Positions 1-64,000 of a stretch of 64,000 nt of DNA are shown in pieces. The notes under the pieces were generated by a model. It made no database searches and had not been told where the DNA came from. It worked only from the letters and a program-made list of their open reading frames with translations. The position numbers and the translations under genes were made by a program. This stretch comes from Planctomycetota bacterium. Its GTDB lineage: Bacteria > Planctomycetota > Phycisphaerae > Tepidisphaerales > Tepidisphaeraceae. Location: positions 62,001 to 126,000 of the forward strand of contig JAPLNB010000361.1 of assembly GCA_026693085.1 (NCBI GenBank), given 5' to 3'. How positions within the stretch are numbered: position 1 is the stretch's first letter; each line of letters opens with the position of its first letter.

Positions 1-1898
1 TTGCGGGCAGGGCCGCTGACGATACTCAGACCACTCGCACCACCGTCCACCACCACGCCGATTCGGTCATCAATGTTGAGCCATGTGCCAGCCACAATCC
101 GCCGGGTCTCAACGAGCGACAATCCGAAACATCTGGCCAGGGACGCCATCTTCCTAAGCATGCCCTGCGGCAATCGGGAGCGTGATGCCTTCTCCTGAAA
201 TACCAGGTCCAGAGATCCCGCCTCGGTGTGTACCTGGCGCCTGCACCCGTTGAAGATGTCGTTGGCCAATTGCAGCCGCAGGCCGGACGCAGCACGGACG
301 ACGAGTCTCGCGCGTGCACGGAAGCGGCATTCAATGATCATCAGTCCCTGTGGCTCGATCAGTTCCACCATCACGTCATGATCCAAGCGCCAGCGGTCCT
401 TGGCGCGGTACATGATGCGACCTTCCACCTTGAATCCATCGGGGGTAGCTCGCATGCGCCGCTGACTGAGGGTCTGTCCCGGATCGACTGCCGTCTCCAC
501 AATGCCCAGCAGGTTGTTGCGCGACCACTCGGTGGCATCATCCATGCCGTTGGGAACGAACAATGCAATCGGATACGGTCCCTGGACACTCTCCCACGAG
601 AACGATGCGAAGAGTTTCTCTGTCCGCGAGAAACAGAGCCCGCCTTCGGAACTGACATGCCGACCCCTCAACTGCACGCGCAGCTCGTCCTGGCTGTAAG
701 CGTCGGTCGTGCCAGGCATCCCCCTGTGAATCAGATAGGCCAAGGCAAGGTTCGCAAAGCAGTCCGTTTCATACTTGGCGTATTGTCCGAACATCCGCCC
801 CCGGGTTACTCGCTGGCCAAAAAAACTCCCATCATCGTTGGATGCAGCTTCCTCCTCGAATCGCCGCAGCCGGGCCTGCTCGATCGTTCTCGCCACTCTA
901 TCATCCTGCAACCGTCCCAGAATCGCTAGCACCGGCATGATGAAATACAAGCCGTAGGTGTACCTCGCCCAGTCCTGTCCACCCATGTAGGCAAACCGGT
1001 TGTCCAGGAAGGTCGGCCGGACGCGCTCCCACATGGGCCTGACATTGTGGAACAGAGACTCGGGAATGACCTGACCGGCAGACCACAATGCATAATGGCT
1101 CCACACCAGCGAATGCAGCACGCTGGCCACGTAGCAGAAGTGGTAGTGGGAATGGTTCTCCAGCAGGTAATCGGAGTGGACATTTGTCGTGTAGACCTGA
1201 TCGGCCAGCGGCTTGCCGTCAACGTACGCCGCGCCAAGGCGGTCCTGGGGAACCGAGATCGTGTTCAGAGCATAATCGATCAAAGTCACTCGCCACGTAG
1301 TTGCGTTGCGGTGGGAAGGCATCAAGGCAATAGCGGTTGCCAGGATTTCGGTATCCCAGGCATTCTCCTCGGCCTTGGTGTCCTTGAAGAGCCCGGTGCG
1401 GGCTGGCACGCCGATGAAACGATCCGCCTCAGCTACCACAACGCGACAAATGGCAGACTGTTCGGCCTCTGTCAACTGCTCCCAAACCAGCTGCGCGCCC
1501 AGCGCCATCTTGGCCGCCCACCATGCGGACTGCCACTCGCACCCCCACCTGCCCCCTCCAATGCACTGGCTCTCACCCGAGACATGGCAACAGGCCATGA
1601 ACGCCAGGCACGAGCGGACCCACGAAAACACCTCATCGGTGAGGGCAAGATGATCCGCCCGGCACCGCGTGCTGCATAACAGGGCGCCGGCAAACACGAA
1701 GCTGCCAAGCGCCCGGATTGAGTCCTCATTATTGCGACCCTGCCCGAAGATCAGGTAATCGCGGCCATCGATCCGGCAGGATCGCATGCCCCGCTTCGCA
1801 TACTGCGGAAACCGCGCCAACAACCGCGTATATGTCTGCTCAGACGAGAACGGCTGTCCGACGGTCATGGGGACCGACGAAGATGATGCTGATGCCAT
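1..1898 (-). CDS. Lyase-like exopolysaccharide-locus protein (partial, 3' end outside window)
   Basis: Open reading frame of 632 codons starting at ATG 1898 and running off the left edge without a stop. An AGGAAGG Shine-Dalgarno lies 6 nt before the ATG. The protein has no evident signal peptide and is rich in Trp, His and Tyr, with patches such as ENAWDTEIL, ENHSHYHFCY and DWARYTYGLYF. These resemble the helical (alpha/alpha toroid) part of heparinase/alginate-lyase-like proteins, followed by a beta-rich segment. That family assignment is a weak inference; the reading frame itself is secure. It is the last visible gene of the minus-strand polysaccharide locus, so a role in modifying or trimming the polymer would fit. 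It could instead be an uncharacterised family of the same fold. Confidence 0.6.
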   Translation of the reverse strand, partial: MASASSSSVPMTVGQPFSSEQTYTRLLARFPQYAKRGMRSCRIDGRDYLIFGQGRNNEDSIRALGSFVFAGALLCSTRCRADHLALTDEVFSWVRSCLAFMACCHVSGESQCIGGGRWGCEWQSAWWAAKMALGAQLVWEQLTEAEQSAICRVVVAEADRFIGVPARTGLFKDTKAEENAWDTEILATAIALMPSHRNATTWRVTLIDYALNTISVPQDRLGAAYVDGKPLADQVYTTNVHSDYLLENHSHYHFCYVASVLHSLVWSHYALWSAGQVIPESLFHNVRPMWERVRPTFLDNRFAYMGGQDWARYTYGLYFIMPVLAILGRLQDDRVARTIEQARLRRFEEEAASNDDGSFFGQRVTRGRMFGQYAKYETDCFANLALAYLIHRGMPGTTDAYSQDELRVQLRGRHVSSEGGLCFSRTEKLFASFSWESVQGPYPIALFVPNGMDDATEWSRNNLLGIVETAVDPGQTLSQRRMRATPDGFKVEGRIMYRAKDRWRLDHDVMVELIEPQGLMIIECRFRARARLVVRAASGLRLQLANDIFNGCRRQVHTEAGSLDLVFQEKASRSRLPQGMLRKMASLARCFGLSLVETRRIVAGTWLNIDDRIGVVVDGGASGLSIVSGPAR

Positions 1899-1931
1899 GG
1901 GCGTGCCTTCCTGGATCAAGCGGCTTCTCGG

Positions 1932-2558
1932 TCAGCTCTTGCCAATGTGCTCCCGCTTGCCCTTGACGTTGGCCATCGCGTTACGCGTGTCCACGATCAG
2001 CCGCTGCTCAATCACCCTTGCAGGAATGCCTACTGCCGTCATCCCGGCGGGAACATCACACAACACCACCGCGTTTGCGCCGATCTTCGCGTCATCACCA
2101 ATGCGTATGCCCCCCAGGATCTTCGCTCCCGCGCCGACGTCCACGTGCCCGCCAATCACCGGAAGGCCAGCGTTCTTTCCGCCACTGCCGATTGTGACCT
2201 GCTGGAAAATCAGGCAGTTCGGCCCGATGGAGGCTTCCGGGTGGATGACCACTCCGTTCGGATGCGGCAGCAGCAGCCCGCCAGCGATCTGGCATGTCAG
2301 CGGTATGTCCGCCCCCGTGACGACGCTCCAGAATCGGTGTGCCAGGACATGCCACTTGGAGGTCACCAGCGCCACGAGGCCACACCGCACCCTGCACAGG
2401 TGGTACCCGCGGATAGATCGCAGCAGTCTACGCCCAGGATCCCAGAACCGTGTGGGCTTCTCCCTGGACCAATCAGGCACGACAGCGGACGGAACGGCAG
2501 CATCCGTTGCTACCGTGCCAGTCTTACGCTGCAATCCCCTATCGTGGCAGGTGCTCAT
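1932..2558 (-). CDS. Serine-O-acetyltransferase-like hexapeptide transferase
   Basis: A 208-residue protein. The C-terminal two thirds is a left-handed beta-helix of hexapeptide repeats, with HPNGVVIHPEASIGPNCLIF, then QQVTIGSGG, then KILGGIRIGDDAKIGANAVV. This is the CysE-type arrangement, with an Asn/His-containing acceptor region and an acetyl-CoA-binding coil. Homologues in polysaccharide clusters (for example EpsC/WcaB-like proteins) transfer acetyl groups to sugars rather than to serine, and the cluster here favours that role. The gene lies 33 nt before the lyase-like gene and 130 nt after the next acetyltransferase. The ATG lacks a strong Shine-Dalgarno, so the exact start is uncertain. 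Confidence 0.85.
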   Translation of the reverse strand: MSTCHDRGLQRKTGTVATDAAVPSAVVPDWSREKPTRFWDPGRRLLRSIRGYHLCRVRCGLVALVTSKWHVLAHRFWSVVTGADIPLTCQIAGGLLLPHPNGVVIHPEASIGPNCLIFQQVTIGSGGKNAGLPVIGGHVDVGAGAKILGGIRIGDDAKIGANAVVLCDVPAGMTAVGIPARVIEQRLIVDTRNAMANVKGKREHIGKS

Positions 2559-2688
2559 GGTATCAGGCCCGTTTGCAGTCGTGGAACATCAGCAGATGTT
2601 ACTGGCCGTCCCCCGCTCACAATCGATGCCAGGCACCGCCGCGGCCGCCCGCCATCGTTACGGCCGATGATGACAACGCCAACCGTGC

Positions 2689-3345
2689 TCACTCCTGTTT
2701 CGCCTCGCCCGATGATTTCCCAACCGCGCGCGCCGGGACACCCACCGCGGTCGTCCCCGCCGGTATGTCCGTCACAACAACCGCCCCTGCGCCAATTCTC
2801 GCCCCATCCCCCACCTTCACCGGCCCCAGAATGCACGCATGACACCCGATCATCACGTGATCCCCGATCGTTGGTCCCCCCGGCTTCGACCCCGCCCCGA
2901 TCGTGCAAACCTGATGGATCGCACAGTCAGCACCTATCGTCGCCCACTCAGATACCTGAATCGGCCCAACATGCGGGATCAGCATCCCCGGCCCGATCTT
3001 CGCCTGCGGATTCAGGCTGATGTGTGTGATCAGCGTCAAGAGCTTCTTGGCAATCCCCACTACAACCCTAACCGGCAACCACGCCAGCCGCGGCCGCGCA
3101 TCCTGCAGATGCCTCTGCAGCCGGTAGACAGTCAGCGCCCAGAATCCCTCCGACAGCCAGCCGCTGTAACCGTGCTTCCTAAACCGCGCCAGATCCGCTC
3201 GCCATGCCCGCCACTGGCTCTCTGCCGCCCATTCCTTCACCGTATTACCGTCGTATTTCATACTGCCGCAAACCTTCTTGTATACCTGCTTCTGCGCGTG
3301 CAGCATCCCATCGCTGCGGAACTGCTCAACGTCGTCCGTCCGCAC
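2689..3345 (-). CDS. Second CysE-like O-acetyltransferase
   Basis: 218 residues from a GTG at 3345. An ATG at 3261 (about 190 residues, preceded by AAGAAGG at a long spacing) is a plausible alternative start. The N-terminus has the ADLARFRKHG helical segment common to CysE-like proteins. It is followed by a hexapeptide beta-helix including HISLNPQAKIGPGMLIPHVG, HQVCTIGAG and GAGAVVVTDIPAGTTAVGVP. It is a paralogue of the neighbouring transferase, so the locus may place acetyl groups at two sugar positions. It sits 12 nt downstream of the pyruvyltransferase stop, consistent with one transcript. The sugar acceptor cannot be told from sequence. Confidence 0.85.
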   Translation of the reverse strand: MRTDDVEQFRSDGMLHAQKQVYKKVCGSMKYDGNTVKEWAAESQWRAWRADLARFRKHGYSGWLSEGFWALTVYRLQRHLQDARPRLAWLPVRVVVGIAKKLLTLITHISLNPQAKIGPGMLIPHVGPIQVSEWATIGADCAIHQVCTIGAGSKPGGPTIGDHVMIGCHACILGPVKVGDGARIGAGAVVVTDIPAGTTAVGVPARAVGKSSGEAKQE

Positions 3346-3357
3346 TGAGCGGCATGG

Positions 3358-4782
3358 CTACTGCGGCCTCCATTGGCTCCCAGGCCCCATGGCTGCCTGC
3401 AGTCCGAGAGCCCGCGGCAGATGCTCCGTGAAGAACCGCCGCGATTCAGCTTTCACCTGCGGAACCTTCTGGCTCAGCATGCCGCGGTACTCGTCCCGGC
3501 GATCATACACCTCGGCGAGCCTTGCCACACATTCGTCCACGGACAGCAATCTCAGGTCCACGACTGCTTCTGCCATATTCACGTGGCTCAGGACCCCCAG
3601 CGCCTTCTTGCTGTAGGCGAGCGTGACGGTGGGCACGCACTGCGAAATGGCGCCGATACAGGCGTGCATCCGCGCTCCGATGAAGAAGTCGCACTGCCCG
3701 GCGAAATGCTTCGTTTGCCCCGCATCGTACGGCCAGCCCAGGCATCCTACGCTCTGCCCATAGCGAGGCTGCAGCATCTTCATGACCACCATGCACGCCA
3801 CGCTGTCACTCACATCGCGGTGGAGGTTCAACTGCGACAGGTCGGCCAGCGGGGGCGTTCGAGAGATCACGTGCGGCACGAGCAGAAGCCTTGCGCCGCA
3901 CCGCTCGATCGCCCACTGGGCGATCGCCTCGACCAACCGCATATACGACTGGCGAATCCCGAAGTCCTGCTTGGAGAGGTACAGCAGTCCGCTGACATTC
4001 AGCCCGATCAAAGGCCGATCGTCCATCCGGTTCAGGAACGGCTCCCGTTCCGGTTCGACAGGCAGCGCATCCAGTCGAAACGCCATGTCCGGACAGCAGA
4101 CCACCCGCTCGTGCAGCCTACCGCCGTGCAGTCGCCGCAGCTCTTCGATACCATCAATCTCCCGCACCGCTACCAGTGTGCTATAGTCGATGATCTCCCG
4201 GACCCGTTCGATCGATCTCGCATGCTTGAAGGGCCCATAGGTCTGCGGCGCCAGAACCAGCGGCCTGCCCAGTTTCTTCATCAGCAGCTTCGACTGCGCC
4301 TGAACCTCAAACGTGCTGCTCCCGTACAGATCCGCGAGCGAATCCCCGCCGGAGATGTCGATAACCGCGTCACATCGCAGCAGCCGATCCAGTACACTGT
4401 CCCAACGCACAACCCACGAGCGAAGTCGTTCGGGCAGCCATCGCGACGCCCGGTCCAGCGCCGCCACGTGCCGCGTCCCGCCTCGCTTCAGGTAACTCCT
4501 GGAATGGTAGAGGCTCAGCGGATCGAGTTGGACCGGCCCCGTCGCCAGCGGAACCTCCACCACGCGCTGGCCGGTCCAGTCTTGCATGAAAATGCGGGCC
4601 GACGGGAATGCCTCCATCACTCCCTTGACCGCCGACGTCCCCAGCGCAGAAACCCCAAGGTTCCCCGTCCCCAGCGCCCCACCCAGAATGGCAAACGTCG
4701 GAGATGGCACGGTTACACGTTCGGCCATGACGCCTCCACTGGCAGCCTCTACAGACAATTGCTCAGCAGAGACATGACTCAT
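3358..4782 (-). CDS. Polysaccharide pyruvyl transferase family protein
   Basis: 474 residues with ATG at 4782, preceded by GAGGG. The N-terminal AILGGALGTGNLGVSALGTS and the later DISGGDSLADLYG match the polysaccharide pyruvyl transferase (CsaB/WcaK) family. The C-terminal half contains HVISRTPPLADL and DFFIGARMHACIGAISQCVP, the family's conserved donor-domain signature. Members move pyruvate from phosphoenolpyruvate to a sugar as a ketal, giving an acidic polymer, or belong to the WcaK subgroup with unclear chemistry. The gene is followed after 12 nt by an acetyltransferase and preceded by a membrane acyltransferase, so it is probably one step of decorating the exported polymer. Confidence 0.88.
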   Translation of the reverse strand: MSHVSAEQLSVEAASGGVMAERVTVPSPTFAILGGALGTGNLGVSALGTSAVKGVMEAFPSARIFMQDWTGQRVVEVPLATGPVQLDPLSLYHSRSYLKRGGTRHVAALDRASRWLPERLRSWVVRWDSVLDRLLRCDAVIDISGGDSLADLYGSSTFEVQAQSKLLMKKLGRPLVLAPQTYGPFKHARSIERVREIIDYSTLVAVREIDGIEELRRLHGGRLHERVVCCPDMAFRLDALPVEPEREPFLNRMDDRPLIGLNVSGLLYLSKQDFGIRQSYMRLVEAIAQWAIERCGARLLLVPHVISRTPPLADLSQLNLHRDVSDSVACMVVMKMLQPRYGQSVGCLGWPYDAGQTKHFAGQCDFFIGARMHACIGAISQCVPTVTLAYSKKALGVLSHVNMAEAVVDLRLLSVDECVARLAEVYDRRDEYRGMLSQKVPQVKAESRRFFTEHLPRALGLQAAMGPGSQWRPQ

Positions 4783-4802
4783 GTGCCCTCACCCGCCAAA
4801 GC

Positions 4803-5936
4803 CTACCCCAGAACGCGCCGCAGGTACGGAATGCGCTGCATGACGATCGTGCCCACATAGCTGGCTGCCAGAAGGAACGCCGATATCACAAGTATCGCGA
4901 CCGGCGACCGTGTGCGGGACAGCGGAATGCGCTCGAAATGCACGATGATGGTAAAAAAAATGGGATGGATCAGATAGACGCCCAGCGCAGCATTTGCCAG
5001 GTGAGAGAGCACACGATTGGGCGACCCAGGCACCGGCCTGCGGAACCCGTCGGCCATCAGGATGAAAGCACAGAACGACATCAGAATGACAGGGGGACTG
5101 AAGTAGGTATAGAAGTACCTTCCCTGAAGAGAAAGCCCCAGCCGCGGACAGAGGATCGACGACCCGACAGCGGTCACCGCAACCGCCCCAAGCCCTGCGA
5201 GCCAGGCCACCCTTCTCGCTCGGGACGACAGCTTCACATTGCGGATTTGATAGCCTGCCAGGTAATACCCAACATATGGAACAAACAGCGACAGTGCGTT
5301 TGGCTTATAGCCCTGCCAGATCATGATCGCCTGGCTGAACATAGCCAGCAGCAGCGACACAGCGATGACGAGTGTGCGATCCGAATCAGTCGAAGATCGC
5401 ACGAAGGCTCGCAGCGCAGGTGTGAACAGGTACAGACCTGTTATCAGAAACATGAAATGCATGTGGTAGTAGGGATTGCCACTCAGCAAACGATCGGTCA
5501 TTTCCGACAGCGGGAGCGTGAACTTGGTTTCGGCAGCCGCGAACAGCAGAAAGAAAGCGGACCAGAAGATCGTGGGTATGCCCACTCGCACAAACCGTCG
5601 CCGGAAGAATACTCCGCTCGATTCCTGCCGGGTGGGATCGAGCAGAAGAGCACCACTGAGCATTACAAAAACGGGGACCGCCCATTTCGTCAGGGACGTG
5701 GTCACATTGCAGACTTGCCAGTACACCACCGGTATCTCACCCAGGCTCCGCACTCCTGACTGGGCAACATGCTGCACCACAACAGCAACAACACCCAGAA
5801 CACGCATGATGTCTCCATACGCCAGCCGCTCGCTGGCCGCTCCGGAGACACTCGATAAGCCGATCCGCTCTGGCACCAGGGCGTCACTGGTGTGCAATGG
5901 CTCATCGGCACAGATCGCATCACTCCTGGAAGCCAT
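4803..5936 (-). CDS. Membrane acyltransferase (acyltransferase 3 family)
   Basis: 377 residues with about ten hydrophobic segments. The first membrane segment begins near residue 43 (YGDIMRVLGVVAVVVQHVAQ), and GVYLIHPIFF lies near the C-terminus; both are characteristic of the OafA/NodX-type acyltransferase 3 family. These enzymes transfer acetyl or other acyl groups to cell-surface sugars at the membrane. The start ATG at 5936 has AGAGG 8 nt upstream and overlaps the 3' end of the polymerase gene by 17 nt, suggesting coupled translation. The usual N-terminal histidine is in QHVAQ. Confidence 0.85.
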   Translation of the reverse strand: MASRSDAICADEPLHTSDALVPERIGLSSVSGAASERLAYGDIMRVLGVVAVVVQHVAQSGVRSLGEIPVVYWQVCNVTTSLTKWAVPVFVMLSGALLLDPTRQESSGVFFRRRFVRVGIPTIFWSAFFLLFAAAETKFTLPLSEMTDRLLSGNPYYHMHFMFLITGLYLFTPALRAFVRSSTDSDRTLVIAVSLLLAMFSQAIMIWQGYKPNALSLFVPYVGYYLAGYQIRNVKLSSRARRVAWLAGLGAVAVTAVGSSILCPRLGLSLQGRYFYTYFSPPVILMSFCAFILMADGFRRPVPGSPNRVLSHLANAALGVYLIHPIFFTIIVHFERIPLSRTRSPVAILVISAFLLAASYVGTIVMQRIPYLRRVLG

Positions 5937-7374
5937 TGATCACGCCTCTCTTTCCTGGGAATCGGTCGTCGCTCAGCACCCCAGCAGGTCGAACGCTGGC
6001 GGGTGCCGCAAACGCCGGTGCCTGACGGCGACGGAACGCACGATAGGCCTGCAATCTGGCGCGGACCTTCTGTGTCCCGTTCCGCACAGCCGATACTCCG
6101 ACCAGGCCACCCGCAATGCTGACGTAGATCGGATTCAGCATCCCGTTCAACAGGCAATCCCACATCCAGAGAACCAGCAGGATTGCCGCCGCTGCCGGCA
6201 GCGCGATGTCGGGTCTCCGCCAGAAACGCACAGGGTAACTTCGGACAAAGAGCACAACGGGTATGAGCATCGCCAGAGTCAGCGACGTAAGACCCGTCAG
6301 TCCGAAGGTGCCCAACGTGATGGTCCAGAGCCCGTCGACGCCACGAGTCCGCCGGTTCCCCTGCTCGTCCAGCGGGAAGAAGTCCCAGCCCGTCCATCCG
6401 AAAAACGGCTGCTGCATCGCTTTTTCGGAGAAGAGGTCTTCCTGGATCAGGCGGGCCTCCAAAGAGCCGGTTCGTTCCGCATTCGTCACACTCGCCACAG
6501 CCGAGACGATGCTCGCCCGCGGAACAATCTCACACACACGCACCGTCATGTAAGCAGGTATCAACGCCGCAACCAGCAGCACAGGCCACGAGCGCCGACG
6601 AACGACAAGAACGATCGCCAGGCCCGCCAGCATCAGCACGATGGCGAACATAGCCTTGCACAGTAAAGTCGTCACCAGCAGAGCAGCCAGCACCCAGAGT
6701 ACCGGAACCCCGAAGACCCGCGAAAACGCCCCGCTGCGCCAGCCTGCAGCACACACGATGGCCGCCGACGCCATCCAGTAGCCGATCATCAGCGCGCTCT
6801 GCATGAACACCATCGGCCGGTAGCCGCCATCCCTCATGTGCTGCAGGAAGTTGTGCTGATGATAACCGTAGAGCTGCTTATGCAACTGCGGGCTCATGCG
6901 CACCTCCCACAGACACAGCGGGACATAGATCAGCCCCCCGATCAGAACGCCCCATGCCAACTCCTTCAGGCCGTCCAGATCGTTGAAGCAGATGCGACCG
7001 ATGAAGTATGGCACCCCCCAAAGCACGATCTGCGTGGCAGTGCCCGACAGGCCGTCGTACAAACCCTTGGCGTTGCTCAGCGACGAGAGAATCGGACATA
7101 GACACAGGACCAGCATCGGGATGTCCCACCACCGGAATCGAAACGCCAGCAGCCGCCGCGAATCGAAGAACGCCACACCAAGCAGTATGGGCAGCACCGT
7201 GGCCGCATGCTTGTCGTAGGCCGGTATCCCCGCAATCTTGAACGCCGCCACCGGCAGGAATAGCCACCCCGCTACGTACGCGAGCACCACCGCTCGCCGC
7301 GGCGGCAGGATCGCAAACAGCATCAGGACCACCGGGATCCAGCCAAACATCGCTAGGGGAACCAGAGGTGTCAT
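5920..7374 (-). CDS. O-antigen-ligase/polymerase-like membrane protein (Wzy-type)
   Basis: 484 residues with roughly ten to twelve membrane segments and a large central extracytoplasmic loop (YGYHQHNFLQHMRDGGYRP) followed by membrane helices. This topology and the FGLTGLTSLTLAMLIPVV region are typical of Wzy polymerases and WaaL-type ligases, which are poorly conserved at sequence level. Position between the flippase and decorating enzymes supports a polymerase. Its ATG overlaps the stop of the upstream nitroreductase by 4 nt (ATGA), so translation is probably coupled. The C-terminal 60 residues are basic and cytoplasmic. Whether it polymerises or ligates is undecided. Confidence 0.75.
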   Translation of the reverse strand: MTPLVPLAMFGWIPVVLMLFAILPPRRAVVLAYVAGWLFLPVAAFKIAGIPAYDKHAATVLPILLGVAFFDSRRLLAFRFRWWDIPMLVLCLCPILSSLSNAKGLYDGLSGTATQIVLWGVPYFIGRICFNDLDGLKELAWGVLIGGLIYVPLCLWEVRMSPQLHKQLYGYHQHNFLQHMRDGGYRPMVFMQSALMIGYWMASAAIVCAAGWRSGAFSRVFGVPVLWVLAALLVTTLLCKAMFAIVLMLAGLAIVLVVRRRSWPVLLVAALIPAYMTVRVCEIVPRASIVSAVASVTNAERTGSLEARLIQEDLFSEKAMQQPFFGWTGWDFFPLDEQGNRRTRGVDGLWTITLGTFGLTGLTSLTLAMLIPVVLFVRSYPVRFWRRPDIALPAAAAILLVLWMWDCLLNGMLNPIYVSIAGGLVGVSAVRNGTQKVRARLQAYRAFRRRQAPAFAAPASVRPAGVLSDDRFPGKRGVINGFQE

Positions 7375-8513
7375 GTTGATTTGCGTTCTCCGCCAGCCCG
7401 AACTGTGTCCGCCGCCGCTGCAGCGCCCAGCCGTGCGGATTCGCCATTCCCCGCCACCACAACCAGAACCTCATCCAGGCTCTTGCGCTGCGACTTGGCC
7501 ACCCTCAGCTCCTCCGGCAGGGACCCGACCGCAATCAACATGATGATCGCTTCGGCTTCCCTTATCCCCGCGATCGATCGAGCCCCACGATCCCGCTCGC
7601 GAGTAGGCTGCCACGCCAAACAGCACGTCCCCAGGCCCATCGAGTGCAGGGCATACACCAGCGACATCGCAAACATGCCGCCGTCAACCCAGCATTGATT
7701 CCGCTCGCCCGCGCCGTTGAAGCATCCAAGGTCGGACGTGACCACCAGCACGTGACTCGCCTGATCCCCAAAACCACGCGACCCCTTCTGCACCGAGAGC
7801 AATTGCTCCTTCTGTCGCGACTCAGAAACCACATACAATCGCACCGGTTGGCGGTTGCACGCCGACGGCGTTCGCTGCGCCATCGCCACCGCCCGCCTCA
7901 CCAGTTCGATGCCCACGTGCTCCGGCCCGAACTGGCGTATGCTATGCCGCGTCTTATAGAAACCCTCCAGGTCAACGCGCGCCCCGGCCAGGATCTGCTC
8001 GCGCGTCACCGGGATTACCCCCGCCAGTTGTTGCTCCGCTTCCGCCCCGCACCTATACCCGCACAATGCCTTCAGCGACTCGTACCGCTCCAGCAGCCCC
8101 GGCTCGGCTGCCGCGCGGCTACGGTGATACTCGACATAGGCTCCCAAGGTCGCCAGCGCCACCCCCACAAACCCATCCGTCCCAAAGCTACGAACGTAGA
8201 TCGGTATGTGGTAGAATAGTGCATCCACGTTCCCAATCCCAAAACCCGTTCTTGGCTCTGCCAGCGATAGCCCCTTTTCCAACGTGTGACACCACATTTG
8301 AATCATCGCCCGCAACGTAGTCCGATCCACCTCGAAGCGGCTCGTCGCCGACCACCGCAGAAACTGCCGCCAGTCGTACAGAAATGACCGCAGCACTCCC
8401 AGCGCCGTCGCCGTGCCATTCACCACCGCCCGAATCCTATACCAGATCCCCCGGGCAAACCGGAAGATCAACCTTCCGCCGCCGGTAGTTTCTTTGCTTT
8501 CACCCGAGTTCAT
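7371..8513 (-). CDS. Nitroreductase-family protein in the polysaccharide locus
   Basis: 380 residues from ATG 8513 (GGGAG 6 nt upstream). A longer frame from 8615 would overlap the neighbouring gene and lacks this signal. The C-terminal 200 residues carry the FMN-dependent nitroreductase fold: RHSIRQF, RTPSACNRQPVRLYVV and GLGTCCLAWQ. The N-terminal 170 residues, with ARGIWYRIRAVVNG and HTLEKGLSLAEPRTGFG, form an extra region seen in nitroreductase-like proteins of polysaccharide clusters near pyruvyl transferases. The substrate is unknown; a redox step on a sugar precursor is only a guess. It is followed with a 4-nt overlap by the polymerase. Confidence 0.8.
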   Translation of the reverse strand: MNSGESKETTGGGRLIFRFARGIWYRIRAVVNGTATALGVLRSFLYDWRQFLRWSATSRFEVDRTTLRAMIQMWCHTLEKGLSLAEPRTGFGIGNVDALFYHIPIYVRSFGTDGFVGVALATLGAYVEYHRSRAAAEPGLLERYESLKALCGYRCGAEAEQQLAGVIPVTREQILAGARVDLEGFYKTRHSIRQFGPEHVGIELVRRAVAMAQRTPSACNRQPVRLYVVSESRQKEQLLSVQKGSRGFGDQASHVLVVTSDLGCFNGAGERNQCWVDGGMFAMSLVYALHSMGLGTCCLAWQPTRERDRGARSIAGIREAEAIIMLIAVGSLPEELRVAKSQRKSLDEVLVVVAGNGESARLGAAAAADTVRAGGERKST

Positions 8514-8563
8514 CAGCAACTCCCATTCGCTCTGGCACCGACACTGCACCTCGCCATGCACTT

Positions 8564-9382
8564 TCAGTTCTTTCCAGCCGCGTTTCCGCACTTGGCCAAC
8601 AACGGATGCCACCACGGGTCATCGCCCAGCGGCCGGGTCATCTGCGCCATGAACGCAGCCACCTCCCCGGCCGGCAACTCCCACCACCGGCTCTTCAGAA
8701 TCAATCCCCTCACGGCTTCCGGAAAACGGTATCTCAGCGCCTTCGCCGGGTTCCCCACCACGATCGCAAAATCCGCCACGTCCCTCGTCACAATCGCACC
8801 GGCCCCAATGATCGCACCAATGCCAATGCGACTGCACCCCGGCGTCACCACCGCCCCCGTGCCGATCCACACATCGTGCCCAATTTCAAGATGACGCACC
8901 GGCAGGTTGTCTGCCTTGAGGTACCCAAGCCGGCTGTTAAAGAAAAACGGATGGGTTGACAAACAATCCGTCGGATGGTTCCGCCGGATGATCCGCACTC
9001 CCATCGCCACCGACACGTAGCGACCCACGCTCACGTTCTCGGGAAACGCGCCCGGCACCAGGCAATCCCCATAGCTGTACGCGCCGACACGAACACGGTA
9101 GTACCGCGCAAGGATTCTGCGGATCGTCGCGGAATGGAATTGCCCATCCTCCAACCGCAGCGCCAGCTTCAGGCAGCGCTGCCGCAACCAATGCACCTGA
9201 AATCCGTACGCCTTCACCAGCAAGTCGCTGAGCCGCGATTGTTTCAGACCCTTCTCATGCCAAGTCACCTGGCCGCGTGGCTCATCCACCCCGTGGGGGG
9301 GGGCTTCCGCCGAAGCGTTGCCATCGTGCACCGGCCCCACCAACCCCTCCGTATCTCCCGAGGTTAACCGTCCCGTTGACAT
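8564..9382 (-). CDS. Hexapeptide-repeat acetyltransferase (antibiotic/sugar acetyltransferase type)
   Basis: 272 residues from ATG 9382, chosen because GAGGAG precedes it and because a longer frame (to 9718) would overlap the flippase gene. The C-terminal 170 residues form a beta-helix of the VatD/maltose-acetyltransferase type: SVGRYVSVAMGVRI, an RRNHPTDCLSTHPFFF loop, IGHDVWIGTGAVV and IVVGNPAKALRYRF. The last motif is the conserved coenzyme-A-binding end. The loop histidine is the expected general base. It is the third soluble acetyltransferase of this locus and is divergent from the two CysE-like ones. Confidence 0.85.
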   Translation of the reverse strand: MSTGRLTSGDTEGLVGPVHDGNASAEAPPHGVDEPRGQVTWHEKGLKQSRLSDLLVKAYGFQVHWLRQRCLKLALRLEDGQFHSATIRRILARYYRVRVGAYSYGDCLVPGAFPENVSVGRYVSVAMGVRIIRRNHPTDCLSTHPFFFNSRLGYLKADNLPVRHLEIGHDVWIGTGAVVTPGCSRIGIGAIIGAGAIVTRDVADFAIVVGNPAKALRYRFPEAVRGLILKSRWWELPAGEVAAFMAQMTRPLGDDPWWHPLLAKCGNAAGKN

Positions 9383-9417
9383 TGTCTCCTCACTGCTTTC
9401 CACAGCCAGCACTCCGG

Positions 9418-10938
9418 TCAGGTAACGCTCAACCGCCGCCATACGACTTCCAGCACGCTCCGGCGCAGATCGGGAAAAGCCGCCAGCATGCCGCTCACCA
9501 TCAGCCCCATGAGAACGATCGTGACACCGATGATCGTCCACAGCCCGGCAGCCGGAACGCCCGCCATCACCGCCCCCCCCGTCAGCACCGCGATCCCCAG
9601 GTAGTACAGACTTGGAACCAGCGTCGCCCCAACCGGCATCCGGTGCCACCGCCTCATCACAACCAGGGCCGCCGCCAGCGCCGCAACCTCTCCAATGCTC
9701 CCCGCGATCGGCATCCACACCAGAGCCGCTCCGCTCAGCACCGCCGCAAGCGCGATCGGTAAGGCAATCGCTCGGGCAATGTTCGTGATCAGCGCCGTCC
9801 TGCTATCGCCCATTGCCAGCGTCGCGGCCAACGGACCCACTCGAATCAGTCGCATCGTCTGCATCACCGCCAGCCATCCCATCACCGCAACCGCCCCAGC
9901 ATACTTCGGCCCGTACAGGAGCAGGATGATCTTCGGCCCCATCACCACCAACACCACCACGATCAACCCGCTCAGCAGCGTCAACGCCTCCTGCGACATC
10001 CGGTACTGCCGTTCAAACTTCTCTCGCTCTCCCTGCACCTTCGCCAGTGCCGGCAACACCACCGTCGATAGCACCTTGATCCAGATGCCCGTCGCCAGCA
10101 TCGCAATCGTCGATGCCACCGAGTACACCCCCAGATCGGTCATCGTGTACCCCGTCCCGATAATGATCCGGTCTCCCTGCTGGACCGCAAATATCAGGAG
10201 CCCATTGATCAGCAACGGCCACCCGAAATGCGTCAGCCTCCGCACCTCCTCGCGGCACCACGACCAGCGGTAGCGTCTCTCGCTCAGTGCGTGCGAAAAC
10301 ACCAGCATCACCGCCGCATCGCACACCAGCAGCCACAGAAACGCCCAATAGTTCCCGACCCACGTCGCCAGTGGCCAGATCAACAGCGTTCCGATCACGC
10401 TCGACCAGACCTGCGCCTTGACGATCGGCCAGAACCGCAGTCCCCGCTGCATCCGCACCATGTCCTGGTGGTTCAGCCCCCTCATCAGCGGAATGATCGC
10501 CAGACACCGATACGCCCCCGTCGCCTCCGGCGTGTGGAACGCTCGTGCCACCGGACCCGCCAGCAACAGGATCGCTGCCGCTATTCCCAGCCCCCGAATG
10601 GCAGCCATGATCTGTGAGGTCTCCTGCAGCCGCTCCGTCTCCTCTGCCTTGGACTGCACCAGCAGCTTGTCCATCCCCAGATCGCTGATCAGTTCAAGAA
10701 ACCCGATCGTCAATCCGAACGTCGCCGCCGTCCCGAAATCCGCCGGCAACAGCAGCCTCGCGGCTATGATGCTCCTCAGAAACCGCAGCGCGATCGTCAC
10801 CCCTTCCCCAACCGCCAAAGCCATGCCGCCCTTCAGCAACCGCGACTTCAGCCCTGCAGGTCTGCTTCCAGCTTCAGACACCCCGGTCGGCAGGCCGGGT
10901 TGGGCACCGGCCATTGTATGATCCGTCGAAGCGTTCAT
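9418..10938 (-). CDS. Lipopolysaccharide/oligosaccharide flippase (Wzx-type)
   Basis: About 506 residues with twelve or more membrane segments. The N-terminal RLLKGGMALAVGEGVTIALR and RLLLPADFGTAATFGL, plus HQDMVRMQRGLRFWPIVKAQ and FGWPLLINGLLIFAVQQGDR, are typical of the polysaccharide biosynthesis (Wzx/RfbX) branch of the MOP flippase family. It would move lipid-linked repeat units across the inner membrane for the polymerase. An in-frame GTG at 10992 could extend it by 18 residues, but neither start has a good Shine-Dalgarno. The gene follows the acyltransferase with a short gap and precedes the hexapeptide acetyltransferase by 35 nt. Confidence 0.85.
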   Translation of the reverse strand: MNASTDHTMAGAQPGLPTGVSEAGSRPAGLKSRLLKGGMALAVGEGVTIALRFLRSIIAARLLLPADFGTAATFGLTIGFLELISDLGMDKLLVQSKAEETERLQETSQIMAAIRGLGIAAAILLLAGPVARAFHTPEATGAYRCLAIIPLMRGLNHQDMVRMQRGLRFWPIVKAQVWSSVIGTLLIWPLATWVGNYWAFLWLLVCDAAVMLVFSHALSERRYRWSWCREEVRRLTHFGWPLLINGLLIFAVQQGDRIIIGTGYTMTDLGVYSVASTIAMLATGIWIKVLSTVVLPALAKVQGEREKFERQYRMSQEALTLLSGLIVVVLVVMGPKIILLLYGPKYAGAVAVMGWLAVMQTMRLIRVGPLAATLAMGDSRTALITNIARAIALPIALAAVLSGAALVWMPIAGSIGEVAALAAALVVMRRWHRMPVGATLVPSLYYLGIAVLTGGAVMAGVPAAGLWTIIGVTIVLMGLMVSGMLAAFPDLRRSVLEVVWRRLSVT

Positions 10939-11003
10939 GTTGATTACTGCTTCTGCTGACACCAGCCAGACTTTCTTGACCTCCACCCGCACTCAGGTCA
11001 ATT

Positions 11004-12020
11004 TCACTTGGCCCATTGCCCCAGAAACACACGTCGAGTCACCACATGCCGCCGGATTACCAGTTCCCCCGCGATCGGCAACAGCAATCCACACGAACAC
11101 TTGACGGCAAGTTCCAGTACCGGTTTCGCCAGATGCAATGCATCGTATAGCCTCTGCCCCACCGCCAGCCCAAATCCGTGGTATAGAAAGATGCCGTATG
11201 AGCACGCTCCCAGTGCCCCCAACAGCGGCACCGGCCGCCGAAACCGCAGCAGCAGAAAGCTCGCACTCATCCCGATTGACATGCCCAGCGGCCCCACACG
11301 CGTCCAACGCATTTGCAGTTGGCCAAAGTAAAGCAGCTCCAGAGCCGCGAGGCCCGCTACCAGCCCCAGTACCGCCACCGGTACCAGCCACCCGGTAATC
11401 TTCTCTTCAAACCGGTTGATCCCGCAACCCAACAAGAACGGCGGCAACAGGTAGAAAAAACCCCACGCACTGAAGAATGATGTAATCGGCATCATGCCGG
11501 CAACCACAAGATCTATCACCAAGCAGGTCACCAGCCCCTTCGCTCCCAGCGGCTCCAGCACCACCATCGCCACAAACACAAGGAACAGCGACTGCAAGAA
11601 CCAGAAGTGCTCATAGGAATACAGATACACCCGCCATATCTGCGATAACTGCGTCCGGTGCATCACGCCCGGCGTTACCGACCGGAGCACATACGTCAGC
11701 GTCACGGCGACAAAAAACGGGACTAGGAGCCTCTTTGCCTTGGCCAACAGGAATGTTCCGCCTGTGCCATTCGTCACCGGCCGCAGCGAATAGACGTACC
11801 CTGCGAGGGCTGCGAACAACGGCATCTGAACCGCGTCGATCACGGTGTGCAGGTTGGCATACACCCCGTGCCGCGACAGCAATTCGGTGCCCTGCGAGTG
11901 GTATATGATCAGCATCAGAATCGCGGCTCCACGTAACGACTCAATTGCCTGATCGGCCCTCGGTCGCTGCCCGGCGCGCAGCTCTACGGCGGTTATACTA
12001 TTTGCTGCCTTGTTCCGCAC
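11004..12020 (-). CDS. Second membrane acyltransferase (acyltransferase 3 family)
   Basis: 338 residues from GTG 12020, which has TTGGAG about 4 nt upstream. IESLRGAAILMLIIYHSQG near the N-terminus is the signature of this family, with the catalytic-type histidine in YHSQG. About ten membrane helices follow, and CSYGIFLYHGFGLAVG is the family's C-terminal region. This is the first gene of the visible operon, so the promoter should lie in the 750-nt gap to its right. It is a distinct paralogue of the acyltransferase at 4803-5936. Confidence 0.85.
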   Translation of the reverse strand: MRNKAANSITAVELRAGQRPRADQAIESLRGAAILMLIIYHSQGTELLSRHGVYANLHTVIDAVQMPLFAALAGYVYSLRPVTNGTGGTFLLAKAKRLLVPFFVAVTLTYVLRSVTPGVMHRTQLSQIWRVYLYSYEHFWFLQSLFLVFVAMVVLEPLGAKGLVTCLVIDLVVAGMMPITSFFSAWGFFYLLPPFLLGCGINRFEEKITGWLVPVAVLGLVAGLAALELLYFGQLQMRWTRVGPLGMSIGMSASFLLLRFRRPVPLLGALGACSYGIFLYHGFGLAVGQRLYDALHLAKPVLELAVKCSCGLLLPIAGELVIRRHVVTRRVFLGQWAK

Positions 12021-12770
12021 CTTGCTCCAACCCGCGTAATTGGTGATTTCCGCCCCCTTCCGGACAACAGTTAAGGCTCCGCCCCCGTCGGCTGCGCCCG
12101 ATCCATGCGGCAGCCGATAAACAGCTTCCTTTAAGGCCCGTCTTTTTCGCTACTTGGAACCAACCTGCGATCCGGCTTCACCAATAGGCCAACGGCTGGT
12201 CGTCGTTTCCCGCTCGCCAGCACTTCAATAGCCGGTCGCTATCCGCCAGTTGGCATTTTTCATTCTCTGGCTTGGTGCCTCGGCACCAAAAACTACATCG
12301 TACAGAAGCAGGATATCCTTGAGAAAAACCCTTCCATTTGAGCCCCACTCGGACGCCATTATGCCAGTCGTCCTTCCGCCACAATAGCATCAGCCGCCAA
12401 TCAGCCGACGAAGACCTCAATATGACCGCTCCCTGCGACTCGGCCATGGTCCATTATATCATAGGGCCGCTCAGCACCCGCCTCTTTACTTCGCCCTTGA
12501 TTCCAGTAATATTCGCCTAGTTTCATATGTTGAACGCCTTTCCAACTGAGGGCAAGTCAGGTTGTTCTGTATCGGCCGTGACTGGCGGGAAGGCTGTATC
12601 GACTATGAGGGACTCTCATTCGGTCGTTCTTCGCTGAACTGCGCAAATCCCCCATTTGGTGACCCAACTGACGTCCCCGGTCTGCCGAGACTAGATTGGG
12701 CCAGATGTTCGGGTGCCAACGACGGCAGCGTTCGAATCTGCGCGACTGGACGTGTTCCTGGAGGTGCCTC
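12021..12770. other. Intergenic region between divergent genes
   Basis: A 750-nt gap between the minus-strand polysaccharide operon and the plus-strand giant secreted protein; it should hold both promoters. It is AT-richer than its surroundings, especially 12300-12540. A hairpin with perfect 8-bp arms TCGGCTGC / GCAGCCGA lies at 12088-12117 without a T-run, so it is more likely a leader structure or operator than a terminator. No convincing -35/-10 pair can be singled out. An 89-codon minus-strand frame at 12178-12447 has no recognisable features. Confidence 0.5.
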
Positions 12771-15700
12771 GTGTCTCACCCACAGAACCGAATGCATGCT
12801 TTCGGCAGCATTTGCCGGCAAGTGTCGTTGATCGCCGCCGCTGTTCTCGCCGGCCGTCCTTCGACGGCCCCACGGACAGCCCACCGCCGGGCATTCGCCG
12901 AACCCCTCGAACCCCGCCTCTTCCTCGCCGCCAATCCCGCCGTCGGCGTCAACTTTGACCCCCTCAGCTACTGGGACACCGCTTGGACCTTCAAGGATGC
13001 CTTCAAGAGCTCCTCGTCTTGGTTTGTCTACGCCTACAACACTGTCACCCACGGCGAAACACGTGACGGCGCCGGCTCCCTGGACCTTGATGCCCACGGC
13101 TGGCCCACCCAGCTCAAGACCTGGACCAACGATCAGGGCCAACTCATCAAGCAGCACGCCGAGAGCGTCATGTTCTACGACATCGGCGACAAGTTCCCCG
13201 GCGGCACCTACCGCGCCGAATGGCAAGGCACAGGCAAGGTCCGTTTCTCCTACTGCGCCAAGACCATCTCTACCGGTGTTGCTGGCGACACCCACTACGC
13301 CATCCTTAATGTCACACCCGGTTCCTCCAACGGCATACTCGCCGAAATCGAAGAGACCGACCCCGCGGACCCCATCCGCGACATCCACATCTGGATGCCC
13401 GACTACGACGGCCAAAGCTTCGTCGGCCAAGCCTGGCAGCCTGGCGCCAATTTCTCGCCATTCCATCCCCTCTTCCTCCAGCGCCTCCAACCCTTCTCTA
13501 CCCTTCGCTTCATGCAGTGGGCAAACACCACCATCAGCACTCTCGTCCATTGGCAGGACCGCACCCATTTCGACGACGCCCGCCAAGCCGGTAGTGCTGC
13601 CGGCAAAGGCGTCGCCTATGAGTACATGATCGAGCTGGCCAACGAATTGCACGACAATATCTGGATCAACCTGCCCCACCAGGCCGACGACGACTTCCTC
13701 CGCAACTATGCAACCCTCGTGCGCGATACGTTCGATCCGAACCAGAAAATCTACCTCGAGTGGTCCAACGAGATCTGGAACTCCGGCCCCGGCTTCAACA
13801 CCGAGAGCTGGATCACCCAGCAAATGGCCAAGCCCGAGAACGCTGGCCTGGACCGCTGGATCTTTGTCGCCAGCCGCATCAAGAACGCCTTCGACATCTG
13901 GTCCGATGTCTTCGCCGGCCAGGAAAACCGCCTCGTCCGCGTCATCGCCGGCCAGGCGGTCAACCCATCGATCGCTAATCAACAGGCCAAGAACATGGAC
14001 GGCCACTTCGACGCCATCGCCTCTGGCGGATACCTCCACCTCCGCAGCGCCGTGCAGTCGACCTGGAACGCCAACACCACCGTGGACCAGATCATCAGCG
14101 AGCTCGTCAGTGATGTGCCCCAGACGATCAAGGATATGCAGGGGCACAAACAGTTGGCCGACAAATACTCCACCCAACTGGGGCGAAAGATCCAATATGT
14201 CGTCTACGAAGGTGGTCAGGCGCTTCGCGCCAGCAACGCCCCCTACCAGCAGGCTTTCTACGATGCCCAGTCCGATCCCCGCATGTACGATATTTACGCC
14301 CAGCTACTTCGTGGCTTCCGCGACATCGGCGGCGACCTCTTCATGCACTACACCTACGCCTGCAAGGATTCTGCATACGGCTCCTGGGGCCTGCTCAAGT
14401 ACCAAGACCAGCCCATCGCCGACGCCCCCAAATACCAAGCACTCCTCGACGCCGCCTCCGGCATGATCTACTACGACCCCCCCATCGCCGACGCCGCCGG
14501 ACCCTACACCGTCGCAGAAGGAGCCTCCGTCCAACTCAACGCCGACGCCTCCACCGGCCACAACCTCTCCTACACCTGGGACCTCGACAACGACGGCATC
14601 TTCGGCGAGACAGGCCCCGACGCCGCCCATGGCGATGAAACTGGACCCAATCCCACCTTCCTCACCAATGGCCTCAATGGCCCACAAGCCTACCCCGCCA
14701 CCCTCCGGGTTGCCGACTCCTTCGGCAGAACCGACACCAAGTCCGTCCCCATCGACATCACTGACGTTGCTCCCGTCCTCGCCATCAGCGGCGGCAACTC
14801 CCGCGTCGCCGGCCTGCCCTACATCCTCACCCTCGCCGCATCCGACCCCGGCCCCGACCCCGTCCTCTCCTGGATCTTCGACTGGGGCGACGGCACCACT
14901 CCCCAGGCCATCAACGGCGACCCCTCCTTCGCTACCTACATCTACACCGCCCCCGGCTCCTTCACCATCACCGCCCAAGCGGTCAACCAGGATGGCTCGT
15001 TCAGCACCACCAAGTCGGCTCCGGTTGTCGTCGCTGCCAACGCCGGCGGCCCCTACTCCGTCACCGAGGGATCCTCCGCCCAAGTCAATGCCATCATCTC
15101 CCGCACGAGCGGCTACACCTACACATGGGATCTCGACAACGACGGCATCTTCGGCGAAACAGGCCCCAATGCCGCCCACGGCAACGAAACCGGACCCAAC
15201 CCCGCCTTCCTCACCAACGGCCTCAACGGCCCACAAGCCTACACCGTGACCCTCCACGTCACCGACGCGCTCGGCCAAGTCAGCACCGCGCCCGCTACCA
15301 TCAACATCGCAGATGTTCCCCCCGTCGTTATCATCATCGGTCAGAACTCCACCATCGCCGGCCTCCCCTGCACCCTCAACCTCTCGACCGCCGACCCCGG
15401 CCCCGACCCCATCCTTTCATGGATCATCGACTGGGGTGACGGCTCCGCCCCACAAGCCGTCACCGGCAACCCCTCCTCGATCGCCTACACCTACACCGCC
15501 CCCGGCTCCTTCGCCATTACCGCCCAAGCGGTCAACCAGGATGGCTCGTTCAACGCCACCAGGTCCGCCTCGGTCGTCGTCGCCGCCAACGCCGCCGGCC
15601 CCTATTTCGTCACCGAAGGCGCCTCCGTCCAGCTCAATGCCATTGCCTCACGCAGCAGCTCACCCAGTTATCAATGGGATCTCGACGGCGATGGCATCTA

Positions 15701-16919
15701 CGGCGAAGCAGGCTCGGACGCCGCCCATGGCGACGAGATCGGCCCCGACCCCATCTTCCTCACCAATGGCCTCAATGGCCCACAAGACTACATCGTCGCC
15801 CTCCGCGTCATCGACGCTCTAGGCCAGGTCAGCACCGCTTCGGCGGCCATCACCATCACCGACATTCCCCCCACCCTGGGCATCGCCGGCCAGAACTCCG
15901 CCACTGCCGGACTGCCTTATACGCTCTTGCTCTCCGCATCGGATCCTGGCCCGGACTCGATCGACTCCTGGCTGGTTTTCTGGGGCGACGGCACATATCC
16001 CGATACCGTCGCCGGCTCCGTCACTTCCATCACGCACACCTACACGGTGCCCGGCGTATACAATATCAGCGCCAGGGCCGATACCCAGGACGGCCCCTAC
16101 TACGCCACCATCGCCGAGCCCGTCACCGTCAATAATGATCCTCCGTCCGCCGTCTTCGCCCGCCAAAACGTCATCGCGATGGGTGAAGCTTCCACTGACC
16201 TGACCATCACCTACTCCGATGCCACCGGCTTCCCCGACAATGCGTTCGACAACACCGACATCATCGTCACCGGCCCACGCCGCTTCCGCCAATACGCCGC
16301 TTTCGTCTCCAAAACCACCATCGGCAGCACCACCGAAGTGACCTACCGCCTTGCCGCCCCCGGCGGATTCTGGGGCCCGGAAGACAACGGCAAGTACAAC
16401 GTGTGGCTCATGGCCGATGCCGTTGCCGATGCTCTCGGCGCTGCCGTCCCGCAGGCGCGCCTGGCCACCTTCCCCGCCAACCTCCAGTCCGCAGGCAATA
16501 CGATCCAGAGCGCCGCTTCATTTGACGTCGCCTCCCCAGGAGAGATCCTGGCCGCGCAGCAATCCCTTCCCGCCACCCAGACCGACGCCTATTACAAGCT
16601 CAGGGTCATTTCCCCCGTCTCCCTCGACATCGAACTCTCCGGCCTCACCGCCGATTCCAATATCACCATCGTCAACCGCTTCGGCCGACCTCTCGGCCCA
16701 ACCAGCAGCAACATCAAGAAGCCCAAAGCAGCCCAGCTCGCATCCGCGCCTCGCCGCGCATCCTCCACCAAGGGCCCAGTTACCAGAACCGCCAACTACC
16801 CCCTCGCCCCTGGCCTCTATTACATCCGCATTCACACTCCCGGCGGCCGCCCAGCCACGTACGGCCTCCGCGTCAAGCTCTCCCGCGCCCCCAAAGCAAC
16901 GACACCCGTCTTCCGCTAG
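12771..16919 (+). CDS. Giant secreted protein: LEPR-xLL motif, hydrolase-like head, three PKD-type repeats
   Basis: 1382 residues from GTG 12771, chosen because a perfect GGAGGT lies 5 nt upstream; ATG 12792 has no such signal. The N-terminus has a basic, partly hydrophobic leader and then EPLEPRLFLA at about residues 43-52, the planctomycete LEPR-xLL export-associated motif. Residues 60-560 resemble a glycosidase-type barrel, with ELANELHDNIW and YLEWSNEIWNSG; the Glu in SNEIWN is a candidate catalytic residue. Three tandem units of about 182 residues (near 577, 758 and 942) contain YTWDLDNDGIFGE, IFDWGDGT and YTAPGSFTITAQAVNQDGSF, which is PKD-like. The last 260 residues form a separate beta-rich tail. 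It is probably a surface or secreted polysaccharide-acting protein. Confidence 0.85.
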   Translation: MSHPQNRMHAFGSICRQVSLIAAAVLAGRPSTAPRTAHRRAFAEPLEPRLFLAANPAVGVNFDPLSYWDTAWTFKDAFKSSSSWFVYAYNTVTHGETRDGAGSLDLDAHGWPTQLKTWTNDQGQLIKQHAESVMFYDIGDKFPGGTYRAEWQGTGKVRFSYCAKTISTGVAGDTHYAILNVTPGSSNGILAEIEETDPADPIRDIHIWMPDYDGQSFVGQAWQPGANFSPFHPLFLQRLQPFSTLRFMQWANTTISTLVHWQDRTHFDDARQAGSAAGKGVAYEYMIELANELHDNIWINLPHQADDDFLRNYATLVRDTFDPNQKIYLEWSNEIWNSGPGFNTESWITQQMAKPENAGLDRWIFVASRIKNAFDIWSDVFAGQENRLVRVIAGQAVNPSIANQQAKNMDGHFDAIASGGYLHLRSAVQSTWNANTTVDQIISELVSDVPQTIKDMQGHKQLADKYSTQLGRKIQYVVYEGGQALRASNAPYQQAFYDAQSDPRMYDIYAQLLRGFRDIGGDLFMHYTYACKDSAYGSWGLLKYQDQPIADAPKYQALLDAASGMIYYDPPIADAAGPYTVAEGASVQLNADASTGHNLSYTWDLDNDGIFGETGPDAAHGDETGPNPTFLTNGLNGPQAYPATLRVADSFGRTDTKSVPIDITDVAPVLAISGGNSRVAGLPYILTLAASDPGPDPVLSWIFDWGDGTTPQAINGDPSFATYIYTAPGSFTITAQAVNQDGSFSTTKSAPVVVAANAGGPYSVTEGSSAQVNAIISRTSGYTYTWDLDNDGIFGETGPNAAHGNETGPNPAFLTNGLNGPQAYTVTLHVTDALGQVSTAPATINIADVPPVVIIIGQNSTIAGLPCTLNLSTADPGPDPILSWIIDWGDGSAPQAVTGNPSSIAYTYTAPGSFAITAQAVNQDGSFNATRSASVVVAANAAGPYFVTEGASVQLNAIASRSSSPSYQWDLDGDGIYGEAGSDAAHGDEIGPDPIFLTNGLNGPQDYIVALRVIDALGQVSTASAAITITDIPPTLGIAGQNSATAGLPYTLLLSASDPGPDSIDSWLVFWGDGTYPDTVAGSVTSITHTYTVPGVYNISARADTQDGPYYATIAEPVTVNNDPPSAVFARQNVIAMGEASTDLTITYSDATGFPDNAFDNTDIIVTGPRRFRQYAAFVSKTTIGSTTEVTYRLAAPGGFWGPEDNGKYNVWLMADAVADALGAAVPQARLATFPANLQSAGNTIQSAASFDVASPGEILAAQQSLPATQTDAYYKLRVISPVSLDIELSGLTADSNITIVNRFGRPLGPTSSNIKKPKAAQLASAPRRASSTKGPVTRTANYPLAPGLYYIRIHTPGGRPATYGLRVKLSRAPKATTPVFR
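14498..16130 (+). repeat. Three tandem ~546-bp units encoding PKD-type repeats
   Basis: Within the giant secreted gene, three in-frame copies of an approximately 546-bp unit begin near 14498, 15044 and 15593. Each encodes GPY.V.EG at its start, then WDLD.DGI.GE, FLTNGLNGPQ, DWGDG or FWGDG, and an AVNQDG-type end. Units 1 and 2 are nearly identical in long stretches (for example the segment ending AITAQAVNQDGSF), while unit 3 diverges at its end. This points to recent internal duplication or homogenisation. Confidence 0.85.
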
Positions 16920-17001
16920 CCATGGTATCTCCCTACCGAGATGACCACCAGAGACGCCTTAACTGGCCCCCCCGAAACCCCAAGCACCGCAGCAGGTTAT
17001 C

Positions 17002-17820
17002 CTAAACCTGCTTTGGGGCAATCGCCTCCAGCGCCGGGTTTGTGACCGGCTTCACCTTGAACCCCGCCAGAAACACACTGTGCCGGATCGCATCCGCAAG
17101 CATATGCGGCGGGTCCAGGTCCGGCTTTCGCTGAATCGCCCGCCGAACTCGCCACAACGCAAACCCCACGATGAACGCCGCGTCCACCAGTGCCGTGTAA
17201 AACGCCCCATAATTCTTCAGAAAGAACCGCCGCCGCGCCTCAAACCAATAGGCCGGCCGCCGCTTTACCACCCGCTGCGTAATCCCCGTCGATGCGCCCT
17301 CCAGATGGATCACCCGGCTCTCCGGCACATACCACACCGGCCACCCCGCTCGCTTCGCATTCAAGCAGTAGTCGATGTCATCAAAATAGGTGTAATAATC
17401 CTCATCCAACGGCCCAATCGCCTCAATCACCTGCCGCCGAATGATCATGCTCGCACCACATACCCAATCCGCCTCACATCTCGCCTTCGGCGTCGGCACC
17501 ACCGCCGCCCATCGCGACAGCAGCTTCGACACCACCCCCAGCCCCAATCCCCGGTCCAATTCGGTCGCAACCCCTTGAAACCGAAACAGCGACGCCTGCA
17601 CCGTGCCGTCTGCCGCCTCCAGCCGGCTGCCCCCTATCCCGACCTTCGGATTCTCATCCATGAACTTCACCAACGCCGACAGCGCGCCTGCCCGCACGAT
17701 CGTGTCCGCATTCAACAGCAGCACATACTCCGGCTGATCGCTCGACGCTATCGCCGCTCTGATAATCACATTATTCCCACCCGTGAATCCCCGGTTTGGG
17801 TGAATCGCCGTCAATTCCAC
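17002..17820 (-). CDS. Family 2 glycosyltransferase lacking its N-terminus
   Basis: 272 residues from GTG 17820. The frame begins directly with the HPNRGFTGGNNVIIR motif, which in full GT2 (rhamnosyltransferase-like) proteins lies about 60-90 residues in. The first strand with the usual VxVVIVSWN-type motif is absent, and an in-frame TAA lies 27 nt upstream of the GTG. The rest is well preserved: YVLLLNADTIV (donor/metal-binding Asp), DWVCGASMIIRR, DEDYYTYFDDIDYC and a C-terminal hydrophobic helix. The 137 nt up to the tRNA gene contain no missing segment in any frame. It is either a truncated, possibly inactive gene or a remnant. Confidence 0.75.
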   Translation of the reverse strand: MELTAIHPNRGFTGGNNVIIRAAIASSDQPEYVLLLNADTIVRAGALSALVKFMDENPKVGIGGSRLEAADGTVQASLFRFQGVATELDRGLGLGVVSKLLSRWAAVVPTPKARCEADWVCGASMIIRRQVIEAIGPLDEDYYTYFDDIDYCLNAKRAGWPVWYVPESRVIHLEGASTGITQRVVKRRPAYWFEARRRFFLKNYGAFYTALVDAAFIVGFALWRVRRAIQRKPDLDPPHMLADAIRHSVFLAGFKVKPVTNPALEAIAPKQV

Positions 17821-17956
17821 CCACCCCCGCCACCCATTATCTTAGATCGCCCGCCGGATCCGATCCGCCGAATCATCCCCCCTCCCCATTTCGCACCCCC
17901 CCACCATCGTCCCACGCACACTCGCAATCTACCCGCACAACGACCGCAAACACAAA

Positions 17957-18030
17957 CGCACCCGGCAGGACTCGAACCTGCGACCGACGGATTAGAAATC
18001 CGTTGCTCTATCCAACTGAGCTACGGGTGC
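17957..18030 (-). tRNA. tRNA-Arg (anticodon UCT)
   Basis: A 74-nt minus-strand sequence folds as a full cloverleaf: acceptor GCACCCG/CGGGTGC, D-stem GCTC/GAGC, anticodon stem ACGGA/TCCGT with loop TTTCTAA (anticodon TCT), and T-arm GCAGG-TTCGAGT-CCTGC. The discriminator base is G, and CCA is not encoded. It reads AGA codons. It sits next to a truncated glycosyltransferase gene; tRNA genes are frequent recombination sites, but no direct repeat of its 3' end was noticed nearby. Confidence 0.97.
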
Positions 18031-18124
18031 ATCGGAGCGTCAGTATAACGGCGAAGCGAGGCCAGGCCAAACGGCACATGGCTGGACAGCGCAGCGGCGG
18101 GGCATTACGTTGCCCATGTGGTAA

Positions 18125-19036
18125 GTGAAAGGTGGTTTTGTGCTGGAGACTGGCCGGCCAATAGCGAAGAAGCTCGGGGTGTTTGCACGGGACATCAAGC
18201 TCAGCCATACGGTGTTTGCCCTGCCGTTTGCAGTGCTGAGCGTCGTGCTTGCCTGGCAGCAGAACGGCGGGCCTATCGTGGGGAAATTGGCGATGGTGCT
18301 GGCGTGCATGGTGACGGCACGGACGGCGGCGATGGCGGCGAATCGGCTGCTCGACGCGGAGCTTGATGCGGCCAACCCGCGGACGGCGGGGCGGGCAATC
18401 CCCAGCGGGAGGCTATCGCGGGGGTTCTTCGTCGTGGCGATGGGATTGTGCGGGGCGGGGTTTATTGTGGCGACCGCGGGCTTTCTCTGGTACCGCAATC
18501 CCTGGCCGCTGAGGCTTGCGCTGCCGGTGTTGGGGTTTGTGTGCGCGTATCCGCTGCTGAAGCGGTTCACCCGGCTGTGTCACTACTACCTCGGGATGGC
18601 CCTGGGCCTGGCGCCGATTTGCGCATGGATCGCGATCAGCGGGAGGCTGGACTGGGCGCCAGTGATCATGGCTGCCGCTGTGGTGCTTTGGACGGCAGGG
18701 TTCGACATCATTTATGCTTGCCAGGATTATGAATCGGATTTGCAGACGGGCGTAGTTTCAGTGCCGGCCAGGCTGGGAGTCGGCAACGCGCTGTGGGTGG
18801 CTCGAATCACCCATGCGGTGTGTGTGGTGATACTGGTGCTGCTGGGATGGTATGTGCCGCAGTTTGGGATATTGTATTTCGTTGGGGCGGGGGCGGCGGT
18901 TGTGCTGCTGATCGTAGAGCACAGTCTGGTCAATCCGGGGGATCTGTCCAAGGTCGGCCTTGCGTTTTTCACCGTCAACGGCATCATCAGTCTGCTGCTG
19001 GGCACGCTGGGCATCATCGACGTGCTGCGGCATTGA
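18125..19036 (+). CDS. mqnP: UbiA-family prenyltransferase, menaquinone (MqnP-like)
   Basis: 303 residues from GTG 18125, with eight to nine predicted membrane helices. It has both aspartate-rich motifs of the UbiA superfamily: NRLLDAELDAANPRTAGRAI near residue 75 and YACQDYESDLQTGVVSVPAR near residue 200. These bind polyprenyl diphosphate through Mg2+. The HTVFALPFA start and the overall pattern match the UbiA-like enzymes of the futalosine menaquinone route, and mqnE lies about 2 kb downstream. The glycosyltransferase ATG follows its stop directly, so the two are probably cotranscribed. A plain 4-hydroxybenzoate polyprenyltransferase role is the alternative. Confidence 0.82.
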   Translation: MKGGFVLETGRPIAKKLGVFARDIKLSHTVFALPFAVLSVVLAWQQNGGPIVGKLAMVLACMVTARTAAMAANRLLDAELDAANPRTAGRAIPSGRLSRGFFVVAMGLCGAGFIVATAGFLWYRNPWPLRLALPVLGFVCAYPLLKRFTRLCHYYLGMALGLAPICAWIAISGRLDWAPVIMAAAVVLWTAGFDIIYACQDYESDLQTGVVSVPARLGVGNALWVARITHAVCVVILVLLGWYVPQFGILYFVGAGAAVVLLIVEHSLVNPGDLSKVGLAFFTVNGIISLLLGTLGIIDVLRH

Positions 19037-20491
19037 ATGAGCGACTCCTCGCGAGACATGCCGACGACACAATCGCTTCGCTGGCCGTATCTGGGCGTTG
19101 CCGGCGGTGTCGTTTTGTTGGCGGCGGCGCTGCGATTTCCGATCGTCGGCCAGAGCTTGTGGTACGACGAGATATACACGCTGCTGAACTACATTCTGCA
19201 GCCGTGGGAGCAGATCGTGGCGGGGCAGTATTCACCGAACAACCATGTTCTGTTCAACTTGCTGGCGAAGCTCGTGACGCCGGAATATACGGACCCGGCG
19301 GTGCTGCGTGCTGATATTGGGCAGGTTGCCGTGCTGATCCGGCTGGTCTCGCTGCTGGCCGGGGTGGTTTTGCCGGTGGCGTTGGCGTGGCCGCTGCGGA
19401 AGGATCGGCCCTATCAGGCCATTCTGATCGCGGTGATCGCGGCGGTTCACCCTTGGTCGATCTGCCTGAGCGGCTGGGCGCGTGGCTATTCGCTGCTGTT
19501 GCTGCTGGGGGGACTCGCGACGAATTGGCTGCCGCAGCGGACGACGTCGGTCTATTGGAGATATGCGTTGGCGCTCACCGCGGCGTTGTATACCCAGCCG
19601 ATCGCGGTTGTCTTGGTGCCGGGGCATGCGATGACGATGCTGTTTCTTCGCCGGCCCATGCTGAGCACGTGGCTTCGCTCGGCGGGATTGGCAGGCGTGC
19701 TCACGTTCTTTCTTTACCTGCCGTTCCTCGGTGGAGCGGGGCAATACTGGTCGGGCTCGCGCGGCGCGTCGATCGGCTACCTGCAATTCGTGGGCGTATC
19801 GCTCCGCCATGCGCAGGCGGGCGATAATGTTGGCGGGGCAGCGGCGATCGCGGTGGCGCTGTTGGTCATCATCCCAGGGGGACTCGTGGCCTGGCGCACG
19901 CCGGCTGCGCGGCCAATGCTGATGAGCTTCGCCGCGACGGCGGTGTTGGGATTGCTCGTGCCGCTGGTCCTTCCGTCGGCAGGTGAAGTCCGAGCGATGC
20001 TTTGGCTGATTCCGCTGTATTGCATGGGTGCTGCTGCGATCCTGGCGGCGCCGATGCGAATGCCATGGATCGGTTGGGGCGCTACGGCGATGCTGCTGAT
20101 TGTCCTGGGCATTCTCACAAGCCGAATCCTTCGCATCCCCGCGCAGCCGATTCGAGATGCCATCGTCGAGGCGCGCAGGCTCGCCGGGCCTGGGGGCCGG
20201 GTCATCGGCGTCTACATGGCCGCTGCCGAAGCCCGCGCCGTGTACGGAAACTTGGACGCCATCGCCTACCGGGCAACCCCCCTGCCGAGTCCTGACCCCG
20301 CCTCGCTGCCATCGCTTCAGGAAGCGGAATCGCCATCGGCAAAAGGCGCGATAGCCGTCGTGTTCTACGAAAGCTTCATCCAGCGCGATGCACCGGATCT
20401 GTGGGGGCAGTTGCAGGAGCGGTATGAGCTGGTCGTTCGGCTTCCAGGGCGCGTATCCCCCACCGCCATCTACCAGCGAGTCTCGCCGTGA
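19037..20491 (+). CDS. Integral-membrane glycosyltransferase (GT-C, ArnT/PMT-like)
   Basis: 484 residues with about eleven membrane helices. The first periplasmic loop has SLWYDEIYTL, the acidic motif of GT-C enzymes that use polyprenyl-phosphate sugars (ArnT/PMT family). The C-terminal 110 residues form a soluble domain. The ATG starts immediately after the stop of the UbiA-like gene. The acceptor may be lipid A, a protein or another glycan and cannot be told from sequence. Its position in a menaquinone group is likely incidental. Confidence 0.75.
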   Translation: MSDSSRDMPTTQSLRWPYLGVAGGVVLLAAALRFPIVGQSLWYDEIYTLLNYILQPWEQIVAGQYSPNNHVLFNLLAKLVTPEYTDPAVLRADIGQVAVLIRLVSLLAGVVLPVALAWPLRKDRPYQAILIAVIAAVHPWSICLSGWARGYSLLLLLGGLATNWLPQRTTSVYWRYALALTAALYTQPIAVVLVPGHAMTMLFLRRPMLSTWLRSAGLAGVLTFFLYLPFLGGAGQYWSGSRGASIGYLQFVGVSLRHAQAGDNVGGAAAIAVALLVIIPGGLVAWRTPAARPMLMSFAATAVLGLLVPLVLPSAGEVRAMLWLIPLYCMGAAAILAAPMRMPWIGWGATAMLLIVLGILTSRILRIPAQPIRDAIVEARRLAGPGGRVIGVYMAAAEARAVYGNLDAIAYRATPLPSPDPASLPSLQEAESPSAKGAIAVVFYESFIQRDAPDLWGQLQERYELVVRLPGRVSPTAIYQRVSP

Positions 20492-20526
20492 ATGCCTGCG
20501 GCTGGAGCGGTTGCTCAGTGTGTGCA

Positions 20527-20577
20527 GCGACCCCTTTTGCGCGCCAACAGAATGACTGGCGACCCCTTTTGTACGCC
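20527..20577. repeat. Pair of 19-bp imperfect direct repeats between convergent genes
   Basis: GCGACCCCTTTTG followed by a CGCC-ending tail occurs at 20527-20545 and again at 20559-20577 (17 of 19 identical; start-to-start spacing 32 bp). They sit in the 111-nt gap between the convergent glycosyltransferase and RDD genes. Function is unknown; they could be remnants of a small repeat element. Confidence 0.6.
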
Positions 20578-20602
20578 TCCGTCTCTCGATACAACTTGAA
20601 TG

Positions 20603-21061
20603 CTACAGATGCTGTCGCTCCTCGAGTGGCATGATCTGAAATCTCCGCGGTCCTCCATCATCTGGTAGCTGCGGTTCATGCCACACCGCTGTGCCGCAGA
20701 TCAGATCCGCCAGAGTTCGATGACGGTCATCAATGAATGCGATGATGGCCGACACCGGGAGCAGCGGGAGCAGGACGACGCCGAGGAAAATTCGCACCAA
20801 GCACCACCAGAAGCCGATGGGGCCTCCATTCCGCGTGCCGATGCGCAGGTCCACAAGACGCATACCATACGTTCCGCGACGAAATGAGCCTTCCAGCAGG
20901 ACAGTGGCCGACGGCGCCAGGTACACCAGAAGAACACTTGCGATTGCACCCATCTCGTTGACGCCCGCACAGAAGGCAACGGCCAACACGTAGACACACG
21001 CGGGCGCAAATGTGCTCGCCGATGCGGTGGCCCGCCTCAAGAGTGATGCCGGCTCGTTCAT
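20603..21061 (-). CDS. RDD-family membrane protein
   Basis: 152 residues with three hydrophobic segments. The Arg and two Asp residues that name the RDD family are visible: GSFRRGTYGMRLVDLRIG in the first half and FIDDRHRTLADLICGT at the end. RDD proteins are small inner-membrane proteins; some act as cation/proton antiporters, but most are uncharacterised. The gene is divergent from mqnE, with only 68 nt between the starts, so a shared promoter region is likely. Confidence 0.8.
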   Translation of the reverse strand: MNEPASLLRRATASASTFAPACVYVLAVAFCAGVNEMGAIASVLLVYLAPSATVLLEGSFRRGTYGMRLVDLRIGTRNGGPIGFWWCLVRIFLGVVLLPLLPVSAIIAFIDDRHRTLADLICGTAVWHEPQLPDDGGPRRFQIMPLEERQHL

Positions 21062-21129
21062 TCGCTCCCGCTTTCAAAACCGTCAAGACAATAGAAACGG
21101 CTGCACCATCCTCATATACTCCGGCGACA

Positions 21130-22293
21130 ATGTCGAGAGAACTGGCGAATCCTGTGTCAGATCCCGCGCTGATGTCCGTCGCCCAGAAAGTCATGGCAAG
21201 CGAAGTCTTGTCGCAGGACGATGGCCTGGCGCTCTACCACAGCCGCGATGTTCATGGAATCGGCCGGCTCGCCGATGTCGTTCGGCGGCGATTGCACGGA
21301 AACAAAGTCTATTTCAACCGCAATCGCCACATCAACTACACCAACCTCTGCGCGCTGAGCTGCAAGTTCTGCTCCTTCTATCGCAAGCGCGGCGAAGAGG
21401 GGGCGTATGAAATGACCGTCGAGCAGATCGTGGCGGCCGCCCAGGAAGCCGCGGCCGGCGGCGCGACCGAGGTGCACATCGTCGGCGGCCTGCACCCGTC
21501 GCTCCAGTTCCATTATTACCTGGACATGCTCCGCGCCATCCGCGCCGCCTGCCCGCAACTCCACATCAAGGCATTCACCGCGATTGAGATCATCCACTTC
21601 ACTCGCATCGCTCGGCTGAGCCTCCAAGAAGTGCTCATGGCATTGCGCGATGCCGGCCTGGGGTCGTTGCCGGGTGGCGGCGCCGAGATTTTCGACGACC
21701 GCGTGCACGATGAGGTCTTCAAAGGAAAGGTGCGGTCGGATAAGTGGTTTGCCGTGCATCGAGCGGCGCATCGGCTGGGCATCGCGTCGAATGCGACGAT
21801 GCTCTATGGACACGTCGAGCGGCCAGAGGAGCGGATCTCGCATCTCGTCAAGCTGCGCGAACTGCAGGTGGAGTCGCTCGCGTCATCGCCGGCGTGCTTC
21901 AACTGTATGGTCCCACTCAGCTTCATCCCCGAGCGAAGCGAACTGGGCCATCTGCCGGGGCCGACAGGTTTGACCGACCTGAAGACGCTGGCGATCGCAC
22001 GGCTAATGCTGCACAACATTGCACACATCAAGGCATTCTGGATCATGCAGGGTATCGGGCTGTCGCAGGTGGCGCTGGATTGGGGATGTGATGATCTGGA
22101 CGGAACGGTTGTCTGGTACGACATCACCAAACGCACGGGAGCGGGCACGACTCACCAGGAACTGCATGTCAGCGACATCAAGCGAATCGTCCGCGAGCCG
22201 GGGTTCGCTGCGGTCGAACGGGATACGCTTTATCGCGAGATTCGCCGCGATCCGCACACCGATCGAGTGGTAGCCGGGGCAGGCGTGGACTGA
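21130..22293 (+). CDS. mqnE: Aminofutalosine synthase (radical SAM)
   Basis: 387 residues from ATG 21130; the frame is open further upstream but would overlap the divergent RDD gene. CALSCKFCSFYRK at about residues 73-85 gives the CxxxCxxC [4Fe-4S] cluster of radical-SAM enzymes. GGATEVHIVGGLHPSL, GGGAEIFDDRVHDEV and RTGAGTTHQELHVSDI are typical of MqnE, which joins 3-(1-carboxyvinyloxy)benzoate to SAM-derived adenosine to give aminofutalosine. MqnC is related but differs in these motifs. With the UbiA-like gene it argues for menaquinone synthesis by the futalosine pathway. Confidence 0.92.
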   Translation: MSRELANPVSDPALMSVAQKVMASEVLSQDDGLALYHSRDVHGIGRLADVVRRRLHGNKVYFNRNRHINYTNLCALSCKFCSFYRKRGEEGAYEMTVEQIVAAAQEAAAGGATEVHIVGGLHPSLQFHYYLDMLRAIRAACPQLHIKAFTAIEIIHFTRIARLSLQEVLMALRDAGLGSLPGGGAEIFDDRVHDEVFKGKVRSDKWFAVHRAAHRLGIASNATMLYGHVERPEERISHLVKLRELQVESLASSPACFNCMVPLSFIPERSELGHLPGPTGLTDLKTLAIARLMLHNIAHIKAFWIMQGIGLSQVALDWGCDDLDGTVVWYDITKRTGAGTTHQELHVSDIKRIVREPGFAAVERDTLYREIRRDPHTDRVVAGAGVD

Positions 22294-22535
22294 CGATCCC
22301 GGTTCGATCGACCTGACCTGAACCGCTTTGCAGGTTCCGGTACCGCTCGCCAATCGCTTTCCCCGTTTCGTGTCGCCGAAGCCCGAAGGGCTCGCTCTTC
22401 CTCCCTCCGCCGAGCCCGCTCCATTGACTGGCAAACCGCTATTAAGGCATTCGGCTTCAGAATTCATCCCAACCCGTCCGATAAGGGCAAGGCAGAGATG
22501 TTGTTGTGTTTTTTCGCGGAGGGGATGAATCTGGT

Positions 22536-23498
22536 ATGCGCAAGCAGAAGAGCAAATCCGGCGGTTGGGGTGCATTCGTCGGCATCATGACAGCCCTACG
22601 CGGAAAGCTGATCGGCTTGGTCATTCTAGGAACGATCGGGACGGGCAGCGCGTATGGATACTACCGGCTGCGCCAGCACATTGAACAAGAACTGGCGTAT
22701 CCCGAGTCCCAGCCCACGGTGGTGTTGAAGGATCGGCCGGCGTGGATGAGCGATGCGCTGGCGGAGCGAATCGCCAACTCCGCACAACCCGTCGGCGTAA
22801 GATCGGCGCTCGATCACCAACTGCTGAAGGACATCGCGACGGTGTTGCAGCACAATCCGTGGGTGCGCGAGGTGCGGCAGGTGCGGCGGGTGTTTGGCAA
22901 GTCCCCGGGGGATACGATTGAGATCGACTGCGAATACCGCGAGCCGATGGCGCTGGTCGCGTATCGGAACGAGTATATTCTCATTGACAGCCAAGGCTAC
23001 AGGCTCCCCGAACGCTTCCCCGCCAAGACCAATCCGCGCATCATGTTCGGCGCCGAAGGCGGCGTAGTTCTTCGGATCATTGATGGCGTCGTCTTCGTGC
23101 CCCCTGAGCTGGACGGAAAGAAAAAGCCCGCGGACGACCTCCTCGCCGGCCTCGACCTCGTCAAGCTGCTTTACGGCAAGCCGTTCGCCGATGAGATCTA
23201 TCGCGTGAACGTGGCGAACTTCGGCGGGCGGCAGGATGGGCGTAAGGCGCATCTGTCGCTGACGACCAAGTATGGCACGGAGATCGCGTGGGGCCGGCCG
23301 GTTCGGAGCTTGAACTTTGAACTGCCGGCGGCGAAGAAACTGGAGCGTCTGGCGGCGTTGAAGGATTATTTCAAGCGCGTTGACGGGGGCCGATCCCGGC
23401 TCGACATCCGCAACGACGCCATTCTGCAACCGGCGACCGAGAAGGATTCGGTCGTTCGCGCCGACGGCAGCCGCCCCGGACACACACCGGCCAATTGA
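22536..23498 (+). CDS. ftsQ: FtsQ/DivIB-like division protein
   Basis: 320 residues from ATG 22536 (GGAGGGG about 12 nt upstream; GTG 22506 is an in-frame alternative). Topology is a basic cytoplasmic tail, one membrane segment near residues 22-45, then a long extracytoplasmic part. LLKDIATVLQHNPWVREVRQ and DTIEIDCEYREPMALV resemble the POTRA domain of FtsQ/DivIB, and EYILIDSQGYRLPE matches the start of the FtsQ beta domain. Its place upstream of mraZ/rsmH/ftsL-like genes supports a division role. Conservation is low, so the name is a best fit rather than proven. Confidence 0.65.
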   Translation: MRKQKSKSGGWGAFVGIMTALRGKLIGLVILGTIGTGSAYGYYRLRQHIEQELAYPESQPTVVLKDRPAWMSDALAERIANSAQPVGVRSALDHQLLKDIATVLQHNPWVREVRQVRRVFGKSPGDTIEIDCEYREPMALVAYRNEYILIDSQGYRLPERFPAKTNPRIMFGAEGGVVLRIIDGVVFVPPELDGKKKPADDLLAGLDLVKLLYGKPFADEIYRVNVANFGGRQDGRKAHLSLTTKYGTEIAWGRPVRSLNFELPAAKKLERLAALKDYFKRVDGGRSRLDIRNDAILQPATEKDSVVRADGSRPGHTPAN

Positions 23499-23535
23499 CA
23501 ACTGGCGGCTGGCGGCTTTCAATTGCCTTTTGCCC

Positions 23536-24210
23536 ATGCAATCGCCGCCGATCTTCGAACCATCGCATACTCCCTCCCACTTTCTCCCACTGACACTCTG
23601 GCTGGGCATTCAACTGCTCGTTCTGCTGGCGGCGGCAACGCAAATTCGGTTATCGGACCAGTTCCCGCGCCCGCCGGAACGCCTCGCGCTGGATGAGATG
23701 CTGGTAGCGCAAGTCGCGATGGCAGCGATGCTCTTCCCACTGCTGCTGCGAAACGCCGCAACGACGGCTCTGGTCGTGGCGGCGAGTTGGCCATTCGTGC
23801 AACTCGCGGGCGTGCTTTCGTCCGCCTCGCCAGTAAACGTCTTCAGCGCCGGATGCTATGTCAGCGTATGGCTCGTGGTCCTGGGGTTGTGCAGCCCACT
23901 GCTGCGAACAGAGAAGGCAAAGATGCTCGCAGTCGCAACCGCGACGGCGGCTGCGCTGGGCGGAGCGCTGATATGGTATGTGCGAGCGGAGTTTGCATTC
24001 GATCCATCGGAGCCGTCGTCGGCAGCAGCCAGTGCGATGGGGCCGATCGTCGGCGCGCTGGCGGCATCGCACGGACAGGCAGTTGCGATCAGCGTCTGGG
24101 GGCCGATGGCAATCGCGCTTGCGATCAGCCTGACGGCTGCGGTGATTGCCTGGATCAGGCGAGGGAAAACGCTAAACAAAGGCCACGCAATCGTTAGCAC
24201 ACCAGTCTGA
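23536..24210 (+). CDS. Hypothetical six-helix membrane protein
   Basis: 224 residues from ATG 23536; an in-frame extension upstream overlaps the ftsQ-like gene and has a poor composition. About six membrane helices are visible, the first at LTLWLGIQLLVLLAAATQI. No catalytic or binding motif is recognised. It lies 37 nt after the ftsQ-like gene and is probably cotranscribed with it. Confidence 0.6.
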   Translation: MQSPPIFEPSHTPSHFLPLTLWLGIQLLVLLAAATQIRLSDQFPRPPERLALDEMLVAQVAMAAMLFPLLLRNAATTALVVAASWPFVQLAGVLSSASPVNVFSAGCYVSVWLVVLGLCSPLLRTEKAKMLAVATATAAALGGALIWYVRAEFAFDPSEPSSAAASAMGPIVGALAASHGQAVAISVWGPMAIALAISLTAAVIAWIRRGKTLNKGHAIVSTPV

Positions 24211-24439
24211 AACCGACATCGCCCGGTATCCATTGGCAGCGATAAAAGATCTCGACAAGTTATCCACAGGTAATCCACAACCAAGCTTGCCGAAATCACC
24301 TGCGTACTCGCTTTTCTGGCGTGCTACGCGGGTTTCTCGGCATCTCTCGGTGAAGACTTTAAAAAAAATCGCGGTTGAGTCTCTTTTGGCTTGCATGGGT
24401 GGGGCATTGTGGTAACAATTCCCATGTCATCGCTGGCAA
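24211..24439 (+). promoter_or_regulatory. mraZ upstream region with two DnaA-box-like motifs
   Basis: The 229-nt gap before mraZ contains TTATCCACA at 24260-24268, an exact match to the DnaA-box consensus. A one-mismatch copy TAATCCACA in the same orientation lies at 24271-24279, so the spacing is one helical turn (11 bp). An A-rich run (eight A) lies near 24361-24368. Further on, TGGGTGGGGCATTGTGG (about 24395-24411) is rich in the TGGG units that MraZ binds as direct repeats, but the spacing is not canonical. This could be a DnaA- and/or MraZ-regulated promoter. Confidence 0.5.
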
Positions 24440-24922
24440 ATGGAATGGTTTCCCTTGAGATTACTATACGGCAACTATGAACTGACCATTGATGACAAGA
24501 ACCGTATGCTTGTCCCATCCGAGATACGAAGAGCATTGGAACCTGCTACGGATGGCGAAGCGTTTTTTCTCGTAACGGGTGTGAACGGCAAGTTGTGGTT
24601 ATACCCGGAAAAGTATTATGAGACGCTGGCTAGTCAAACGCGATCAGAGATGGCGCCGGAGGAAGACCTGCTGGCATTTGACCAGGCGAACATCGCGATG
24701 GCCTGCAAAGTAGATTGGGACAAGCAGGGACGGATTCTGATTTCGGAGAAGGTGCTGAAGAAGGCAAATCTGGGCAAGGATGTTGTATTGCTGGGCGTAC
24801 GTGATCATGCTGAGATCTGGGACCGGACAGACTGGCAGAAGCGAGCAGACGAACTGGATCAACGGCGTGCGGAAATCGCAGTGAGAACAAAGCAACAGCG
24901 GCAGACTCCGCCGCAGGCTTGA
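24440..24922 (+). CDS. mraZ: Transcriptional regulator MraZ
   Basis: 160 residues with two AbrB-like SpoVT domains. YGNYELTIDDKNRMLVPSEI near the N-terminus and CKVDWDKQGRILISEKVLKK about 70 residues later are the paired MraZ signatures. MraZ forms rings that bind repeats upstream of its own division/cell-wall operon. It is separated from rsmH by an unusually long gap of about 700 nt. The C-terminal 20 residues are Gln/Arg-rich and non-conserved. Confidence 0.93.
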   Translation: MEWFPLRLLYGNYELTIDDKNRMLVPSEIRRALEPATDGEAFFLVTGVNGKLWLYPEKYYETLASQTRSEMAPEEDLLAFDQANIAMACKVDWDKQGRILISEKVLKKANLGKDVVLLGVRDHAEIWDRTDWQKRADELDQRRAEIAVRTKQQRQTPPQA

Positions 24923-25625
24923 AACGGGTTCTGACGGGAATACAGGCAACTCAGTTCCCCGCGGCATTCGGTCGGATTGGATGCGTGAAGGAAGCATGGA
25001 CGAAAACATGTCCAGGGAAGGATTAGGTCTCTTAAATTAGTGACGCTTGAGCAACAGGCTGTCGGTGCATGATGCGTCGGCAGCGGTCGCTCGGCCAATG
25101 CAGGAGTAGTTGCGAAGGTTGACTTGCGCAGCATGGTTGACTCTCCGTCTGCGAGGCACGGACGCCTTGGGATGGAGGGATGACGGGCTTGGACGGGAAG
25201 AACCCCCGAGCCTGGGAGGGGCGTCCGACCGTCAGGAGGATGGTCCGACGCCCCAACATTGCCCGACGGCGAAGGAACGCCGCCGAGCGAGCCATGCGGC
25301 GGCGGTCAGTCGTACGCGATGGTTGACACGACGATACGCGGAGCCGTCTCACGGACGGGGCCCTCGCCTGCAATTCGAGGGGGCTGGATGCCCGACTCTG
25401 CCGTATCGCCCTTTGGCCAACAAATCAGCCGCCGTCTTGCGGCAACACCCATGATCTCTCAACCGGCCGCGCGGCCTGCATACACTCGGCCCGGTGCCAT
25501 GATCATCGCCGATCCCGCGTGACTTACTTGAGCCCGGTTGGCCATCGGGCATCCAAACAACATCCTAATTATAACTTGTGTTGCGCTCTGTTTGCAAGTG
25601 GAAAAGAAGAGCGTACGCTCCCGCC
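24923..25625 (+). other. Long mraZ-rsmH gap with a structured, RNA-like segment
   Basis: No convincing coding frame lies in this 703-nt stretch. Segment A (CGGACGCC, 25159-25166) is perfectly complementary to part of segment B (25218-25230). B is also complementary to segment C (25242-25254), 12 of 13 pairs with an 11-nt loop. A:B and B:C therefore exclude each other. An additional GC-rich hairpin lies inside A:B. A-T rich TTATAAC near 25568-25574 could be a -10 element for rsmH. I could not match it to RNase P RNA, tmRNA, SRP RNA or 6S RNA. Confidence 0.5.
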
Positions 25626-26540
25626 ATGGACTTACCCGCAACCGGCCATGAAAGCGTTCTGCTCGATGAAGTGCTCAGTTGGGTTGCCCCACGACCGGGT
25701 GGAACCGTCGTCGACTGCACCGTAGGCCGCGGGGGGCATTCGCTGGCCATCGCGCAACGGATGGAACCGTCAGGACTTCTGATTGGCTTGGACGTCGATC
25801 AGCGTAATCTGGAATACGCCCAACCCAGGCTCGCAGAGGCAAGAACGCGGGTTCGGCTGTTCTATGCCAATTTCGCCAACATCGCCGATGTTCTCAAGGA
25901 AGCCCAGGTAGACGCAGTCGATGGAATTCTCGCCGATCTCGGACTCAGCACCAACCAATTTCTCGACCCCCAGTACGGCATGTCCTTCGCCCAAGACATG
26001 CCGCTGGACATGCGATTGGACCTGCACATCAGGCAAACGGCGGCCGACCTCGTGAACCATCTGCGGGAACAGGATCTGGCCGACGTCCTGTATAACTTGG
26101 CCCAGGAACGTTACTCGCGACGGATCGCCAGAAAGATTACGGAAGCACGCCGGATTTCGCCGATTACCACTACCGGACGCCTTGCGGAGATCGTCCGGTC
26201 GGCCATTGGCAGGCGCAGCGGCGCCCCGGAGAAAATTGACCCGGCGACGCGGACGTTCCTGGCCCTGCGAATGTGCGTGAACCAGGAAATTCAGAAGCTC
26301 CAGGCGTTCCTGGCCACGGCCCCGAAGCTCTTAAAGCCCGGCGGCAGGTTGGCCGTGATCAGTTTTCAGTCGACGGAAGATCGACTGGTGAAGCAGGCGT
26401 TTCGGTCCACGGCGGAGTCCGGGTTGTTCGACGTCCTGACCAGGAAGCCCATCTCTCCCACCGAAGCCGAAATCGCCCGCAATCCACGAAGTCGATCCGC
26501 TAAGCTGCGGGTGCTGCTGAGGCGCCCGGAGGGTCAGTAA
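25626..26540 (+). CDS. rsmH: 16S rRNA m4C1402 methyltransferase RsmH (MraW)
   Basis: 304 residues from ATG 25626, where homology begins (GHESVLLDEVLSWV). GGTVVDCTVGRGGHS is the SAM-binding loop. GILADLGLSTNQFLDPQYG, TRTFLALRMCVNQEI and GGRLAVISFQSTEDRLVK are the standard RsmH motifs. The enzyme N4-methylates C1402 in the 16S rRNA P-site and is normally in the mraZ-rsmH-ftsL-ftsI operon. Here it is followed 16 nt later by a LysM gene instead of ftsL. Confidence 0.95.
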   Translation: MDLPATGHESVLLDEVLSWVAPRPGGTVVDCTVGRGGHSLAIAQRMEPSGLLIGLDVDQRNLEYAQPRLAEARTRVRLFYANFANIADVLKEAQVDAVDGILADLGLSTNQFLDPQYGMSFAQDMPLDMRLDLHIRQTAADLVNHLREQDLADVLYNLAQERYSRRIARKITEARRISPITTTGRLAEIVRSAIGRRSGAPEKIDPATRTFLALRMCVNQEIQKLQAFLATAPKLLKPGGRLAVISFQSTEDRLVKQAFRSTAESGLFDVLTRKPISPTEAEIARNPRSRSAKLRVLLRRPEGQ

Positions 26541-26556
26541 CGAGCCTGGAGATGCC

Positions 26557-27399
26557 ATGACACGGGAAACGAAGATCGGGTTGCTGGTCGGACTGGCGTT
26601 CATCATCGTGATCGGAATCCTGTTGTCCGATCATTTCGCAAGCACAATGCAGCCGCCCCCGGCTTCGTTGGTCACGGCCACAGACAACGTGTTCAAGAGC
26701 ACCGTTACCCCGGGCGCCAAGCAAGGTGCCGGGAGCGACCTGAAGATCGACACCGTCAAGCCCAACAAGCAGGTCGGCATCGGCCCAGGCCCGAACGATG
26801 GCAAGGCCAAAGTCGAGGTCGGCCCCGGTGACAGTGTCAAGAAAATCATCGAGATCCAGGGTAACTCTGCTACCGACCCTGGCGCCAAAGACGCCGATCC
26901 AGGCCATACGCAGGCCAAGGGCAACGAGGGCAATGGCGACGGCGATCACGAGGCTGTCCCGGCCGGCATGCGCCAGTACACCGCCGAAAAAGGTGACAAC
27001 CTCTCCAAGATCGCCGCCAAGCTGATGGGCAAGAACACCAAGGCCACCCGCGACGCCATCATCAAGGCCAATCCCTCGCTGCAGAGAAACCCCGACGGCA
27101 TTACCGCCGGCAAAACGTACCTCGTCCCCCCGAAGGACGGCAATTCGCCCACGCCGAACAGTGGCAACAGCGATACACGCACCGTGCTTGGCCCCACAAC
27201 CCGCCCCATCGGCAACGATACCGTCTATACCACCAAGCAAGGCGATAACCTCTGGCGGATCGCTATCGATCAGGTGGGCAGCAGCACGGCTTTGGCGCAG
27301 ATCCGCGAACTGAACAAGGATGTCATCAAGAAAGGCGATTCCATTCAGCCGGGCATGAAGCTTCGCCTCCCCCCGAAGCAGATGGCGTCGGCAAATTGA
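26557..27399 (+). CDS. Membrane-anchored protein with two LysM domains
   Basis: 280 residues; GGAGA lies 6 nt before the ATG. A membrane anchor is at residues 6-24 (KIGLLVGLAFIIVIGILLSD), followed by a Gly/Pro/Lys-rich linker. Two LysM peptidoglycan-binding domains follow: YTAEKGDNLSKIAAKLMG near residue 140 and YTTKQGDNLWRIAIDQVG near residue 225. It lies between rsmH and an ftsL-like gene, a position that suggests a role at the division site or in cell-wall attachment. No hydrolase domain is present. Confidence 0.88.
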   Translation: MTRETKIGLLVGLAFIIVIGILLSDHFASTMQPPPASLVTATDNVFKSTVTPGAKQGAGSDLKIDTVKPNKQVGIGPGPNDGKAKVEVGPGDSVKKIIEIQGNSATDPGAKDADPGHTQAKGNEGNGDGDHEAVPAGMRQYTAEKGDNLSKIAAKLMGKNTKATRDAIIKANPSLQRNPDGITAGKTYLVPPKDGNSPTPNSGNSDTRTVLGPTTRPIGNDTVYTTKQGDNLWRIAIDQVGSSTALAQIRELNKDVIKKGDSIQPGMKLRLPPKQMASAN

Positions 27400-27428
27400 G
27401 CGATGAATACCCGGCACGGACTTGAGCT

Positions 27429-27731
27429 ATGTTGAAGATGTTGTTGTGCCTGGGCTGTGCATTGGCGATCGCCGTCGCGATGCTTGAGCTGCGCCAGCAG
27501 GAACTGGAACTCAAGCACCGCGCCGCAAAGCTTCAGGAAGAGATCGAGGGCCAGCAGGCCAAGCTCTGGGGACAGCAGTTGCAGATCGCCATCTACACCG
27601 CCCCCAATGCGCTGGCCAAAACGATCAACCACCACTCGCTCGAACTCGTGCCCGAGGGCAAGGCCGGTGAAGATGGGATCAACCTGGAAGGCAACGAAAC
27701 CGAAGCCGACCGCAACGCCGGCGGCCTGTGA
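27429..27731 (+). CDS. ftsL: FtsL-like division protein
   Basis: 100 residues. It has a short N-terminus, one membrane helix (LLCLGCALAIAVAMLEL), then a coiled coil (LRQQELELKHRAAKLQEEIE, about residues 21-50) and a Trp-Gly turn (KLWGQQLQIAIYT). That is the architecture of FtsL/FtsB, and the gene is downstream of rsmH, the usual place for ftsL. Sequence conservation in this family is minimal, so the call rests on size, topology and position. It is directly followed by an intrinsic terminator, so ftsI and the mur genes are not in this operon. Confidence 0.65.
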   Translation: MLKMLLCLGCALAIAVAMLELRQQELELKHRAAKLQEEIEGQQAKLWGQQLQIAIYTAPNALAKTINHHSLELVPEGKAGEDGINLEGNETEADRNAGGL

Positions 27732-27779
27732 TCCCCGACCTCTGGTTCCCCACGATTAAATCGAATAGACAATGCACCG

Positions 27780-27807
27780 GACGGCCTGGCTTACCAGGCC
27801 GTCTTTT
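27780..27807 (+). terminator. Intrinsic terminator after the ftsL-like gene
   Basis: Perfect 10-bp stem GACGGCCTGG / CCAGGCCGTC with a 4-nt loop (CTTA), followed by TTTT and a pyrimidine-rich tail. It lies 49 nt after the ftsL-like stop and ends the mraZ/rsmH operon. The convergent YtpQ gene ends 45 nt further on. Confidence 0.92.
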
Positions 27808-27851
27808 CCCCTCTCGTCCCCCAAGCGCCGGCATAAAACGCGCTCCACTCC

Positions 27852-28694
27852 TCACTCCGCCTCTCCCTCCGCGCCTTCTGCTTCATCTTCGTCCGCGTAA
27901 GGAGCGAGCCCATCGGCCGTGACGAGGAACAGACAGTCCGTCACCTGATGCGGCATTGCCTGATAATCGGCGGCTATCTGCTGCTGCAGGCGAGACACCG
28001 TCTCCGGCTCGTCGCGAAAACAGATGAGAATGTCCCGGTTCGGTATGCCCGCAACAAACGGCCCGCCAAGGTGCTCCTTGAGGTGATCGTACAACCCGGG
28101 CAGAAGAATCCGGCTGGCGTCGTAGCCGTCCATCATCTGAATGAGGATCAGGTTGATTTTCCCGGACTCATCCTGTGCCGCATGCGCGGGCAACGTCTCG
28201 CTGAAGATCGCCAGGTTCTGCAATGCCGTTTCGTGAAGCTCATCGAGCGGGATTCCCCATTTCTCGAACAGCCGCTGCGAGATATAGGACATCGTGCGTT
28301 CGTTATCGACCACGTAAGCCGCGGTCAGCCCTTCGAGCAGTTGCTGGGTGACCATCAGCGATCCAGCGGCCGTCTGTGGAACTCTTTCCAACACCAGCGG
28401 CAGGATGCGGCCCCGAAGATCGTCGTACGAGGCATGCTCATCCGCCGCCGTCTCGGCCGCCTGCAGCAGTTCCTTAACCCACCGGTTCACCAGGCTCGCC
28501 AACCGCTGCGGATACTCCGCATCCTCCTCCGCCTCACCCACCGACATGCGGTACAGGTTCTCCAGCGACGTCAAATGTCCATTGATACGCAGCGAAAAAT
28601 CGGCCTTGGCGCGTTCCAGTTTCAGCGACGGAAACTGCCGGGCAATGAGCTGCTCCACCTGATCCAGAAACTCGATGCGTGAGGGCTTTGACAT
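27852..28694 (-). CDS. ytpQ: DUF1444 family protein (YtpQ-like)
   Basis: 280 residues, soluble, acidic C-terminal tail (DEDEAEGAEGEAE). The LSLRINGH-like start (ADFSLRINGHLTSLENLYRM), VPQTAAGSLMV and GGPFVAGIPNRDILICFRDE are typical of the DUF1444/YtpQ family. Its biochemical function is unknown. It is a single-gene unit between the terminator and the divergent PDZ-like gene. Confidence 0.8.
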   Translation of the reverse strand: MSKPSRIEFLDQVEQLIARQFPSLKLERAKADFSLRINGHLTSLENLYRMSVGEAEEDAEYPQRLASLVNRWVKELLQAAETAADEHASYDDLRGRILPLVLERVPQTAAGSLMVTQQLLEGLTAAYVVDNERTMSYISQRLFEKWGIPLDELHETALQNLAIFSETLPAHAAQDESGKINLILIQMMDGYDASRILLPGLYDHLKEHLGGPFVAGIPNRDILICFRDEPETVSRLQQQIAADYQAMPHQVTDCLFLVTADGLAPYADEDEAEGAEGEAE

Positions 28695-28940
28695 CGTCTT
28701 ACATCGTACCCAATCGGCTGGCCTCCGTCATCACAGAGATCTTCGGCTTCATTGCACTTATCGGCCACGGCACTCTGCGTACGTTTCGCCGCCATCCTGG
28801 AACAATGTGCGCCCCCCCCACCGCTCCCAATCTGACACAACGGGTGCGAAATAGTGTGAGCCGGCCGGCAATCCGATGTATACTGCTGTACGGCGATGTG
28901 CCCCCGTCCAAGTTGACGGCCCCTCAATCAAGGAGCGGCT

Positions 28941-29435
28941 ATGCGTAGCATGTTCGGACTCGTGGGATTGCTCGCGGCGATTCTGGTCGTCGTCATGTTT
29001 TGGATGGTCAACCATCCGGCCGATACCGTCCAACGGGGAGAGTCGGCCAAACGACAGGTCGAGCAACTCGCCGGCGGCAGTCCTGAGATGCGGGCGAAGG
29101 ACTCGATCACGCTGGAACCCATCGTCAAAGACGGCAAGCTCCGGTACGTCCTCGTCGATAAGATCGTGGCCGACGGACCCATGGAGAAGTACTACGGCCT
29201 GAAACGGAACGATTCGATCATCTCCGCCGGCCCACTCGATTTCAAAGACCAGGATGGCGAGATGGCAATCGAGTTGATCCTGCGCGCTTACCAGACCAAG
29301 GCGCCGATCGTGGTCTTGCGCGACGGCAAGCGGATCGAGTTGCCGCAGCCGGCGACCAACGAAACCACACCCTCCGGCCGCGACAACAGCTCGACCATCC
29401 ACAGGCAGCTCGATGCACTCCCGGGAGTACGTTAA
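28941..29435 (+). CDS. Membrane-anchored PDZ-like protein
   Basis: 164 residues with an N-terminal membrane helix (MFGLVGLLAAILVVVMFWMV) and a region similar to a PDZ domain: LRYVLVDKIVADGPMEKYYG, RNDSIISAGPLDF and PIVVLRDGKRIELPQP. A TATACT element at 28879-28884 lies about 57 nt upstream and could be the -10 promoter box, though no good -35 is seen. It is likely a periplasmic scaffold-type protein; no protease domain is attached. Confidence 0.65.
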   Translation: MRSMFGLVGLLAAILVVVMFWMVNHPADTVQRGESAKRQVEQLAGGSPEMRAKDSITLEPIVKDGKLRYVLVDKIVADGPMEKYYGLKRNDSIISAGPLDFKDQDGEMAIELILRAYQTKAPIVVLRDGKRIELPQPATNETTPSGRDNSSTIHRQLDALPGVR

Positions 29436-29487
29436 GAACCGCCGCTTCCAGTATTGAAATCTCGCTTCTACTCGACCGCAGCCACCG

Positions 29488-30633
29488 ATGCATGATCATT
29501 ATGCGTGGCTTGGTCGTTGGGCGAAAAGAATGAGTGCGTCGCTTTCCAAGGTTGCGCGGACGGTTCTGAGCGGGGAGGATCGAAGTGCGCGCGCGACCAT
29601 GCTGCGAGGGATGATGAGGGTGGCGGAGGTGGGGTATGCGGCAGGCGTGGGGGTGAGGAATCTCATGTATGCCCGGGGGGTGCTGGGAATGAGACGAGTG
29701 GGGGTGCCCGTCGTTAGTGTGGGGAATATTACAACGGGGGGGACGGGGAAGACGCCGGTGGTGAGATGGTTGGTGGAACAATTGCGGGGGGTGGGGTATC
29801 GGCCAGGGGTCTTGATACGCGGGTACAAGCGGGCGGCTGGGGGGGTGAGCGATGAGCAGGCGATGCTGGAGGAGATGCTGGAGGGGGGGGGGGTGCATGC
29901 GGAGGCGGATCGGGGGGCGGGGGCGAAGAAGGTGTTGGCGGAACATCCCGAAGTGGATGTGCTGGTGTTGGATGATGGGTTTCAGCATCGGCGGATGGGG
30001 CGGGAGTTTGATTTGGTGTTGGTGGATGGGAGGGAGCCGTTTGGGTATCGGCATGTGCTGCCGCGGGGGTTGCTGCGCGAGCCGATGAGGGGGCTGGGGC
30101 GGGCGGATGCGTTTGTGATTACTCATAGTGATGAAATTGCGGAGCGGGAGCAGAGGGCGATTGAGGAGGAACTTCGGAGTCATAATGCCGCGGCGCCGGT
30201 GTATCGGGCAAGGCATGTGCAGACGGGGTTGAGGGCGGGCGAGCAGTGGTTGGAGATGGGGAAGTTGGGGGGCCGTCGATTTTATGCGGCGGCGGGGATC
30301 GGGCGGCCTGAGGGGCTGGAGCGGAAACTGGCGCAATTTGGGGCGGGCTATTGCGGGCATCGGTGGTTTGAGGATCATCATGATTATGGTGAGGAGGACT
30401 TGGCGGCCGTCCGGCGGGAGGCGAAGGCGGCGGGGGCAGATGTGGTTATTGTAACGGAGAAGGATTGGGCAAAGATCAGGCGACTGGCGGGTGCGGGCGA
30501 CGATAGGATGCCGATCTGGCGATTGGAGATGCGGATTGCGTTTGAAGGGCAAGGCGAATCGGGCTTGCTGGAGTTTGTCTGCACGACAATTGAGAAGAAG
30601 AGAGCCGATGAGCGAACGGAACAACGGTGCTGA
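29488..30633 (+). CDS. lpxK: Tetraacyldisaccharide 4'-kinase (lipid A)
   Basis: 381 residues. VPVVSVGNITTGGTGKTPVV at about residues 72-91 is the LpxK P-loop signature, and VDVLVLDDGFQHRRMGREFD contains the DDGFQHR motif. GVRNLMYARGVLG gives the N-terminal membrane-associated helix. LpxK phosphorylates the 4' position of the lipid A disaccharide at the inner membrane. Its presence supports a Gram-negative-type outer membrane. The gene is rich in long G runs (for example 29882-29890), unlike the neighbouring pre-29400 genes. Its last 26 nt overlap the start of the next gene. Confidence 0.93.
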   Translation: MHDHYAWLGRWAKRMSASLSKVARTVLSGEDRSARATMLRGMMRVAEVGYAAGVGVRNLMYARGVLGMRRVGVPVVSVGNITTGGTGKTPVVRWLVEQLRGVGYRPGVLIRGYKRAAGGVSDEQAMLEEMLEGGGVHAEADRGAGAKKVLAEHPEVDVLVLDDGFQHRRMGREFDLVLVDGREPFGYRHVLPRGLLREPMRGLGRADAFVITHSDEIAEREQRAIEEELRSHNAAAPVYRARHVQTGLRAGEQWLEMGKLGGRRFYAAAGIGRPEGLERKLAQFGAGYCGHRWFEDHHDYGEEDLAAVRREAKAAGADVVIVTEKDWAKIRRLAGAGDDRMPIWRLEMRIAFEGQGESGLLEFVCTTIEKKRADERTEQRC

Positions 30634-33562
30634 GAAGAACGGTGTCGGGGGGAGGAACCGCCAAGGCGCCAAGTTGCGGCTTTTGTTATTCGTTGTTTGT
30701 TATTTGTTGCTTGTGGGGGGGGCGGGGTGTGGGGGAAAGAGGACGGGCGAGGAGGCGGAGGGGCCCAGGAGATTGCAGGGAGTCAGTTTCAATGATCCGG
30801 TGAGGGCGGTGGCGTCGAATGCGGCGATTGCGGTGAGGGGGGCGAGGAATGAGACGATTGCGGTTGCGATACAGATCAATCAGTTTCCGCAGGTGGTTGG
30901 ACGGAAACTGTATGGGCTGAGGATGTCGGAGTTGAAGACGGCGGATGGGCCGGCGATTGGGGTCGGGGGTTTTCTGGCGTACCAGTTGCTGCCGATGGCG
31001 GTGGATATTAACCGCGCGAGCTTTGTGCGGCAGACGGGGTTGGAGCCGACGGTGAGTGCGCTGCCGCGGGCGTTGTTGCCGTTGGGGATGGAGGGGGGGG
31101 TGATTCCGCTGAAGTCGCTGCGGAATGCGAATCGCGGGATCGATCGGGAGTCCAGAGCGGATGAGGCCGAGGCCCCGGCGCCGATTGTGTGGATTGATGT
31201 TCAGATCCCCCCTACCGCCAAGGCTGGGGAGTATCAGGGGGTATGTGAGTTGGTGGAGGCGGGGAATGTGAAGGCATCGGTGGGGGTGAAGCTGGTGGTG
31301 GATGATTTTGTGATTCCGGATGAGCGACATTTGTTGATGGTGGGGTTGTTGGATTGGGCGAGTTTGGTGCGGCTGTATCCGGAGCAGTTTTGGGCCGTGC
31401 AGGCGAACCTGTTGAGCCGGCGCGAGGCGAAGTATGCGGGGGCGGTGAAGACGCTGGACGACATGGTGAAGCTGGCGCAGACGCATCGGACACAGTTGGT
31501 CATTCCGCGGCTCCAGCCGATCGTGAAATGGCCCAGCGGGAAGGGGCCGCAGATTGATTGGGGGGATTTTGATGGGTTGGTGGGGCCATGGCTGAGGGGA
31601 GACACGTTTGGGGATCTGGTGCCGCTAGGCTATTGGCCGCTGCCGGTGCCGGACCATATGGGGATGTTGGACGAGAGGTCGCGGGGTGAGTATTGGGCGG
31701 CGGCGGCGGGGCATTTTGATCAGATGGACTGGCTGGGGCGGTCGGCGATCGCGGTGGAGAAGAAGAGCGAGGGGCGGGTTCGGCTGATGGAGGCGATGGA
31801 GGTATCGGAGGAGGCGGCAAAAGTGCTGGGGGTGCATCCGCGGCTGAAGGTGAGCGTGCCGCTCGAGGAGGAGCAGGTATTGCTGGCGACGCCGGGCAGT
31901 CCGAAGCGGATTGCGGCGGATTCGTTGGATCGGTTGTTGTATGCGGCACCGGGGTTGGTGTCGGCGACGCCGATGCAGAGGCTGCCGGAGAATGTGGGGA
32001 CGCGGTGGTTGCGTACGGATTTGCCGGGGTTGATTCCGTATGGGGGCGCCGGTGCCGATGAGCGGGAGGTGAGGTTGTGGGCATGGCTGGCATTCTTGCG
32101 GAAGGCGGGGTTGATTCAGTGGCCTTCGGTTTTGCCGGCGACGAACAACGCGGCGGAGGCGGGGAATCCGGAGGACCTGGTGTGGTTTTATCCGGGTTCG
32201 TGGTTCGGGGTGAAGGTGCCGGTGCCGACGTTGCAGCTCAAGTGGCTGCGGCGGGCGCAGCAGGATTACGAATACTTGTGGCTGGCAAAGCAGCGGGGGC
32301 AGCTCGCGCGGGCGACGATTCTGGCGAGGCTGATCAGCAAGCCGGTGGAGATACCGCCGACGCAGGTGGTGGATGCGGTGCATGGGCTGATGTCTGGGAG
32401 CAGTGAGCGGCGGACTTGGGCGGATGCGATGGACTTGCTGACGCGGACGATTTTGTTGAGCGAGCCGGGTCAGGCGGTGGATGCAATGGCGGAGCGGGAG
32501 CTGATGTACAAGTTGGCGGGGTGGACGAAGATGCACGAGCGCCCGCTATTGGTGGGGCGATCGACGGAATGGCGGGTGGATGAACAGGGCGGGCGTGTGG
32601 TGGATTTGCGGCTGGGGGTGGACGTCTACAACGCGGCGGAACAGCAGCCGGAGAAGAACCGGCTGCACTGGGCGGCGGTGCCGGAGGGTTGGCAGGGGAA
32701 TGTGCCGCCGGTCGAGGTGCCGCAGTTGGGGACGTACAGCGTGAATCGGTTCTATTTGAATACGCGGGTGGATCTGGGAAAGCGTTCGGGAGGAGCGCAG
32801 GGGCCGGTGAGGGTGACCTTTACGGATGGTTTTACGGGGCGGTCGTATTCGGGGACGATGCTCGTGCCGCTCGGGGTTTGCGAGCAGCGTCAGGCGGCAC
32901 CGCCGAAGCTGGACGGCTCGTTGGAGGACTGGTCGCCGGAGGATGCCTTGCATGAGGGAGCGCTGGTGCGGATGTTGAGCAGGCCGTCGTTGCAGCGGCA
33001 AGAGGTGGAGTATGCCGGGGCGGCGACAACGCTGTATTCGACCTGGACAGCGGCGAGCTTGTATGTCGGGTTCCGGATTGACGGGGCGGATTCGCCGATG
33101 ACGAACGCGGGAACGAATTTCATCAAGTATCAGCTTCGGCGGGCGTGGGCAGAGGATGTTTGCGAGGTGTTGATCCAGCCGGTGTATGCGGACAATTCGG
33201 TGGGGCCGTTGTTGCACCTGGCGTGCAAGCCGCGGGGGCAGTTGGTGATTTCACGGCGGCTGGACCCGCGGTTGAATGCCAGTCCGTGGCAGGCGTTTGC
33301 GGCGTCGGATGTACTGTATGGATATAGCATGAGCAAGGCGGTGTGGCGGGGGGAAATTGGGATTCCGTGGGATGTGATCAATGATTCGCAGCATGCGGAG
33401 AAGCGGCCGGTGATGCTGCGGATGAATTTCTCGCAACATTTGGGGATGCCAGGGGAGTCGGCCAGCTGGGCGGGGCCGGTGGATTTTGGGCGCGATGAGG
33501 GATTTATGGGATTGGTGGAGATTCGGCGGGCTGACACCATCGGCCCGCCCGGGCAGAGATAG
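30608..33562 (+). CDS. Lipoprotein with DUF4091/GH123-like domain and C-terminal carbohydrate-binding-like domain
   Basis: 984 residues from ATG 30608, overlapping lpxK by 26 nt. The leader LLLFVVCYLLLVGGAGC ends in a lipobox with Cys41, so it should be a lipoprotein. The central part (WFYPGSWFGVKVPVPTLQLK, LRRAQQDYEYLWLAKQRG) is typical of the DUF4091 end of GH123-like glycosidases. The last 220 residues resemble a CBM9-type domain: KLDGSLEDWSPEDAL, LYVGFRIDG and WRGEIGIPWDVI. It is probably a surface glycan-acting protein. An N-terminal beta-sandwich precedes the barrel. Overlap with lpxK suggests cotranscription rather than shared function. Confidence 0.72.
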   Translation: MSERNNGAEKNGVGGRNRQGAKLRLLLFVVCYLLLVGGAGCGGKRTGEEAEGPRRLQGVSFNDPVRAVASNAAIAVRGARNETIAVAIQINQFPQVVGRKLYGLRMSELKTADGPAIGVGGFLAYQLLPMAVDINRASFVRQTGLEPTVSALPRALLPLGMEGGVIPLKSLRNANRGIDRESRADEAEAPAPIVWIDVQIPPTAKAGEYQGVCELVEAGNVKASVGVKLVVDDFVIPDERHLLMVGLLDWASLVRLYPEQFWAVQANLLSRREAKYAGAVKTLDDMVKLAQTHRTQLVIPRLQPIVKWPSGKGPQIDWGDFDGLVGPWLRGDTFGDLVPLGYWPLPVPDHMGMLDERSRGEYWAAAAGHFDQMDWLGRSAIAVEKKSEGRVRLMEAMEVSEEAAKVLGVHPRLKVSVPLEEEQVLLATPGSPKRIAADSLDRLLYAAPGLVSATPMQRLPENVGTRWLRTDLPGLIPYGGAGADEREVRLWAWLAFLRKAGLIQWPSVLPATNNAAEAGNPEDLVWFYPGSWFGVKVPVPTLQLKWLRRAQQDYEYLWLAKQRGQLARATILARLISKPVEIPPTQVVDAVHGLMSGSSERRTWADAMDLLTRTILLSEPGQAVDAMAERELMYKLAGWTKMHERPLLVGRSTEWRVDEQGGRVVDLRLGVDVYNAAEQQPEKNRLHWAAVPEGWQGNVPPVEVPQLGTYSVNRFYLNTRVDLGKRSGGAQGPVRVTFTDGFTGRSYSGTMLVPLGVCEQRQAAPPKLDGSLEDWSPEDALHEGALVRMLSRPSLQRQEVEYAGAATTLYSTWTAASLYVGFRIDGADSPMTNAGTNFIKYQLRRAWAEDVCEVLIQPVYADNSVGPLLHLACKPRGQLVISRRLDPRLNASPWQAFAASDVLYGYSMSKAVWRGEIGIPWDVINDSQHAEKRPVMLRMNFSQHLGMPGESASWAGPVDFGRDEGFMGLVEIRRADTIGPPGQR

Positions 33563-33635
33563 CGATCGATCGCGGCGGGGGAAATCTGGAGGTTTTGCAT
33601 CTGCCGGAGTTGGGCGTGTGGTGTAGAATGAGGGC

Positions 33636-33830
33636 ATGATCCGGATTTGTGAAATCGTGGACCCTGACCTGCGCAAGCGAGTGCTGGTGGCGTTGGCTGA
33701 GGCACGCGGCTGCTCGGTGGCGGCGATTCCCGATTGGTTCGAGCTGGATGATGCCGACTATGTGGACCTGCTGAATGACCTGAAGGAAGCAGAGAGCGGT
33801 CCGGCAGAGGATTATGATCCGCGGATGTGA
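33636..33830 (+). CDS. Small hypothetical protein
   Basis: 64 residues, acidic C-terminus, with a short helix-rich pattern (DPDLRKRVLVALAEARGCSV). GAGGG lies just before the ATG. No family recognised. It lies 73 nt downstream of the DUF4091 gene. Composition is natural for a real protein, but evidence is limited to the frame and the start signal. Confidence 0.5.
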   Translation: MIRICEIVDPDLRKRVLVALAEARGCSVAAIPDWFELDDADYVDLLNDLKEAESGPAEDYDPRM

Positions 33831-33909
33831 ATGGGGCCGCTGAATCGTCCGAGGCAGGTAGGCTTGGGTGCTTTCCTGCCTCTCCGGGAAACTGGAGAGC
33901 GGTCATTCG

Positions 33910-34779
33910 TCATTTGCCCTTTGCCATTTGTCCTTGTGCTTGCTCGCTGACGCGGGATTGGTAGGCGGTGTGAAGGCGGGTGGTGATGGGGCCGCACTTG
34001 GAGTTGGCGATGGGACGCGAGTTCCATTGGGTGACCCACGCGAGTTCGCGGGTGGTGCTGGTGATGAAGACTTCGTCGGCGGCAAGGACTTCGGCTTCGC
34101 TGACGGGGCGTTCGATGGCGGGGACGCTCAGTTCGGCGGCCAGGTTGAGCAGGAGGGCGCGGGTGATGCCGGGCAGGACTTTGGGGCCTACCGGGTGGGT
34201 CAGGAGGATGTTGCGGGAAACGATGAAGAGATTGCTGGTGGCGCATTCGGTGACGATGCCTTCGTGAACGAAGCCGGCCTCATCGGCACCCGCGGCGACA
34301 GCCGTGTTCTTGGCGAGAATGTTGGGCAGGAGTGCGATCGACTTGATCCAGCAGCGGCTCCAGCGTTCGTCGGGGACGGAGATGAGCTTGAGGCCTTTGA
34401 CGTCGGCCGGGCGGGACATCGGGGGTAGAGTGCGGGCGTAGAAGAGGAGGGTGGGCTTGGGGTTGGAGTAGACGTGGTTGCGGGGGGCGTGGCCACGGGT
34501 GAGTTGCAGGTAGATCATGCCGTTTTTGACGCCGGTCTGATCGATGAGCTTGGTGATCTCGGCGGCTAGCGGCGTTTTCCCCATCGGAAGATCCAGCGCA
34601 ATGCCCCCGCACGACCGCTCCAGGCGGTCGAGATGCTCGGTAAGCGTGAACGGCCGGCCGTTGTAGATGCGAACCACTTCATAGACACCATCGGCGAATT
34701 GAAAGCCGCGGTCTTCGACACTGACCATCGCTTCGCTGAGCGGGATCGTCTTGCCATTGAGCCAGATTAGTTCTTTCAT
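33910..34779 (-). CDS. dat: Class IV aminotransferase, D-amino-acid transaminase type
   Basis: 289 residues. VSVEDRGFQFADGVYEVVRI near the N-terminus and RCWIKSIALLPNILAK around residue 145 are typical of D-alanine aminotransferases; the Lys in IKSIALL is the expected PLP Schiff-base residue. EGIVTECATSNLFIVSRN and GITRALLL complete the fold-type IV pattern. It interconverts D-amino acids and 2-oxo acids, feeding D-Glu/D-Ala to peptidoglycan. A branched-chain aminotransferase or aminodeoxychorismate lyase is less likely because the N-terminal motif is D-AAT-like. It is a monocistronic gene on the minus strand. Confidence 0.85.
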   Translation of the reverse strand: MKELIWLNGKTIPLSEAMVSVEDRGFQFADGVYEVVRIYNGRPFTLTEHLDRLERSCGGIALDLPMGKTPLAAEITKLIDQTGVKNGMIYLQLTRGHAPRNHVYSNPKPTLLFYARTLPPMSRPADVKGLKLISVPDERWSRCWIKSIALLPNILAKNTAVAAGADEAGFVHEGIVTECATSNLFIVSRNILLTHPVGPKVLPGITRALLLNLAAELSVPAIERPVSEAEVLAADEVFITSTTRELAWVTQWNSRPIANSKCGPITTRLHTAYQSRVSEQAQGQMAKGK

Positions 34780-35124
34780 GATTTACCTGTCTACCGTCGG
34801 ATCTGAGCCATTGTATGGGATCGCCGGGGGTTGCGACAGGAGCGGGAAAACCCAGGCATGAATCCCCGGCTTTACGCACATTTCCACCGCGACCCTTTGG
34901 TGGGGCAGAAATGCGGTTCAACTCGCCGTTCTCAGGCCCCAATCAATTGGCGTCGGGCCATGGGAACCCACCGCCGAAAAAACGCGGGCAAAGGTGAGCG
35001 GAATTACCGTAAAAGCTGAGGGCTGACGCCCAACCCACCGACCTGCCGAAAAACACGCCAAAGCGGTCATTGCCCATCCGATGGCGGCTTCCTGTCTTCT
35101 CTCGGCCACACCCCCCTGCCGCCA
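34780..35124. other. Intergenic region, no feature recognised
   Basis: 345 nt between the aminotransferase start and the 3' end of the CvpA-domain gene. Only short frames without start signals are present, and no clear hairpin-plus-T-run or promoter pair was seen. Confidence 0.5.
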
Positions 35125-36951
35125 TCACTGCACCTTCAGGCTCATCGACCGGATGATGTCGCCCTTGAACTCCAGCGACCGCAGTTCGGTCCCCACCGGG
35201 ACAAGATACAGCAGATACAGGTCCGTAGGACGTGAGTTCCTGTCGCTCGCCACCGACCGCACGGACTTGGTTAAGTCCAAGACGCCGGCCATCATGTCCT
35301 GCCCGTTGTTCGTCTTCACCTTGGCAAGCGCGCCGACTGGCGGATACCTCTTCCCGGCCGCGTCACCAAGCTGGTACTGCGACACCACATCGCCCCACGC
35401 CCACTTGTCCTGCGATTTGACCGATGGCCTGGCGCTGACCTGGACTATCTTCTGGCCCTCAGGCTCATGCACCATGGTGCAGGCATCCTTGCCCTGCGAG
35501 AGGAACTGGATCGTCCGCACCGGGTTGATCTCCAGCATCAGGAAATGCTGGTCCTTCATCAGGTACTTGCCCCATTCCGTTTCGCCCTTGGCGTTGGCCT
35601 CGGCAAGATTGGGAATGTTGATGGCGCTGAACAGCTCGTTGCTGATCACCGGATTGCCCTCGATGCTCAGCGGCCCGGCGGCCTGCTGGGCATCGCTGCT
35701 GCCCGTCCTGCTGCCTTGCTTGACGACCATCGCCACCGCGTCGCCGGGCGCTTCGATGGTCTTCTTGATCTCCTTGTCTTCCAGTTGCACCCGGGCAAAT
35801 CGCTTGACCTCCAGGAATGTGCCCGCCGCCAGCTTCGGCAATGTGGCCTTCTCCGCCACCGACGCCAGCAATTCACCCTCCGGAACCTCGAATACCAGAT
35901 CGATGGCCTTGTCGCCCGGCGAGAACAACGGGTCGTCGATCATGCTGCGAAACAACACGCGCCCGGCTTCCAGCGTGCCGATCGGGAAGTAGTTCTTACG
36001 CCCAGCCACCAGGCGAATCCCGCCCGGCGCAAACGCCAGCATGTTGGTCTTGTCGTCCGTGTTCTTCCGGTCAACCCGGGTACGCAACACCAGGATCATC
36101 TTGCCCGGCCCAGGCACGAAATCGGCCGGCAACGCCTGTAGGCCGGGATTGCCTTTGGGCCCGCGAATGCCGATGTTCTCGCCATCCTTCTGCCAACGCT
36201 CAGTGTCGTCCTGCGCCAACTTGGCGGCAGTATAGATCCCGATTACGTCGGCCGTATTGGCCATCGCCGTGTGCTTCGAAGCGCCCTGGACGCCAACACG
36301 GCTTCCAAACAGCTCCTGTAGATAGTCCGGATGAACTGCCTGGAACGGCTTGCCGCAATCCAGCGACGCGCCTTCCGAACTGACCAGGTTCACCAGCTTC
36401 AAAACCAGATCATCCGCGGGAACCCACAGGCCCTGCGCGTCCCCCGACTCGTTGCGCACGAATCTGTCGGACTCCAACTCATCGAACGTCGCGTCATCGG
36501 GGTGCCGCATGTCCGGGCCCTGCACAGTGATCGTCCTGCCCCACTTGATCGGGTATCGCTCGTACATCGCAAGGCTCGGGCCGAAACCCAGCGACTGCGC
36601 CGCAATCGCCAGGATCCCTGCCGCGAACAAGCCGGCGATCACCCCCATGACGCCGCCGCCGACCCTGTCCACCAGCAGTGGAAAACGCACGTTTCCCGGA
36701 ACCGCCGAGTCAAACAGCGTGCGCAGCAGGATGTACACCACCGCATATAGGCTCACCAGGCACACAGCGACAACGTAGTCCGAAAACTTGCCGCCGTTGA
36801 CCATGCCGGCCATCGTTTCGTGGTAGCCGACCGCCACCAGCGCCGCGATGATCGATATCACCGCCGATAACGCAGAACTGAAGAACCCCTGCAAGTAGTG
36901 GAAATACGCGACCACCCCGATGATGGCGATGATGATTAGGCTTAGAAGCAT
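35125..36951 (-). CDS. CvpA-domain membrane protein with long C-terminal extension
   Basis: 608 residues. The first 130 residues carry four membrane helices in a CvpA-like arrangement (FHYLQGFFSSALSAVISIIA, PLLVDRVGGGVMGVIAGLFA). CvpA proteins link to envelope stress and colicin V export. The remaining roughly 470 residues are soluble and not recognised, with beta-rich stretches such as KMILVLRTRVDRKN and AGGIRLVAG-like segments. The whole is much longer than ordinary CvpA (about 160-190 residues). It follows the pseudo-ATPase gene by 77 nt on the same strand, so they probably work together. Confidence 0.7.
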   Translation of the reverse strand: MLLSLIIIAIIGVVAYFHYLQGFFSSALSAVISIIAALVAVGYHETMAGMVNGGKFSDYVVAVCLVSLYAVVYILLRTLFDSAVPGNVRFPLLVDRVGGGVMGVIAGLFAAGILAIAAQSLGFGPSLAMYERYPIKWGRTITVQGPDMRHPDDATFDELESDRFVRNESGDAQGLWVPADDLVLKLVNLVSSEGASLDCGKPFQAVHPDYLQELFGSRVGVQGASKHTAMANTADVIGIYTAAKLAQDDTERWQKDGENIGIRGPKGNPGLQALPADFVPGPGKMILVLRTRVDRKNTDDKTNMLAFAPGGIRLVAGRKNYFPIGTLEAGRVLFRSMIDDPLFSPGDKAIDLVFEVPEGELLASVAEKATLPKLAAGTFLEVKRFARVQLEDKEIKKTIEAPGDAVAMVVKQGSRTGSSDAQQAAGPLSIEGNPVISNELFSAINIPNLAEANAKGETEWGKYLMKDQHFLMLEINPVRTIQFLSQGKDACTMVHEPEGQKIVQVSARPSVKSQDKWAWGDVVSQYQLGDAAGKRYPPVGALAKVKTNNGQDMMAGVLDLTKSVRSVASDRNSRPTDLYLLYLVPVGTELRSLEFKGDIIRSMSLKVQ

Positions 36952-37028
36952 CGTGCACCCAATTGACCGTTAGAAACCTGGTCGGGCATCCTGTTCAGCA
37001 TCGCCCGCGACAAGCGGGCGGGAAAAAC

Positions 37029-38759
37029 TCACGCAGTCGGCGCCTTCGGCGGACGCGGCGGTATGCGCTTGGCCTTCGACGGCGTGACCGGCGGTGGCGG
37101 CGTCTGCGCCTCGTTGGCGTTGCGCAGCACCCGCAAAACCTCCTGCACGCTCGTCTCACCAGCCTCCACCTGCCGCAACGCCACTTCCTGAAGATACAGA
37201 CCGTGCTGCTTGCGAAACACCGTCTTGAGCTGGTTGACCGATCCGCCCATCGCGATCACCTGCCGCACGTCGTCGTTGACGACGAACACCTCGTATACAC
37301 CGAAACGGCCCTTGTACCGCAGCTCCTGGCAGAACTCGCATAGGATCGGGTGCCCGCGGTTGTCCTGAAGCGGCTGCGTCCGGGCTTGGAACAAAGTCTC
37401 GACCTTCGCCGGGTCCATGTTCAGCTTCCGCAGCGTCTCCGGATCCGGCGCGTACCCGAGCTTGCACGCCGTGCACAGCCGGCGCATCACCCGGCCGGCG
37501 ATGATCAGCCGTAGTGACTTGCTGGCCTTGACGTCGTCGCCCACCAGCCGCCGCCAGTTGGTCAACGCTTCGAATGTGCTGCCAGCCCGCATGCCGACAT
37601 AGACTCGCCTGCCGTCGTCGGCAAATCGCACCAACTCCAGGGCGCTGGCGGGGTTGACCACTTCATCGACCATGCAGGTGTCCGGCTGCTGGCTGCAGAC
37701 CCACTCGACCTGCTTGAATTCCTCGGCGGCCGTGGCGCCAGCGGACAAAGCGGTCTGCGTAATCCCTTCCAGGTCCTCACGTTTGCCGCGCTCGATGGTC
37801 TGAATGTGATTGAGGAACGCGTCGTGCAGACGCAGGATCGAGTAGAGCATGGTCGTCAGACCCTGCGCTCGCGGGGCGGCGATCAGGGTAATGCCGGGAT
37901 CGCCGCCGAGGATCTCCTGGACGGCGTTGAGCTGCTCGGACAGCAGACCCAGCGTGTGGAACTTCAGCTCGTGACGCTTCTTAGGATCGACGCTGATGCG
38001 GAGGGATTCGCCGGCGGTGGTGCCGGCGGTGGCGATCTCCAGATCGCGGCGTTTGCCGTCGAGCGTGGCGCGAACGAAGCCGGACTGGGGCTTACGCCGG
38101 TCCTCGGTATCAAGGGCGGCGGCTTGTTTGAGGTAAGTGATGGCCGCAGAAGCAGAACCGGCATCGAGGGTGTCGGCTTTGTATGCGACGCCGTCCACGA
38201 CATATTGGAACGAGGCACCGCCTTCGCTGGGGCGGACTTCGATCCGCTCGGCGTTTTTCTGGAGCGGATCGGTTAGCAGCAGTTGCGAGGTTTGGTAGCC
38301 GAGGACATCGGGATCGTCGGATGATTCGGGGGCGGCCAGCACGGTGCCGGACTTCATGGCGAGCACAACTTGGCCGGCGGAGACCTTGGCCTTCTTCTCG
38401 CGTTTGAAGATGCCCTGGAGGAATTCCCTGAACTGCTGTTTGAGATCTCCCAGGCCAACAATTCTTTGGCGCATTCCGAGGTAGGTGCCGACGGACGCCA
38501 GGTCCACGACGACCAGGACGCCCAAAGCGATCCAGTAGTTAGGCAGGAAGAGGAAAAGGGCCACGCCGGCCAGGCCGGCGATGATGATGCCGGTGTTGAG
38601 GATCTCACGGGGGAGATGGGCGCCTTCGGCGTCTTTGTCGATCCAAGAGAGCACGCGGGCCCAGATCAGGAAGATCAGGAGAACGGGAACGAGTTTGAGA
38701 CCACTGATGTAGCCAGTGAGGTCGACGGCGGCCATCAGTCCAGCGGCAGGTAGCATCAT
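37029..38759 (-). CDS. Membrane-anchored GspE/PilB-like protein with degenerate ATPase motifs
   Basis: 576 residues from ATG 38759 (AGGGAG upstream). Two to three membrane helices occupy residues 10-90, unusual for a cytoplasmic secretion ATPase. The rest aligns to GspE/PilB: TLGLLSEQLNAVQEIL, then ITLIAAPRAQGLTTMLYSIL at the Walker A site, PDTCMVDEVVNPASALELV at the Walker B site, and a CxxC/CxxC zinc region (LCTACKLGY, ILCEFCQELRYKGRFGVYE). The Walker A lysine is replaced (GLTT instead of GKTT) and the His-box is lost (YVGMRAGST). ATP hydrolysis is therefore unlikely; a scaffold role is inferred. Confidence 0.8.
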   Translation of the reverse strand: MMLPAAGLMAAVDLTGYISGLKLVPVLLIFLIWARVLSWIDKDAEGAHLPREILNTGIIIAGLAGVALFLFLPNYWIALGVLVVVDLASVGTYLGMRQRIVGLGDLKQQFREFLQGIFKREKKAKVSAGQVVLAMKSGTVLAAPESSDDPDVLGYQTSQLLLTDPLQKNAERIEVRPSEGGASFQYVVDGVAYKADTLDAGSASAAITYLKQAAALDTEDRRKPQSGFVRATLDGKRRDLEIATAGTTAGESLRISVDPKKRHELKFHTLGLLSEQLNAVQEILGGDPGITLIAAPRAQGLTTMLYSILRLHDAFLNHIQTIERGKREDLEGITQTALSAGATAAEEFKQVEWVCSQQPDTCMVDEVVNPASALELVRFADDGRRVYVGMRAGSTFEALTNWRRLVGDDVKASKSLRLIIAGRVMRRLCTACKLGYAPDPETLRKLNMDPAKVETLFQARTQPLQDNRGHPILCEFCQELRYKGRFGVYEVFVVNDDVRQVIAMGGSVNQLKTVFRKQHGLYLQEVALRQVEAGETSVQEVLRVLRNANEAQTPPPPVTPSKAKRIPPRPPKAPTA

Positions 38760-38855
38760 GCTCCCTTCTATCCAAGCGACACAGAGACGGGAAACCATAT
38801 CCCTTGGCCGGCTATTCTAATACAGCGGTGGGAGTCTGCCAATTTGTTTGGGGAT

Positions 38856-39326
38856 TTACTCCAGGGGGATGGAACCGGGGTCCTTATTCATGGGGGTGGA
38901 GGTGGGTTCATCGATGGTGTATCTGGGCGGGGGTTGGTCGTCGTCGTCGCGGTGTTTGGTTTGGCCGGGGAGGGGGATGACGGTGGTGGTTTCGGTTTCG
39001 CCGCGTCGCATAACTTCATAGGCCCGAGAGAGATCGGCCGCGAGCTGTCGGGGGGTGAGGCCGCCGGCGGCGAGGACGAGGGCGATGATGGCGAAGATGT
39101 TGAGGAAGGAATTGAGGGCGTTGCAGGTTCGCCAGAAGGCGCCCATTTCGATGACCTGGTCGGTGAAGAGGGCGGGGTGGCTGAAGATGATGGCGAGGGT
39201 TTGGAGGCATAGGCCGAGCAGGATGGCGATGAGTGCCCAGTAGAATTGGGCTTTATTCTTGATGATGGAGGGGAAGATGAGACAGACGAAGATGAAGCCG
39301 ATGATTGCGGTTTGTGTGCCAGCCAT
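38856..39326 (-). CDS. Small three-helix membrane protein
   Basis: 156 residues from ATG 39326; longer starts to 39371 exist but none has a Shine-Dalgarno. Three hydrophobic helices (TAIIGFIFVCLIFP, FYWALIAILLGLCLQTLAII, FLNIFAIIALVLAAGG) are followed by a charged cytoplasmic tail rich in Asp, Pro and Thr. No family recognised. It is upstream of the pseudo-ATPase on the same strand. Confidence 0.6.
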   Translation of the reverse strand: MAGTQTAIIGFIFVCLIFPSIIKNKAQFYWALIAILLGLCLQTLAIIFSHPALFTDQVIEMGAFWRTCNALNSFLNIFAIIALVLAAGGLTPRQLAADLSRAYEVMRRGETETTTVIPLPGQTKHRDDDDQPPPRYTIDEPTSTPMNKDPGSIPLE

Positions 39327-39377
39327 GTGAGGAAGCATACCATGAGAGTGGGGTTGAATGCACCCCCTCAAAGCGCC

Positions 39378-39465
39378 CGTAACCCCCCCGGCGGACCCCC
39401 GTATCCCCCCCGCCGCTCCCCCGTTACCCCCCCGCCGCTCCCCCGTTACCCCCCCGCCGGACCCC
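39378..39465. repeat. Four tandem copies of a 22-bp C-rich unit
   Basis: Units at 39378-39399, 39400-39421, 39422-39443 and 39444-39465. Each starts CGTWWC-like (CGTAAC, CGTATC, CGTTAC, CGTTAC), continues with seven C, and ends GGCGGACCCC or GCCGCTCCCC, or GCCGGACCCC. Copies 2 and 3 differ at one base. The array lies between two minus-strand genes, immediately 3' of the esterase gene; on the minus strand it reads as G-tracts that could form G-quadruplexes. Confidence 0.88.
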
Positions 39466-39491
39466 CTGGTTGCTCTTCCCTGGGATGGATC

Positions 39492-41672
39492 TCACTTCCC
39501 GGTGTCTGTCAGCAGCCAATCGATTGCCGTTGCGCGAAGTTGTTGCGTTTCGCCAGTGAACCGGGTGAGGTTTTTGCCTGCGTTGGCCATCTGATAATGG
39601 GATTTCGCCAGCAAGAGAGCTTCGTCGGTTTCTCCGGCCACCCAGGTGCGGTTGGGCGCACCGAGGGCGAGCATCGCGGGCAAGTCACCGAACTTGGCGG
39701 AGCCGGGCAGGAAGTTGGGGTCGGCAAGATCGAGCACGTTTCCGAAGCGGAAGCCCGCTGTGTCGATGACCGCCTGGTCGATGAGCTGTCCGCATTGTGT
39801 GCGCGCGGCCGCCACCCACGGACCGGCACCGTCGAGCCCAACGACGGTGAGCCGTGGCGGGCGCTCACGGCTCTTCACAAAGTTCACCACCGACAGCACA
39901 TCATGGACGCGATGAACGAAGAGGGCATAGTTGTAGCCGAAGGTGTAAGCTGCCGCTTCGCGCGGGTTTTTCACGCGCGGCGTGCGCATGAGAGGTTTCC
40001 CATCCGCGAGGAATTCGCCTTGGTACAGAAGGTCGACGCCAATCACCGTTGCACCGGATCGCACGAGTTTTTCGACATCGGGGTGGAGCGAGCCGTCCGC
40101 CGCGTAGAGCGCGGACTTCCCTTGGCCGCTGAGCCAGAGCACGGTGTGCCCGCTGCCTTGCTTGGGAGAGCAGAACACCGCCGGCAGTTCCTCGTGATAC
40201 CTGTTGTTCCGGAGCAAGCCAGTGGTTTGGATGCAGGCGCCGCGGTCGGATTCATGCATCTTGACCCACTGCAGGTCGGCAACTTCAGTCAATCGGCCGC
40301 CAAGGACAATGTCCAAGGCGTCGGCGTAGGTCTTGCGGAAGAGGTCGGGGGTGGCCGCTTCGGCAGCGAGTTGCTTCTGAGCGTCCTGGTGCAACCCGCG
40401 TAACAGCCGGCGTTCGAAATCGGGGTCGGCGGCTTTGGGCGCCGGATGCTGATCGTCCCAAACGCTGAGTTGGTCGCGACTGAGCGGCTGGTAATCGCGC
40501 TCGATGACGGGTTCTTTCTGGCCGAGTTTGAAGTGGCGGTTGAGCCAGGTGTAAAAGGCAGAGCGTGAGACGGCGTTGTAATTGTGTGGGAAGTGCTCGC
40601 CTCGCCTGAGCATGACCTTGTCGGTTGCACCGAACAATGAGTAGAGGTGCGTGAGTTGCGGGAAGCCTTTGGTTGCCATCTCCTTGGTCCAGTCGTTGGC
40701 CGAGGTCATGCCCTGGGGCTTGGGCGCGAACAGTCCGGCGAACTCGACATTGCCGGTGTCGACGCGGAGCAAGCAGGCGTTTTCGCAGGTGCAGCCACCC
40801 TGCATTGCGGTGCTGACCATCACGGCGGGGAAGGAGAGCTTCACGCGCGGATCAATGGCAGCGAGGAGCATGGTCTGGGTGCCGCCGCCGCTGGCACCGG
40901 TCATGGCGATGCGGTCGGGATCGACTTCGGGCAGGGTCAATAAGAAATCGAGCGAGCGGATCGAGTTCCAGGTCTGCAGGCCCATTATGCTCTGCAAGTG
41001 GGTTTCGGCCTGTGGGCTGAACAGGCCCCAGTTCTCGGTGGTGTTCATCTCCGGGCGCTGCTTGGCGAACCCGTGCACCAATTGCATCGAAAGCTGCTGC
41101 GAATCGGAGTTGCCAAGCATGTCCCACTGCCAGACGACACAGCCCATGCGTGCCAACTGCACGCACATCGACTGGAAGCGGCTTTTTCCGCCTGCCTCGA
41201 AGCGTTCCTCGCCGTCGGCGATCTCGCGTCTCAACTCGGCGTCGGTGGACAGCGACAGGCGTGCGTCGGCCCAGTGCCCGTGCGCAAAAAGAACGCCAGG
41301 CGCTTTGCCGGCAAGGTTTTTCGGGCGATAGAGATTCCCGGTTACGAGGAATCCCGGCGTGCTCTGGAAGTAGACCTTCTCGACGGTGTATTCACCGCAG
41401 TCGGTTTTCCCGTGAATCACCGGATTGAGCGGGGTCTTTGTGGGCGTGGGCCACAGGCCCTGCGAGACCAGAATCTGTCGCCGCACGCGTTCGGCGCGTT
41501 TCTGCCACTCGGCCCTCGACGCCGGCGGTGTGAAGGGGAAATAGCCGTCCAGATCTTTCAGTGGCTCCAGTCGGATGTCGTTGGGCAACTGGGCGTCGGG
41601 CAAAACCCGCGGAGGAGCCGCTGCCGCTGAAGCGGCCGTCAGGAGGGACAGGACCAGCGCAAATCGGATCAT
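39492..41672 (-). CDS. Secreted tandem alpha/beta hydrolase (acetyl-xylan-esterase type)
   Basis: 726 residues from ATG 41672, where a signal peptide begins (MIRFALVLSLLTAASAAAAP). The first domain has GVLFAHGHWADARLSLS, then the nucleophile elbow MTGASGGGTQTMLLAA (Ser about residue 265) and a GEHFPHNYN histidine region, as in acetyl-xylan esterase-like planctomycete proteins. The second half is another hydrolase-like domain (HTVLWLSGQGKSALYA, TVVGLDGAGPWVAAARTQCG) with Asp in place of the serine, so it is probably non-catalytic. It sits with the PL11 lyase, in line with plant cell-wall breakdown. Confidence 0.75.
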   Translation of the reverse strand: MIRFALVLSLLTAASAAAAPPRVLPDAQLPNDIRLEPLKDLDGYFPFTPPASRAEWQKRAERVRRQILVSQGLWPTPTKTPLNPVIHGKTDCGEYTVEKVYFQSTPGFLVTGNLYRPKNLAGKAPGVLFAHGHWADARLSLSTDAELRREIADGEERFEAGGKSRFQSMCVQLARMGCVVWQWDMLGNSDSQQLSMQLVHGFAKQRPEMNTTENWGLFSPQAETHLQSIMGLQTWNSIRSLDFLLTLPEVDPDRIAMTGASGGGTQTMLLAAIDPRVKLSFPAVMVSTAMQGGCTCENACLLRVDTGNVEFAGLFAPKPQGMTSANDWTKEMATKGFPQLTHLYSLFGATDKVMLRRGEHFPHNYNAVSRSAFYTWLNRHFKLGQKEPVIERDYQPLSRDQLSVWDDQHPAPKAADPDFERRLLRGLHQDAQKQLAAEAATPDLFRKTYADALDIVLGGRLTEVADLQWVKMHESDRGACIQTTGLLRNNRYHEELPAVFCSPKQGSGHTVLWLSGQGKSALYAADGSLHPDVEKLVRSGATVIGVDLLYQGEFLADGKPLMRTPRVKNPREAAAYTFGYNYALFVHRVHDVLSVVNFVKSRERPPRLTVVGLDGAGPWVAAARTQCGQLIDQAVIDTAGFRFGNVLDLADPNFLPGSAKFGDLPAMLALGAPNRTWVAGETDEALLLAKSHYQMANAGKNLTRFTGETQQLRATAIDWLLTDTGK

Positions 41673-41730
41673 TGAAGAACCCAATGAACTGATTCGGAGT
41701 GTTTCGAGAAATGCAGGTCGATTGAGTGAT

Positions 41731-41945
41731 TTATCTGACATGGATCGTCTCCCATTGCGCATACACGACGACCGAGACGCTGTTGCCGAGAACGTATCGT
41801 TTCAGGTGGATAATGTAGTTCACGCGATGCTCGGCCGCCACATCAAAGGTATAAACGTGTCCTCGCGTTGCGGCATTGCTGGACCGGGCTTCTGCCGCGA
41901 TCCAAGATGGAACCAAGGTGAATCGAAAGTGAGAGCGGCACTGGG
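41731..41945 (-). pseudogene. C-terminal gene remnant between esterase and lyase
   Basis: A frame reading HVYTFDVAAEHRVNYIIHLK and then YVLGNSVSVVVYAQWETIHV ends at 41731. It looks like natural protein but has no start signal (only a TTG) and is only about 65 residues. It is probably the 3' end of a decayed carbohydrate-binding protein between the lyase stop and the esterase. Identity cannot be given. Confidence 0.35.
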
Positions 41946-41950
41946 TGATG

Positions 41951-44254
41951 CTACTTGGGGTCTACCAGAGTGATGTTCGGCCGTGGCGCGGACTCCATAC
42001 CCTCGCCGAGCCAGAAGCCGGTGTGCGGCGGCTGGTTGTACGCCACGTTCTGCCAGGCGATGCCCAGCCGATAGACGGGATCGTGCATCAGGGTGTAAAT
42101 GCGATAGTCGGTGGGATGGGTTGTGGTATAGATTCGGAGTTCCTTGTTATCAGTGGTCCGCCAGATCACTTCTTCGCGCCAGTCGCCCAGGATGTCTGCG
42201 GACAGGCAAGGCGTGGCCTTGGTGCCGTTATTGGAGGCGCAGCCTTCGGCGGTCAAGATTGTCTGCTCGGTACTGGTTTGGGGGTTCCAGGTGGTGATTC
42301 GGTTCTGATCGAGCAGGTTCCGCAGCAACCGGCCGTCCCACCAGACCGCGAAATTGCACGAGCGTGGCTTGCGGTTGTTGACGAGGTTTCCGTTGGCGCT
42401 GAACAACCCCTGCACGCCGGCCGACCAGCACTCCGATCCGGGATAGCGTGGGTCGATATCGGCGGTCATCCCGCGGCCATTGTCGGCGGTGGTGGGCTTG
42501 CCCCAGAGGAACTTGCCGGTGGCTGCGTCACGAAACTCGGCGCCGGCGACGGGAGAGGGTTTTTCATGTACGGCCCACACCTGCAATCCTGGGAGCGATG
42601 GATCGAGGACGGAGAGGTGCATGGCATCCCCGTGGCCGAGGCCGGTGGTGTACAGGCCTTTGCCGTCGTGATCAATCACGGCTGCGCCGTAGATGATTTC
42701 GTCTTTGCCGTCGCGATCGACATCGGCGACGCTGATGCCGTGATTGCCTTGTCCGCGGTATCGCTGGTTGGCGGGTGTTCCGTCGTCCGTATCAAAGGTC
42801 CAGACACGGGTGAGGTTGGCGTCGCGCCAATTCCAGGCCACGAGGACAGCCCGGCCGTAGTAGCCGCGGCACATTACGACACTGGGTCGGGTGCCATCCA
42901 GATAGGCGACGCAGGCGAGGAAGCGATCGGCGCGATTGCCGTTGTTGTCAGTGCGTCCGCCGGGATTGAGATCTCCCCAGCGGCCGATGTCGCCTCGAGG
43001 CGGAAGGTAATCGGTCGTGGCCAGTGCGGCGCCGGTCTTGCCGTCGAAAACGGTGAGGAATTCCGGGCCTTCCAGAGTCTTGCCCAGTCGTGGGCCGTTC
43101 TCGTTGCAGAGGTAGTTCGCCTTGGCGTCGCCGATGACCTTGCCGACACCGTCGGTCGTGCCGTCGGCGGTCTTGCAGACGATCTCGGCTTTGCCGTCGG
43201 CATCCAGATCGTACACCATGAACTGGGTGTAATGGGCGCCGCCGCGAATGTTCCTGCCCAGATCGATCTTCCACATGAAGCGGCCGTCGAGCTTGTAGGC
43301 TTCGAGCGTGGTATTGCCTGTGATACCGCTTTGTGCGTTGTCGCGGGCGCCATCCTCGCGCTTCAAGACGATCTCATACTCGCCGTCTCCATCGAGGTCG
43401 CCGACGGAGGCATCGTTTGGGATGCCTGCACCGGGCTGCAGCGGGATGGAAAGATAAGGCCTTGCCGGGGCATTGGCGGTGAACTTGAATGGCGTGCTTG
43501 GCGTTTGTTCCTGGCCGTTGAGGACTGGGCGGACAAAGTAGGCAACGGGCTGACGGAAGTCGACGCCGGTGTCTTGGTACCCCGTGGCGTTGGCAAGGGG
43601 CTGGGCGTTGAGCTTCACCGGTGCGTCACCTGCGGTGCGGTAGAGGTTGAATGCGATGTTATCCGGTTCGGTGCCCAGCAGTCGCCAGCTTACAAAGACG
43701 TTACCGTCCCCCTGATTGATGGCGACGACGCCGCGGCCGAGTTTCTCCATCTGCCGGGGTTCGCCAGCAACGGGGGGCGGTGCGGACTTCGCTGCGGTCG
43801 GAAGTGCGGCCTGTAGGCCGGGCATTCCGATGACGGTCAACTGCGGGGAGCGCGGGGTCTGGCCGATTTCGGTGTCGGGCAGCTCGTGCCACTGCGTCAC
43901 ATTCTCCGGCGACTTGGGGTCGGTCTGCCAGTCCTTCGGAATGTACAGGCTCCAGCCGAACCAGCAGTCACGGTTGTCGTTGTTCGGCCCGCCGGAGTTG
44001 ATGCGTACAATCTCACACCGCTTGCTGTTGGCGACATCCTTCTGGTCTTTGGTGCATTCCAGGCGCACGGCGTATTTTCCGCCGCGTATCGGCTCGGTCA
44101 CGATGCGGCAATTGTCGGCGTCTGGCGATTCGATTCCCCAGCCGTTGAGGTCACCGGACTCGAAATCGCCCAGGAAGGTCACCTTGGCCAAGGCAGGTTG
44201 GCTTGTGGCCAGCATGTACAGGAGCACAACAGTGATCGGCAGAGCGGTTCTCAT
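41951..44254 (-). CDS. Rhamnogalacturonan lyase (PL11) with fused partial lyase-type N-terminal domain
   Basis: 767 residues; GAGGT precedes the ATG, and a signal peptide (MRTALPITVVLLYMLATSQ) is present. Residues 28-140 (FLGDFESGDLNGWGIESPD, CWFGWSLYIPKDWQTDP) match only the first half of the heparin-lyase-I-like polysaccharide lyase domain. From about residue 165 the PL11 fold starts (GRGVVAINQGDGNVFVSWRL), with GDLDGDGEYEIVLKREDGAR, DLDADGKAEIVCKTADGT and DWREEVIWRTTDNKELRIYT (calcium-site-rich beta-propeller). PL11 enzymes cleave the rhamnogalacturonan I backbone of pectin. The fusion is odd; the N-terminal half-domain may act only in binding. Confidence 0.85.
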   Translation of the reverse strand: MRTALPITVVLLYMLATSQPALAKVTFLGDFESGDLNGWGIESPDADNCRIVTEPIRGGKYAVRLECTKDQKDVANSKRCEIVRINSGGPNNDNRDCWFGWSLYIPKDWQTDPKSPENVTQWHELPDTEIGQTPRSPQLTVIGMPGLQAALPTAAKSAPPPVAGEPRQMEKLGRGVVAINQGDGNVFVSWRLLGTEPDNIAFNLYRTAGDAPVKLNAQPLANATGYQDTGVDFRQPVAYFVRPVLNGQEQTPSTPFKFTANAPARPYLSIPLQPGAGIPNDASVGDLDGDGEYEIVLKREDGARDNAQSGITGNTTLEAYKLDGRFMWKIDLGRNIRGGAHYTQFMVYDLDADGKAEIVCKTADGTTDGVGKVIGDAKANYLCNENGPRLGKTLEGPEFLTVFDGKTGAALATTDYLPPRGDIGRWGDLNPGGRTDNNGNRADRFLACVAYLDGTRPSVVMCRGYYGRAVLVAWNWRDANLTRVWTFDTDDGTPANQRYRGQGNHGISVADVDRDGKDEIIYGAAVIDHDGKGLYTTGLGHGDAMHLSVLDPSLPGLQVWAVHEKPSPVAGAEFRDAATGKFLWGKPTTADNGRGMTADIDPRYPGSECWSAGVQGLFSANGNLVNNRKPRSCNFAVWWDGRLLRNLLDQNRITTWNPQTSTEQTILTAEGCASNNGTKATPCLSADILGDWREEVIWRTTDNKELRIYTTTHPTDYRIYTLMHDPVYRLGIAWQNVAYNQPPHTGFWLGEGMESAPRPNITLVDPK

Positions 44255-44386
44255 TGGCTTGACCTCGCCTCCGGATTACAGGCTTGGGTGCACGCCGTCA
44301 CGATCGAGCAGTTGCACGTGATCCTTGGGCCAAGCCCGCGGCCGCTCAGGATACCTAAAACGCGAGCCTGCCGGAATCTTGGCGTC

Positions 44387-44982
44387 ATGGCAAAGATGAC
44401 AGGCCAAGACACACGATTCGTAGATCACTTGTTCCGCCAGGTGCAGTTGGCCACGGCATACTGGAATGGCACCGGTTCTGATATCCTTTCGAGCATGACC
44501 ATCGGTGCCGAACACCCTGCTGACTACATCGATATCAGCAAGGTCAATTATCCGTCCTTCGGCCAAGACGTCGAGGCCAAGCTGGTGAACGCACTTCGAG
44601 ATGGCGGGCAGGTGCGGCGATCAACACGTGGTCGTGCAACCTGGGGGCAAGACGTGGACCACAGCATTTTGTCGTCTTTGTCAGCAACGCAGCGGAGGAT
44701 CCGGGGTGGGAAGTGAACGCCAGGCAGAAGTTCACCACGATCGCGGAGGTTGACACCACCGGCACTGTCAACCAAGCGTTTCACGCAGTCGGCATTCGTG
44801 CGGCCGGCGGTCAGTCGCTCGGCAAGTTTCGCTGGCTCGTCTGGCGGGTGTATCCAGTGACGGGCATCGATGAGAACACCGCCTATCCGGAATTCCAGAT
44901 TCAAGCGAAGACACCTATTACAAAGGGGTCAGCATCACCAGACCATTCAACCGGACAATCAAGACGGAGGTACAAGAGATGA
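44387..44982 (+). pseudogene. Decayed carbohydrate-related gene with a frameshift
   Basis: Two overlapping plus frames both look like natural protein. The first (44387-44716) has HPADYIDISKVNYPSFGQDV and EAKLVNALRDGGQ. A second frame from about 44605 continues GAAINTWSCNLGARRGPQHF, VVFVSNAAEDPGWEVNARQK and LVWRVYPVTGIDENTAYPEF to 44982. The switch near 44605-44615 suggests a frameshift in a once-single gene. The second part resembles the end of a discoidin-like (F5/8 C) beta-sandwich, but this is uncertain. Confidence 0.4.
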
Positions 44983-45287
44983 GAACGGCATAATGACATT
45001 GGTCCTGCGCGCAGCCATTCTCGCGCGCCGCCGGCTCGAAGCGGCACTGACCCGGTCCTTCGCCGCGATTTTGAAGGACGCGGCCGCCAACGATTACCGC
45101 TACAGGAGTTGTTGCACGCTGATCCTGCCGGAAGGCCCGAACTCCAAGTTGCCGACGCCTGAGCGTGTGGCCAGGAACAATCGCCGGAGGAGAGAGTTTT
45201 CGCTAGGATGGGAACTGATAAGGCGGCCCGGCAGATTCGACACGGACCTGCTCGACTGATGGCAAGCGATCACTGAGGAATGGAATC
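44983..45287. other. Gap before the first LamG/DUF2341 gene
   Basis: 305 nt with an open plus frame to 45259 (RAAILARRRLEAALTRSFAA and similar) but no recognised domain. It may be another fragment of the decayed region to its left. The Shine-Dalgarno GAGGA of the next gene lies at its right end. Confidence 0.4.
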
Positions 45288-48266
45288 ATGAAGAGAACTT
45301 TTGTCCAAAGCGCGCTGATGCTTCTGATGCTTCTGGGAACGACTTACGCCCAATATCCGGGCTGGCAGCATTCCGGCTCCATCTACATCCTCACGACGCC
45401 CGAAGGGGCGAATCTGCCGGCATCGGCTTCGGAAGATGGGTTTCCGTTGCTGGTGCGGCTGCACAAGGACTTCTTCGATTTCAGCCAGGCGAAGGCGCAG
45501 GGCGAGGACATCCGTTTTTCCACCAGCGTAGGCGTACCCCTGGCATATCAGATTGAGGAATGGGACGCGGCCGGCGGAGCCGCCAGCATCTGGGTGAGAA
45601 TACCAACCATCAAAGGCAACTCGCGTCAGGAGGTCAAGCTGCACTGGGGGAAAGCCGACGCTGGCAGTGAATCCAGCGGGAAACCGGTATTCAATGAATC
45701 TAACGGATACCTGAGCGTCTGGCATATGAACGATCCGGTGAAGGATGAAGTGGGCACGCTGGAGTCGAAGGATGTGGGCACGACGGCGACTACGGGGGTG
45801 GTCGGGCAGGCGCGGCATTTTGCGGGGAAGCAGGGAGTTTTCGGCGGGGATAAGATTGCCGATTATCCGTCGGGCGCGAGTTCGCACAGCTCGGAAGCGT
45901 GGTTCCGTCCGGAGAAGCCGAATGGCAGAGTCCTCGCTTGGGGCAACGAGCAGGCGCAGGGCAAAGTGGTGATGCATTATCTCAGCCCGCCACACGTGAA
46001 AATGGAATGTTACTTTTCAGGCGCAGATGTTGCAGGCAGCAGCACGATCCCCATGACCCAATGGGTTCACGTGGTCAATACCTATCAGAAGGGCGATTCG
46101 CGAGTCTATGTGAATGGCGTCCTCGACGGAGTCTCGACGACCCCGTCGGCCCCGTTGTCGATCAAGAGTCCGGCGAGAATGTGGATTGGCGGCTGGTATA
46201 GCGTTTACGATTTTGTCGGCGATATCGACGAGGTGCGCATTTCCAAAGTAACCCGCTCGGCGGACTGGATCAGGCTGCAATATGAAAACCAGAATCCGCT
46301 GCAAACCCTGGTCGGTCCAGTGATGCAGCCGGGCAATGAATTCTCGGTTTCACAGACGCAAATAGCCGTGTTGGAGGGGAAGAGCACGACGGTGTCGGCC
46401 AAGGCCGGAGGCGCGCAAAAAATCTATTGGATCCTCAAGAGAGACGGCAAGGAAACTGTTGCCGCCACAGACCGGTACAACTTCACTCTTGATGCCGGCA
46501 GAGTGCTGGGGGATCAATCGCTCACCCTCGAGTTCAAAGCCATCTTTGCCACTGAAACCAGAACCCGGGACATACCCATCACGATCAAAGAAGACATCCC
46601 CGATCCGGTCTGCACCCTAGAAGCTCCGGCAACCTGGGATGGCCGCGAGACGATCGAGGTCGTACCGCAGGTCGCAAATAGGAGCGAAATGCAGGTCAAA
46701 GGTGTGGGCGATCTGAAGTACACCTGGACCGTTTCGGATATCGCGGTCATCAAGGACATCGCGCCCGGAAAACTCATCCTCAAGCGCGCGCAGAACAGCG
46801 GGAAGCTGACGATCACTCTGGCGGTCAACAACGGCGGCGTACAGACCGTTAATACCACCACGATTCTGGTCAATGAACCCCAAGAAGAGGTGTGGGCGGA
46901 GCGGATACCCGCCAAGGATGAGAAGCCGGAGGACAATCAGTTCTATGCCCGTGATGACAGGAATGAAGGCACTCTCTACTACAACGGCACCTTGAACGAA
47001 GCCGCCGACTCCGTCTTCCTGAAGGTGTATGCCGGGGATCAGTTGTACAAGAGCGAAAGCCGGAAATTGCCCGCCGAGAAGGCCTATGCGTTCTCGGTGA
47101 AGCTCAAGCCGGGTCTTGTCAAGTACAAGGCGGAGTTTGGCTCCATGACCGGCGACCGCCAGACGGTGCTGCACACGGCCAGCAATCTGGTCTGCGGCGA
47201 TGCCTACCTCATCAATGGACAATCCAATGCCGACGCGACCGATATTGGGAAAGAGACGTACACTTACAGCAGCGATTGGATTCGCACCTATGGGAGCATG
47301 GCGGGCGGAGGCCCAGACGCGCGGATGAAACGGTGGGGCCATGCGGTCTTTCGTGATAACGGGAGGTTACAGGTTGGATATTGGGGCATGGAACTCGGCA
47401 GGCGACTGGTGGAAAGCCGGCAGATGCCGACATGCATCATCAACGGTGCGGTGGGTGGAAGCAGGATCGATCAACACCAGCGGAACCCGGCAGACCCTGA
47501 GAACGTGGAAACGATTTACGGACGACTGCTATGGCGCGTCAGGCAAGCCAGGCTGGCGCACGGAATCCGGGGCGTATTGTGGCACCAAGGCGAAAACGAC
47601 CAGGGCGCCGATGGTCCCACCGGCCGGTATGGCTGGGAAACTTACCAGCAGTACTTCATCGATATGTCGGCCGCATGGAAACAGGATTACCCGAATATCC
47701 AACACTACTACATCTTCCAGATCTGGCCCAAGTCGTGCTCGATGGGCGTAAACGGATCTGACAATGTGCTCCGGGAGGTGCAACGGACGTTGCCGTCCTG
47801 CTTCTCCAACATGAGCATCATGTCCACCCTCGGCATCAAGCCCCCCGGCTACGCCCATTATCCCGCTGCCGGCTACGCGGAATTCGCGCGATTGATATGC
47901 CCGCTGGTCGAGCGGGACAACCACGGGAAGGTGTTCACCAGGTCCATCACGCCCCCAGACATCAAGAAGGCGTACTTCACCAGCGACAGCAAGGATGAGA
48001 TCGCTTTGGAATTTGACCAACCCATGGCATGGAACAACTCATTGACGAGTCAGTTCTATCTGGATGGGGCGGCGAAGAACGTGATCGGGGGCGCGCTGTC
48101 CGGACACGTGATTACACTGAAGTTGAAGGGGGCCTCTTCGGCACAGAAGATCACTTATCTTGATAGCGCATCGTGGAGTGTTGACAACCTTCTTTACGGA
48201 GAGAACGGCATTGCCGCCCTCACGTTCTATAATGTGCCGATCCTTCCCAGGAAGCCGTTGCCCTGA
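45288..48266 (+). CDS. Secreted DUF2341/LamG protein with C-terminal sialate-O-acetylesterase-like (SGNH) domain
   Basis: 992 residues with signal peptide (MKRTFVQSALMLLMLLGTTYA) and GAGGA 8 nt before the ATG. Residues 20-120 (FPLLVRLHKDFFDFSQAKAQ, GEDIRFSTS, IEEWDAAGGAASIWVRIP) form a DUF2341 domain. Residues 145-345 form a LamG/concanavalin-like domain (GDIDEVRISKVTRSADWIRL). Two Ig-like regions follow. From about residue 645, CGDAYLINGQSNADATD, INGAVGGSRIDQH and GVLWHQGENDQG form the SGNH esterase blocks, with Ser in GQSN. It probably removes acetyl groups from extracellular sugars. Its paralogue lies at 51236-53224. Confidence 0.82.
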   Translation: MKRTFVQSALMLLMLLGTTYAQYPGWQHSGSIYILTTPEGANLPASASEDGFPLLVRLHKDFFDFSQAKAQGEDIRFSTSVGVPLAYQIEEWDAAGGAASIWVRIPTIKGNSRQEVKLHWGKADAGSESSGKPVFNESNGYLSVWHMNDPVKDEVGTLESKDVGTTATTGVVGQARHFAGKQGVFGGDKIADYPSGASSHSSEAWFRPEKPNGRVLAWGNEQAQGKVVMHYLSPPHVKMECYFSGADVAGSSTIPMTQWVHVVNTYQKGDSRVYVNGVLDGVSTTPSAPLSIKSPARMWIGGWYSVYDFVGDIDEVRISKVTRSADWIRLQYENQNPLQTLVGPVMQPGNEFSVSQTQIAVLEGKSTTVSAKAGGAQKIYWILKRDGKETVAATDRYNFTLDAGRVLGDQSLTLEFKAIFATETRTRDIPITIKEDIPDPVCTLEAPATWDGRETIEVVPQVANRSEMQVKGVGDLKYTWTVSDIAVIKDIAPGKLILKRAQNSGKLTITLAVNNGGVQTVNTTTILVNEPQEEVWAERIPAKDEKPEDNQFYARDDRNEGTLYYNGTLNEAADSVFLKVYAGDQLYKSESRKLPAEKAYAFSVKLKPGLVKYKAEFGSMTGDRQTVLHTASNLVCGDAYLINGQSNADATDIGKETYTYSSDWIRTYGSMAGGGPDARMKRWGHAVFRDNGRLQVGYWGMELGRRLVESRQMPTCIINGAVGGSRIDQHQRNPADPENVETIYGRLLWRVRQARLAHGIRGVLWHQGENDQGADGPTGRYGWETYQQYFIDMSAAWKQDYPNIQHYYIFQIWPKSCSMGVNGSDNVLREVQRTLPSCFSNMSIMSTLGIKPPGYAHYPAAGYAEFARLICPLVERDNHGKVFTRSITPPDIKKAYFTSDSKDEIALEFDQPMAWNNSLTSQFYLDGAAKNVIGGALSGHVITLKLKGASSAQKITYLDSASWSVDNLLYGENGIAALTFYNVPILPRKPLP

Positions 48267-48292
48267 TGATGTCCGGCCCAAGGAGAACAAGA

Positions 48293-50731
48293 ATGACAAT
48301 GAAACCTTTCGCACTATGTCTGGCTGCCGTTGTTGCCATCCTGATGGTCGGTGGCCACGTGATGGCCGCCAAGCCGGCGGTTCCCGATCTGACTCAAGGG
48401 GGTCAGAGGGACAGGAATCATGACTGGACGCTTGGCCCGACCGGCGCCAGGGGCTGGATCTGGGGCCGGGATCTGGAGACGACCGACGCACGGCAGATTC
48501 TGATCACCAAGGTGGAGAAAGGCTCGCCGGCGGATGGTCTGCTGGAAACCGGCGACGTGATCCTGGGTGTGAACGGCAAGCCATTCGACAGCGATGCGCG
48601 GAGAGCTTTCGGCCGGGCCATTGCCGCGGCTGAGACTGTGGAGAGCAAGGGCGCTTTGAAGCTCATCCGATGGCGCAAGGGGGCACAGGCAGAGGTGGCC
48701 GTCCAGATCAAAGTGATGGGCAGCTACAGCGATACCGCGCCGTATGACTGCACCAAGTCAAAGCTCATTGTAGAGCAAGCCTGCCGCTACTTGGCCGAGC
48801 AGAATCTCAGCAACGACATCGTCGGCCAAGTCAATGCCCTGGGGATGCTGGCCAGCGGCAGGCCGGAGTTCCTGGAGAAGGTGAAGGCACTGGCCCACAA
48901 GGTCGGCCCAGCCGACCTCAAACTGCAGTTGCGAGTCGGCATGTATGCCTGGGAGTGGGGCTATGCCAATCTGTTTCTGACCGAGTACTACCTGGCGACC
49001 GGGGACGCGTATGTGCTGCCCGCCATCCGCGAATATTCCCGGACGATGGCCATCGGTCAGAGCGCCGTCGGCACGTGGGGCCACGGGATGGCGCTGCCTG
49101 CCGATGACGGCAGGCTCGGCGGATATGGCGCGATCAACTCGGCCGGGGAGGCCTGCTGGTTGTCGATGGTGCTGGCGCAGAAATGCGGCGTGAACGACAC
49201 GGACGTGAACCGAGCGGTCGGCATGTCGCGGAGGTTCTTCCGGTTCTACGTCGGCAAAGGAAGCATCCCCTATGGCGATCATCCGCCGTTCTGGGATCTG
49301 CACGACAATAACGGGAAAAACTCCTTTGCGACCGTGGCGTTTGATCTGCTGGGCGACCGGGAAGCCACCCGATTCTTCTCACGGATGAGCACGGCGTCAT
49401 ACTCCGAGCGGGAATACGGCCATACCGGCAACTACTTCAGCTACTTGTGGGGACCGCTGGGGGTGAACCGGGCCGGCGCCAAGGCGGTGGCCGCTTATCT
49501 GAAAGAGCAGCGGTGGTACTACGACCTGGCCAGGCGGTGGGATGGCAGCTTTGTGTACCAAGGCGGTGCGGCCGCTGATGATTCGTACGATGGCTGGGAT
49601 ATGACGGGCGTCTTCGCGCTGGCGTATGCGCTGCCCATGCAGAAGCTGTACATCACTGGCAAAGGAGTGAATAGCGCAAATGAGCTTGTCGGCAAGGATC
49701 TGCTGGCGGTGATGGAGGACGGCCGGGATTTCAGCAACTGGCGTCACAAGGATTGCTACGATGGCAGGAGCGAGGAGGAACTGTTGACTTGCCTGGGTAG
49801 TTGGTCGCCGGTGGTGCGATACCGGGCGGCGGAGGCGTTGTCGAGGAAGAAGGGAAACTTCGTCGGCCAGCTTGTGAAAATGCTGGGCAGCGACAACCTG
49901 AATGCCCGCTATGGGGCATGCCAGGCGCTGGAATACTTGAGAGATCGCGCCACGCCCGCCACGGATGAACTGACAAAGCTGCTGGCGCAAAGCGACCCGT
50001 GGTTGCGCATTCGGGCGAGTTATGCGCTGGCGGGCATCGGCCAGCCGGCTCGCGGCGCGGCGCCCGATATGCTCAAGCTGTCGCTGGTTGAGGACAAGAG
50101 CGATCCCCGGGAGATGATGCGTCGGTATCTCTGTCTGTCGCTGTTCCTCGGCGGATACGCGGACAACGCTCCCCGGCGGGGGCTGCTGGCCGATTCGCTG
50201 GATGGCATTGACCGGCAACTGCTCATTCCGGCGATCAAGCGGATGCTCATGGCAGAGGATGGCCTTTCGCGATCGCAGCTTGTTTCTGTTTATCGCAAGT
50301 TGAGTAACGAGGAACTCGACCAGCTTTGGCCCGACATCATTCGCGCTGCCGAGAAGCCGGCCCCCAGCGGAGAGATGTTTTCCGATGGCATCCGCCTCGC
50401 CGGCCTGGAATTGCTGGCCAAGCACCACATCAAGGAAGGAATGCGGGTCTGCCTGGGGTACGCCAGAAGTCAGAACCCATGGGCCAGCGAGAGCCGCATG
50501 TGGGAGATCATGAAGGCGCTGAAGAGCTACGGCGCCGCGGCGAAGCCTCTGCTGCCGGAGCTGAGGGAGTTGGCGACAGCCTGCAGGAACGAGCGCGATT
50601 TCCCGGACGACTGCAAGAAGAAAAAGACGGCGGCGGTGGAAGATGCGATCAAGGCGATTCAAGCGGCGACAGAGCAGCCCACGTTGCGCAACATCGCGCC
50701 GCTGATGTCCAAGGACAAGAATGTGAACTGA
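48293..50731 (+). CDS. Secreted PDZ + DUF6288-like + HEAT-repeat protein
   Basis: 812 residues from ATG 48293, chosen for AAGGAG 8 nt upstream. Signal peptide MTMKPFALCLAAVVAILMVG is followed by a PDZ-like region (ILITKVEKGSPADGLLETGD, VILGVNGKPFD). Residues 150-480 form a helical toroid (GYANLFLTEYYLATGDAYVL, GAINSAGEACWLSMVLAQKC) as in DUF6288 proteins. HEAT-type repeats occupy about 500-720 (VVRYRAAEALSRKKG, ARYGACQALEYLRDRA, LRIRASYALAGIGQPARGAA). No catalytic residues are recognised. It overlaps the preceding gene's operon and is followed by the GH127 fragment after 11 nt. Confidence 0.78.
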   Translation: MTMKPFALCLAAVVAILMVGGHVMAAKPAVPDLTQGGQRDRNHDWTLGPTGARGWIWGRDLETTDARQILITKVEKGSPADGLLETGDVILGVNGKPFDSDARRAFGRAIAAAETVESKGALKLIRWRKGAQAEVAVQIKVMGSYSDTAPYDCTKSKLIVEQACRYLAEQNLSNDIVGQVNALGMLASGRPEFLEKVKALAHKVGPADLKLQLRVGMYAWEWGYANLFLTEYYLATGDAYVLPAIREYSRTMAIGQSAVGTWGHGMALPADDGRLGGYGAINSAGEACWLSMVLAQKCGVNDTDVNRAVGMSRRFFRFYVGKGSIPYGDHPPFWDLHDNNGKNSFATVAFDLLGDREATRFFSRMSTASYSEREYGHTGNYFSYLWGPLGVNRAGAKAVAAYLKEQRWYYDLARRWDGSFVYQGGAAADDSYDGWDMTGVFALAYALPMQKLYITGKGVNSANELVGKDLLAVMEDGRDFSNWRHKDCYDGRSEEELLTCLGSWSPVVRYRAAEALSRKKGNFVGQLVKMLGSDNLNARYGACQALEYLRDRATPATDELTKLLAQSDPWLRIRASYALAGIGQPARGAAPDMLKLSLVEDKSDPREMMRRYLCLSLFLGGYADNAPRRGLLADSLDGIDRQLLIPAIKRMLMAEDGLSRSQLVSVYRKLSNEELDQLWPDIIRAAEKPAPSGEMFSDGIRLAGLELLAKHHIKEGMRVCLGYARSQNPWASESRMWEIMKALKSYGAAAKPLLPELRELATACRNERDFPDDCKKKKTAAVEDAIKAIQAATEQPTLRNIAPLMSKDKNVN

Positions 50732-50742
50732 CGGGAGCCCTC

Positions 50743-51231
50743 ATGGAATCGCGCACCAGGAGAACTTCTGCGTATGCAGTGCATGTACAGCGTCGGATTG
50801 TTCGACAATGTGTTGTTTGTGTCCTCTGCTTCCTGGGCGCCGTTGCATGGGCCGATGTGCCGCTGATGCGCGGTCTGGAAGAAGTGGATCACGCGCAGGT
50901 GGAACTGCGCGGTGGGTTCTGGGGTCCGCGTTTGAGAACCCATCACGAGGTCACTGTCCCCCACGCGCTGAACTGCCTGGAGAAGGACGGACACCTCACC
51001 AACTTCGACAAGGCCGCGCGGGTACTCGACGGCCCGCTTCGGGGCCACCACACTTTCGACTCGGATTTGCATAAGACCCTGGAAGGCGCGGTGTACTCCC
51101 TGCGACACTACAACGACGGTTCATTACGCCAACGCGTCGAAGGCATTCTCGATCGTGTCCTGGCCGCTCAACAGAAGGACGGGTTTCTGATCTTCTGTTG
51201 GGTTGTCGAACTGAGACGCTTGAGGTTATAG
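50743..51231 (+). pseudogene. 5' fragment of a GH127 (DUF1680) glycosidase
   Basis: 162 codons from ATG 50743 with GGGAG 6 nt upstream. After a signal-like segment (CVVCVLCFLGAVAWA) comes VELRGGFWGPRLRTHHEVTV, PHALNCLEKDGHLTNFDKAA and DSDLHKTLEGAVYSLRHYND. This is the N-terminal start of GH127/DUF1680 beta-L-arabinofuranosidase-like enzymes, which are normally 600-800 residues long. Homology stops after LAAQQKDGFLI, then FCWVVELRRLRL and stop. The (alpha/alpha) barrel and catalytic Cys/Glu are missing, so the product is not active. The next gene starts 4 nt later, suggesting a deletion joined the two. Confidence 0.75.
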
Positions 51232-51235
51232 GAAA

Positions 51236-53224
51236 ATGAACAAGAAACTGATCCTACTCGCCAGCGCTTTGCTCGCTGGCTTCGCGCATCAGGCCTTTGC
51301 CCAGTATCCCGGTTGGCAGCATGAAGGCTCCATATTCATTCTCACAACGCCCGAGGGGGCGAACTTGCCGGCGACGGCGTTGGAACACAACTTCCCGTTG
51401 TTGGTGCGCTTGAACAAAGGAGTTTTCGATTTTAGCCATGCCAAGCCGAATGGCGATGACATCCGCTTTTCCGAAAAGGGCAAAGCCCTGGCCTATCAGG
51501 TGGAGGAGTGGGACGCGGCGAACGGCGCCGCCAGCATCTGGGTGCGCATCCCGGTTATCAAGGGCAATGCGCGCCAGGGAATCAAATTGCATTGGGGCAG
51601 GGCCGATGCCGTCAGCGAATCTAACGGGTCCGCGGTCTTCAATCCCGACAATGGCTATGCCACGGTCATGCACATGGACGAGGCACTGAAGGATGAACTC
51701 GACACGCTTACGCCGAAGGATGCGGGGTCGGCCACGGCGGGTGGGATAGTCGGCGAGGGCCGGCATTTCATACCGGGCAAGGGGATCAATGGCGGCGATC
51801 ACGTCACCAACTATCCCTACAGCGACAACCCGTTCACGTCCGAAGCCTGGGTCCGAGCAGAAGCCCCCGGGGCGCCGATCTTTGGCTGGGGGAGGTATGC
51901 CACGCGGCTCAACGGCAAGACCGGGGATGGCAATGAGGTGGTGCTTTATGTGGGATCACCGCCGCGTCTTTCCTGGGCTTCCGATGGTCCTGGTGGTGCT
52001 ACCGCCGGCACAGCGCCCGTTATGAGGCAGTGGAATCATGTGGCTGCGACGTATTCAAATGGGACCAGCCAGATCTATGTGAATGGCAAGCTCGATGGAA
52101 GCAATTATCATCGCGCTGCGATGTCCATGGTGCGAGATGTCTGTATGACCATTGGCGGAATGCGGGGTAGTTACGAGTTCGCCGGCGACATCGACGAAGT
52201 GCGCGTCTCGCGGGTTGCGCGCTCCGCCGACTGGATCAAGCTGGAATACGAAAACCAGAAAGCCCTGCAAACCCTGGTCGGCACCTTGGTGCAGCCGGGC
52301 AATGCCTTTTCGGCCTCGCCGACGGAGATCAAGGTTGCTGAGGGCAAGAGTGCGACCGTCACGGCTCAGGCCGGGGGCGCCGAGAAGGTTTATTGGATTC
52401 TCAAGCGAGATGGCGCGGATGCCATCGTCGCCGTGGACCAGTATTCGTACACCCTCGATGCCGGCCGGGTGGTGGCTGATACAGCGTTTGTTCTCCAGTT
52501 CAAGGCGATTTGCGCCAATGAGGTCAAGATCCGGAACATTCCCGTGACGATCAAGGAGGAGATTCCCGAACCGGTGTTTACCCTGAGAGCGCCCGCAGCC
52601 TGGAATGGCCGGGACACCATTGAAGTTGTGCCTGCGATCAGCAATCTCACCGCGATGAAGGCCAAAGGCGCGGGAGCATTGAATTATAAGTGGCTCGTCT
52701 CCGGTGGCGCCGTGATCAAAGAAGCGGTCACCGGCAAACTGATGCTCAAGCGATCGCAATGCGGCGGCAAGATTACCGTCAAGTTGGCGATCAATAACGG
52801 CGGCGCGGATTTTGCCGCCACGACGTCGATTGTGGTGACTGAGCCGAAGAGTGATCCTTGGGTCCAGAGGACTCCCGGGAAGGACGAGAAACCCGAGGAT
52901 AATCAGTTCTATGCCCGCGACAACAGGAACGAGGGCACGCTTTATTACAACGGAACGCTGGACCGAGCCGCCGACTCCGTGTTTCTCAGAGTTCTTGCGG
53001 ACGACAAGATCTTCAAGGCCGAACGCCAACAACTCACCCCCGACAGAGCCTATGCGTTTGCGGTCAAGCTCAAGCCGGGTTTGATCAAGTACAAAGTGGA
53101 GTTCGGAACCAAGTCCGGCGGCACTGAAACGGTATTGAACACCGTTGCGCCCCCACGCCAACCGCCGACGCCACCGCGACTTACGAAAACGCCACGAAAA
53201 AAGTGTCACCTCCTGTGTCAGTAG
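51236..53224 (+). CDS. Paralogue of the DUF2341/LamG protein, truncated at the mobile-element edge
   Basis: 662 codons with TAGGAAA before the ATG and a signal peptide (LILLASALLAGFAHQAFAQ). It is collinear with the first 640 residues of the 45288-48266 protein (YPGWQHEGSIFILTTPEGAN, FAGDIDEVRVSRVARSADWI, PEDNQFYARDNRNEGTLYYN). At VEFGTKSGGTETVLNTV the homology ends, where the paralogue goes on into its SGNH esterase domain. The last 24 residues (PPRQPPTPPRLTKTPRKKC and on) are read out of frame from integrase-tail DNA. The esterase domain is therefore lost, probably through insertion and deletion. Confidence 0.8.
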   Translation: MNKKLILLASALLAGFAHQAFAQYPGWQHEGSIFILTTPEGANLPATALEHNFPLLVRLNKGVFDFSHAKPNGDDIRFSEKGKALAYQVEEWDAANGAASIWVRIPVIKGNARQGIKLHWGRADAVSESNGSAVFNPDNGYATVMHMDEALKDELDTLTPKDAGSATAGGIVGEGRHFIPGKGINGGDHVTNYPYSDNPFTSEAWVRAEAPGAPIFGWGRYATRLNGKTGDGNEVVLYVGSPPRLSWASDGPGGATAGTAPVMRQWNHVAATYSNGTSQIYVNGKLDGSNYHRAAMSMVRDVCMTIGGMRGSYEFAGDIDEVRVSRVARSADWIKLEYENQKALQTLVGTLVQPGNAFSASPTEIKVAEGKSATVTAQAGGAEKVYWILKRDGADAIVAVDQYSYTLDAGRVVADTAFVLQFKAICANEVKIRNIPVTIKEEIPEPVFTLRAPAAWNGRDTIEVVPAISNLTAMKAKGAGALNYKWLVSGGAVIKEAVTGKLMLKRSQCGGKITVKLAINNGGADFAATTSIVVTEPKSDPWVQRTPGKDEKPEDNQFYARDNRNEGTLYYNGTLDRAADSVFLRVLADDKIFKAERQQLTPDRAYAFAVKLKPGLIKYKVEFGTKSGGTETVLNTVAPPRQPPTPPRLTKTPRKKCHLLCQ

Positions 53225-53415
53225 CATCGCGCACTTCACCCCTGCCCACCCCCACCAACAACCCCCGACAGTTACCTAATTCGGTAGGCCGTGGGGGTGG
53301 GGAGGCTGCCCCTGTCGATGCCGACTTGGCGGACGCGGTGAGGGCATGGCTGAAGCTGTCACCGGCAAAGCGAGAAGTATTTTTGATCCTGATCCGTGGG
53401 GGTGGTAAAATCTGA
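53155..53415 (+). pseudogene. Tyrosine-integrase C-terminal tail remnant
   Basis: A frame overlapping the end of the LamG gene reads ADATATYENATKKVSPPVSV, then a Pro/Thr linker (SPLPTPTNNPRQLP) and ends DLADAVRAWLKLSPAKREVF, a helix typical of the end of planctomycete integrases. There is no catalytic part. The V-S-P-P-V-S portion lies exactly on the left 22-bp repeat and is in the same reading phase as in the right-end integrase. The part after the repeat is most simply the original tail of the element's own integrase; the part before it belongs to the target. Confidence 0.6.
53203..53224 (+). repeat. Left attachment-like repeat (attL)
   Basis: 22-bp sequence beginning GTGTCACC, with T at position 9, then CCTGTGTCA, G and TAG. 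It differs from the right copy only at positions 9 and 19. It contains two internal GTGTCA units 12 bp apart, as in core sites flanked by recombinase half-sites. It encodes V-S-P-P-V-S in the integrase-tail frame. Confidence 0.75.
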
Positions 53416-53454
53416 ACACGGGCGGGCGAGGGTTGCTCCTCGCTAAATGGCTTG

Positions 53455-53492
53455 ATCCGGCCGTGGTCTACTCACCGTCTTCCACGGCGGAT
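53455..53492 (+). promoter_or_regulatory. Hairpin near the left end of the element
   Basis: Arms ATCCGGCCGTGG (53455-53466) and CCACGGCGGAT (53482-53492) pair over 11 bp with one bulged G; loop 15 nt. There is no T-run after it. It sits between the integrase-tail stop and the first element gene, so it could be a terminator of a Rho-independent-poor type, an operator or a recombination accessory site. Confidence 0.5.
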
Positions 53493-53521
53493 CTGGCCTG
53501 CCCAATAGAAAGACGGTGCAA

Positions 53522-54196
53522 ATGAAACGCGACAACCAACAGGTGGACGGGGCGGCCGAACAATTCAGAAGCTTTGCAAGGCATATTCACGATGCAGAAA
53601 AACGAATAGCCCCGTGCAACCAACCGCCACCGCTGGGCTACTTCACTTTTGATAAAGTACGGGCAATGGCCGGCCGGATATTCCTTGAGGCTATGCGGTT
53701 GGGCATTCTAAACGACCCCGAACACACACTGCTTCGCCTTGATCTGGAAGACGTGCAAAAACACGAACTCGCGGGCGGGCCGGACGCTGTTCCGCAAACA
53801 GTCTGCGTAAAGGCGGCGGAGTATCTCATCGCGCGATCAAGCGGCGGGCAATCAAGCGGGGCGTCTCAGCTTTTTACCCTCTGCGGACTCAAAGGCCACT
53901 TCGACGAAGTGACGAGATTGGCGTGTGTTGCCATCGCCGAGTTTCTGGACGAAGCAGCCGCAAAGACACAGGGAAATAAGCCCGCTGTGGGCGAGGGGAA
54001 AGCGTCCCCTTGCCAAATCCGAGCGCTACAGCAGTACCAGGACGCGATAGCGACCGACCCCCGCTTGCAGCGGAAGGATTGCCAGACGGTGTACAAATCC
54101 GTCGAGGCCCGCGTTAAATCATTCGGGAATCCGAATGACCTGCCCGACTTCAACACTTGGACTCGATACGTCCGTGCCGCGCGGAAGAAACTTTAG
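53522..54196 (+). CDS. Element protein of unknown function
   Basis: 224 residues from ATG 53522 (GTG 53516 is also in frame). Mostly helical, with patches FTFDKVRAMAGRIFLEAMRL and LQQYQDAIATDPRLQRKDCQ and TVYKSVEARVKSF. The last part resembles a helical DNA-binding tail but no clear HTH is recognised. First gene of the element; its stop is followed by structured regulatory DNA. Confidence 0.65.
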   Translation: MKRDNQQVDGAAEQFRSFARHIHDAEKRIAPCNQPPPLGYFTFDKVRAMAGRIFLEAMRLGILNDPEHTLLRLDLEDVQKHELAGGPDAVPQTVCVKAAEYLIARSSGGQSSGASQLFTLCGLKGHFDEVTRLACVAIAEFLDEAAAKTQGNKPAVGEGKASPCQIRALQQYQDAIATDPRLQRKDCQTVYKSVEARVKSFGNPNDLPDFNTWTRYVRAARKKL

Positions 54197-54213
54197 AGCG
54201 CGGACAAAAACGG

Positions 54214-54242
54214 ATAACCAAGCGGATATCCGTTCTGGTTAT
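54214..54242 (+). promoter_or_regulatory. Nested inverted repeats upstream of the HTH gene
   Basis: Outer arms ATAACCA (54214-54220) and TGGTTAT (54236-54242) enclose the perfect palindrome CGGATATCCG (54223-54232). AACGGATA and TATCCGTT also pair as an alternative stem. Such dyads are typical operators of small HTH regulators, or could terminate the preceding transcript. Confidence 0.6.
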
Positions 54243-54275
54243 TTCCCCAGAAAAAGCACGTCTTTTCATACTATC

Positions 54276-54341
54276 CGGTCTCTCCGTTCCCGTAAGGGTA
54301 GGCGGCCGCCACGTTGGTGGTCACCACAACCGGAGAGACCG
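54276..54341 (+). promoter_or_regulatory. Inverted repeat masking a ribosome binding site
   Basis: Perfect 11-bp arms CGGTCTCTCCG (54276-54286) and CGGAGAGACCG (54331-54341) enclose 44 nt that include the palindrome GGCGGCCGCC and a GTTGGTGGTCACCACAAC dyad. The right arm contains the GGAG Shine-Dalgarno of the ATG at 54344, so folding would hide it. This suggests translational control or protein-bound operator control of the HTH gene. Confidence 0.65.
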
Positions 54342-54343
54342 AA

Positions 54344-54553
54344 ATGTTGTACTTGTCCGTCTCAGACGTTGCTCGTCAAATCGGAGCGAACCCCCGCGAC
54401 ATCTCGGATCTTTTCTACCGCCGAGAGCTGCGCGACGATCTGTGCCCGATCATTGGCCGTCAGCGACTCATTCCACCCGATTACGTTCCGATGATCCGCA
54501 TGGCGTTGAAGCGGAACGGCCGGCCAGTGGGGACGGAGGTGGGCTGTGGGTGA
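54344..54553 (+). CDS. Small HTH (MerR/excisionase-like) protein
   Basis: 69 residues from ATG 54344. LSVSDVARQIGANPRDISDL and FYRRELRDDLCPIIGRQRLI show the winged-helix pattern of excisionase/MerR-type small proteins. It precedes a second HTH protein with an 8-nt overlap, so both are probably coexpressed. Likely roles are excisionase or element regulator. Confidence 0.72.
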   Translation: MLYLSVSDVARQIGANPRDISDLFYRRELRDDLCPIIGRQRLIPPDYVPMIRMALKRNGRPVGTEVGCG

Positions 54554-54779
54554 AGTGTTGACCGCCCCCGGTGTTTTGGCCGTCGATATTTCAGGCGCGG
54601 CGGCGCTACTGAGCATTTCGCCGAGTCACCTGTTCCAACTTCAGCGCGCCGGGAAATTCGGACCGGCCGGTTTCAGGCTCGGACGATCGCGCAGGTTTCT
54701 TGTCGAAGAATTGCGGCAATGGTGCGCAGCGGGCTGCCCGAGCGCGGCGCAGTGGCGGCCAAAAGGGGGCGGGCGATGA
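54546..54779 (+). CDS. Second HTH_17-type excisionase-like protein
   Basis: 77 residues from GTG 54546, overlapping the preceding gene by 8 nt. VDISGAAALLSISPSHLFQL and GKFGPAGFRLGRSRRFLVEE form the typical recognition-helix plus wing of the HTH_17 excisionase family, with ELRQWCAAGCP at the end. Candidate recombination directionality factor for the right-end integrase. Confidence 0.8.
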   Translation: MGEVLTAPGVLAVDISGAAALLSISPSHLFQLQRAGKFGPAGFRLGRSRRFLVEELRQWCAAGCPSAAQWRPKGGGR

Positions 54780-54871
54780 CTATCCACGAAAAAGCCCCCG
54801 CTGGCGGCGAGGGCGGAAAAGATCGGACGCGCTCAGTATACCACAGCCAGAGCGGGGTGGCCAATGGATAG
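54776..54871 (+). CDS. Candidate 31-residue peptide in the element operon
   Basis: ATG 54776 overlaps the preceding stop by 4 nt (ATGA), and its TAG overlaps the start of the primase gene. The product starts MTIHEKAPAGGEGGKDRTRS. The overlaps on both sides and the GGGGGCGGGC upstream argue for translation, at least as a coupling leader; no domain is recognised. Confidence 0.35.
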   Translation: MTIHEKAPAGGEGGKDRTRSVYHSQSGVANG

Positions 54872-57206
54872 CACACAGTGGCCCAAAGTCACGAAAGAAA
54901 AGCCCTGCCCCGTCTGCCGAAAAGCCGACTGGTGTAGGTTGTCTGGTGACGGCGAGGTGGCGTTGTGCGCGCGGATCGAGCAAGGGAGTTTCCAGAAGGC
55001 CAAGGGCAATGGCGGCTGGCTGCATCGGCTGAAAGACTCGCCCGACTACCACGGCGGCAACAGTCAGCATCGACCCGCGCCCAAGTCCACGCCGAAGACA
55101 CCGAAAATCCACGCCAGCATAGAGGCAGCGATCGCGGCGGCGAAGTGGCAAGTCCAGACGGCCGAAAAGCAAACCGCGACACTGGCCGGCGAGTGGCTGT
55201 ACAGCGTCGGCGGCGTGGAGGTGATGAGGGTGGTGCGGTTCAATCTCGCGGACGGGGAAAAGCAATTCAGGCCGATCTATCCAGCCGCGGGCGGGTGGCG
55301 CATCGGCGATCCGCCTGGACCCTTGCCCCTCTACCGGAGTGACGAGCTGCCGGCGCCGGGAACGGTATGGGTTCTGGAGGGCGAGCGGTGTGCGGACGCT
55401 GGGGCGGGGCTGGGGCTGGCGGCAACGACTTCCGCACATGGCTCGGCATCGGCCGCGAAAACCGACTGGACGCCACTTGCCGAGAAACAGGTGTGCATCC
55501 TCCCCGACGCCGATGCGGCTGGCGAAAAGTACGCGGCGGACGTGTCGCGGATTCTGATCGGCTTGACCCCGCCCGCCCGCGTCAAGGTATTGCGTCTGCC
55601 GGGGCTGGCTGCCAACAGTGGCGAGGATCTTGTCCAATGGCTCGAGCGCGAAGGCCGCGACGGTCGGGAGACAGAAGCGATCCGGGCCGAAATCGAGGCA
55701 CTGGCGGCCGCGCTGCCTTATGAGGAACCGGAACCGACTAGCAACGTCGCGGGTCGATTGATAATGGTGTGTGCAGCGGACGTGATCGAAAAAACCATCG
55801 ACTGGACTTGGCCACCTCGCATACCGTCCGGCGCGATTACACTTTTCACGGGCCGGCCAAAAGAGGGCAAGAGTCTGACGGCGAATGACATAGCCGCAAG
55901 AATTTCGACCGGCACACCGTTTCCCGACGGCGCACCATGCCGTCAAGGTTCGGTTATTTTGGTTGCACCAGAAGACGATATCGAACGGGTGGCAGTGCCA
56001 CGATTGAGGGTTGCTGGCGCTGACTTGCGGAAAGTCCACTTTGTAACTTACCTGCGCCGCGTTGACGCTGAGGGCAAACCATACGATGTTCAATTCTCAT
56101 TGCAGCACATGGCCGCGCTCGAGGTGGAGGCCAAGAGGCATCCTGACCTGCGCATGATTGTGATTGACCCCATCGGCGACGTTCTGGGCGGCGGGGTTGA
56201 TAGTCACCGGGACAACGAAGTCAGAGCGATTCTCGCCCCACTGGCAAACTTGGCGGAGCGGCTGGGAGTGGCGGTGCTGGTGATTGCGCACCGACGCAAA
56301 GCCAACGGTGCGTTCGCGGACGATCTGACGTTGGGGAGCCGCGCGTTCTCAGGGCTGGCCCGCGCCAACTGGCATATAAGCAAAGACCCACTAAACAAGG
56401 CCCGGCGTCTATTCCTGCCCGGCGGTTGCAACTACGCAGGCGAGGTGACCGGGTTGGCGTTCACCATCATTGGCGACAATGGCGAGCCGCCGAAGCTTTC
56501 ATGGGAGCGGGATGCCGTGCTGCTAGACGCCGACGACGGTTTGGCAGCGGAGAATTCTGAGGACGGGCGCGGCCGGCCGGCGGATGAGCGAGAAGCGGCC
56601 GAAGCCTGGCTGGCAGAATTGCTGAAGGATGGAGAGGTCCTGGCGGCGACGATTAAGGCGGAAGCGAAGGATGCGGGCTTTGCTTGGCGGACGGTTCATC
56701 GGGCCGCCGATGCTCTGGGGGTGATCCGGGAGAAAAACGGGTTTACTGTGGGGTGGCAATGGCGATTTCCCAAAATGGGCAACACGCCGAAGGTGCCAAT
56801 GAAAACCCCTGACACAGTGAATATGGCATCTTCGTTTGTAAGGGACCCATATGTACTTACTACTACTATACTTAGTCCGAAGGTGCCACGTGCCATAAAT
56901 AAAGAGTCAGGGAAGTATGTGGCATCTTCGGCGGATGAGGGGCGAATTAGGCAAAAGTTATATGGCTTGGCGCGGGAACTGAACTGGCCAGCGGCGATGC
57001 TGGCCGGCAAAAGCGAACCCTTCACGGAAGCCAACTGGCTTACCTTGTCCAACGATGCACCCCTGGCCGACGTTGAACGCGAGGTTGACCGGCTGGAGGG
57101 ACTGGCGAAGGCGGACAACGAGAAGCAGACGCCGGCGGACGATGACGGCGAGGAGCTTGCCGAGTGGCGGGAGCGGGTGTTGGCGGGCGAAGGGGGTGAG
57201 GCATGA
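54864..57206 (+). CDS. Primase-helicase (zinc finger, TOPRIM, RepA/AAA_25 ATPase)
   Basis: 780 residues. An N-terminal zinc finger (CPVCRKADWC, then CARIE) is followed by a TOPRIM domain with VLEGERCADAGAGLGL near 168 and CILPDADAAGEKYAADV near 210. The RepA/DnaB-like ATPase has ITLFTGRPKEGKSLTAND (Walker A, near 330) and MIVIDPIGDVLGGGVDSHRD (Walker B, near 430). The C-terminal 200 residues include a winged-helix-like region (DAGFAWRTVHRAADALGVI). It should prime and unwind element DNA for replication, as in phage and satellite elements. Its stop overlaps the next start by 4 nt. Confidence 0.9.
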   Translation: MDSTQWPKVTKEKPCPVCRKADWCRLSGDGEVALCARIEQGSFQKAKGNGGWLHRLKDSPDYHGGNSQHRPAPKSTPKTPKIHASIEAAIAAAKWQVQTAEKQTATLAGEWLYSVGGVEVMRVVRFNLADGEKQFRPIYPAAGGWRIGDPPGPLPLYRSDELPAPGTVWVLEGERCADAGAGLGLAATTSAHGSASAAKTDWTPLAEKQVCILPDADAAGEKYAADVSRILIGLTPPARVKVLRLPGLAANSGEDLVQWLEREGRDGRETEAIRAEIEALAAALPYEEPEPTSNVAGRLIMVCAADVIEKTIDWTWPPRIPSGAITLFTGRPKEGKSLTANDIAARISTGTPFPDGAPCRQGSVILVAPEDDIERVAVPRLRVAGADLRKVHFVTYLRRVDAEGKPYDVQFSLQHMAALEVEAKRHPDLRMIVIDPIGDVLGGGVDSHRDNEVRAILAPLANLAERLGVAVLVIAHRRKANGAFADDLTLGSRAFSGLARANWHISKDPLNKARRLFLPGGCNYAGEVTGLAFTIIGDNGEPPKLSWERDAVLLDADDGLAAENSEDGRGRPADEREAAEAWLAELLKDGEVLAATIKAEAKDAGFAWRTVHRAADALGVIREKNGFTVGWQWRFPKMGNTPKVPMKTPDTVNMASSFVRDPYVLTTTILSPKVPRAINKESGKYVASSADEGRIRQKLYGLARELNWPAAMLAGKSEPFTEANWLTLSNDAPLADVEREVDRLEGLAKADNEKQTPADDDGEELAEWRERVLAGEGGEA

Positions 57207-57424
57207 GCGAACGATGGACGCTGGTATTCAAGGCTGAAGGCGACGGGCCGCCGGTCGAGGTTCGCGTGAGGAATTTACTAAAGAGGGCGTTGAGGACTTG
57301 GGGCTTGAGGTGTACCGGGTTCGGGCCAGATACACCGTCCCCAGCATCCGAGCCGACTGTTGAGTCGGTTGAGGTTGAAAGACGCGACACCGGCAACCCA
57401 CCAGACGAAAGCGAGACTTTATGA
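57203..57424 (+). CDS. Small element protein
   Basis: 73 residues starting MSERWTLVFKAEGDGPPVEV, with a short predicted helix RNLLKRALRTWGLRC. It overlaps the primase by 4 nt and the following gene by 4 nt. Unknown function; similar short proteins after primases are common in planctomycete integrative elements. Confidence 0.65.
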   Translation: MSERWTLVFKAEGDGPPVEVRVRNLLKRALRTWGLRCTGFGPDTPSPASEPTVESVEVERRDTGNPPDESETL

Positions 57425-57741
57425 GCAAGCATTTACCACCGTCACCTACGGACAATGGCGGACGTGACGATTTGGGCCGGTTCGGACCCCACAATTCCTT
57501 CGGTGTCGGGAATCGGCGGTTGAACCAGCGGGTACAGCAGATCCGCGCCGCGCTTCTGGAGGCCGTGTCGGCGGACGATGTTCGCGCGGCGACCCGGATG
57601 ATGGTCAAGCTGGCGGTGGCCGGCGATCGCGCCGCGTTCGCCGAACTGCTGGACCGCACCATCGGCAAGCCAGTGGCATCGGACCTGTTGCAGCGTATCG
57701 AGCGACTTGAGCAACTTTTGGACAACCCAGAAAGCGAGTGA
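57421..57741 (+). CDS. DUF5681-like small protein
   Basis: 106 residues. GRDDLGRFGPHNSFGVGNRR is the N-terminal signature seen in DUF5681-type proteins that sit near terminase or replication genes. The rest is helical (IRAALLEAVSADDVRAATRM, MVKLAVAGDRAAFAELLDRT) and ends in a short coiled coil. Possible DNA-packaging or DNA-binding adaptor, but no terminase is present nearby. Confidence 0.7.
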   Translation: MSKHLPPSPTDNGGRDDLGRFGPHNSFGVGNRRLNQRVQQIRAALLEAVSADDVRAATRMMVKLAVAGDRAAFAELLDRTIGKPVASDLLQRIERLEQLLDNPESE

Positions 57742-57744
57742 CCC

Positions 57745-58020
57745 ATGCAACGACTGACCGACCTGGAGCGTAGGCTTGCCGCGCGTAACGCAAAGGCGGA
57801 GCTGTTGGCGATGCTGAAGGAATGGGACAACGAGCTTTTGCGTCGGCGAGCGATACCTCTTCCAAGTGAAGAATTCATGGCCGGCGTGGATATCCCCGCT
57901 TCTGTCACGATGTGGCACGCGGTCCCCGAAGGAAGAAAAATCGGGCTGGTAATGAACGATGGCTCGATCGCCACCTGGTCAGAAATTATTGCGACAGATA
58001 AGGCAGGACCGGCGAAGTAG
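57745..58020 (+). CDS. Hypothetical element protein
   Basis: 91 residues, N-terminal helix (LTDLERRLAARNAKAELLAM) and a beta-rich C-terminal half (SVTMWHAVPEGRKIGLVMND). Starts 3 nt after the DUF5681-like stop. No family recognised. Confidence 0.6.
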   Translation: MQRLTDLERRLAARNAKAELLAMLKEWDNELLRRRAIPLPSEEFMAGVDIPASVTMWHAVPEGRKIGLVMNDGSIATWSEIIATDKAGPAK

Positions 58021-58079
58021 CCGGCCAGAACGATAAACCAGCGGTCCAGAGCGATCGCACATCAATGAGGAAAAAGACG

Positions 58080-58724
58080 ATGAACATTTTTACTATGTTG
58101 CGGGGTGGGATAACCAAAACGCGAACTGAGGCGCTGAAGGCGTATTCTGAATTGCTCAGCCGCTCTGCCGACGATCCGAAACGCGGCGACGCTGAGAGGT
58201 TGAAGGCGCTGCTGGAAGCGCTCGGCATTACCGTTGCGGATGCCGAACTGGACGCAGCGGCGGTGGCCGAGCTTGCGGCGGCACGGGCGAAGGTGATACC
58301 CGCCGCCGAACGGGTGAAGTTGCAGGAGGCGTGCTGTGAAGCCGACGCCGCAATCAAAACTGCAAAAGCGGCGTGGGAAGCGGAGGAAATTCGTCTAAAA
58401 TTATTGCTGTGGGAGGCGCAAGATCGGGTTACGATTGCGGCACACGCCGAGGCCGAGGCCGAGCAGCTCACCCAGCGAGTTCTGCGCGAGCGCCCGCGCG
58501 CCCTCGGTCAGGAGCTGGAGTTGAAGCCGGCGTTGAAGCCGCCGGTCGATAATACTCGCGTTCTCGTTTCACCCAGCTTCCCCCAAGCGCTGGAACCGCT
58601 TATCCCCGCGAGCGTTTTGGCGGAGGCGAAGAAGCAGGGACGGTTGGTGGTAGGTCTGGGCGATGGGCGCTACAGCTATGCACCCAAACTCACACCAACC
58701 CCCGAACCGACGGCGGCGAAATGA
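58080..58724 (+). CDS. Coiled-coil element protein
   Basis: 214 residues from ATG 58080; an in-frame ATG at 58065 would add five. Almost entirely helical and Ala/Glu/Lys-rich, with ACCEADAAIKTAKAAWEAEE and RLKLLLWEAQDRVTIAAHAE. The C-terminal 50 residues are Pro-rich. The next frame starts with a 4-nt overlap (58721). Phage-scaffold-like composition, function unknown. Confidence 0.65.
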   Translation: MNIFTMLRGGITKTRTEALKAYSELLSRSADDPKRGDAERLKALLEALGITVADAELDAAAVAELAAARAKVIPAAERVKLQEACCEADAAIKTAKAAWEAEEIRLKLLLWEAQDRVTIAAHAEAEAEQLTQRVLRERPRALGQELELKPALKPPVDNTRVLVSPSFPQALEPLIPASVLAEAKKQGRLVVGLGDGRYSYAPKLTPTPEPTAAK

Positions 58725-58879
58725 ACGTACTGGACGCCGCTTGTTGCGGCGCTGCTGCAAACCGGCTTGGCGGTCGGTTTGTGGCTTTTAACGGGAAGGC
58801 TTCCGCGCCGACCTGTGTTCCGCCGCATCGTTTGACCGCCATGCGGCGAATTGTTCTTACAAGAAAGAGAGTTATCGAA

Positions 58880-59671
58880 ATGGCAAACGTCACCGCTACA
58901 TTCACAGAAATCGCCGGAAGTCCGCAAGAGGAGTCCAGCGGCCAAAGATTCCGCGCCACGCGAAGACTGCGCTGCGCATGGGCAGACCGCGAACTACTGC
59001 GCCAACAGCTTCTCGGCTTGGACATGGGATTCATTCAGATACCTGATCTGTACCTTGGCCATCCGGGCTGCTACGTTCGCAGCGTCGCCTCTGAGCCAGA
59101 AGGACATCTCATCAGGTCGCATCCTGTCGGTGGAGTCAACGTCTATGACACCGCACTCGTCACCGCCCAGTATGAGACGCCGTCGGGCGCTGGCAGCGCG
59201 TCAACGGACGATGGCGGGAGGGTGCTCATCGAGGAGGAGTTGACGCCGTCGGCGCAGGTCAAGGTGGGATCGGCAGCGGGCCTGTATTGGGCAGACGATA
59301 CACCACTGATCGCTTCCGAGGCCCCCGATTGGATACTGCGGTTCGTCGAATGGACCGTGACGTTTCATGGCTTGGAGGTGCTGCCTGTAAATATTTTCGC
59401 ATGGATGGGGTGCGTGAACAAGGATCCGGTTATCAGCAAGACATTGGGGATCACCTTCGAGGCGGGAAAGCTGCTGTTCAATGGTGGCCGGCCGCGTCGA
59501 ATCTTCACAGCGACCGGGGCGCAGGGCTGGTCACTGACGGAAGAGTTCACCTACAACCCGTTCGGATGGAACAAGTTCCCGCGCGGCGGGGAAGCGGTAG
59601 TAGAGGTGTTGTACGATGCTGAAGATGAGCTGTATGAGCCCTACCCGCCCGTCGATTTCACCAAACTTTGA
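58880..59671 (+). CDS. Phage-tail-like element protein
   Basis: 263 residues from ATG 58880 (AGAGAG upstream). A longer frame from ATG 58721 would overlap another frame encoding a possible membrane segment. Beta-rich, with DWILRFVEWTVTFHGLEVLP and FTYNPFGWNKFPRGGEAVVE near the C-terminus, the last block being shared by a family of planctomycete phage-like proteins. No known enzyme motif. Probably structural, but this is inferred from composition and context. Confidence 0.6.
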   Translation: MANVTATFTEIAGSPQEESSGQRFRATRRLRCAWADRELLRQQLLGLDMGFIQIPDLYLGHPGCYVRSVASEPEGHLIRSHPVGGVNVYDTALVTAQYETPSGAGSASTDDGGRVLIEEELTPSAQVKVGSAAGLYWADDTPLIASEAPDWILRFVEWTVTFHGLEVLPVNIFAWMGCVNKDPVISKTLGITFEAGKLLFNGGRPRRIFTATGAQGWSLTEEFTYNPFGWNKFPRGGEAVVEVLYDAEDELYEPYPPVDFTKL

Positions 59672-59773
59672 TGCCCCGAACCCACGGCAACTTGATACCT
59701 CTTGTGCCGCCTCCGCGGCCATCCGCCATTCCGTGCCTGACCGCGCGGGGTGGCTTTTGAAAGGGAGGCAGCA

Positions 59774-59977
59774 ATGGAAACCATGTGGCTCTCACGAAAA
59801 CACCCCGGCCGCCGTGCTCCCCATTTTGGCTATCGCATTCGTGAGTTGGAAATAGAGAACGGTGTACTTTTTCGGCGGAATGAGGAGCTGGCGGCTGAAC
59901 TAAGAGCGTCGCGGGCGCGGGAGAGATACCTGATCCGCAAGCTGGCGGAAGGTGACGGCAAGGGCAAGGAAAGGTAG
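59774..59977 (+). CDS. Small coiled-coil protein
   Basis: 67 residues from ATG 59774, preceded by AGGGAGG at 6 nt. FGYRIRELEIENGVLFRRNE followed by ELAAELRASRARERYLIRKL is a continuous coiled coil. Function unknown. Confidence 0.65.
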   Translation: METMWLSRKHPGRRAPHFGYRIRELEIENGVLFRRNEELAAELRASRARERYLIRKLAEGDGKGKER

Positions 59978-59987
59978 GCTTAGAACT

Positions 59988-60164
59988 ATGGGAACGAAGC
60001 AAAGCAAAACCCATTCGACGCACAGGGAGCCGGAGTATGTCCGCCGGAAACTGGCGGCGGCATACCGCAAGCGGGCTGCCGATCCAACGCTGAAGCCTCT
60101 TGAACGCGCAGAATTTGCCCGGATGGCAGAGGCATGGGCAAAAACACTGCCCAAAGAAAAATAA
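59988..60164 (+). CDS. Small basic protein
   Basis: 58 residues from ATG 59988, rich in Lys and Arg (KQSKTHSTHREPEYVRRKLA, AAYRKRAADPTLKPLERAEF). Helical; may bind nucleic acid. It ends 12 nt before the promoter of the serine recombinase. Confidence 0.55.
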   Translation: MGTKQSKTHSTHREPEYVRRKLAAAYRKRAADPTLKPLERAEFARMAEAWAKTLPKEK

Positions 60165-60175
60165 ATACAAATGCC

Positions 60176-60204
60176 TTGACGTTCGTGAAGGCATAGGTTA
60201 TACT
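60176..60204 (+). promoter_or_regulatory. Sigma-70-type promoter of the serine recombinase
   Basis: TTGACG (60176-60181), 17-nt spacer, TATACT (60199-60204). The expected start site, 6-7 nt downstream, coincides with the recombinase ATG at 60211, and there is no Shine-Dalgarno. The transcript is therefore probably leaderless. Confidence 0.8.
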
Positions 60205-60210
60205 ACTTCC

Positions 60211-60909
60211 ATGACGAAGCTGATTGCCTATTACCGGGTTTCCACAAAGAGGCAAGGCGATAGCGGGCTTGGGCTGGATGCCCAGCGTAAAGCCGTGGCC
60301 GATCATGCGGCCGCTGCCGATGCGACTGTCGAAGCCGGCTACACCGAAATTGAGAGCGGCACACGGGCGGATCGCCCCGAACTAGCCAAGGCCATTGCCC
60401 ATGCCCGGCGGAGTAAGGCCAAGCTGGTGATTGCCAAGCTGGACCGGCTGGCTCGCAACGTTGCCTTTGTGTCTGCCCTGATGGAAGCCGGCGTTGATTT
60501 CGTGGCGTGCGACAACCCCCACGCCAACCGCCTCACCATCCACATCCTGGCGGCGGTGTCGGAGGATGAGGCCCGGCGAATCAGCGAGCGCACAACGGCC
60601 GCTCTGGCGGCGACGAAGGCCAGAGGTACATTGCTCGGCTCGGCACGGCCGGGGCATTGGACGGGGCGCGAAGAGGCCCGGCTTGCTGGTGCAAGGCGAG
60701 GAAATAAACGCTCGGCAGAGGTGAGGGCGGCATCGGCGGTGGCGGCGGTGGCAGACTTGTTACCGTCGATACAACGGCGACGCGAAGCCGGCGAGAGCTT
60801 CGCCACAATCGCGGCGGCTTTGAATGCCGCCGGGCAGCGGACGGTACGCGGGGGTGAATGGGCGGCAACGCAGGTGAAGCGTGCGGTGGATCGCGGCGCG
60901 GGGAAGTAA
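60211..60909 (+). CDS. Small serine recombinase (resolvase/invertase family)
   Basis: 232 residues from ATG 60211. IAYYRVSTKRQGDSGLGLDA carries the nucleophilic Ser11; KLVIAKLDRLARNVAFVSAL gives the conserved arginines, and AAVSEDEARRISERTTAALA the long E-helix. The C-terminal 75 residues form an HTH-like DNA-binding domain (GESFATIAAALNAAGQRTVR). Resolvases of this type act on dimers or invert DNA segments; here it may resolve the element after replication. Its own promoter sets it apart from the upstream genes. Confidence 0.92.
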   Translation: MTKLIAYYRVSTKRQGDSGLGLDAQRKAVADHAAAADATVEAGYTEIESGTRADRPELAKAIAHARRSKAKLVIAKLDRLARNVAFVSALMEAGVDFVACDNPHANRLTIHILAAVSEDEARRISERTTAALAATKARGTLLGSARPGHWTGREEARLAGARRGNKRSAEVRAASAVAAVADLLPSIQRRREAGESFATIAAALNAAGQRTVRGGEWAATQVKRAVDRGAGK

Positions 60910-60932
60910 TCGGGTGGGAAGGAAGGAACAAC

Positions 60933-61187
60933 GTGAGTAATCGTATCCAAGAGCTGATGGAAGAGGTGTATGGCCCCGCCGCCCCATGCGATGAGGCGTT
61001 GCTCTCGGTCAAGCAGTACGCAAACGAACACGGCCTTCTCGTCTTCTACATGGTCATCATCGGCAGCGAGTATCAGCACATCGCCTATTGCGCCGCCCGG
61101 AACGCAGTCGATGCCTACGCCGTGGCTCTCCGCCGTGGGGTGGCCAGCGTCGGCGATGTGGTGCGCAGCGAGTGTATGGTGATTTGA
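60933..61187 (+). CDS. Hypothetical element protein
   Basis: 84 residues from GTG 60933 (GGAAGGA upstream). Starts VSNRIQELMEEVYGPAAPCD and has a helical core (QHIAYCAARNAVDAYAVALR). No family recognised. Confidence 0.6.
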   Translation: MSNRIQELMEEVYGPAAPCDEALLSVKQYANEHGLLVFYMVIIGSEYQHIAYCAARNAVDAYAVALRRGVASVGDVVRSECMVI

Positions 61188-61220
61188 GTCGATGGGGCGA
61201 AGCAAAAAGGAGATTACATC

Positions 61221-61631
61221 ATGGAGAAGTTGCCGTTAGGTGAAGTGGCGGAGTTTGCCGACGATCTGAAACGCTTTGGGGAAAGGGTGGTCCGGGAATC
61301 GTGCCGAGCGCTGAAGATTCCGCCGAATGCCGTTGCGTGCTGGCCGGCCGGGGCGGATTGGCCCATCTTTGTGGATGAGAGGCGGGCGTATTGCCCACAC
61401 TGCGGGCGAGGGTTCAGGTACATGGGGCCGCTACATCACCACCTCGATTGGGAGCACAAGGACAAGGCGACTGCGAACGCGATTCCATACGGGGCCAAGT
61501 TGGCGGAGTTGTTCCTGGCAGGCACGCGAGCCGAAGCGATCCGCCGGCAAATGAACGCTACGGGGAATGATGGTGCACCGCCAGCAAAAGGACGGCGGAC
61601 GAAACTGGAATCAGGTGACGGTGAAGTATGA
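61221..61631 (+). CDS. Zinc-finger protein
   Basis: 136 residues with AAGGAG 8 nt before the ATG. YCPHCGRGFRYMGPLHHHLD then WEH gives a C2H2-type finger (CxxC, HxxxDWEH), and helices lie on both sides. It might be a DNA- or RNA-binding regulator of the element. C-terminal 40 residues are basic and Gly-rich. Confidence 0.7.
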   Translation: MEKLPLGEVAEFADDLKRFGERVVRESCRALKIPPNAVACWPAGADWPIFVDERRAYCPHCGRGFRYMGPLHHHLDWEHKDKATANAIPYGAKLAELFLAGTRAEAIRRQMNATGNDGAPPAKGRRTKLESGDGEV

Positions 61632-61735
61632 GCGTAGCCGACGTGGCGACGCTGTTCTGTGCGGACGCAGCAGCGTGCGTCCTAGACCATATACGGTCGA
61701 AAGGAACAGACGATGGATGCAAACAGATGGATTAG
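61628..61735 (+). CDS. Candidate 35-residue peptide overlapping the zinc-finger gene
   Basis: ATG 61628 overlaps the zinc-finger stop by 4 nt (ATGA). Reads MSVADVATLFCADAAACVLD and ends at 61735. A short helical peptide; coding status rests only on the overlap and composition. Confidence 0.35.
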   Translation: MSVADVATLFCADAAACVLDHIRSKGTDDGCKQMD

Positions 61736-61769
61736 CGTGGAGGATCGGCTGCCGGAGCCGCCAGAGTAA
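61713..61769 (+). pseudogene. Remnant of a DUF551-like gene
   Basis: ATG 61713 with AAGGA 8 nt upstream encodes MDANRWISVEDRLPEPPE and then stops. WISVEDRLPEP is the start signature of DUF551 proteins found in phages. Only 18 codons remain, so the gene is truncated. Confidence 0.5.
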
Positions 61770-61855
61770 AGGGCGCGGAGGAAACAGGAACGGGTGACGT
61801 TGAACGACGGGGCGATAGGCGAAAGACGCGGGATAACCGCAGAAGGAAAGGCATC

Positions 61856-62437
61856 GTGACTGAATCAACAGCAACCGTGGAGCAAGTGTCTGGGCCAACA
61901 GGCGAATGGGAGGATGTGTCGGTTCGCGAGGCTACGGGCGGTGGGCTGGGCAAGCGCCTTCCAAAGAGCAAGGTGATTGCACTGGCTCGCCCTGGGATGG
62001 TCGTCGAAGTCGCCAACGGCGGCGATGGGCTGGGCATCATCGAAACCATTACTTCCGACTTCGCCATCGTCCGATTTGAAGACGGGCGAGTGGAGACTTT
62101 CTATTGGGGGGAGGTAAGCTTGGAGGCCGTGGCGCCCGACCCCGCCTACATCGCCCGCACTCCGGGAGACGATGGGCTGAAGCTGGGGAAAGATGCGAGC
62201 AAGGTTCTAGGGTTGGCCCGTCGGCTGGCGAGCGTCATACAGGACTTTTCCAATTTGGAGACGGAAAGCGAATGCCAAGCGACTATCACCGAGTCTTATG
62301 AGCCGATGATGCTGAATTTGGAAAAGGCATATAAGGCGCTTTGGCAGCTGGCGGGGAAAGAACTACTGATTCAAGACTCCGATGAGGCGAGCAGCCCCGC
62401 GCCACGAAACGAAGGTCCGGCGGTAGACCCGGCGTAG
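61856..62437 (+). CDS. Hypothetical element protein
   Basis: 193 residues from GTG 61856 (AAGGAAAGG upstream). The N-terminal 90 residues look like a small beta-barrel (GMVVEVANGGDGLGIIETIT, FAIVRFEDGRVETFYWGEVS), resembling a KOW/SH3-type fold. The C-terminal part is helical. Function unknown. Confidence 0.65.
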   Translation: MTESTATVEQVSGPTGEWEDVSVREATGGGLGKRLPKSKVIALARPGMVVEVANGGDGLGIIETITSDFAIVRFEDGRVETFYWGEVSLEAVAPDPAYIARTPGDDGLKLGKDASKVLGLARRLASVIQDFSNLETESECQATITESYEPMMLNLEKAYKALWQLAGKELLIQDSDEASSPAPRNEGPAVDPA

Positions 62438-62463
62438 GCAACGGGGCAGTAAGGTGGTGAAGC

Positions 62464-64000
62464 ATGAAGGTACGCAAGCTGGTGGTGACGGAAACGGACG
62501 CGGACGGCAAGCGGATCAAACGGCCATCCACGAAATTCTACGGCGTGTTCGTTGACTGGAGCGGCGGGCTGCGCCGCTTGCCGTTGCTGGAGAATCGGCG
62601 GGCGAGCGAGGTGTTGGCGCGGACCGTTGACCGGCTGAACAACGTGCGGGCCGGCGGCGACGTGTTGACCCCCGACCTGGCGGAAGCGGTGGAGAAGATG
62701 CCCCCTTCCATCCTGGCGAGGCTGGGGGAGTGGGGGATCCTGTCGGGGATGCGGTTGGCGGCGGGGAAGGGCTTGGCGGAGCATGTGGCCGACTGGAAAG
62801 CGGCGTTGCTGGCGAAGGGCGGTACGGATCGGTATGCGGAGCTTGTCACCAGCCGGGCCGGGAAGGCATTTGCGGCGTGTGGCTTTAAGCAGTGGGGCGA
62901 CATATCCGCCAGCCGACTGCAGGGGCATCTTGCCGGGCTGCGGACGGATCGGCGGAAGGCCGATGGGAGCATAGAGCGGGGCTTGTCCGCTCAGACGTTC
63001 AATTTCTACCTGCAGGCCGTCAAGCAATTCTCGCGGTGGATGGTACAGGACGGCCGGGCAACCGAAAGCGCCCTGGCCCACTTGCGGGGCTTGAACGTGC
63101 GGACGGATCGGCGGCATGATCGGCGCGCATTGTCCGCCGATGAGTTACGCTGGTTGTTGGACACAACCGAACACGGGCCAGAGCGTTTTGGGATGAGCGG
63201 GCCGGCGAGGGCGATGCTGTACGGGCTGGCGGTGGGGAGCGGGCTTCGGGCAGGCGAGCTTCGCAGTTTGACGCGCTCGAGCTTTCGCCTTGAAGGCGCG
63301 GAGCCGGCCGTGGTGGTGGCGGCGGCATACTCCAAGCATCGACGGCAGGACGTACAACCGATCCGCCCAGACCTGGCGGCGCTGCTGAAAACCCACCTCG
63401 CCGGGAAGATGCCCAACGCCCTCGCATTCAACGTGCCTGGGCGCACCGACGTTTCCCGCATGTTCCAAGCCGATCTTGCCGATGCCCGTAGAGCATGGCT
63501 GCAATCGCGTAGGATGCCCGCCAGCACGCCCAGGACCGCTCAGGACGCATCGGAAGGCGAGGGGGATACATTTCTGGCCTACATCGACGCCGCGGGCCGC
63601 TACGCCGACTTCCACAGCCTACGCCATTCATTCATCACAGCACTGGTGATGGGCGGGGTGAATCCCAAAGAGGCGCAGAGTTTGGCCCGCCATTCCGTGA
63701 TTACGCTTACGATGGATCGCTACACCCACCAGTACGCGGGCAATCTCACGGCGGCGCTGAGCGTACTACCGGACCTGTCCAGCCCCAACAGCCAAACGGC
63801 GAGGGCGACAGGGACGGATGGCAGGCTGGCCGGCGGAAACCCCTCTTGTCAGAATCCTGTTTTTCCTGTGTCACCCCCTGTGTCACTAGAAGGCGCAGTT
63901 TCAAGTAGCTTGGTGGAGTCTTGCGGAGTCGATAAGCAAATGTCCGCAAGTGCAGAATCGCCCGGTAAAACAGGGCGAAATCGTGCATTTACAGGGGTTA
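62464..64000 (+). CDS. Tyrosine integrase (partial, 3' end outside window)
   Basis: 512 codons from ATG 62464 with no stop before the window edge. Tyrosine-recombinase residues are visible: Arg in GLAVGSGLRAGELRSL (about 260), HSLRHSFITALVMGG (His/Arg, about 384), LARHSVITLTMDRYTHQYAG (His and nucleophilic Tyr, about 420). The N-terminal half has the SAM-like core-binding domain (LSAQTFNFYLQAVKQFSRWM). After the catalytic part the frame crosses the right 22-bp repeat (VFPVSPPVSLEGAVSSSLVE), so the present C-terminal tail is encoded by target DNA. Confidence 0.92.
   Translation, partial: MKVRKLVVTETDADGKRIKRPSTKFYGVFVDWSGGLRRLPLLENRRASEVLARTVDRLNNVRAGGDVLTPDLAEAVEKMPPSILARLGEWGILSGMRLAAGKGLAEHVADWKAALLAKGGTDRYAELVTSRAGKAFAACGFKQWGDISASRLQGHLAGLRTDRRKADGSIERGLSAQTFNFYLQAVKQFSRWMVQDGRATESALAHLRGLNVRTDRRHDRRALSADELRWLLDTTEHGPERFGMSGPARAMLYGLAVGSGLRAGELRSLTRSSFRLEGAEPAVVVAAAYSKHRRQDVQPIRPDLAALLKTHLAGKMPNALAFNVPGRTDVSRMFQADLADARRAWLQSRRMPASTPRTAQDASEGEGDTFLAYIDAAGRYADFHSLRHSFITALVMGGVNPKEAQSLARHSVITLTMDRYTHQYAGNLTAALSVLPDLSSPNSQTARATGTDGRLAGGNPSCQNPVFPVSPPVSLEGAVSSSLVESCGVDKQMSASAESPGKTGRNRAFTGV
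63868..63889 (+). repeat. Right attachment-like repeat (attR)
   Basis: Copy of the left 22-bp repeat with C at position 9 and C at position 19. It lies inside the integrase frame and encodes V-S-P-P-V-S in the same phase as the left copy. Confidence 0.75.

Follow-up and report, generated by a model that had tools for sequence, protein, structure and literature searches.

Few elements are described as having their attachment site within the integrase gene that they themselves carry (PMC4701971), and self-disrupting recombinases are regarded in one review as exclusive to archaea (PMC8371274). In the Myxococcus phage Mx8, attP is located inside int and integration creates a new 3' end of the gene, by which 112 C-terminal residues are replaced by 13 (Tojo 1996 and Magrini 1999, as cited in PMC6070905 and PMC4701971). 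These two citing papers characterize the modified integrase as less active (PMC4701971) or as altered in specificity (PMC6070905). The archaeal suicidal integrases of SSV1, pTN3 and pT26-2 are split on integration into two inactive parts (PMC8371274).

We have analysed a 64,000-nucleotide stretch of planctomycete DNA (G000:C361:62001-126000, hereafter the window), with attR and the 3' end of the integrase gene taken from the same contig beyond the window end (L010). The best explanation of the locus as a whole, to which we assign a probability of roughly 0.8, is a 10.9-kb integrative element with attP in the 3' part of its integrase gene, the tail of which is cut off on integration. According to this model, the whole attachment region, consisting of an arm pair, the core and a second arm pair, would lie inside the 3' part of the tyrosine integrase gene, and the full-length integrase specified by the free circle would measure ~620 aa, with a conserved tail at its end. 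The gene would be cut by recombination at the core, such that the integrated copy would be a 531-aa form stopping at attR, with the tail codons stranded at attL without a recognisable start, and excision would restore the integrase gene. Loss of the tail may alter integrase activity, integration being favoured or excision requiring help, as reported for Mx8.

The arrangement resembles that of Mx8 in combining a tyrosine integrase with attP inside its gene, C-terminal replacement, a tRNA-like peptide and flanking short repeats. In the Mx8 sequence (AF396866), the tRNA-like peptide is found inside Int and the 9-mer GTGACAGCG, present only three times in 49.5 kb, occurs on both sides of the peptide. 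The Mx8 tail, however, is not homologous, the tail profiles A2 and A3 described below giving no match to it, and Mx8 is a single phage whereas many elements of 7-38 kb are observed here, which target various tRNAs or, in the case of the window element, a protein gene. As read from the sequence, the arrangement is one predicted to work like Mx8, with an unrelated tail. In mycobacteriophage BPs, the altered protein is reportedly a repressor and not an integrase. Integration-dependent immunity in this phage shares with the present locus an attP within a gene, such that the protein differs between the free and integrated forms (PMC4557955). The archaeal suicidal integrases likewise have attP within an integrase gene that is split by integration (PMC8371274); whereas their catalytic part is separated from the N-terminal part, here the catalytic domain remains whole within the 531-aa form, upstream of attR, and the tail alone is lost. 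Streptococcal rumA ICEs share the reciprocal exchange of 3' ends between integrase and target gene but employ serine integrases and one protein gene as target (PMC4701971). No description of the arrangement in planctomycetes was found in the literature searched, which is weak evidence of novelty as subscription papers were mostly outside the search.

Element ends and target gene

The initial annotation took two 22-bp repeats as attL and attR and proposed that the target is itself an older integrase gene. The repeats, GTGTCACC[T/C]CCTGTGTCA[G/C]TAG, are genuine (Table 1), being identical at 20 of 22 positions, a match not reached in any of 100 shuffles of the window, and both copies code for VSPPVS, the right copy in the integrase frame and the left copy in an ORF reading VSPPVSVASRT...DLADAVRAWLKLSPAKREVF. 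Recombination at these repeats is nevertheless very improbable, even though they exceed chance and encode the same peptide. Three more integrase copies or fragments in the same genome (contigs C204, C211 and C253) carry the 22-bp sequence at the same place, and the protein beyond it (LEGAVSSSLVESCGVDK...) is closely conserved in C204 and C211 and more loosely in C253, the copies diverging only beyond this stretch. This conservation rules out the repeats as the crossover. The C253 copy runs into a tRNA-Ser gene detected by ARAGORN and the C204 copy into an apparent truncated tRNA, recognised by eye, at the contig end. Equivalent repeats also lie inside the att sites of ten other elements, and a repeat located outside the 22-bp pair restores an intact gene.

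This second repeat, the 16-bp GGTATTGAACACCGTT, is the sole exact repeat of at least 13 bp found to be shared by the 3' region of the integrase gene and the DNA upstream, and its two copies are taken as the att core. Together with the attL flank, the core reads AACGGT-ATTGAAC-ACCGTT, in which inverted arms surround a 7-bp centre, as is typical of a tyrosine recombinase core. The corrected element thus extends from 53131 to about 64057, beyond the window end, and measures 10,911 bp start to start.

Joining of the outer flanks at GGTATTGAACACCGTT produces an open reading frame of 1394 codons encoding a LamG/DUF2341-SASA-like protein, not the integrase-like tail previously proposed for these flanks. 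The 3' part of the target gene resumes at 64058 and includes a GQSNA esterase-like region identified by reading the sequence. A 256-aa stretch spanning the junction matches four uninterrupted genes with 51-61% identity and aligns straight across the junction, which replaces the older integrase gene as target with a LamG/DUF2341-SASA-like gene. One of the four is a paralogue in the same genome, 60% identical, located ~5 kb upstream in the same window (47031-47747). The open joined frame, its domains and the straight alignment with intact homologues indicate that the target is probably a carbohydrate-related gene, disrupted by the element. When the same genome was searched for a tRNA-Ser-like anticodon arm identical to the window core, four matches were obtained, attL itself being among them. 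The sole tRNA gene in the window is a tRNA-Arg(TCT) at 17956-18031, for which no link to the element was seen.

Table 1. Positions of the element, its attachment site and the disrupted target gene in the window.
Feature	Position	Strand	Evidence or remark
Target gene 5' part (DUF2341 + LamG), disrupted	51236..53146	+	Pfam PF10102, PF13385; open joined frame
attL core GGTATTGAACACCGTT	53131..53146	+	Sole exact repeat of at least 13 bp; attR twin at 64042-64057 in L010
Orphan integrase tail, 89 aa + stop	53146..53415	+	Translation of predicted circle
22-bp repeat, left copy, 56 bp inside attL	53203..53224	+	12-bp-spaced unit pair; proposed arm-type site
Conserved tail motif DLADAVRAWLKLSPAKREVFLILIRGGGKI	53314..53412	+	Tail profile A3; related motif in own genome and other elements
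HTH protein, possible excisionase	54546..54779	+	PF12728 at its cut-off; PHROG 66 excisionase, E=2.9e-4
Primase/helicase-like AAA_25 protein	54864..57206	+	PF13481; phrog_239
Small serine recombinase (resolvase/invertase)	60211..60909	+	PF00239; phrog_125
Tyrosine integrase gene	62464..64000, ORF on to 64059, stop at attR	+	PF00589, residues 223-424; 3' end from L010
22-bp repeat, right copy, in integrase gene, 174 bp before attR core	63868..63889	+	Proposed arm-type site

Besides the tyrosine integrase, the element encodes an HTH protein, a primase/helicase and a small serine recombinase. Among the element proteins scanned against Pfam and PHROG, no capsid gene was recognised. The integrase is identified as a tyrosine site-specific integrase by a PF00589 match above cut-off (E=1.2e-13). 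Searches with it in collections of genome contigs, plasmids and viral contigs returned no match.

Integrase tail in the predicted circle

In the predicted circle, the integrase frame crosses the core, where GIEHR is followed by CAPTPT..., and is extended by 89 residues that end in RGGGKI, such that the full-length protein would terminate in ...DLADAVRAWLKLSPAKREVFLILIRGGGKI. The earlier suggestion that the orphan left tail joins the integrase in the circular form therefore holds at the corrected att site, and it also holds in ten further elements; in all of these and in the window, the predicted circle has the core within the integrase ORF, and integration changes the C-terminus. The associated claim that integration swaps the 3' end of the integrase gene is likewise supported. 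In the window, the end gained is just a stop codon, the target DNA supplying the remainder of a TAA codon, so that the integrated integrase stops at attR and integration acts as truncation.

Comparison of the tail with homologues, a check which the initial annotation had named, revealed conserved and coding-biased tails in other elements. Among six alignable tails, differences at codon positions 1, 2 and 3 number 155, 99 and 236, respectively, in 435 pairwise codon comparisons, and amino-acid identity is 0.57 in the integrase frame as opposed to 0.35 in the two other frames. By this measure, the tail is under protein-level constraint and is evidently coding. The similarity between the window tail and the others is no more than distant, 12/27 identical residues being the best match, and the window motif scored above all 5000 shuffles against both the G025C42 motif and a second motif from its own genome, while 3/5000 shuffles reached the score obtained against two other motifs and 19/5000 that against one other. 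A second orphan tail in the same genome, DLADLVAAWPDVPAAKRAGILAIVRTA at G000:C298:20040-20135 (L023), is preceded in frame by the tRNA-like peptide RGFEPSAD. No Pfam family was detected above cut-off in the tail, and the G213 tail gave no match in phage records.

Related elements

Integrases of the order and class were followed upstream for attR-attL repeats, elements being chosen by these repeats and not by reading frame. Eleven single-contig elements of 7-38 kb, including that in the window, yielded predicted circles with an integrase frame that reads on into a tail. In the ten non-window elements the core consists of tRNA sequence, of which 21-46 bp were used. G265C12, the twelfth element, shares the spacing of att and arm repeats, but translation in its integrase frame would end ahead of attR. 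In-frame read-through into the tail is therefore observed in 11 of 12 elements with mapped ends, for which the probability by chance, at one in three, is ~5e-5. The count leaves out six integrases with long C-termini, which had no convincing att repeat within the DNA examined. Three repeats were not taken as att, namely a 129-bp repeat 1.35 kb apart in G016C111, a GC-rich 16-mer repeat in G133C17 and, in G144C1a, a repeat consisting of a second integrase copy. There are also related integrases whose C-termini are short and for which no tail was detected. Profile A1 found no relative in viral contigs and three loci in genome contigs, corresponding to G008, G106 and G013.

These observations bear on whether the left ORF is instead a separate small gene which agrees in frame with the integrase by chance. 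Although the window ORF is short and has in-frame GTG codons, the frame agreement just described is difficult to reconcile with such a gene. Four elements lack any in-frame start codon between attL and the tail motif, no Shine-Dalgarno-like match precedes the orphan tail in the remaining elements that do have start codons, and integrase and tail are contiguous in one frame at two loci considered below. A separate gene is consequently very improbable, and the orphan frame is better read as the severed integrase tail.

In G201:C57, three att copies are present at 6632, 22053 and 29318 of the oriented stretch, and in G118:C46 a decayed integrase end immediately precedes the tail, which suggests repeated insertion at one tRNA gene. 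The stacking of elements foreseen in the initial annotation thus receives partial support only, from the one contig with three att copies and from others with decayed neighbours at the same site. In L049 (G025:C42), the integrated integrase ORF contains the restored tRNA-Ser gene in sense orientation (16338-16426); that tRNA processing might cut the integrase mRNA there is speculation.

The 22-bp repeats as candidate arm sites

Both 22-bp copies in the window contain CCTGTGTCA(C/G)-like units spaced 12 bp apart. In all 11 mapped elements, the best shared 22-mer precedes the attR core by 146-177 bp and lies inside attL by 53-59 bp (80 bp in one), ranges that include the window distances (Table 1). 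Arm-pair identity exceeded all 30 shuffles in 10 of the 11, while that of G118C21 tied with its shuffled controls; short repeated sites at set distances around the core are thus present in 11 elements, with this single tie. In G213C12, the arm DNA encodes LVPTLVP in the integrase but NACTNACT in the tail, and likewise in its relatives. As the same DNA is read there as different peptides, the feature kept at the arm pairs seems to be DNA rather than peptide. The 22-bp repeats are probably arm-type integrase sites, to which the integrase would bind.

Distribution of the tail across the class

Tail profile A2 matched 31 of 396 class genomes (E <= 0.001). The more general profile A3, built from four tails including that of the window, matched 201 of 396 genomes and 155 of 273 genera (E <= 0.01), a figure that includes weak single matches taken as listed. 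In a phylum scan at a much stricter cut-off, A3 matched 9 of 342, which is not comparable with the class figure. Roughly one in two of the class genomes sampled thus contains traces of the attP-in-integrase arrangement.

Nearly all of the tail matches examined are orphan frames, many of them preceded by tRNA-derived peptide. Among 87 tail-bearing ORFs, some counted twice owing to overlapping loci, two have an in-frame upstream recombinase signature (L222 and L225), and 54 fit a loose tRNA-peptide pattern, a raw count uncorrected for chance matches. In L222, the contiguous integrase-tail frame is followed by a long element-like gene, while in L225 the integrase is incomplete and the frame adjoins chromosomal-looking genes; neither contig is circular as judged by end overlap. 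The two loci establish that integrase, tRNA-like segment and tail can form one frame, which falls short of proof of a free circle.

Tail-like motifs also end other proteins, including an AEP-TOTE primase (L224, G350:C76), a Ser/Thr protein kinase (L221, G138:C13) and, by a weak match (E=2e-4), a Prim-Pol primase (L230, G106:C57). The tail motif may be a wider C-terminal module.

Discussion

The site, the split gene, the in-frame continuity, the conserved tail and the repeated arm geometry are features of the sequence itself, and from them a circle would be expected to form. Counting against an attP in the integrase gene with loss of the tail on integration are the frame break in G265C12, the non-circular contigs of L222 and L225 and the distance of the window tail from the others. 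The likeliest function of the arrangement is that of a switch, in which full-length integrase would be produced from the circle and a shortened form from the chromosome, and changed activity after integration is plausible by analogy with Mx8. Conservation of a tail that would be attached to the enzyme solely in the free state suggests a role for it in that state. Extended to the class, the conserved tail, joined only while the element is free, would constitute a state switch in which the protein reports the integration state and helps to set the direction of recombination, a reading held tentatively, at somewhat below even odds.

Alternatively, the split may be real but have no regulatory role, with attP in the gene just ensuring that the site stays with the gene, and with a catalytic part indifferent to the tail. 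We consider this unlikely. Such indifference would suit an integrase whose whole Pfam domain is encoded upstream of attR, as it would the tailless relatives with short C-termini; it leaves unexplained the protein-level constraint on a tail that the integrase would possess only in the free element, and it is at odds with Mx8, the altered integrase of which is described as having lower activity (PMC4701971) or a different specificity (PMC6070905).

Because the arrangement appears across the class, at a variety of targets and with the tail conserved, a regulatory role of integrase tail loss becomes testable by comparison. The arrangement explains annotated integrases that end in a tRNA-derived peptide and short orphan ORFs located beside tRNA fragments. 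Most entries for these integrases in sequence databases would then represent the truncated form, which matters for the choice of integrases as tools.
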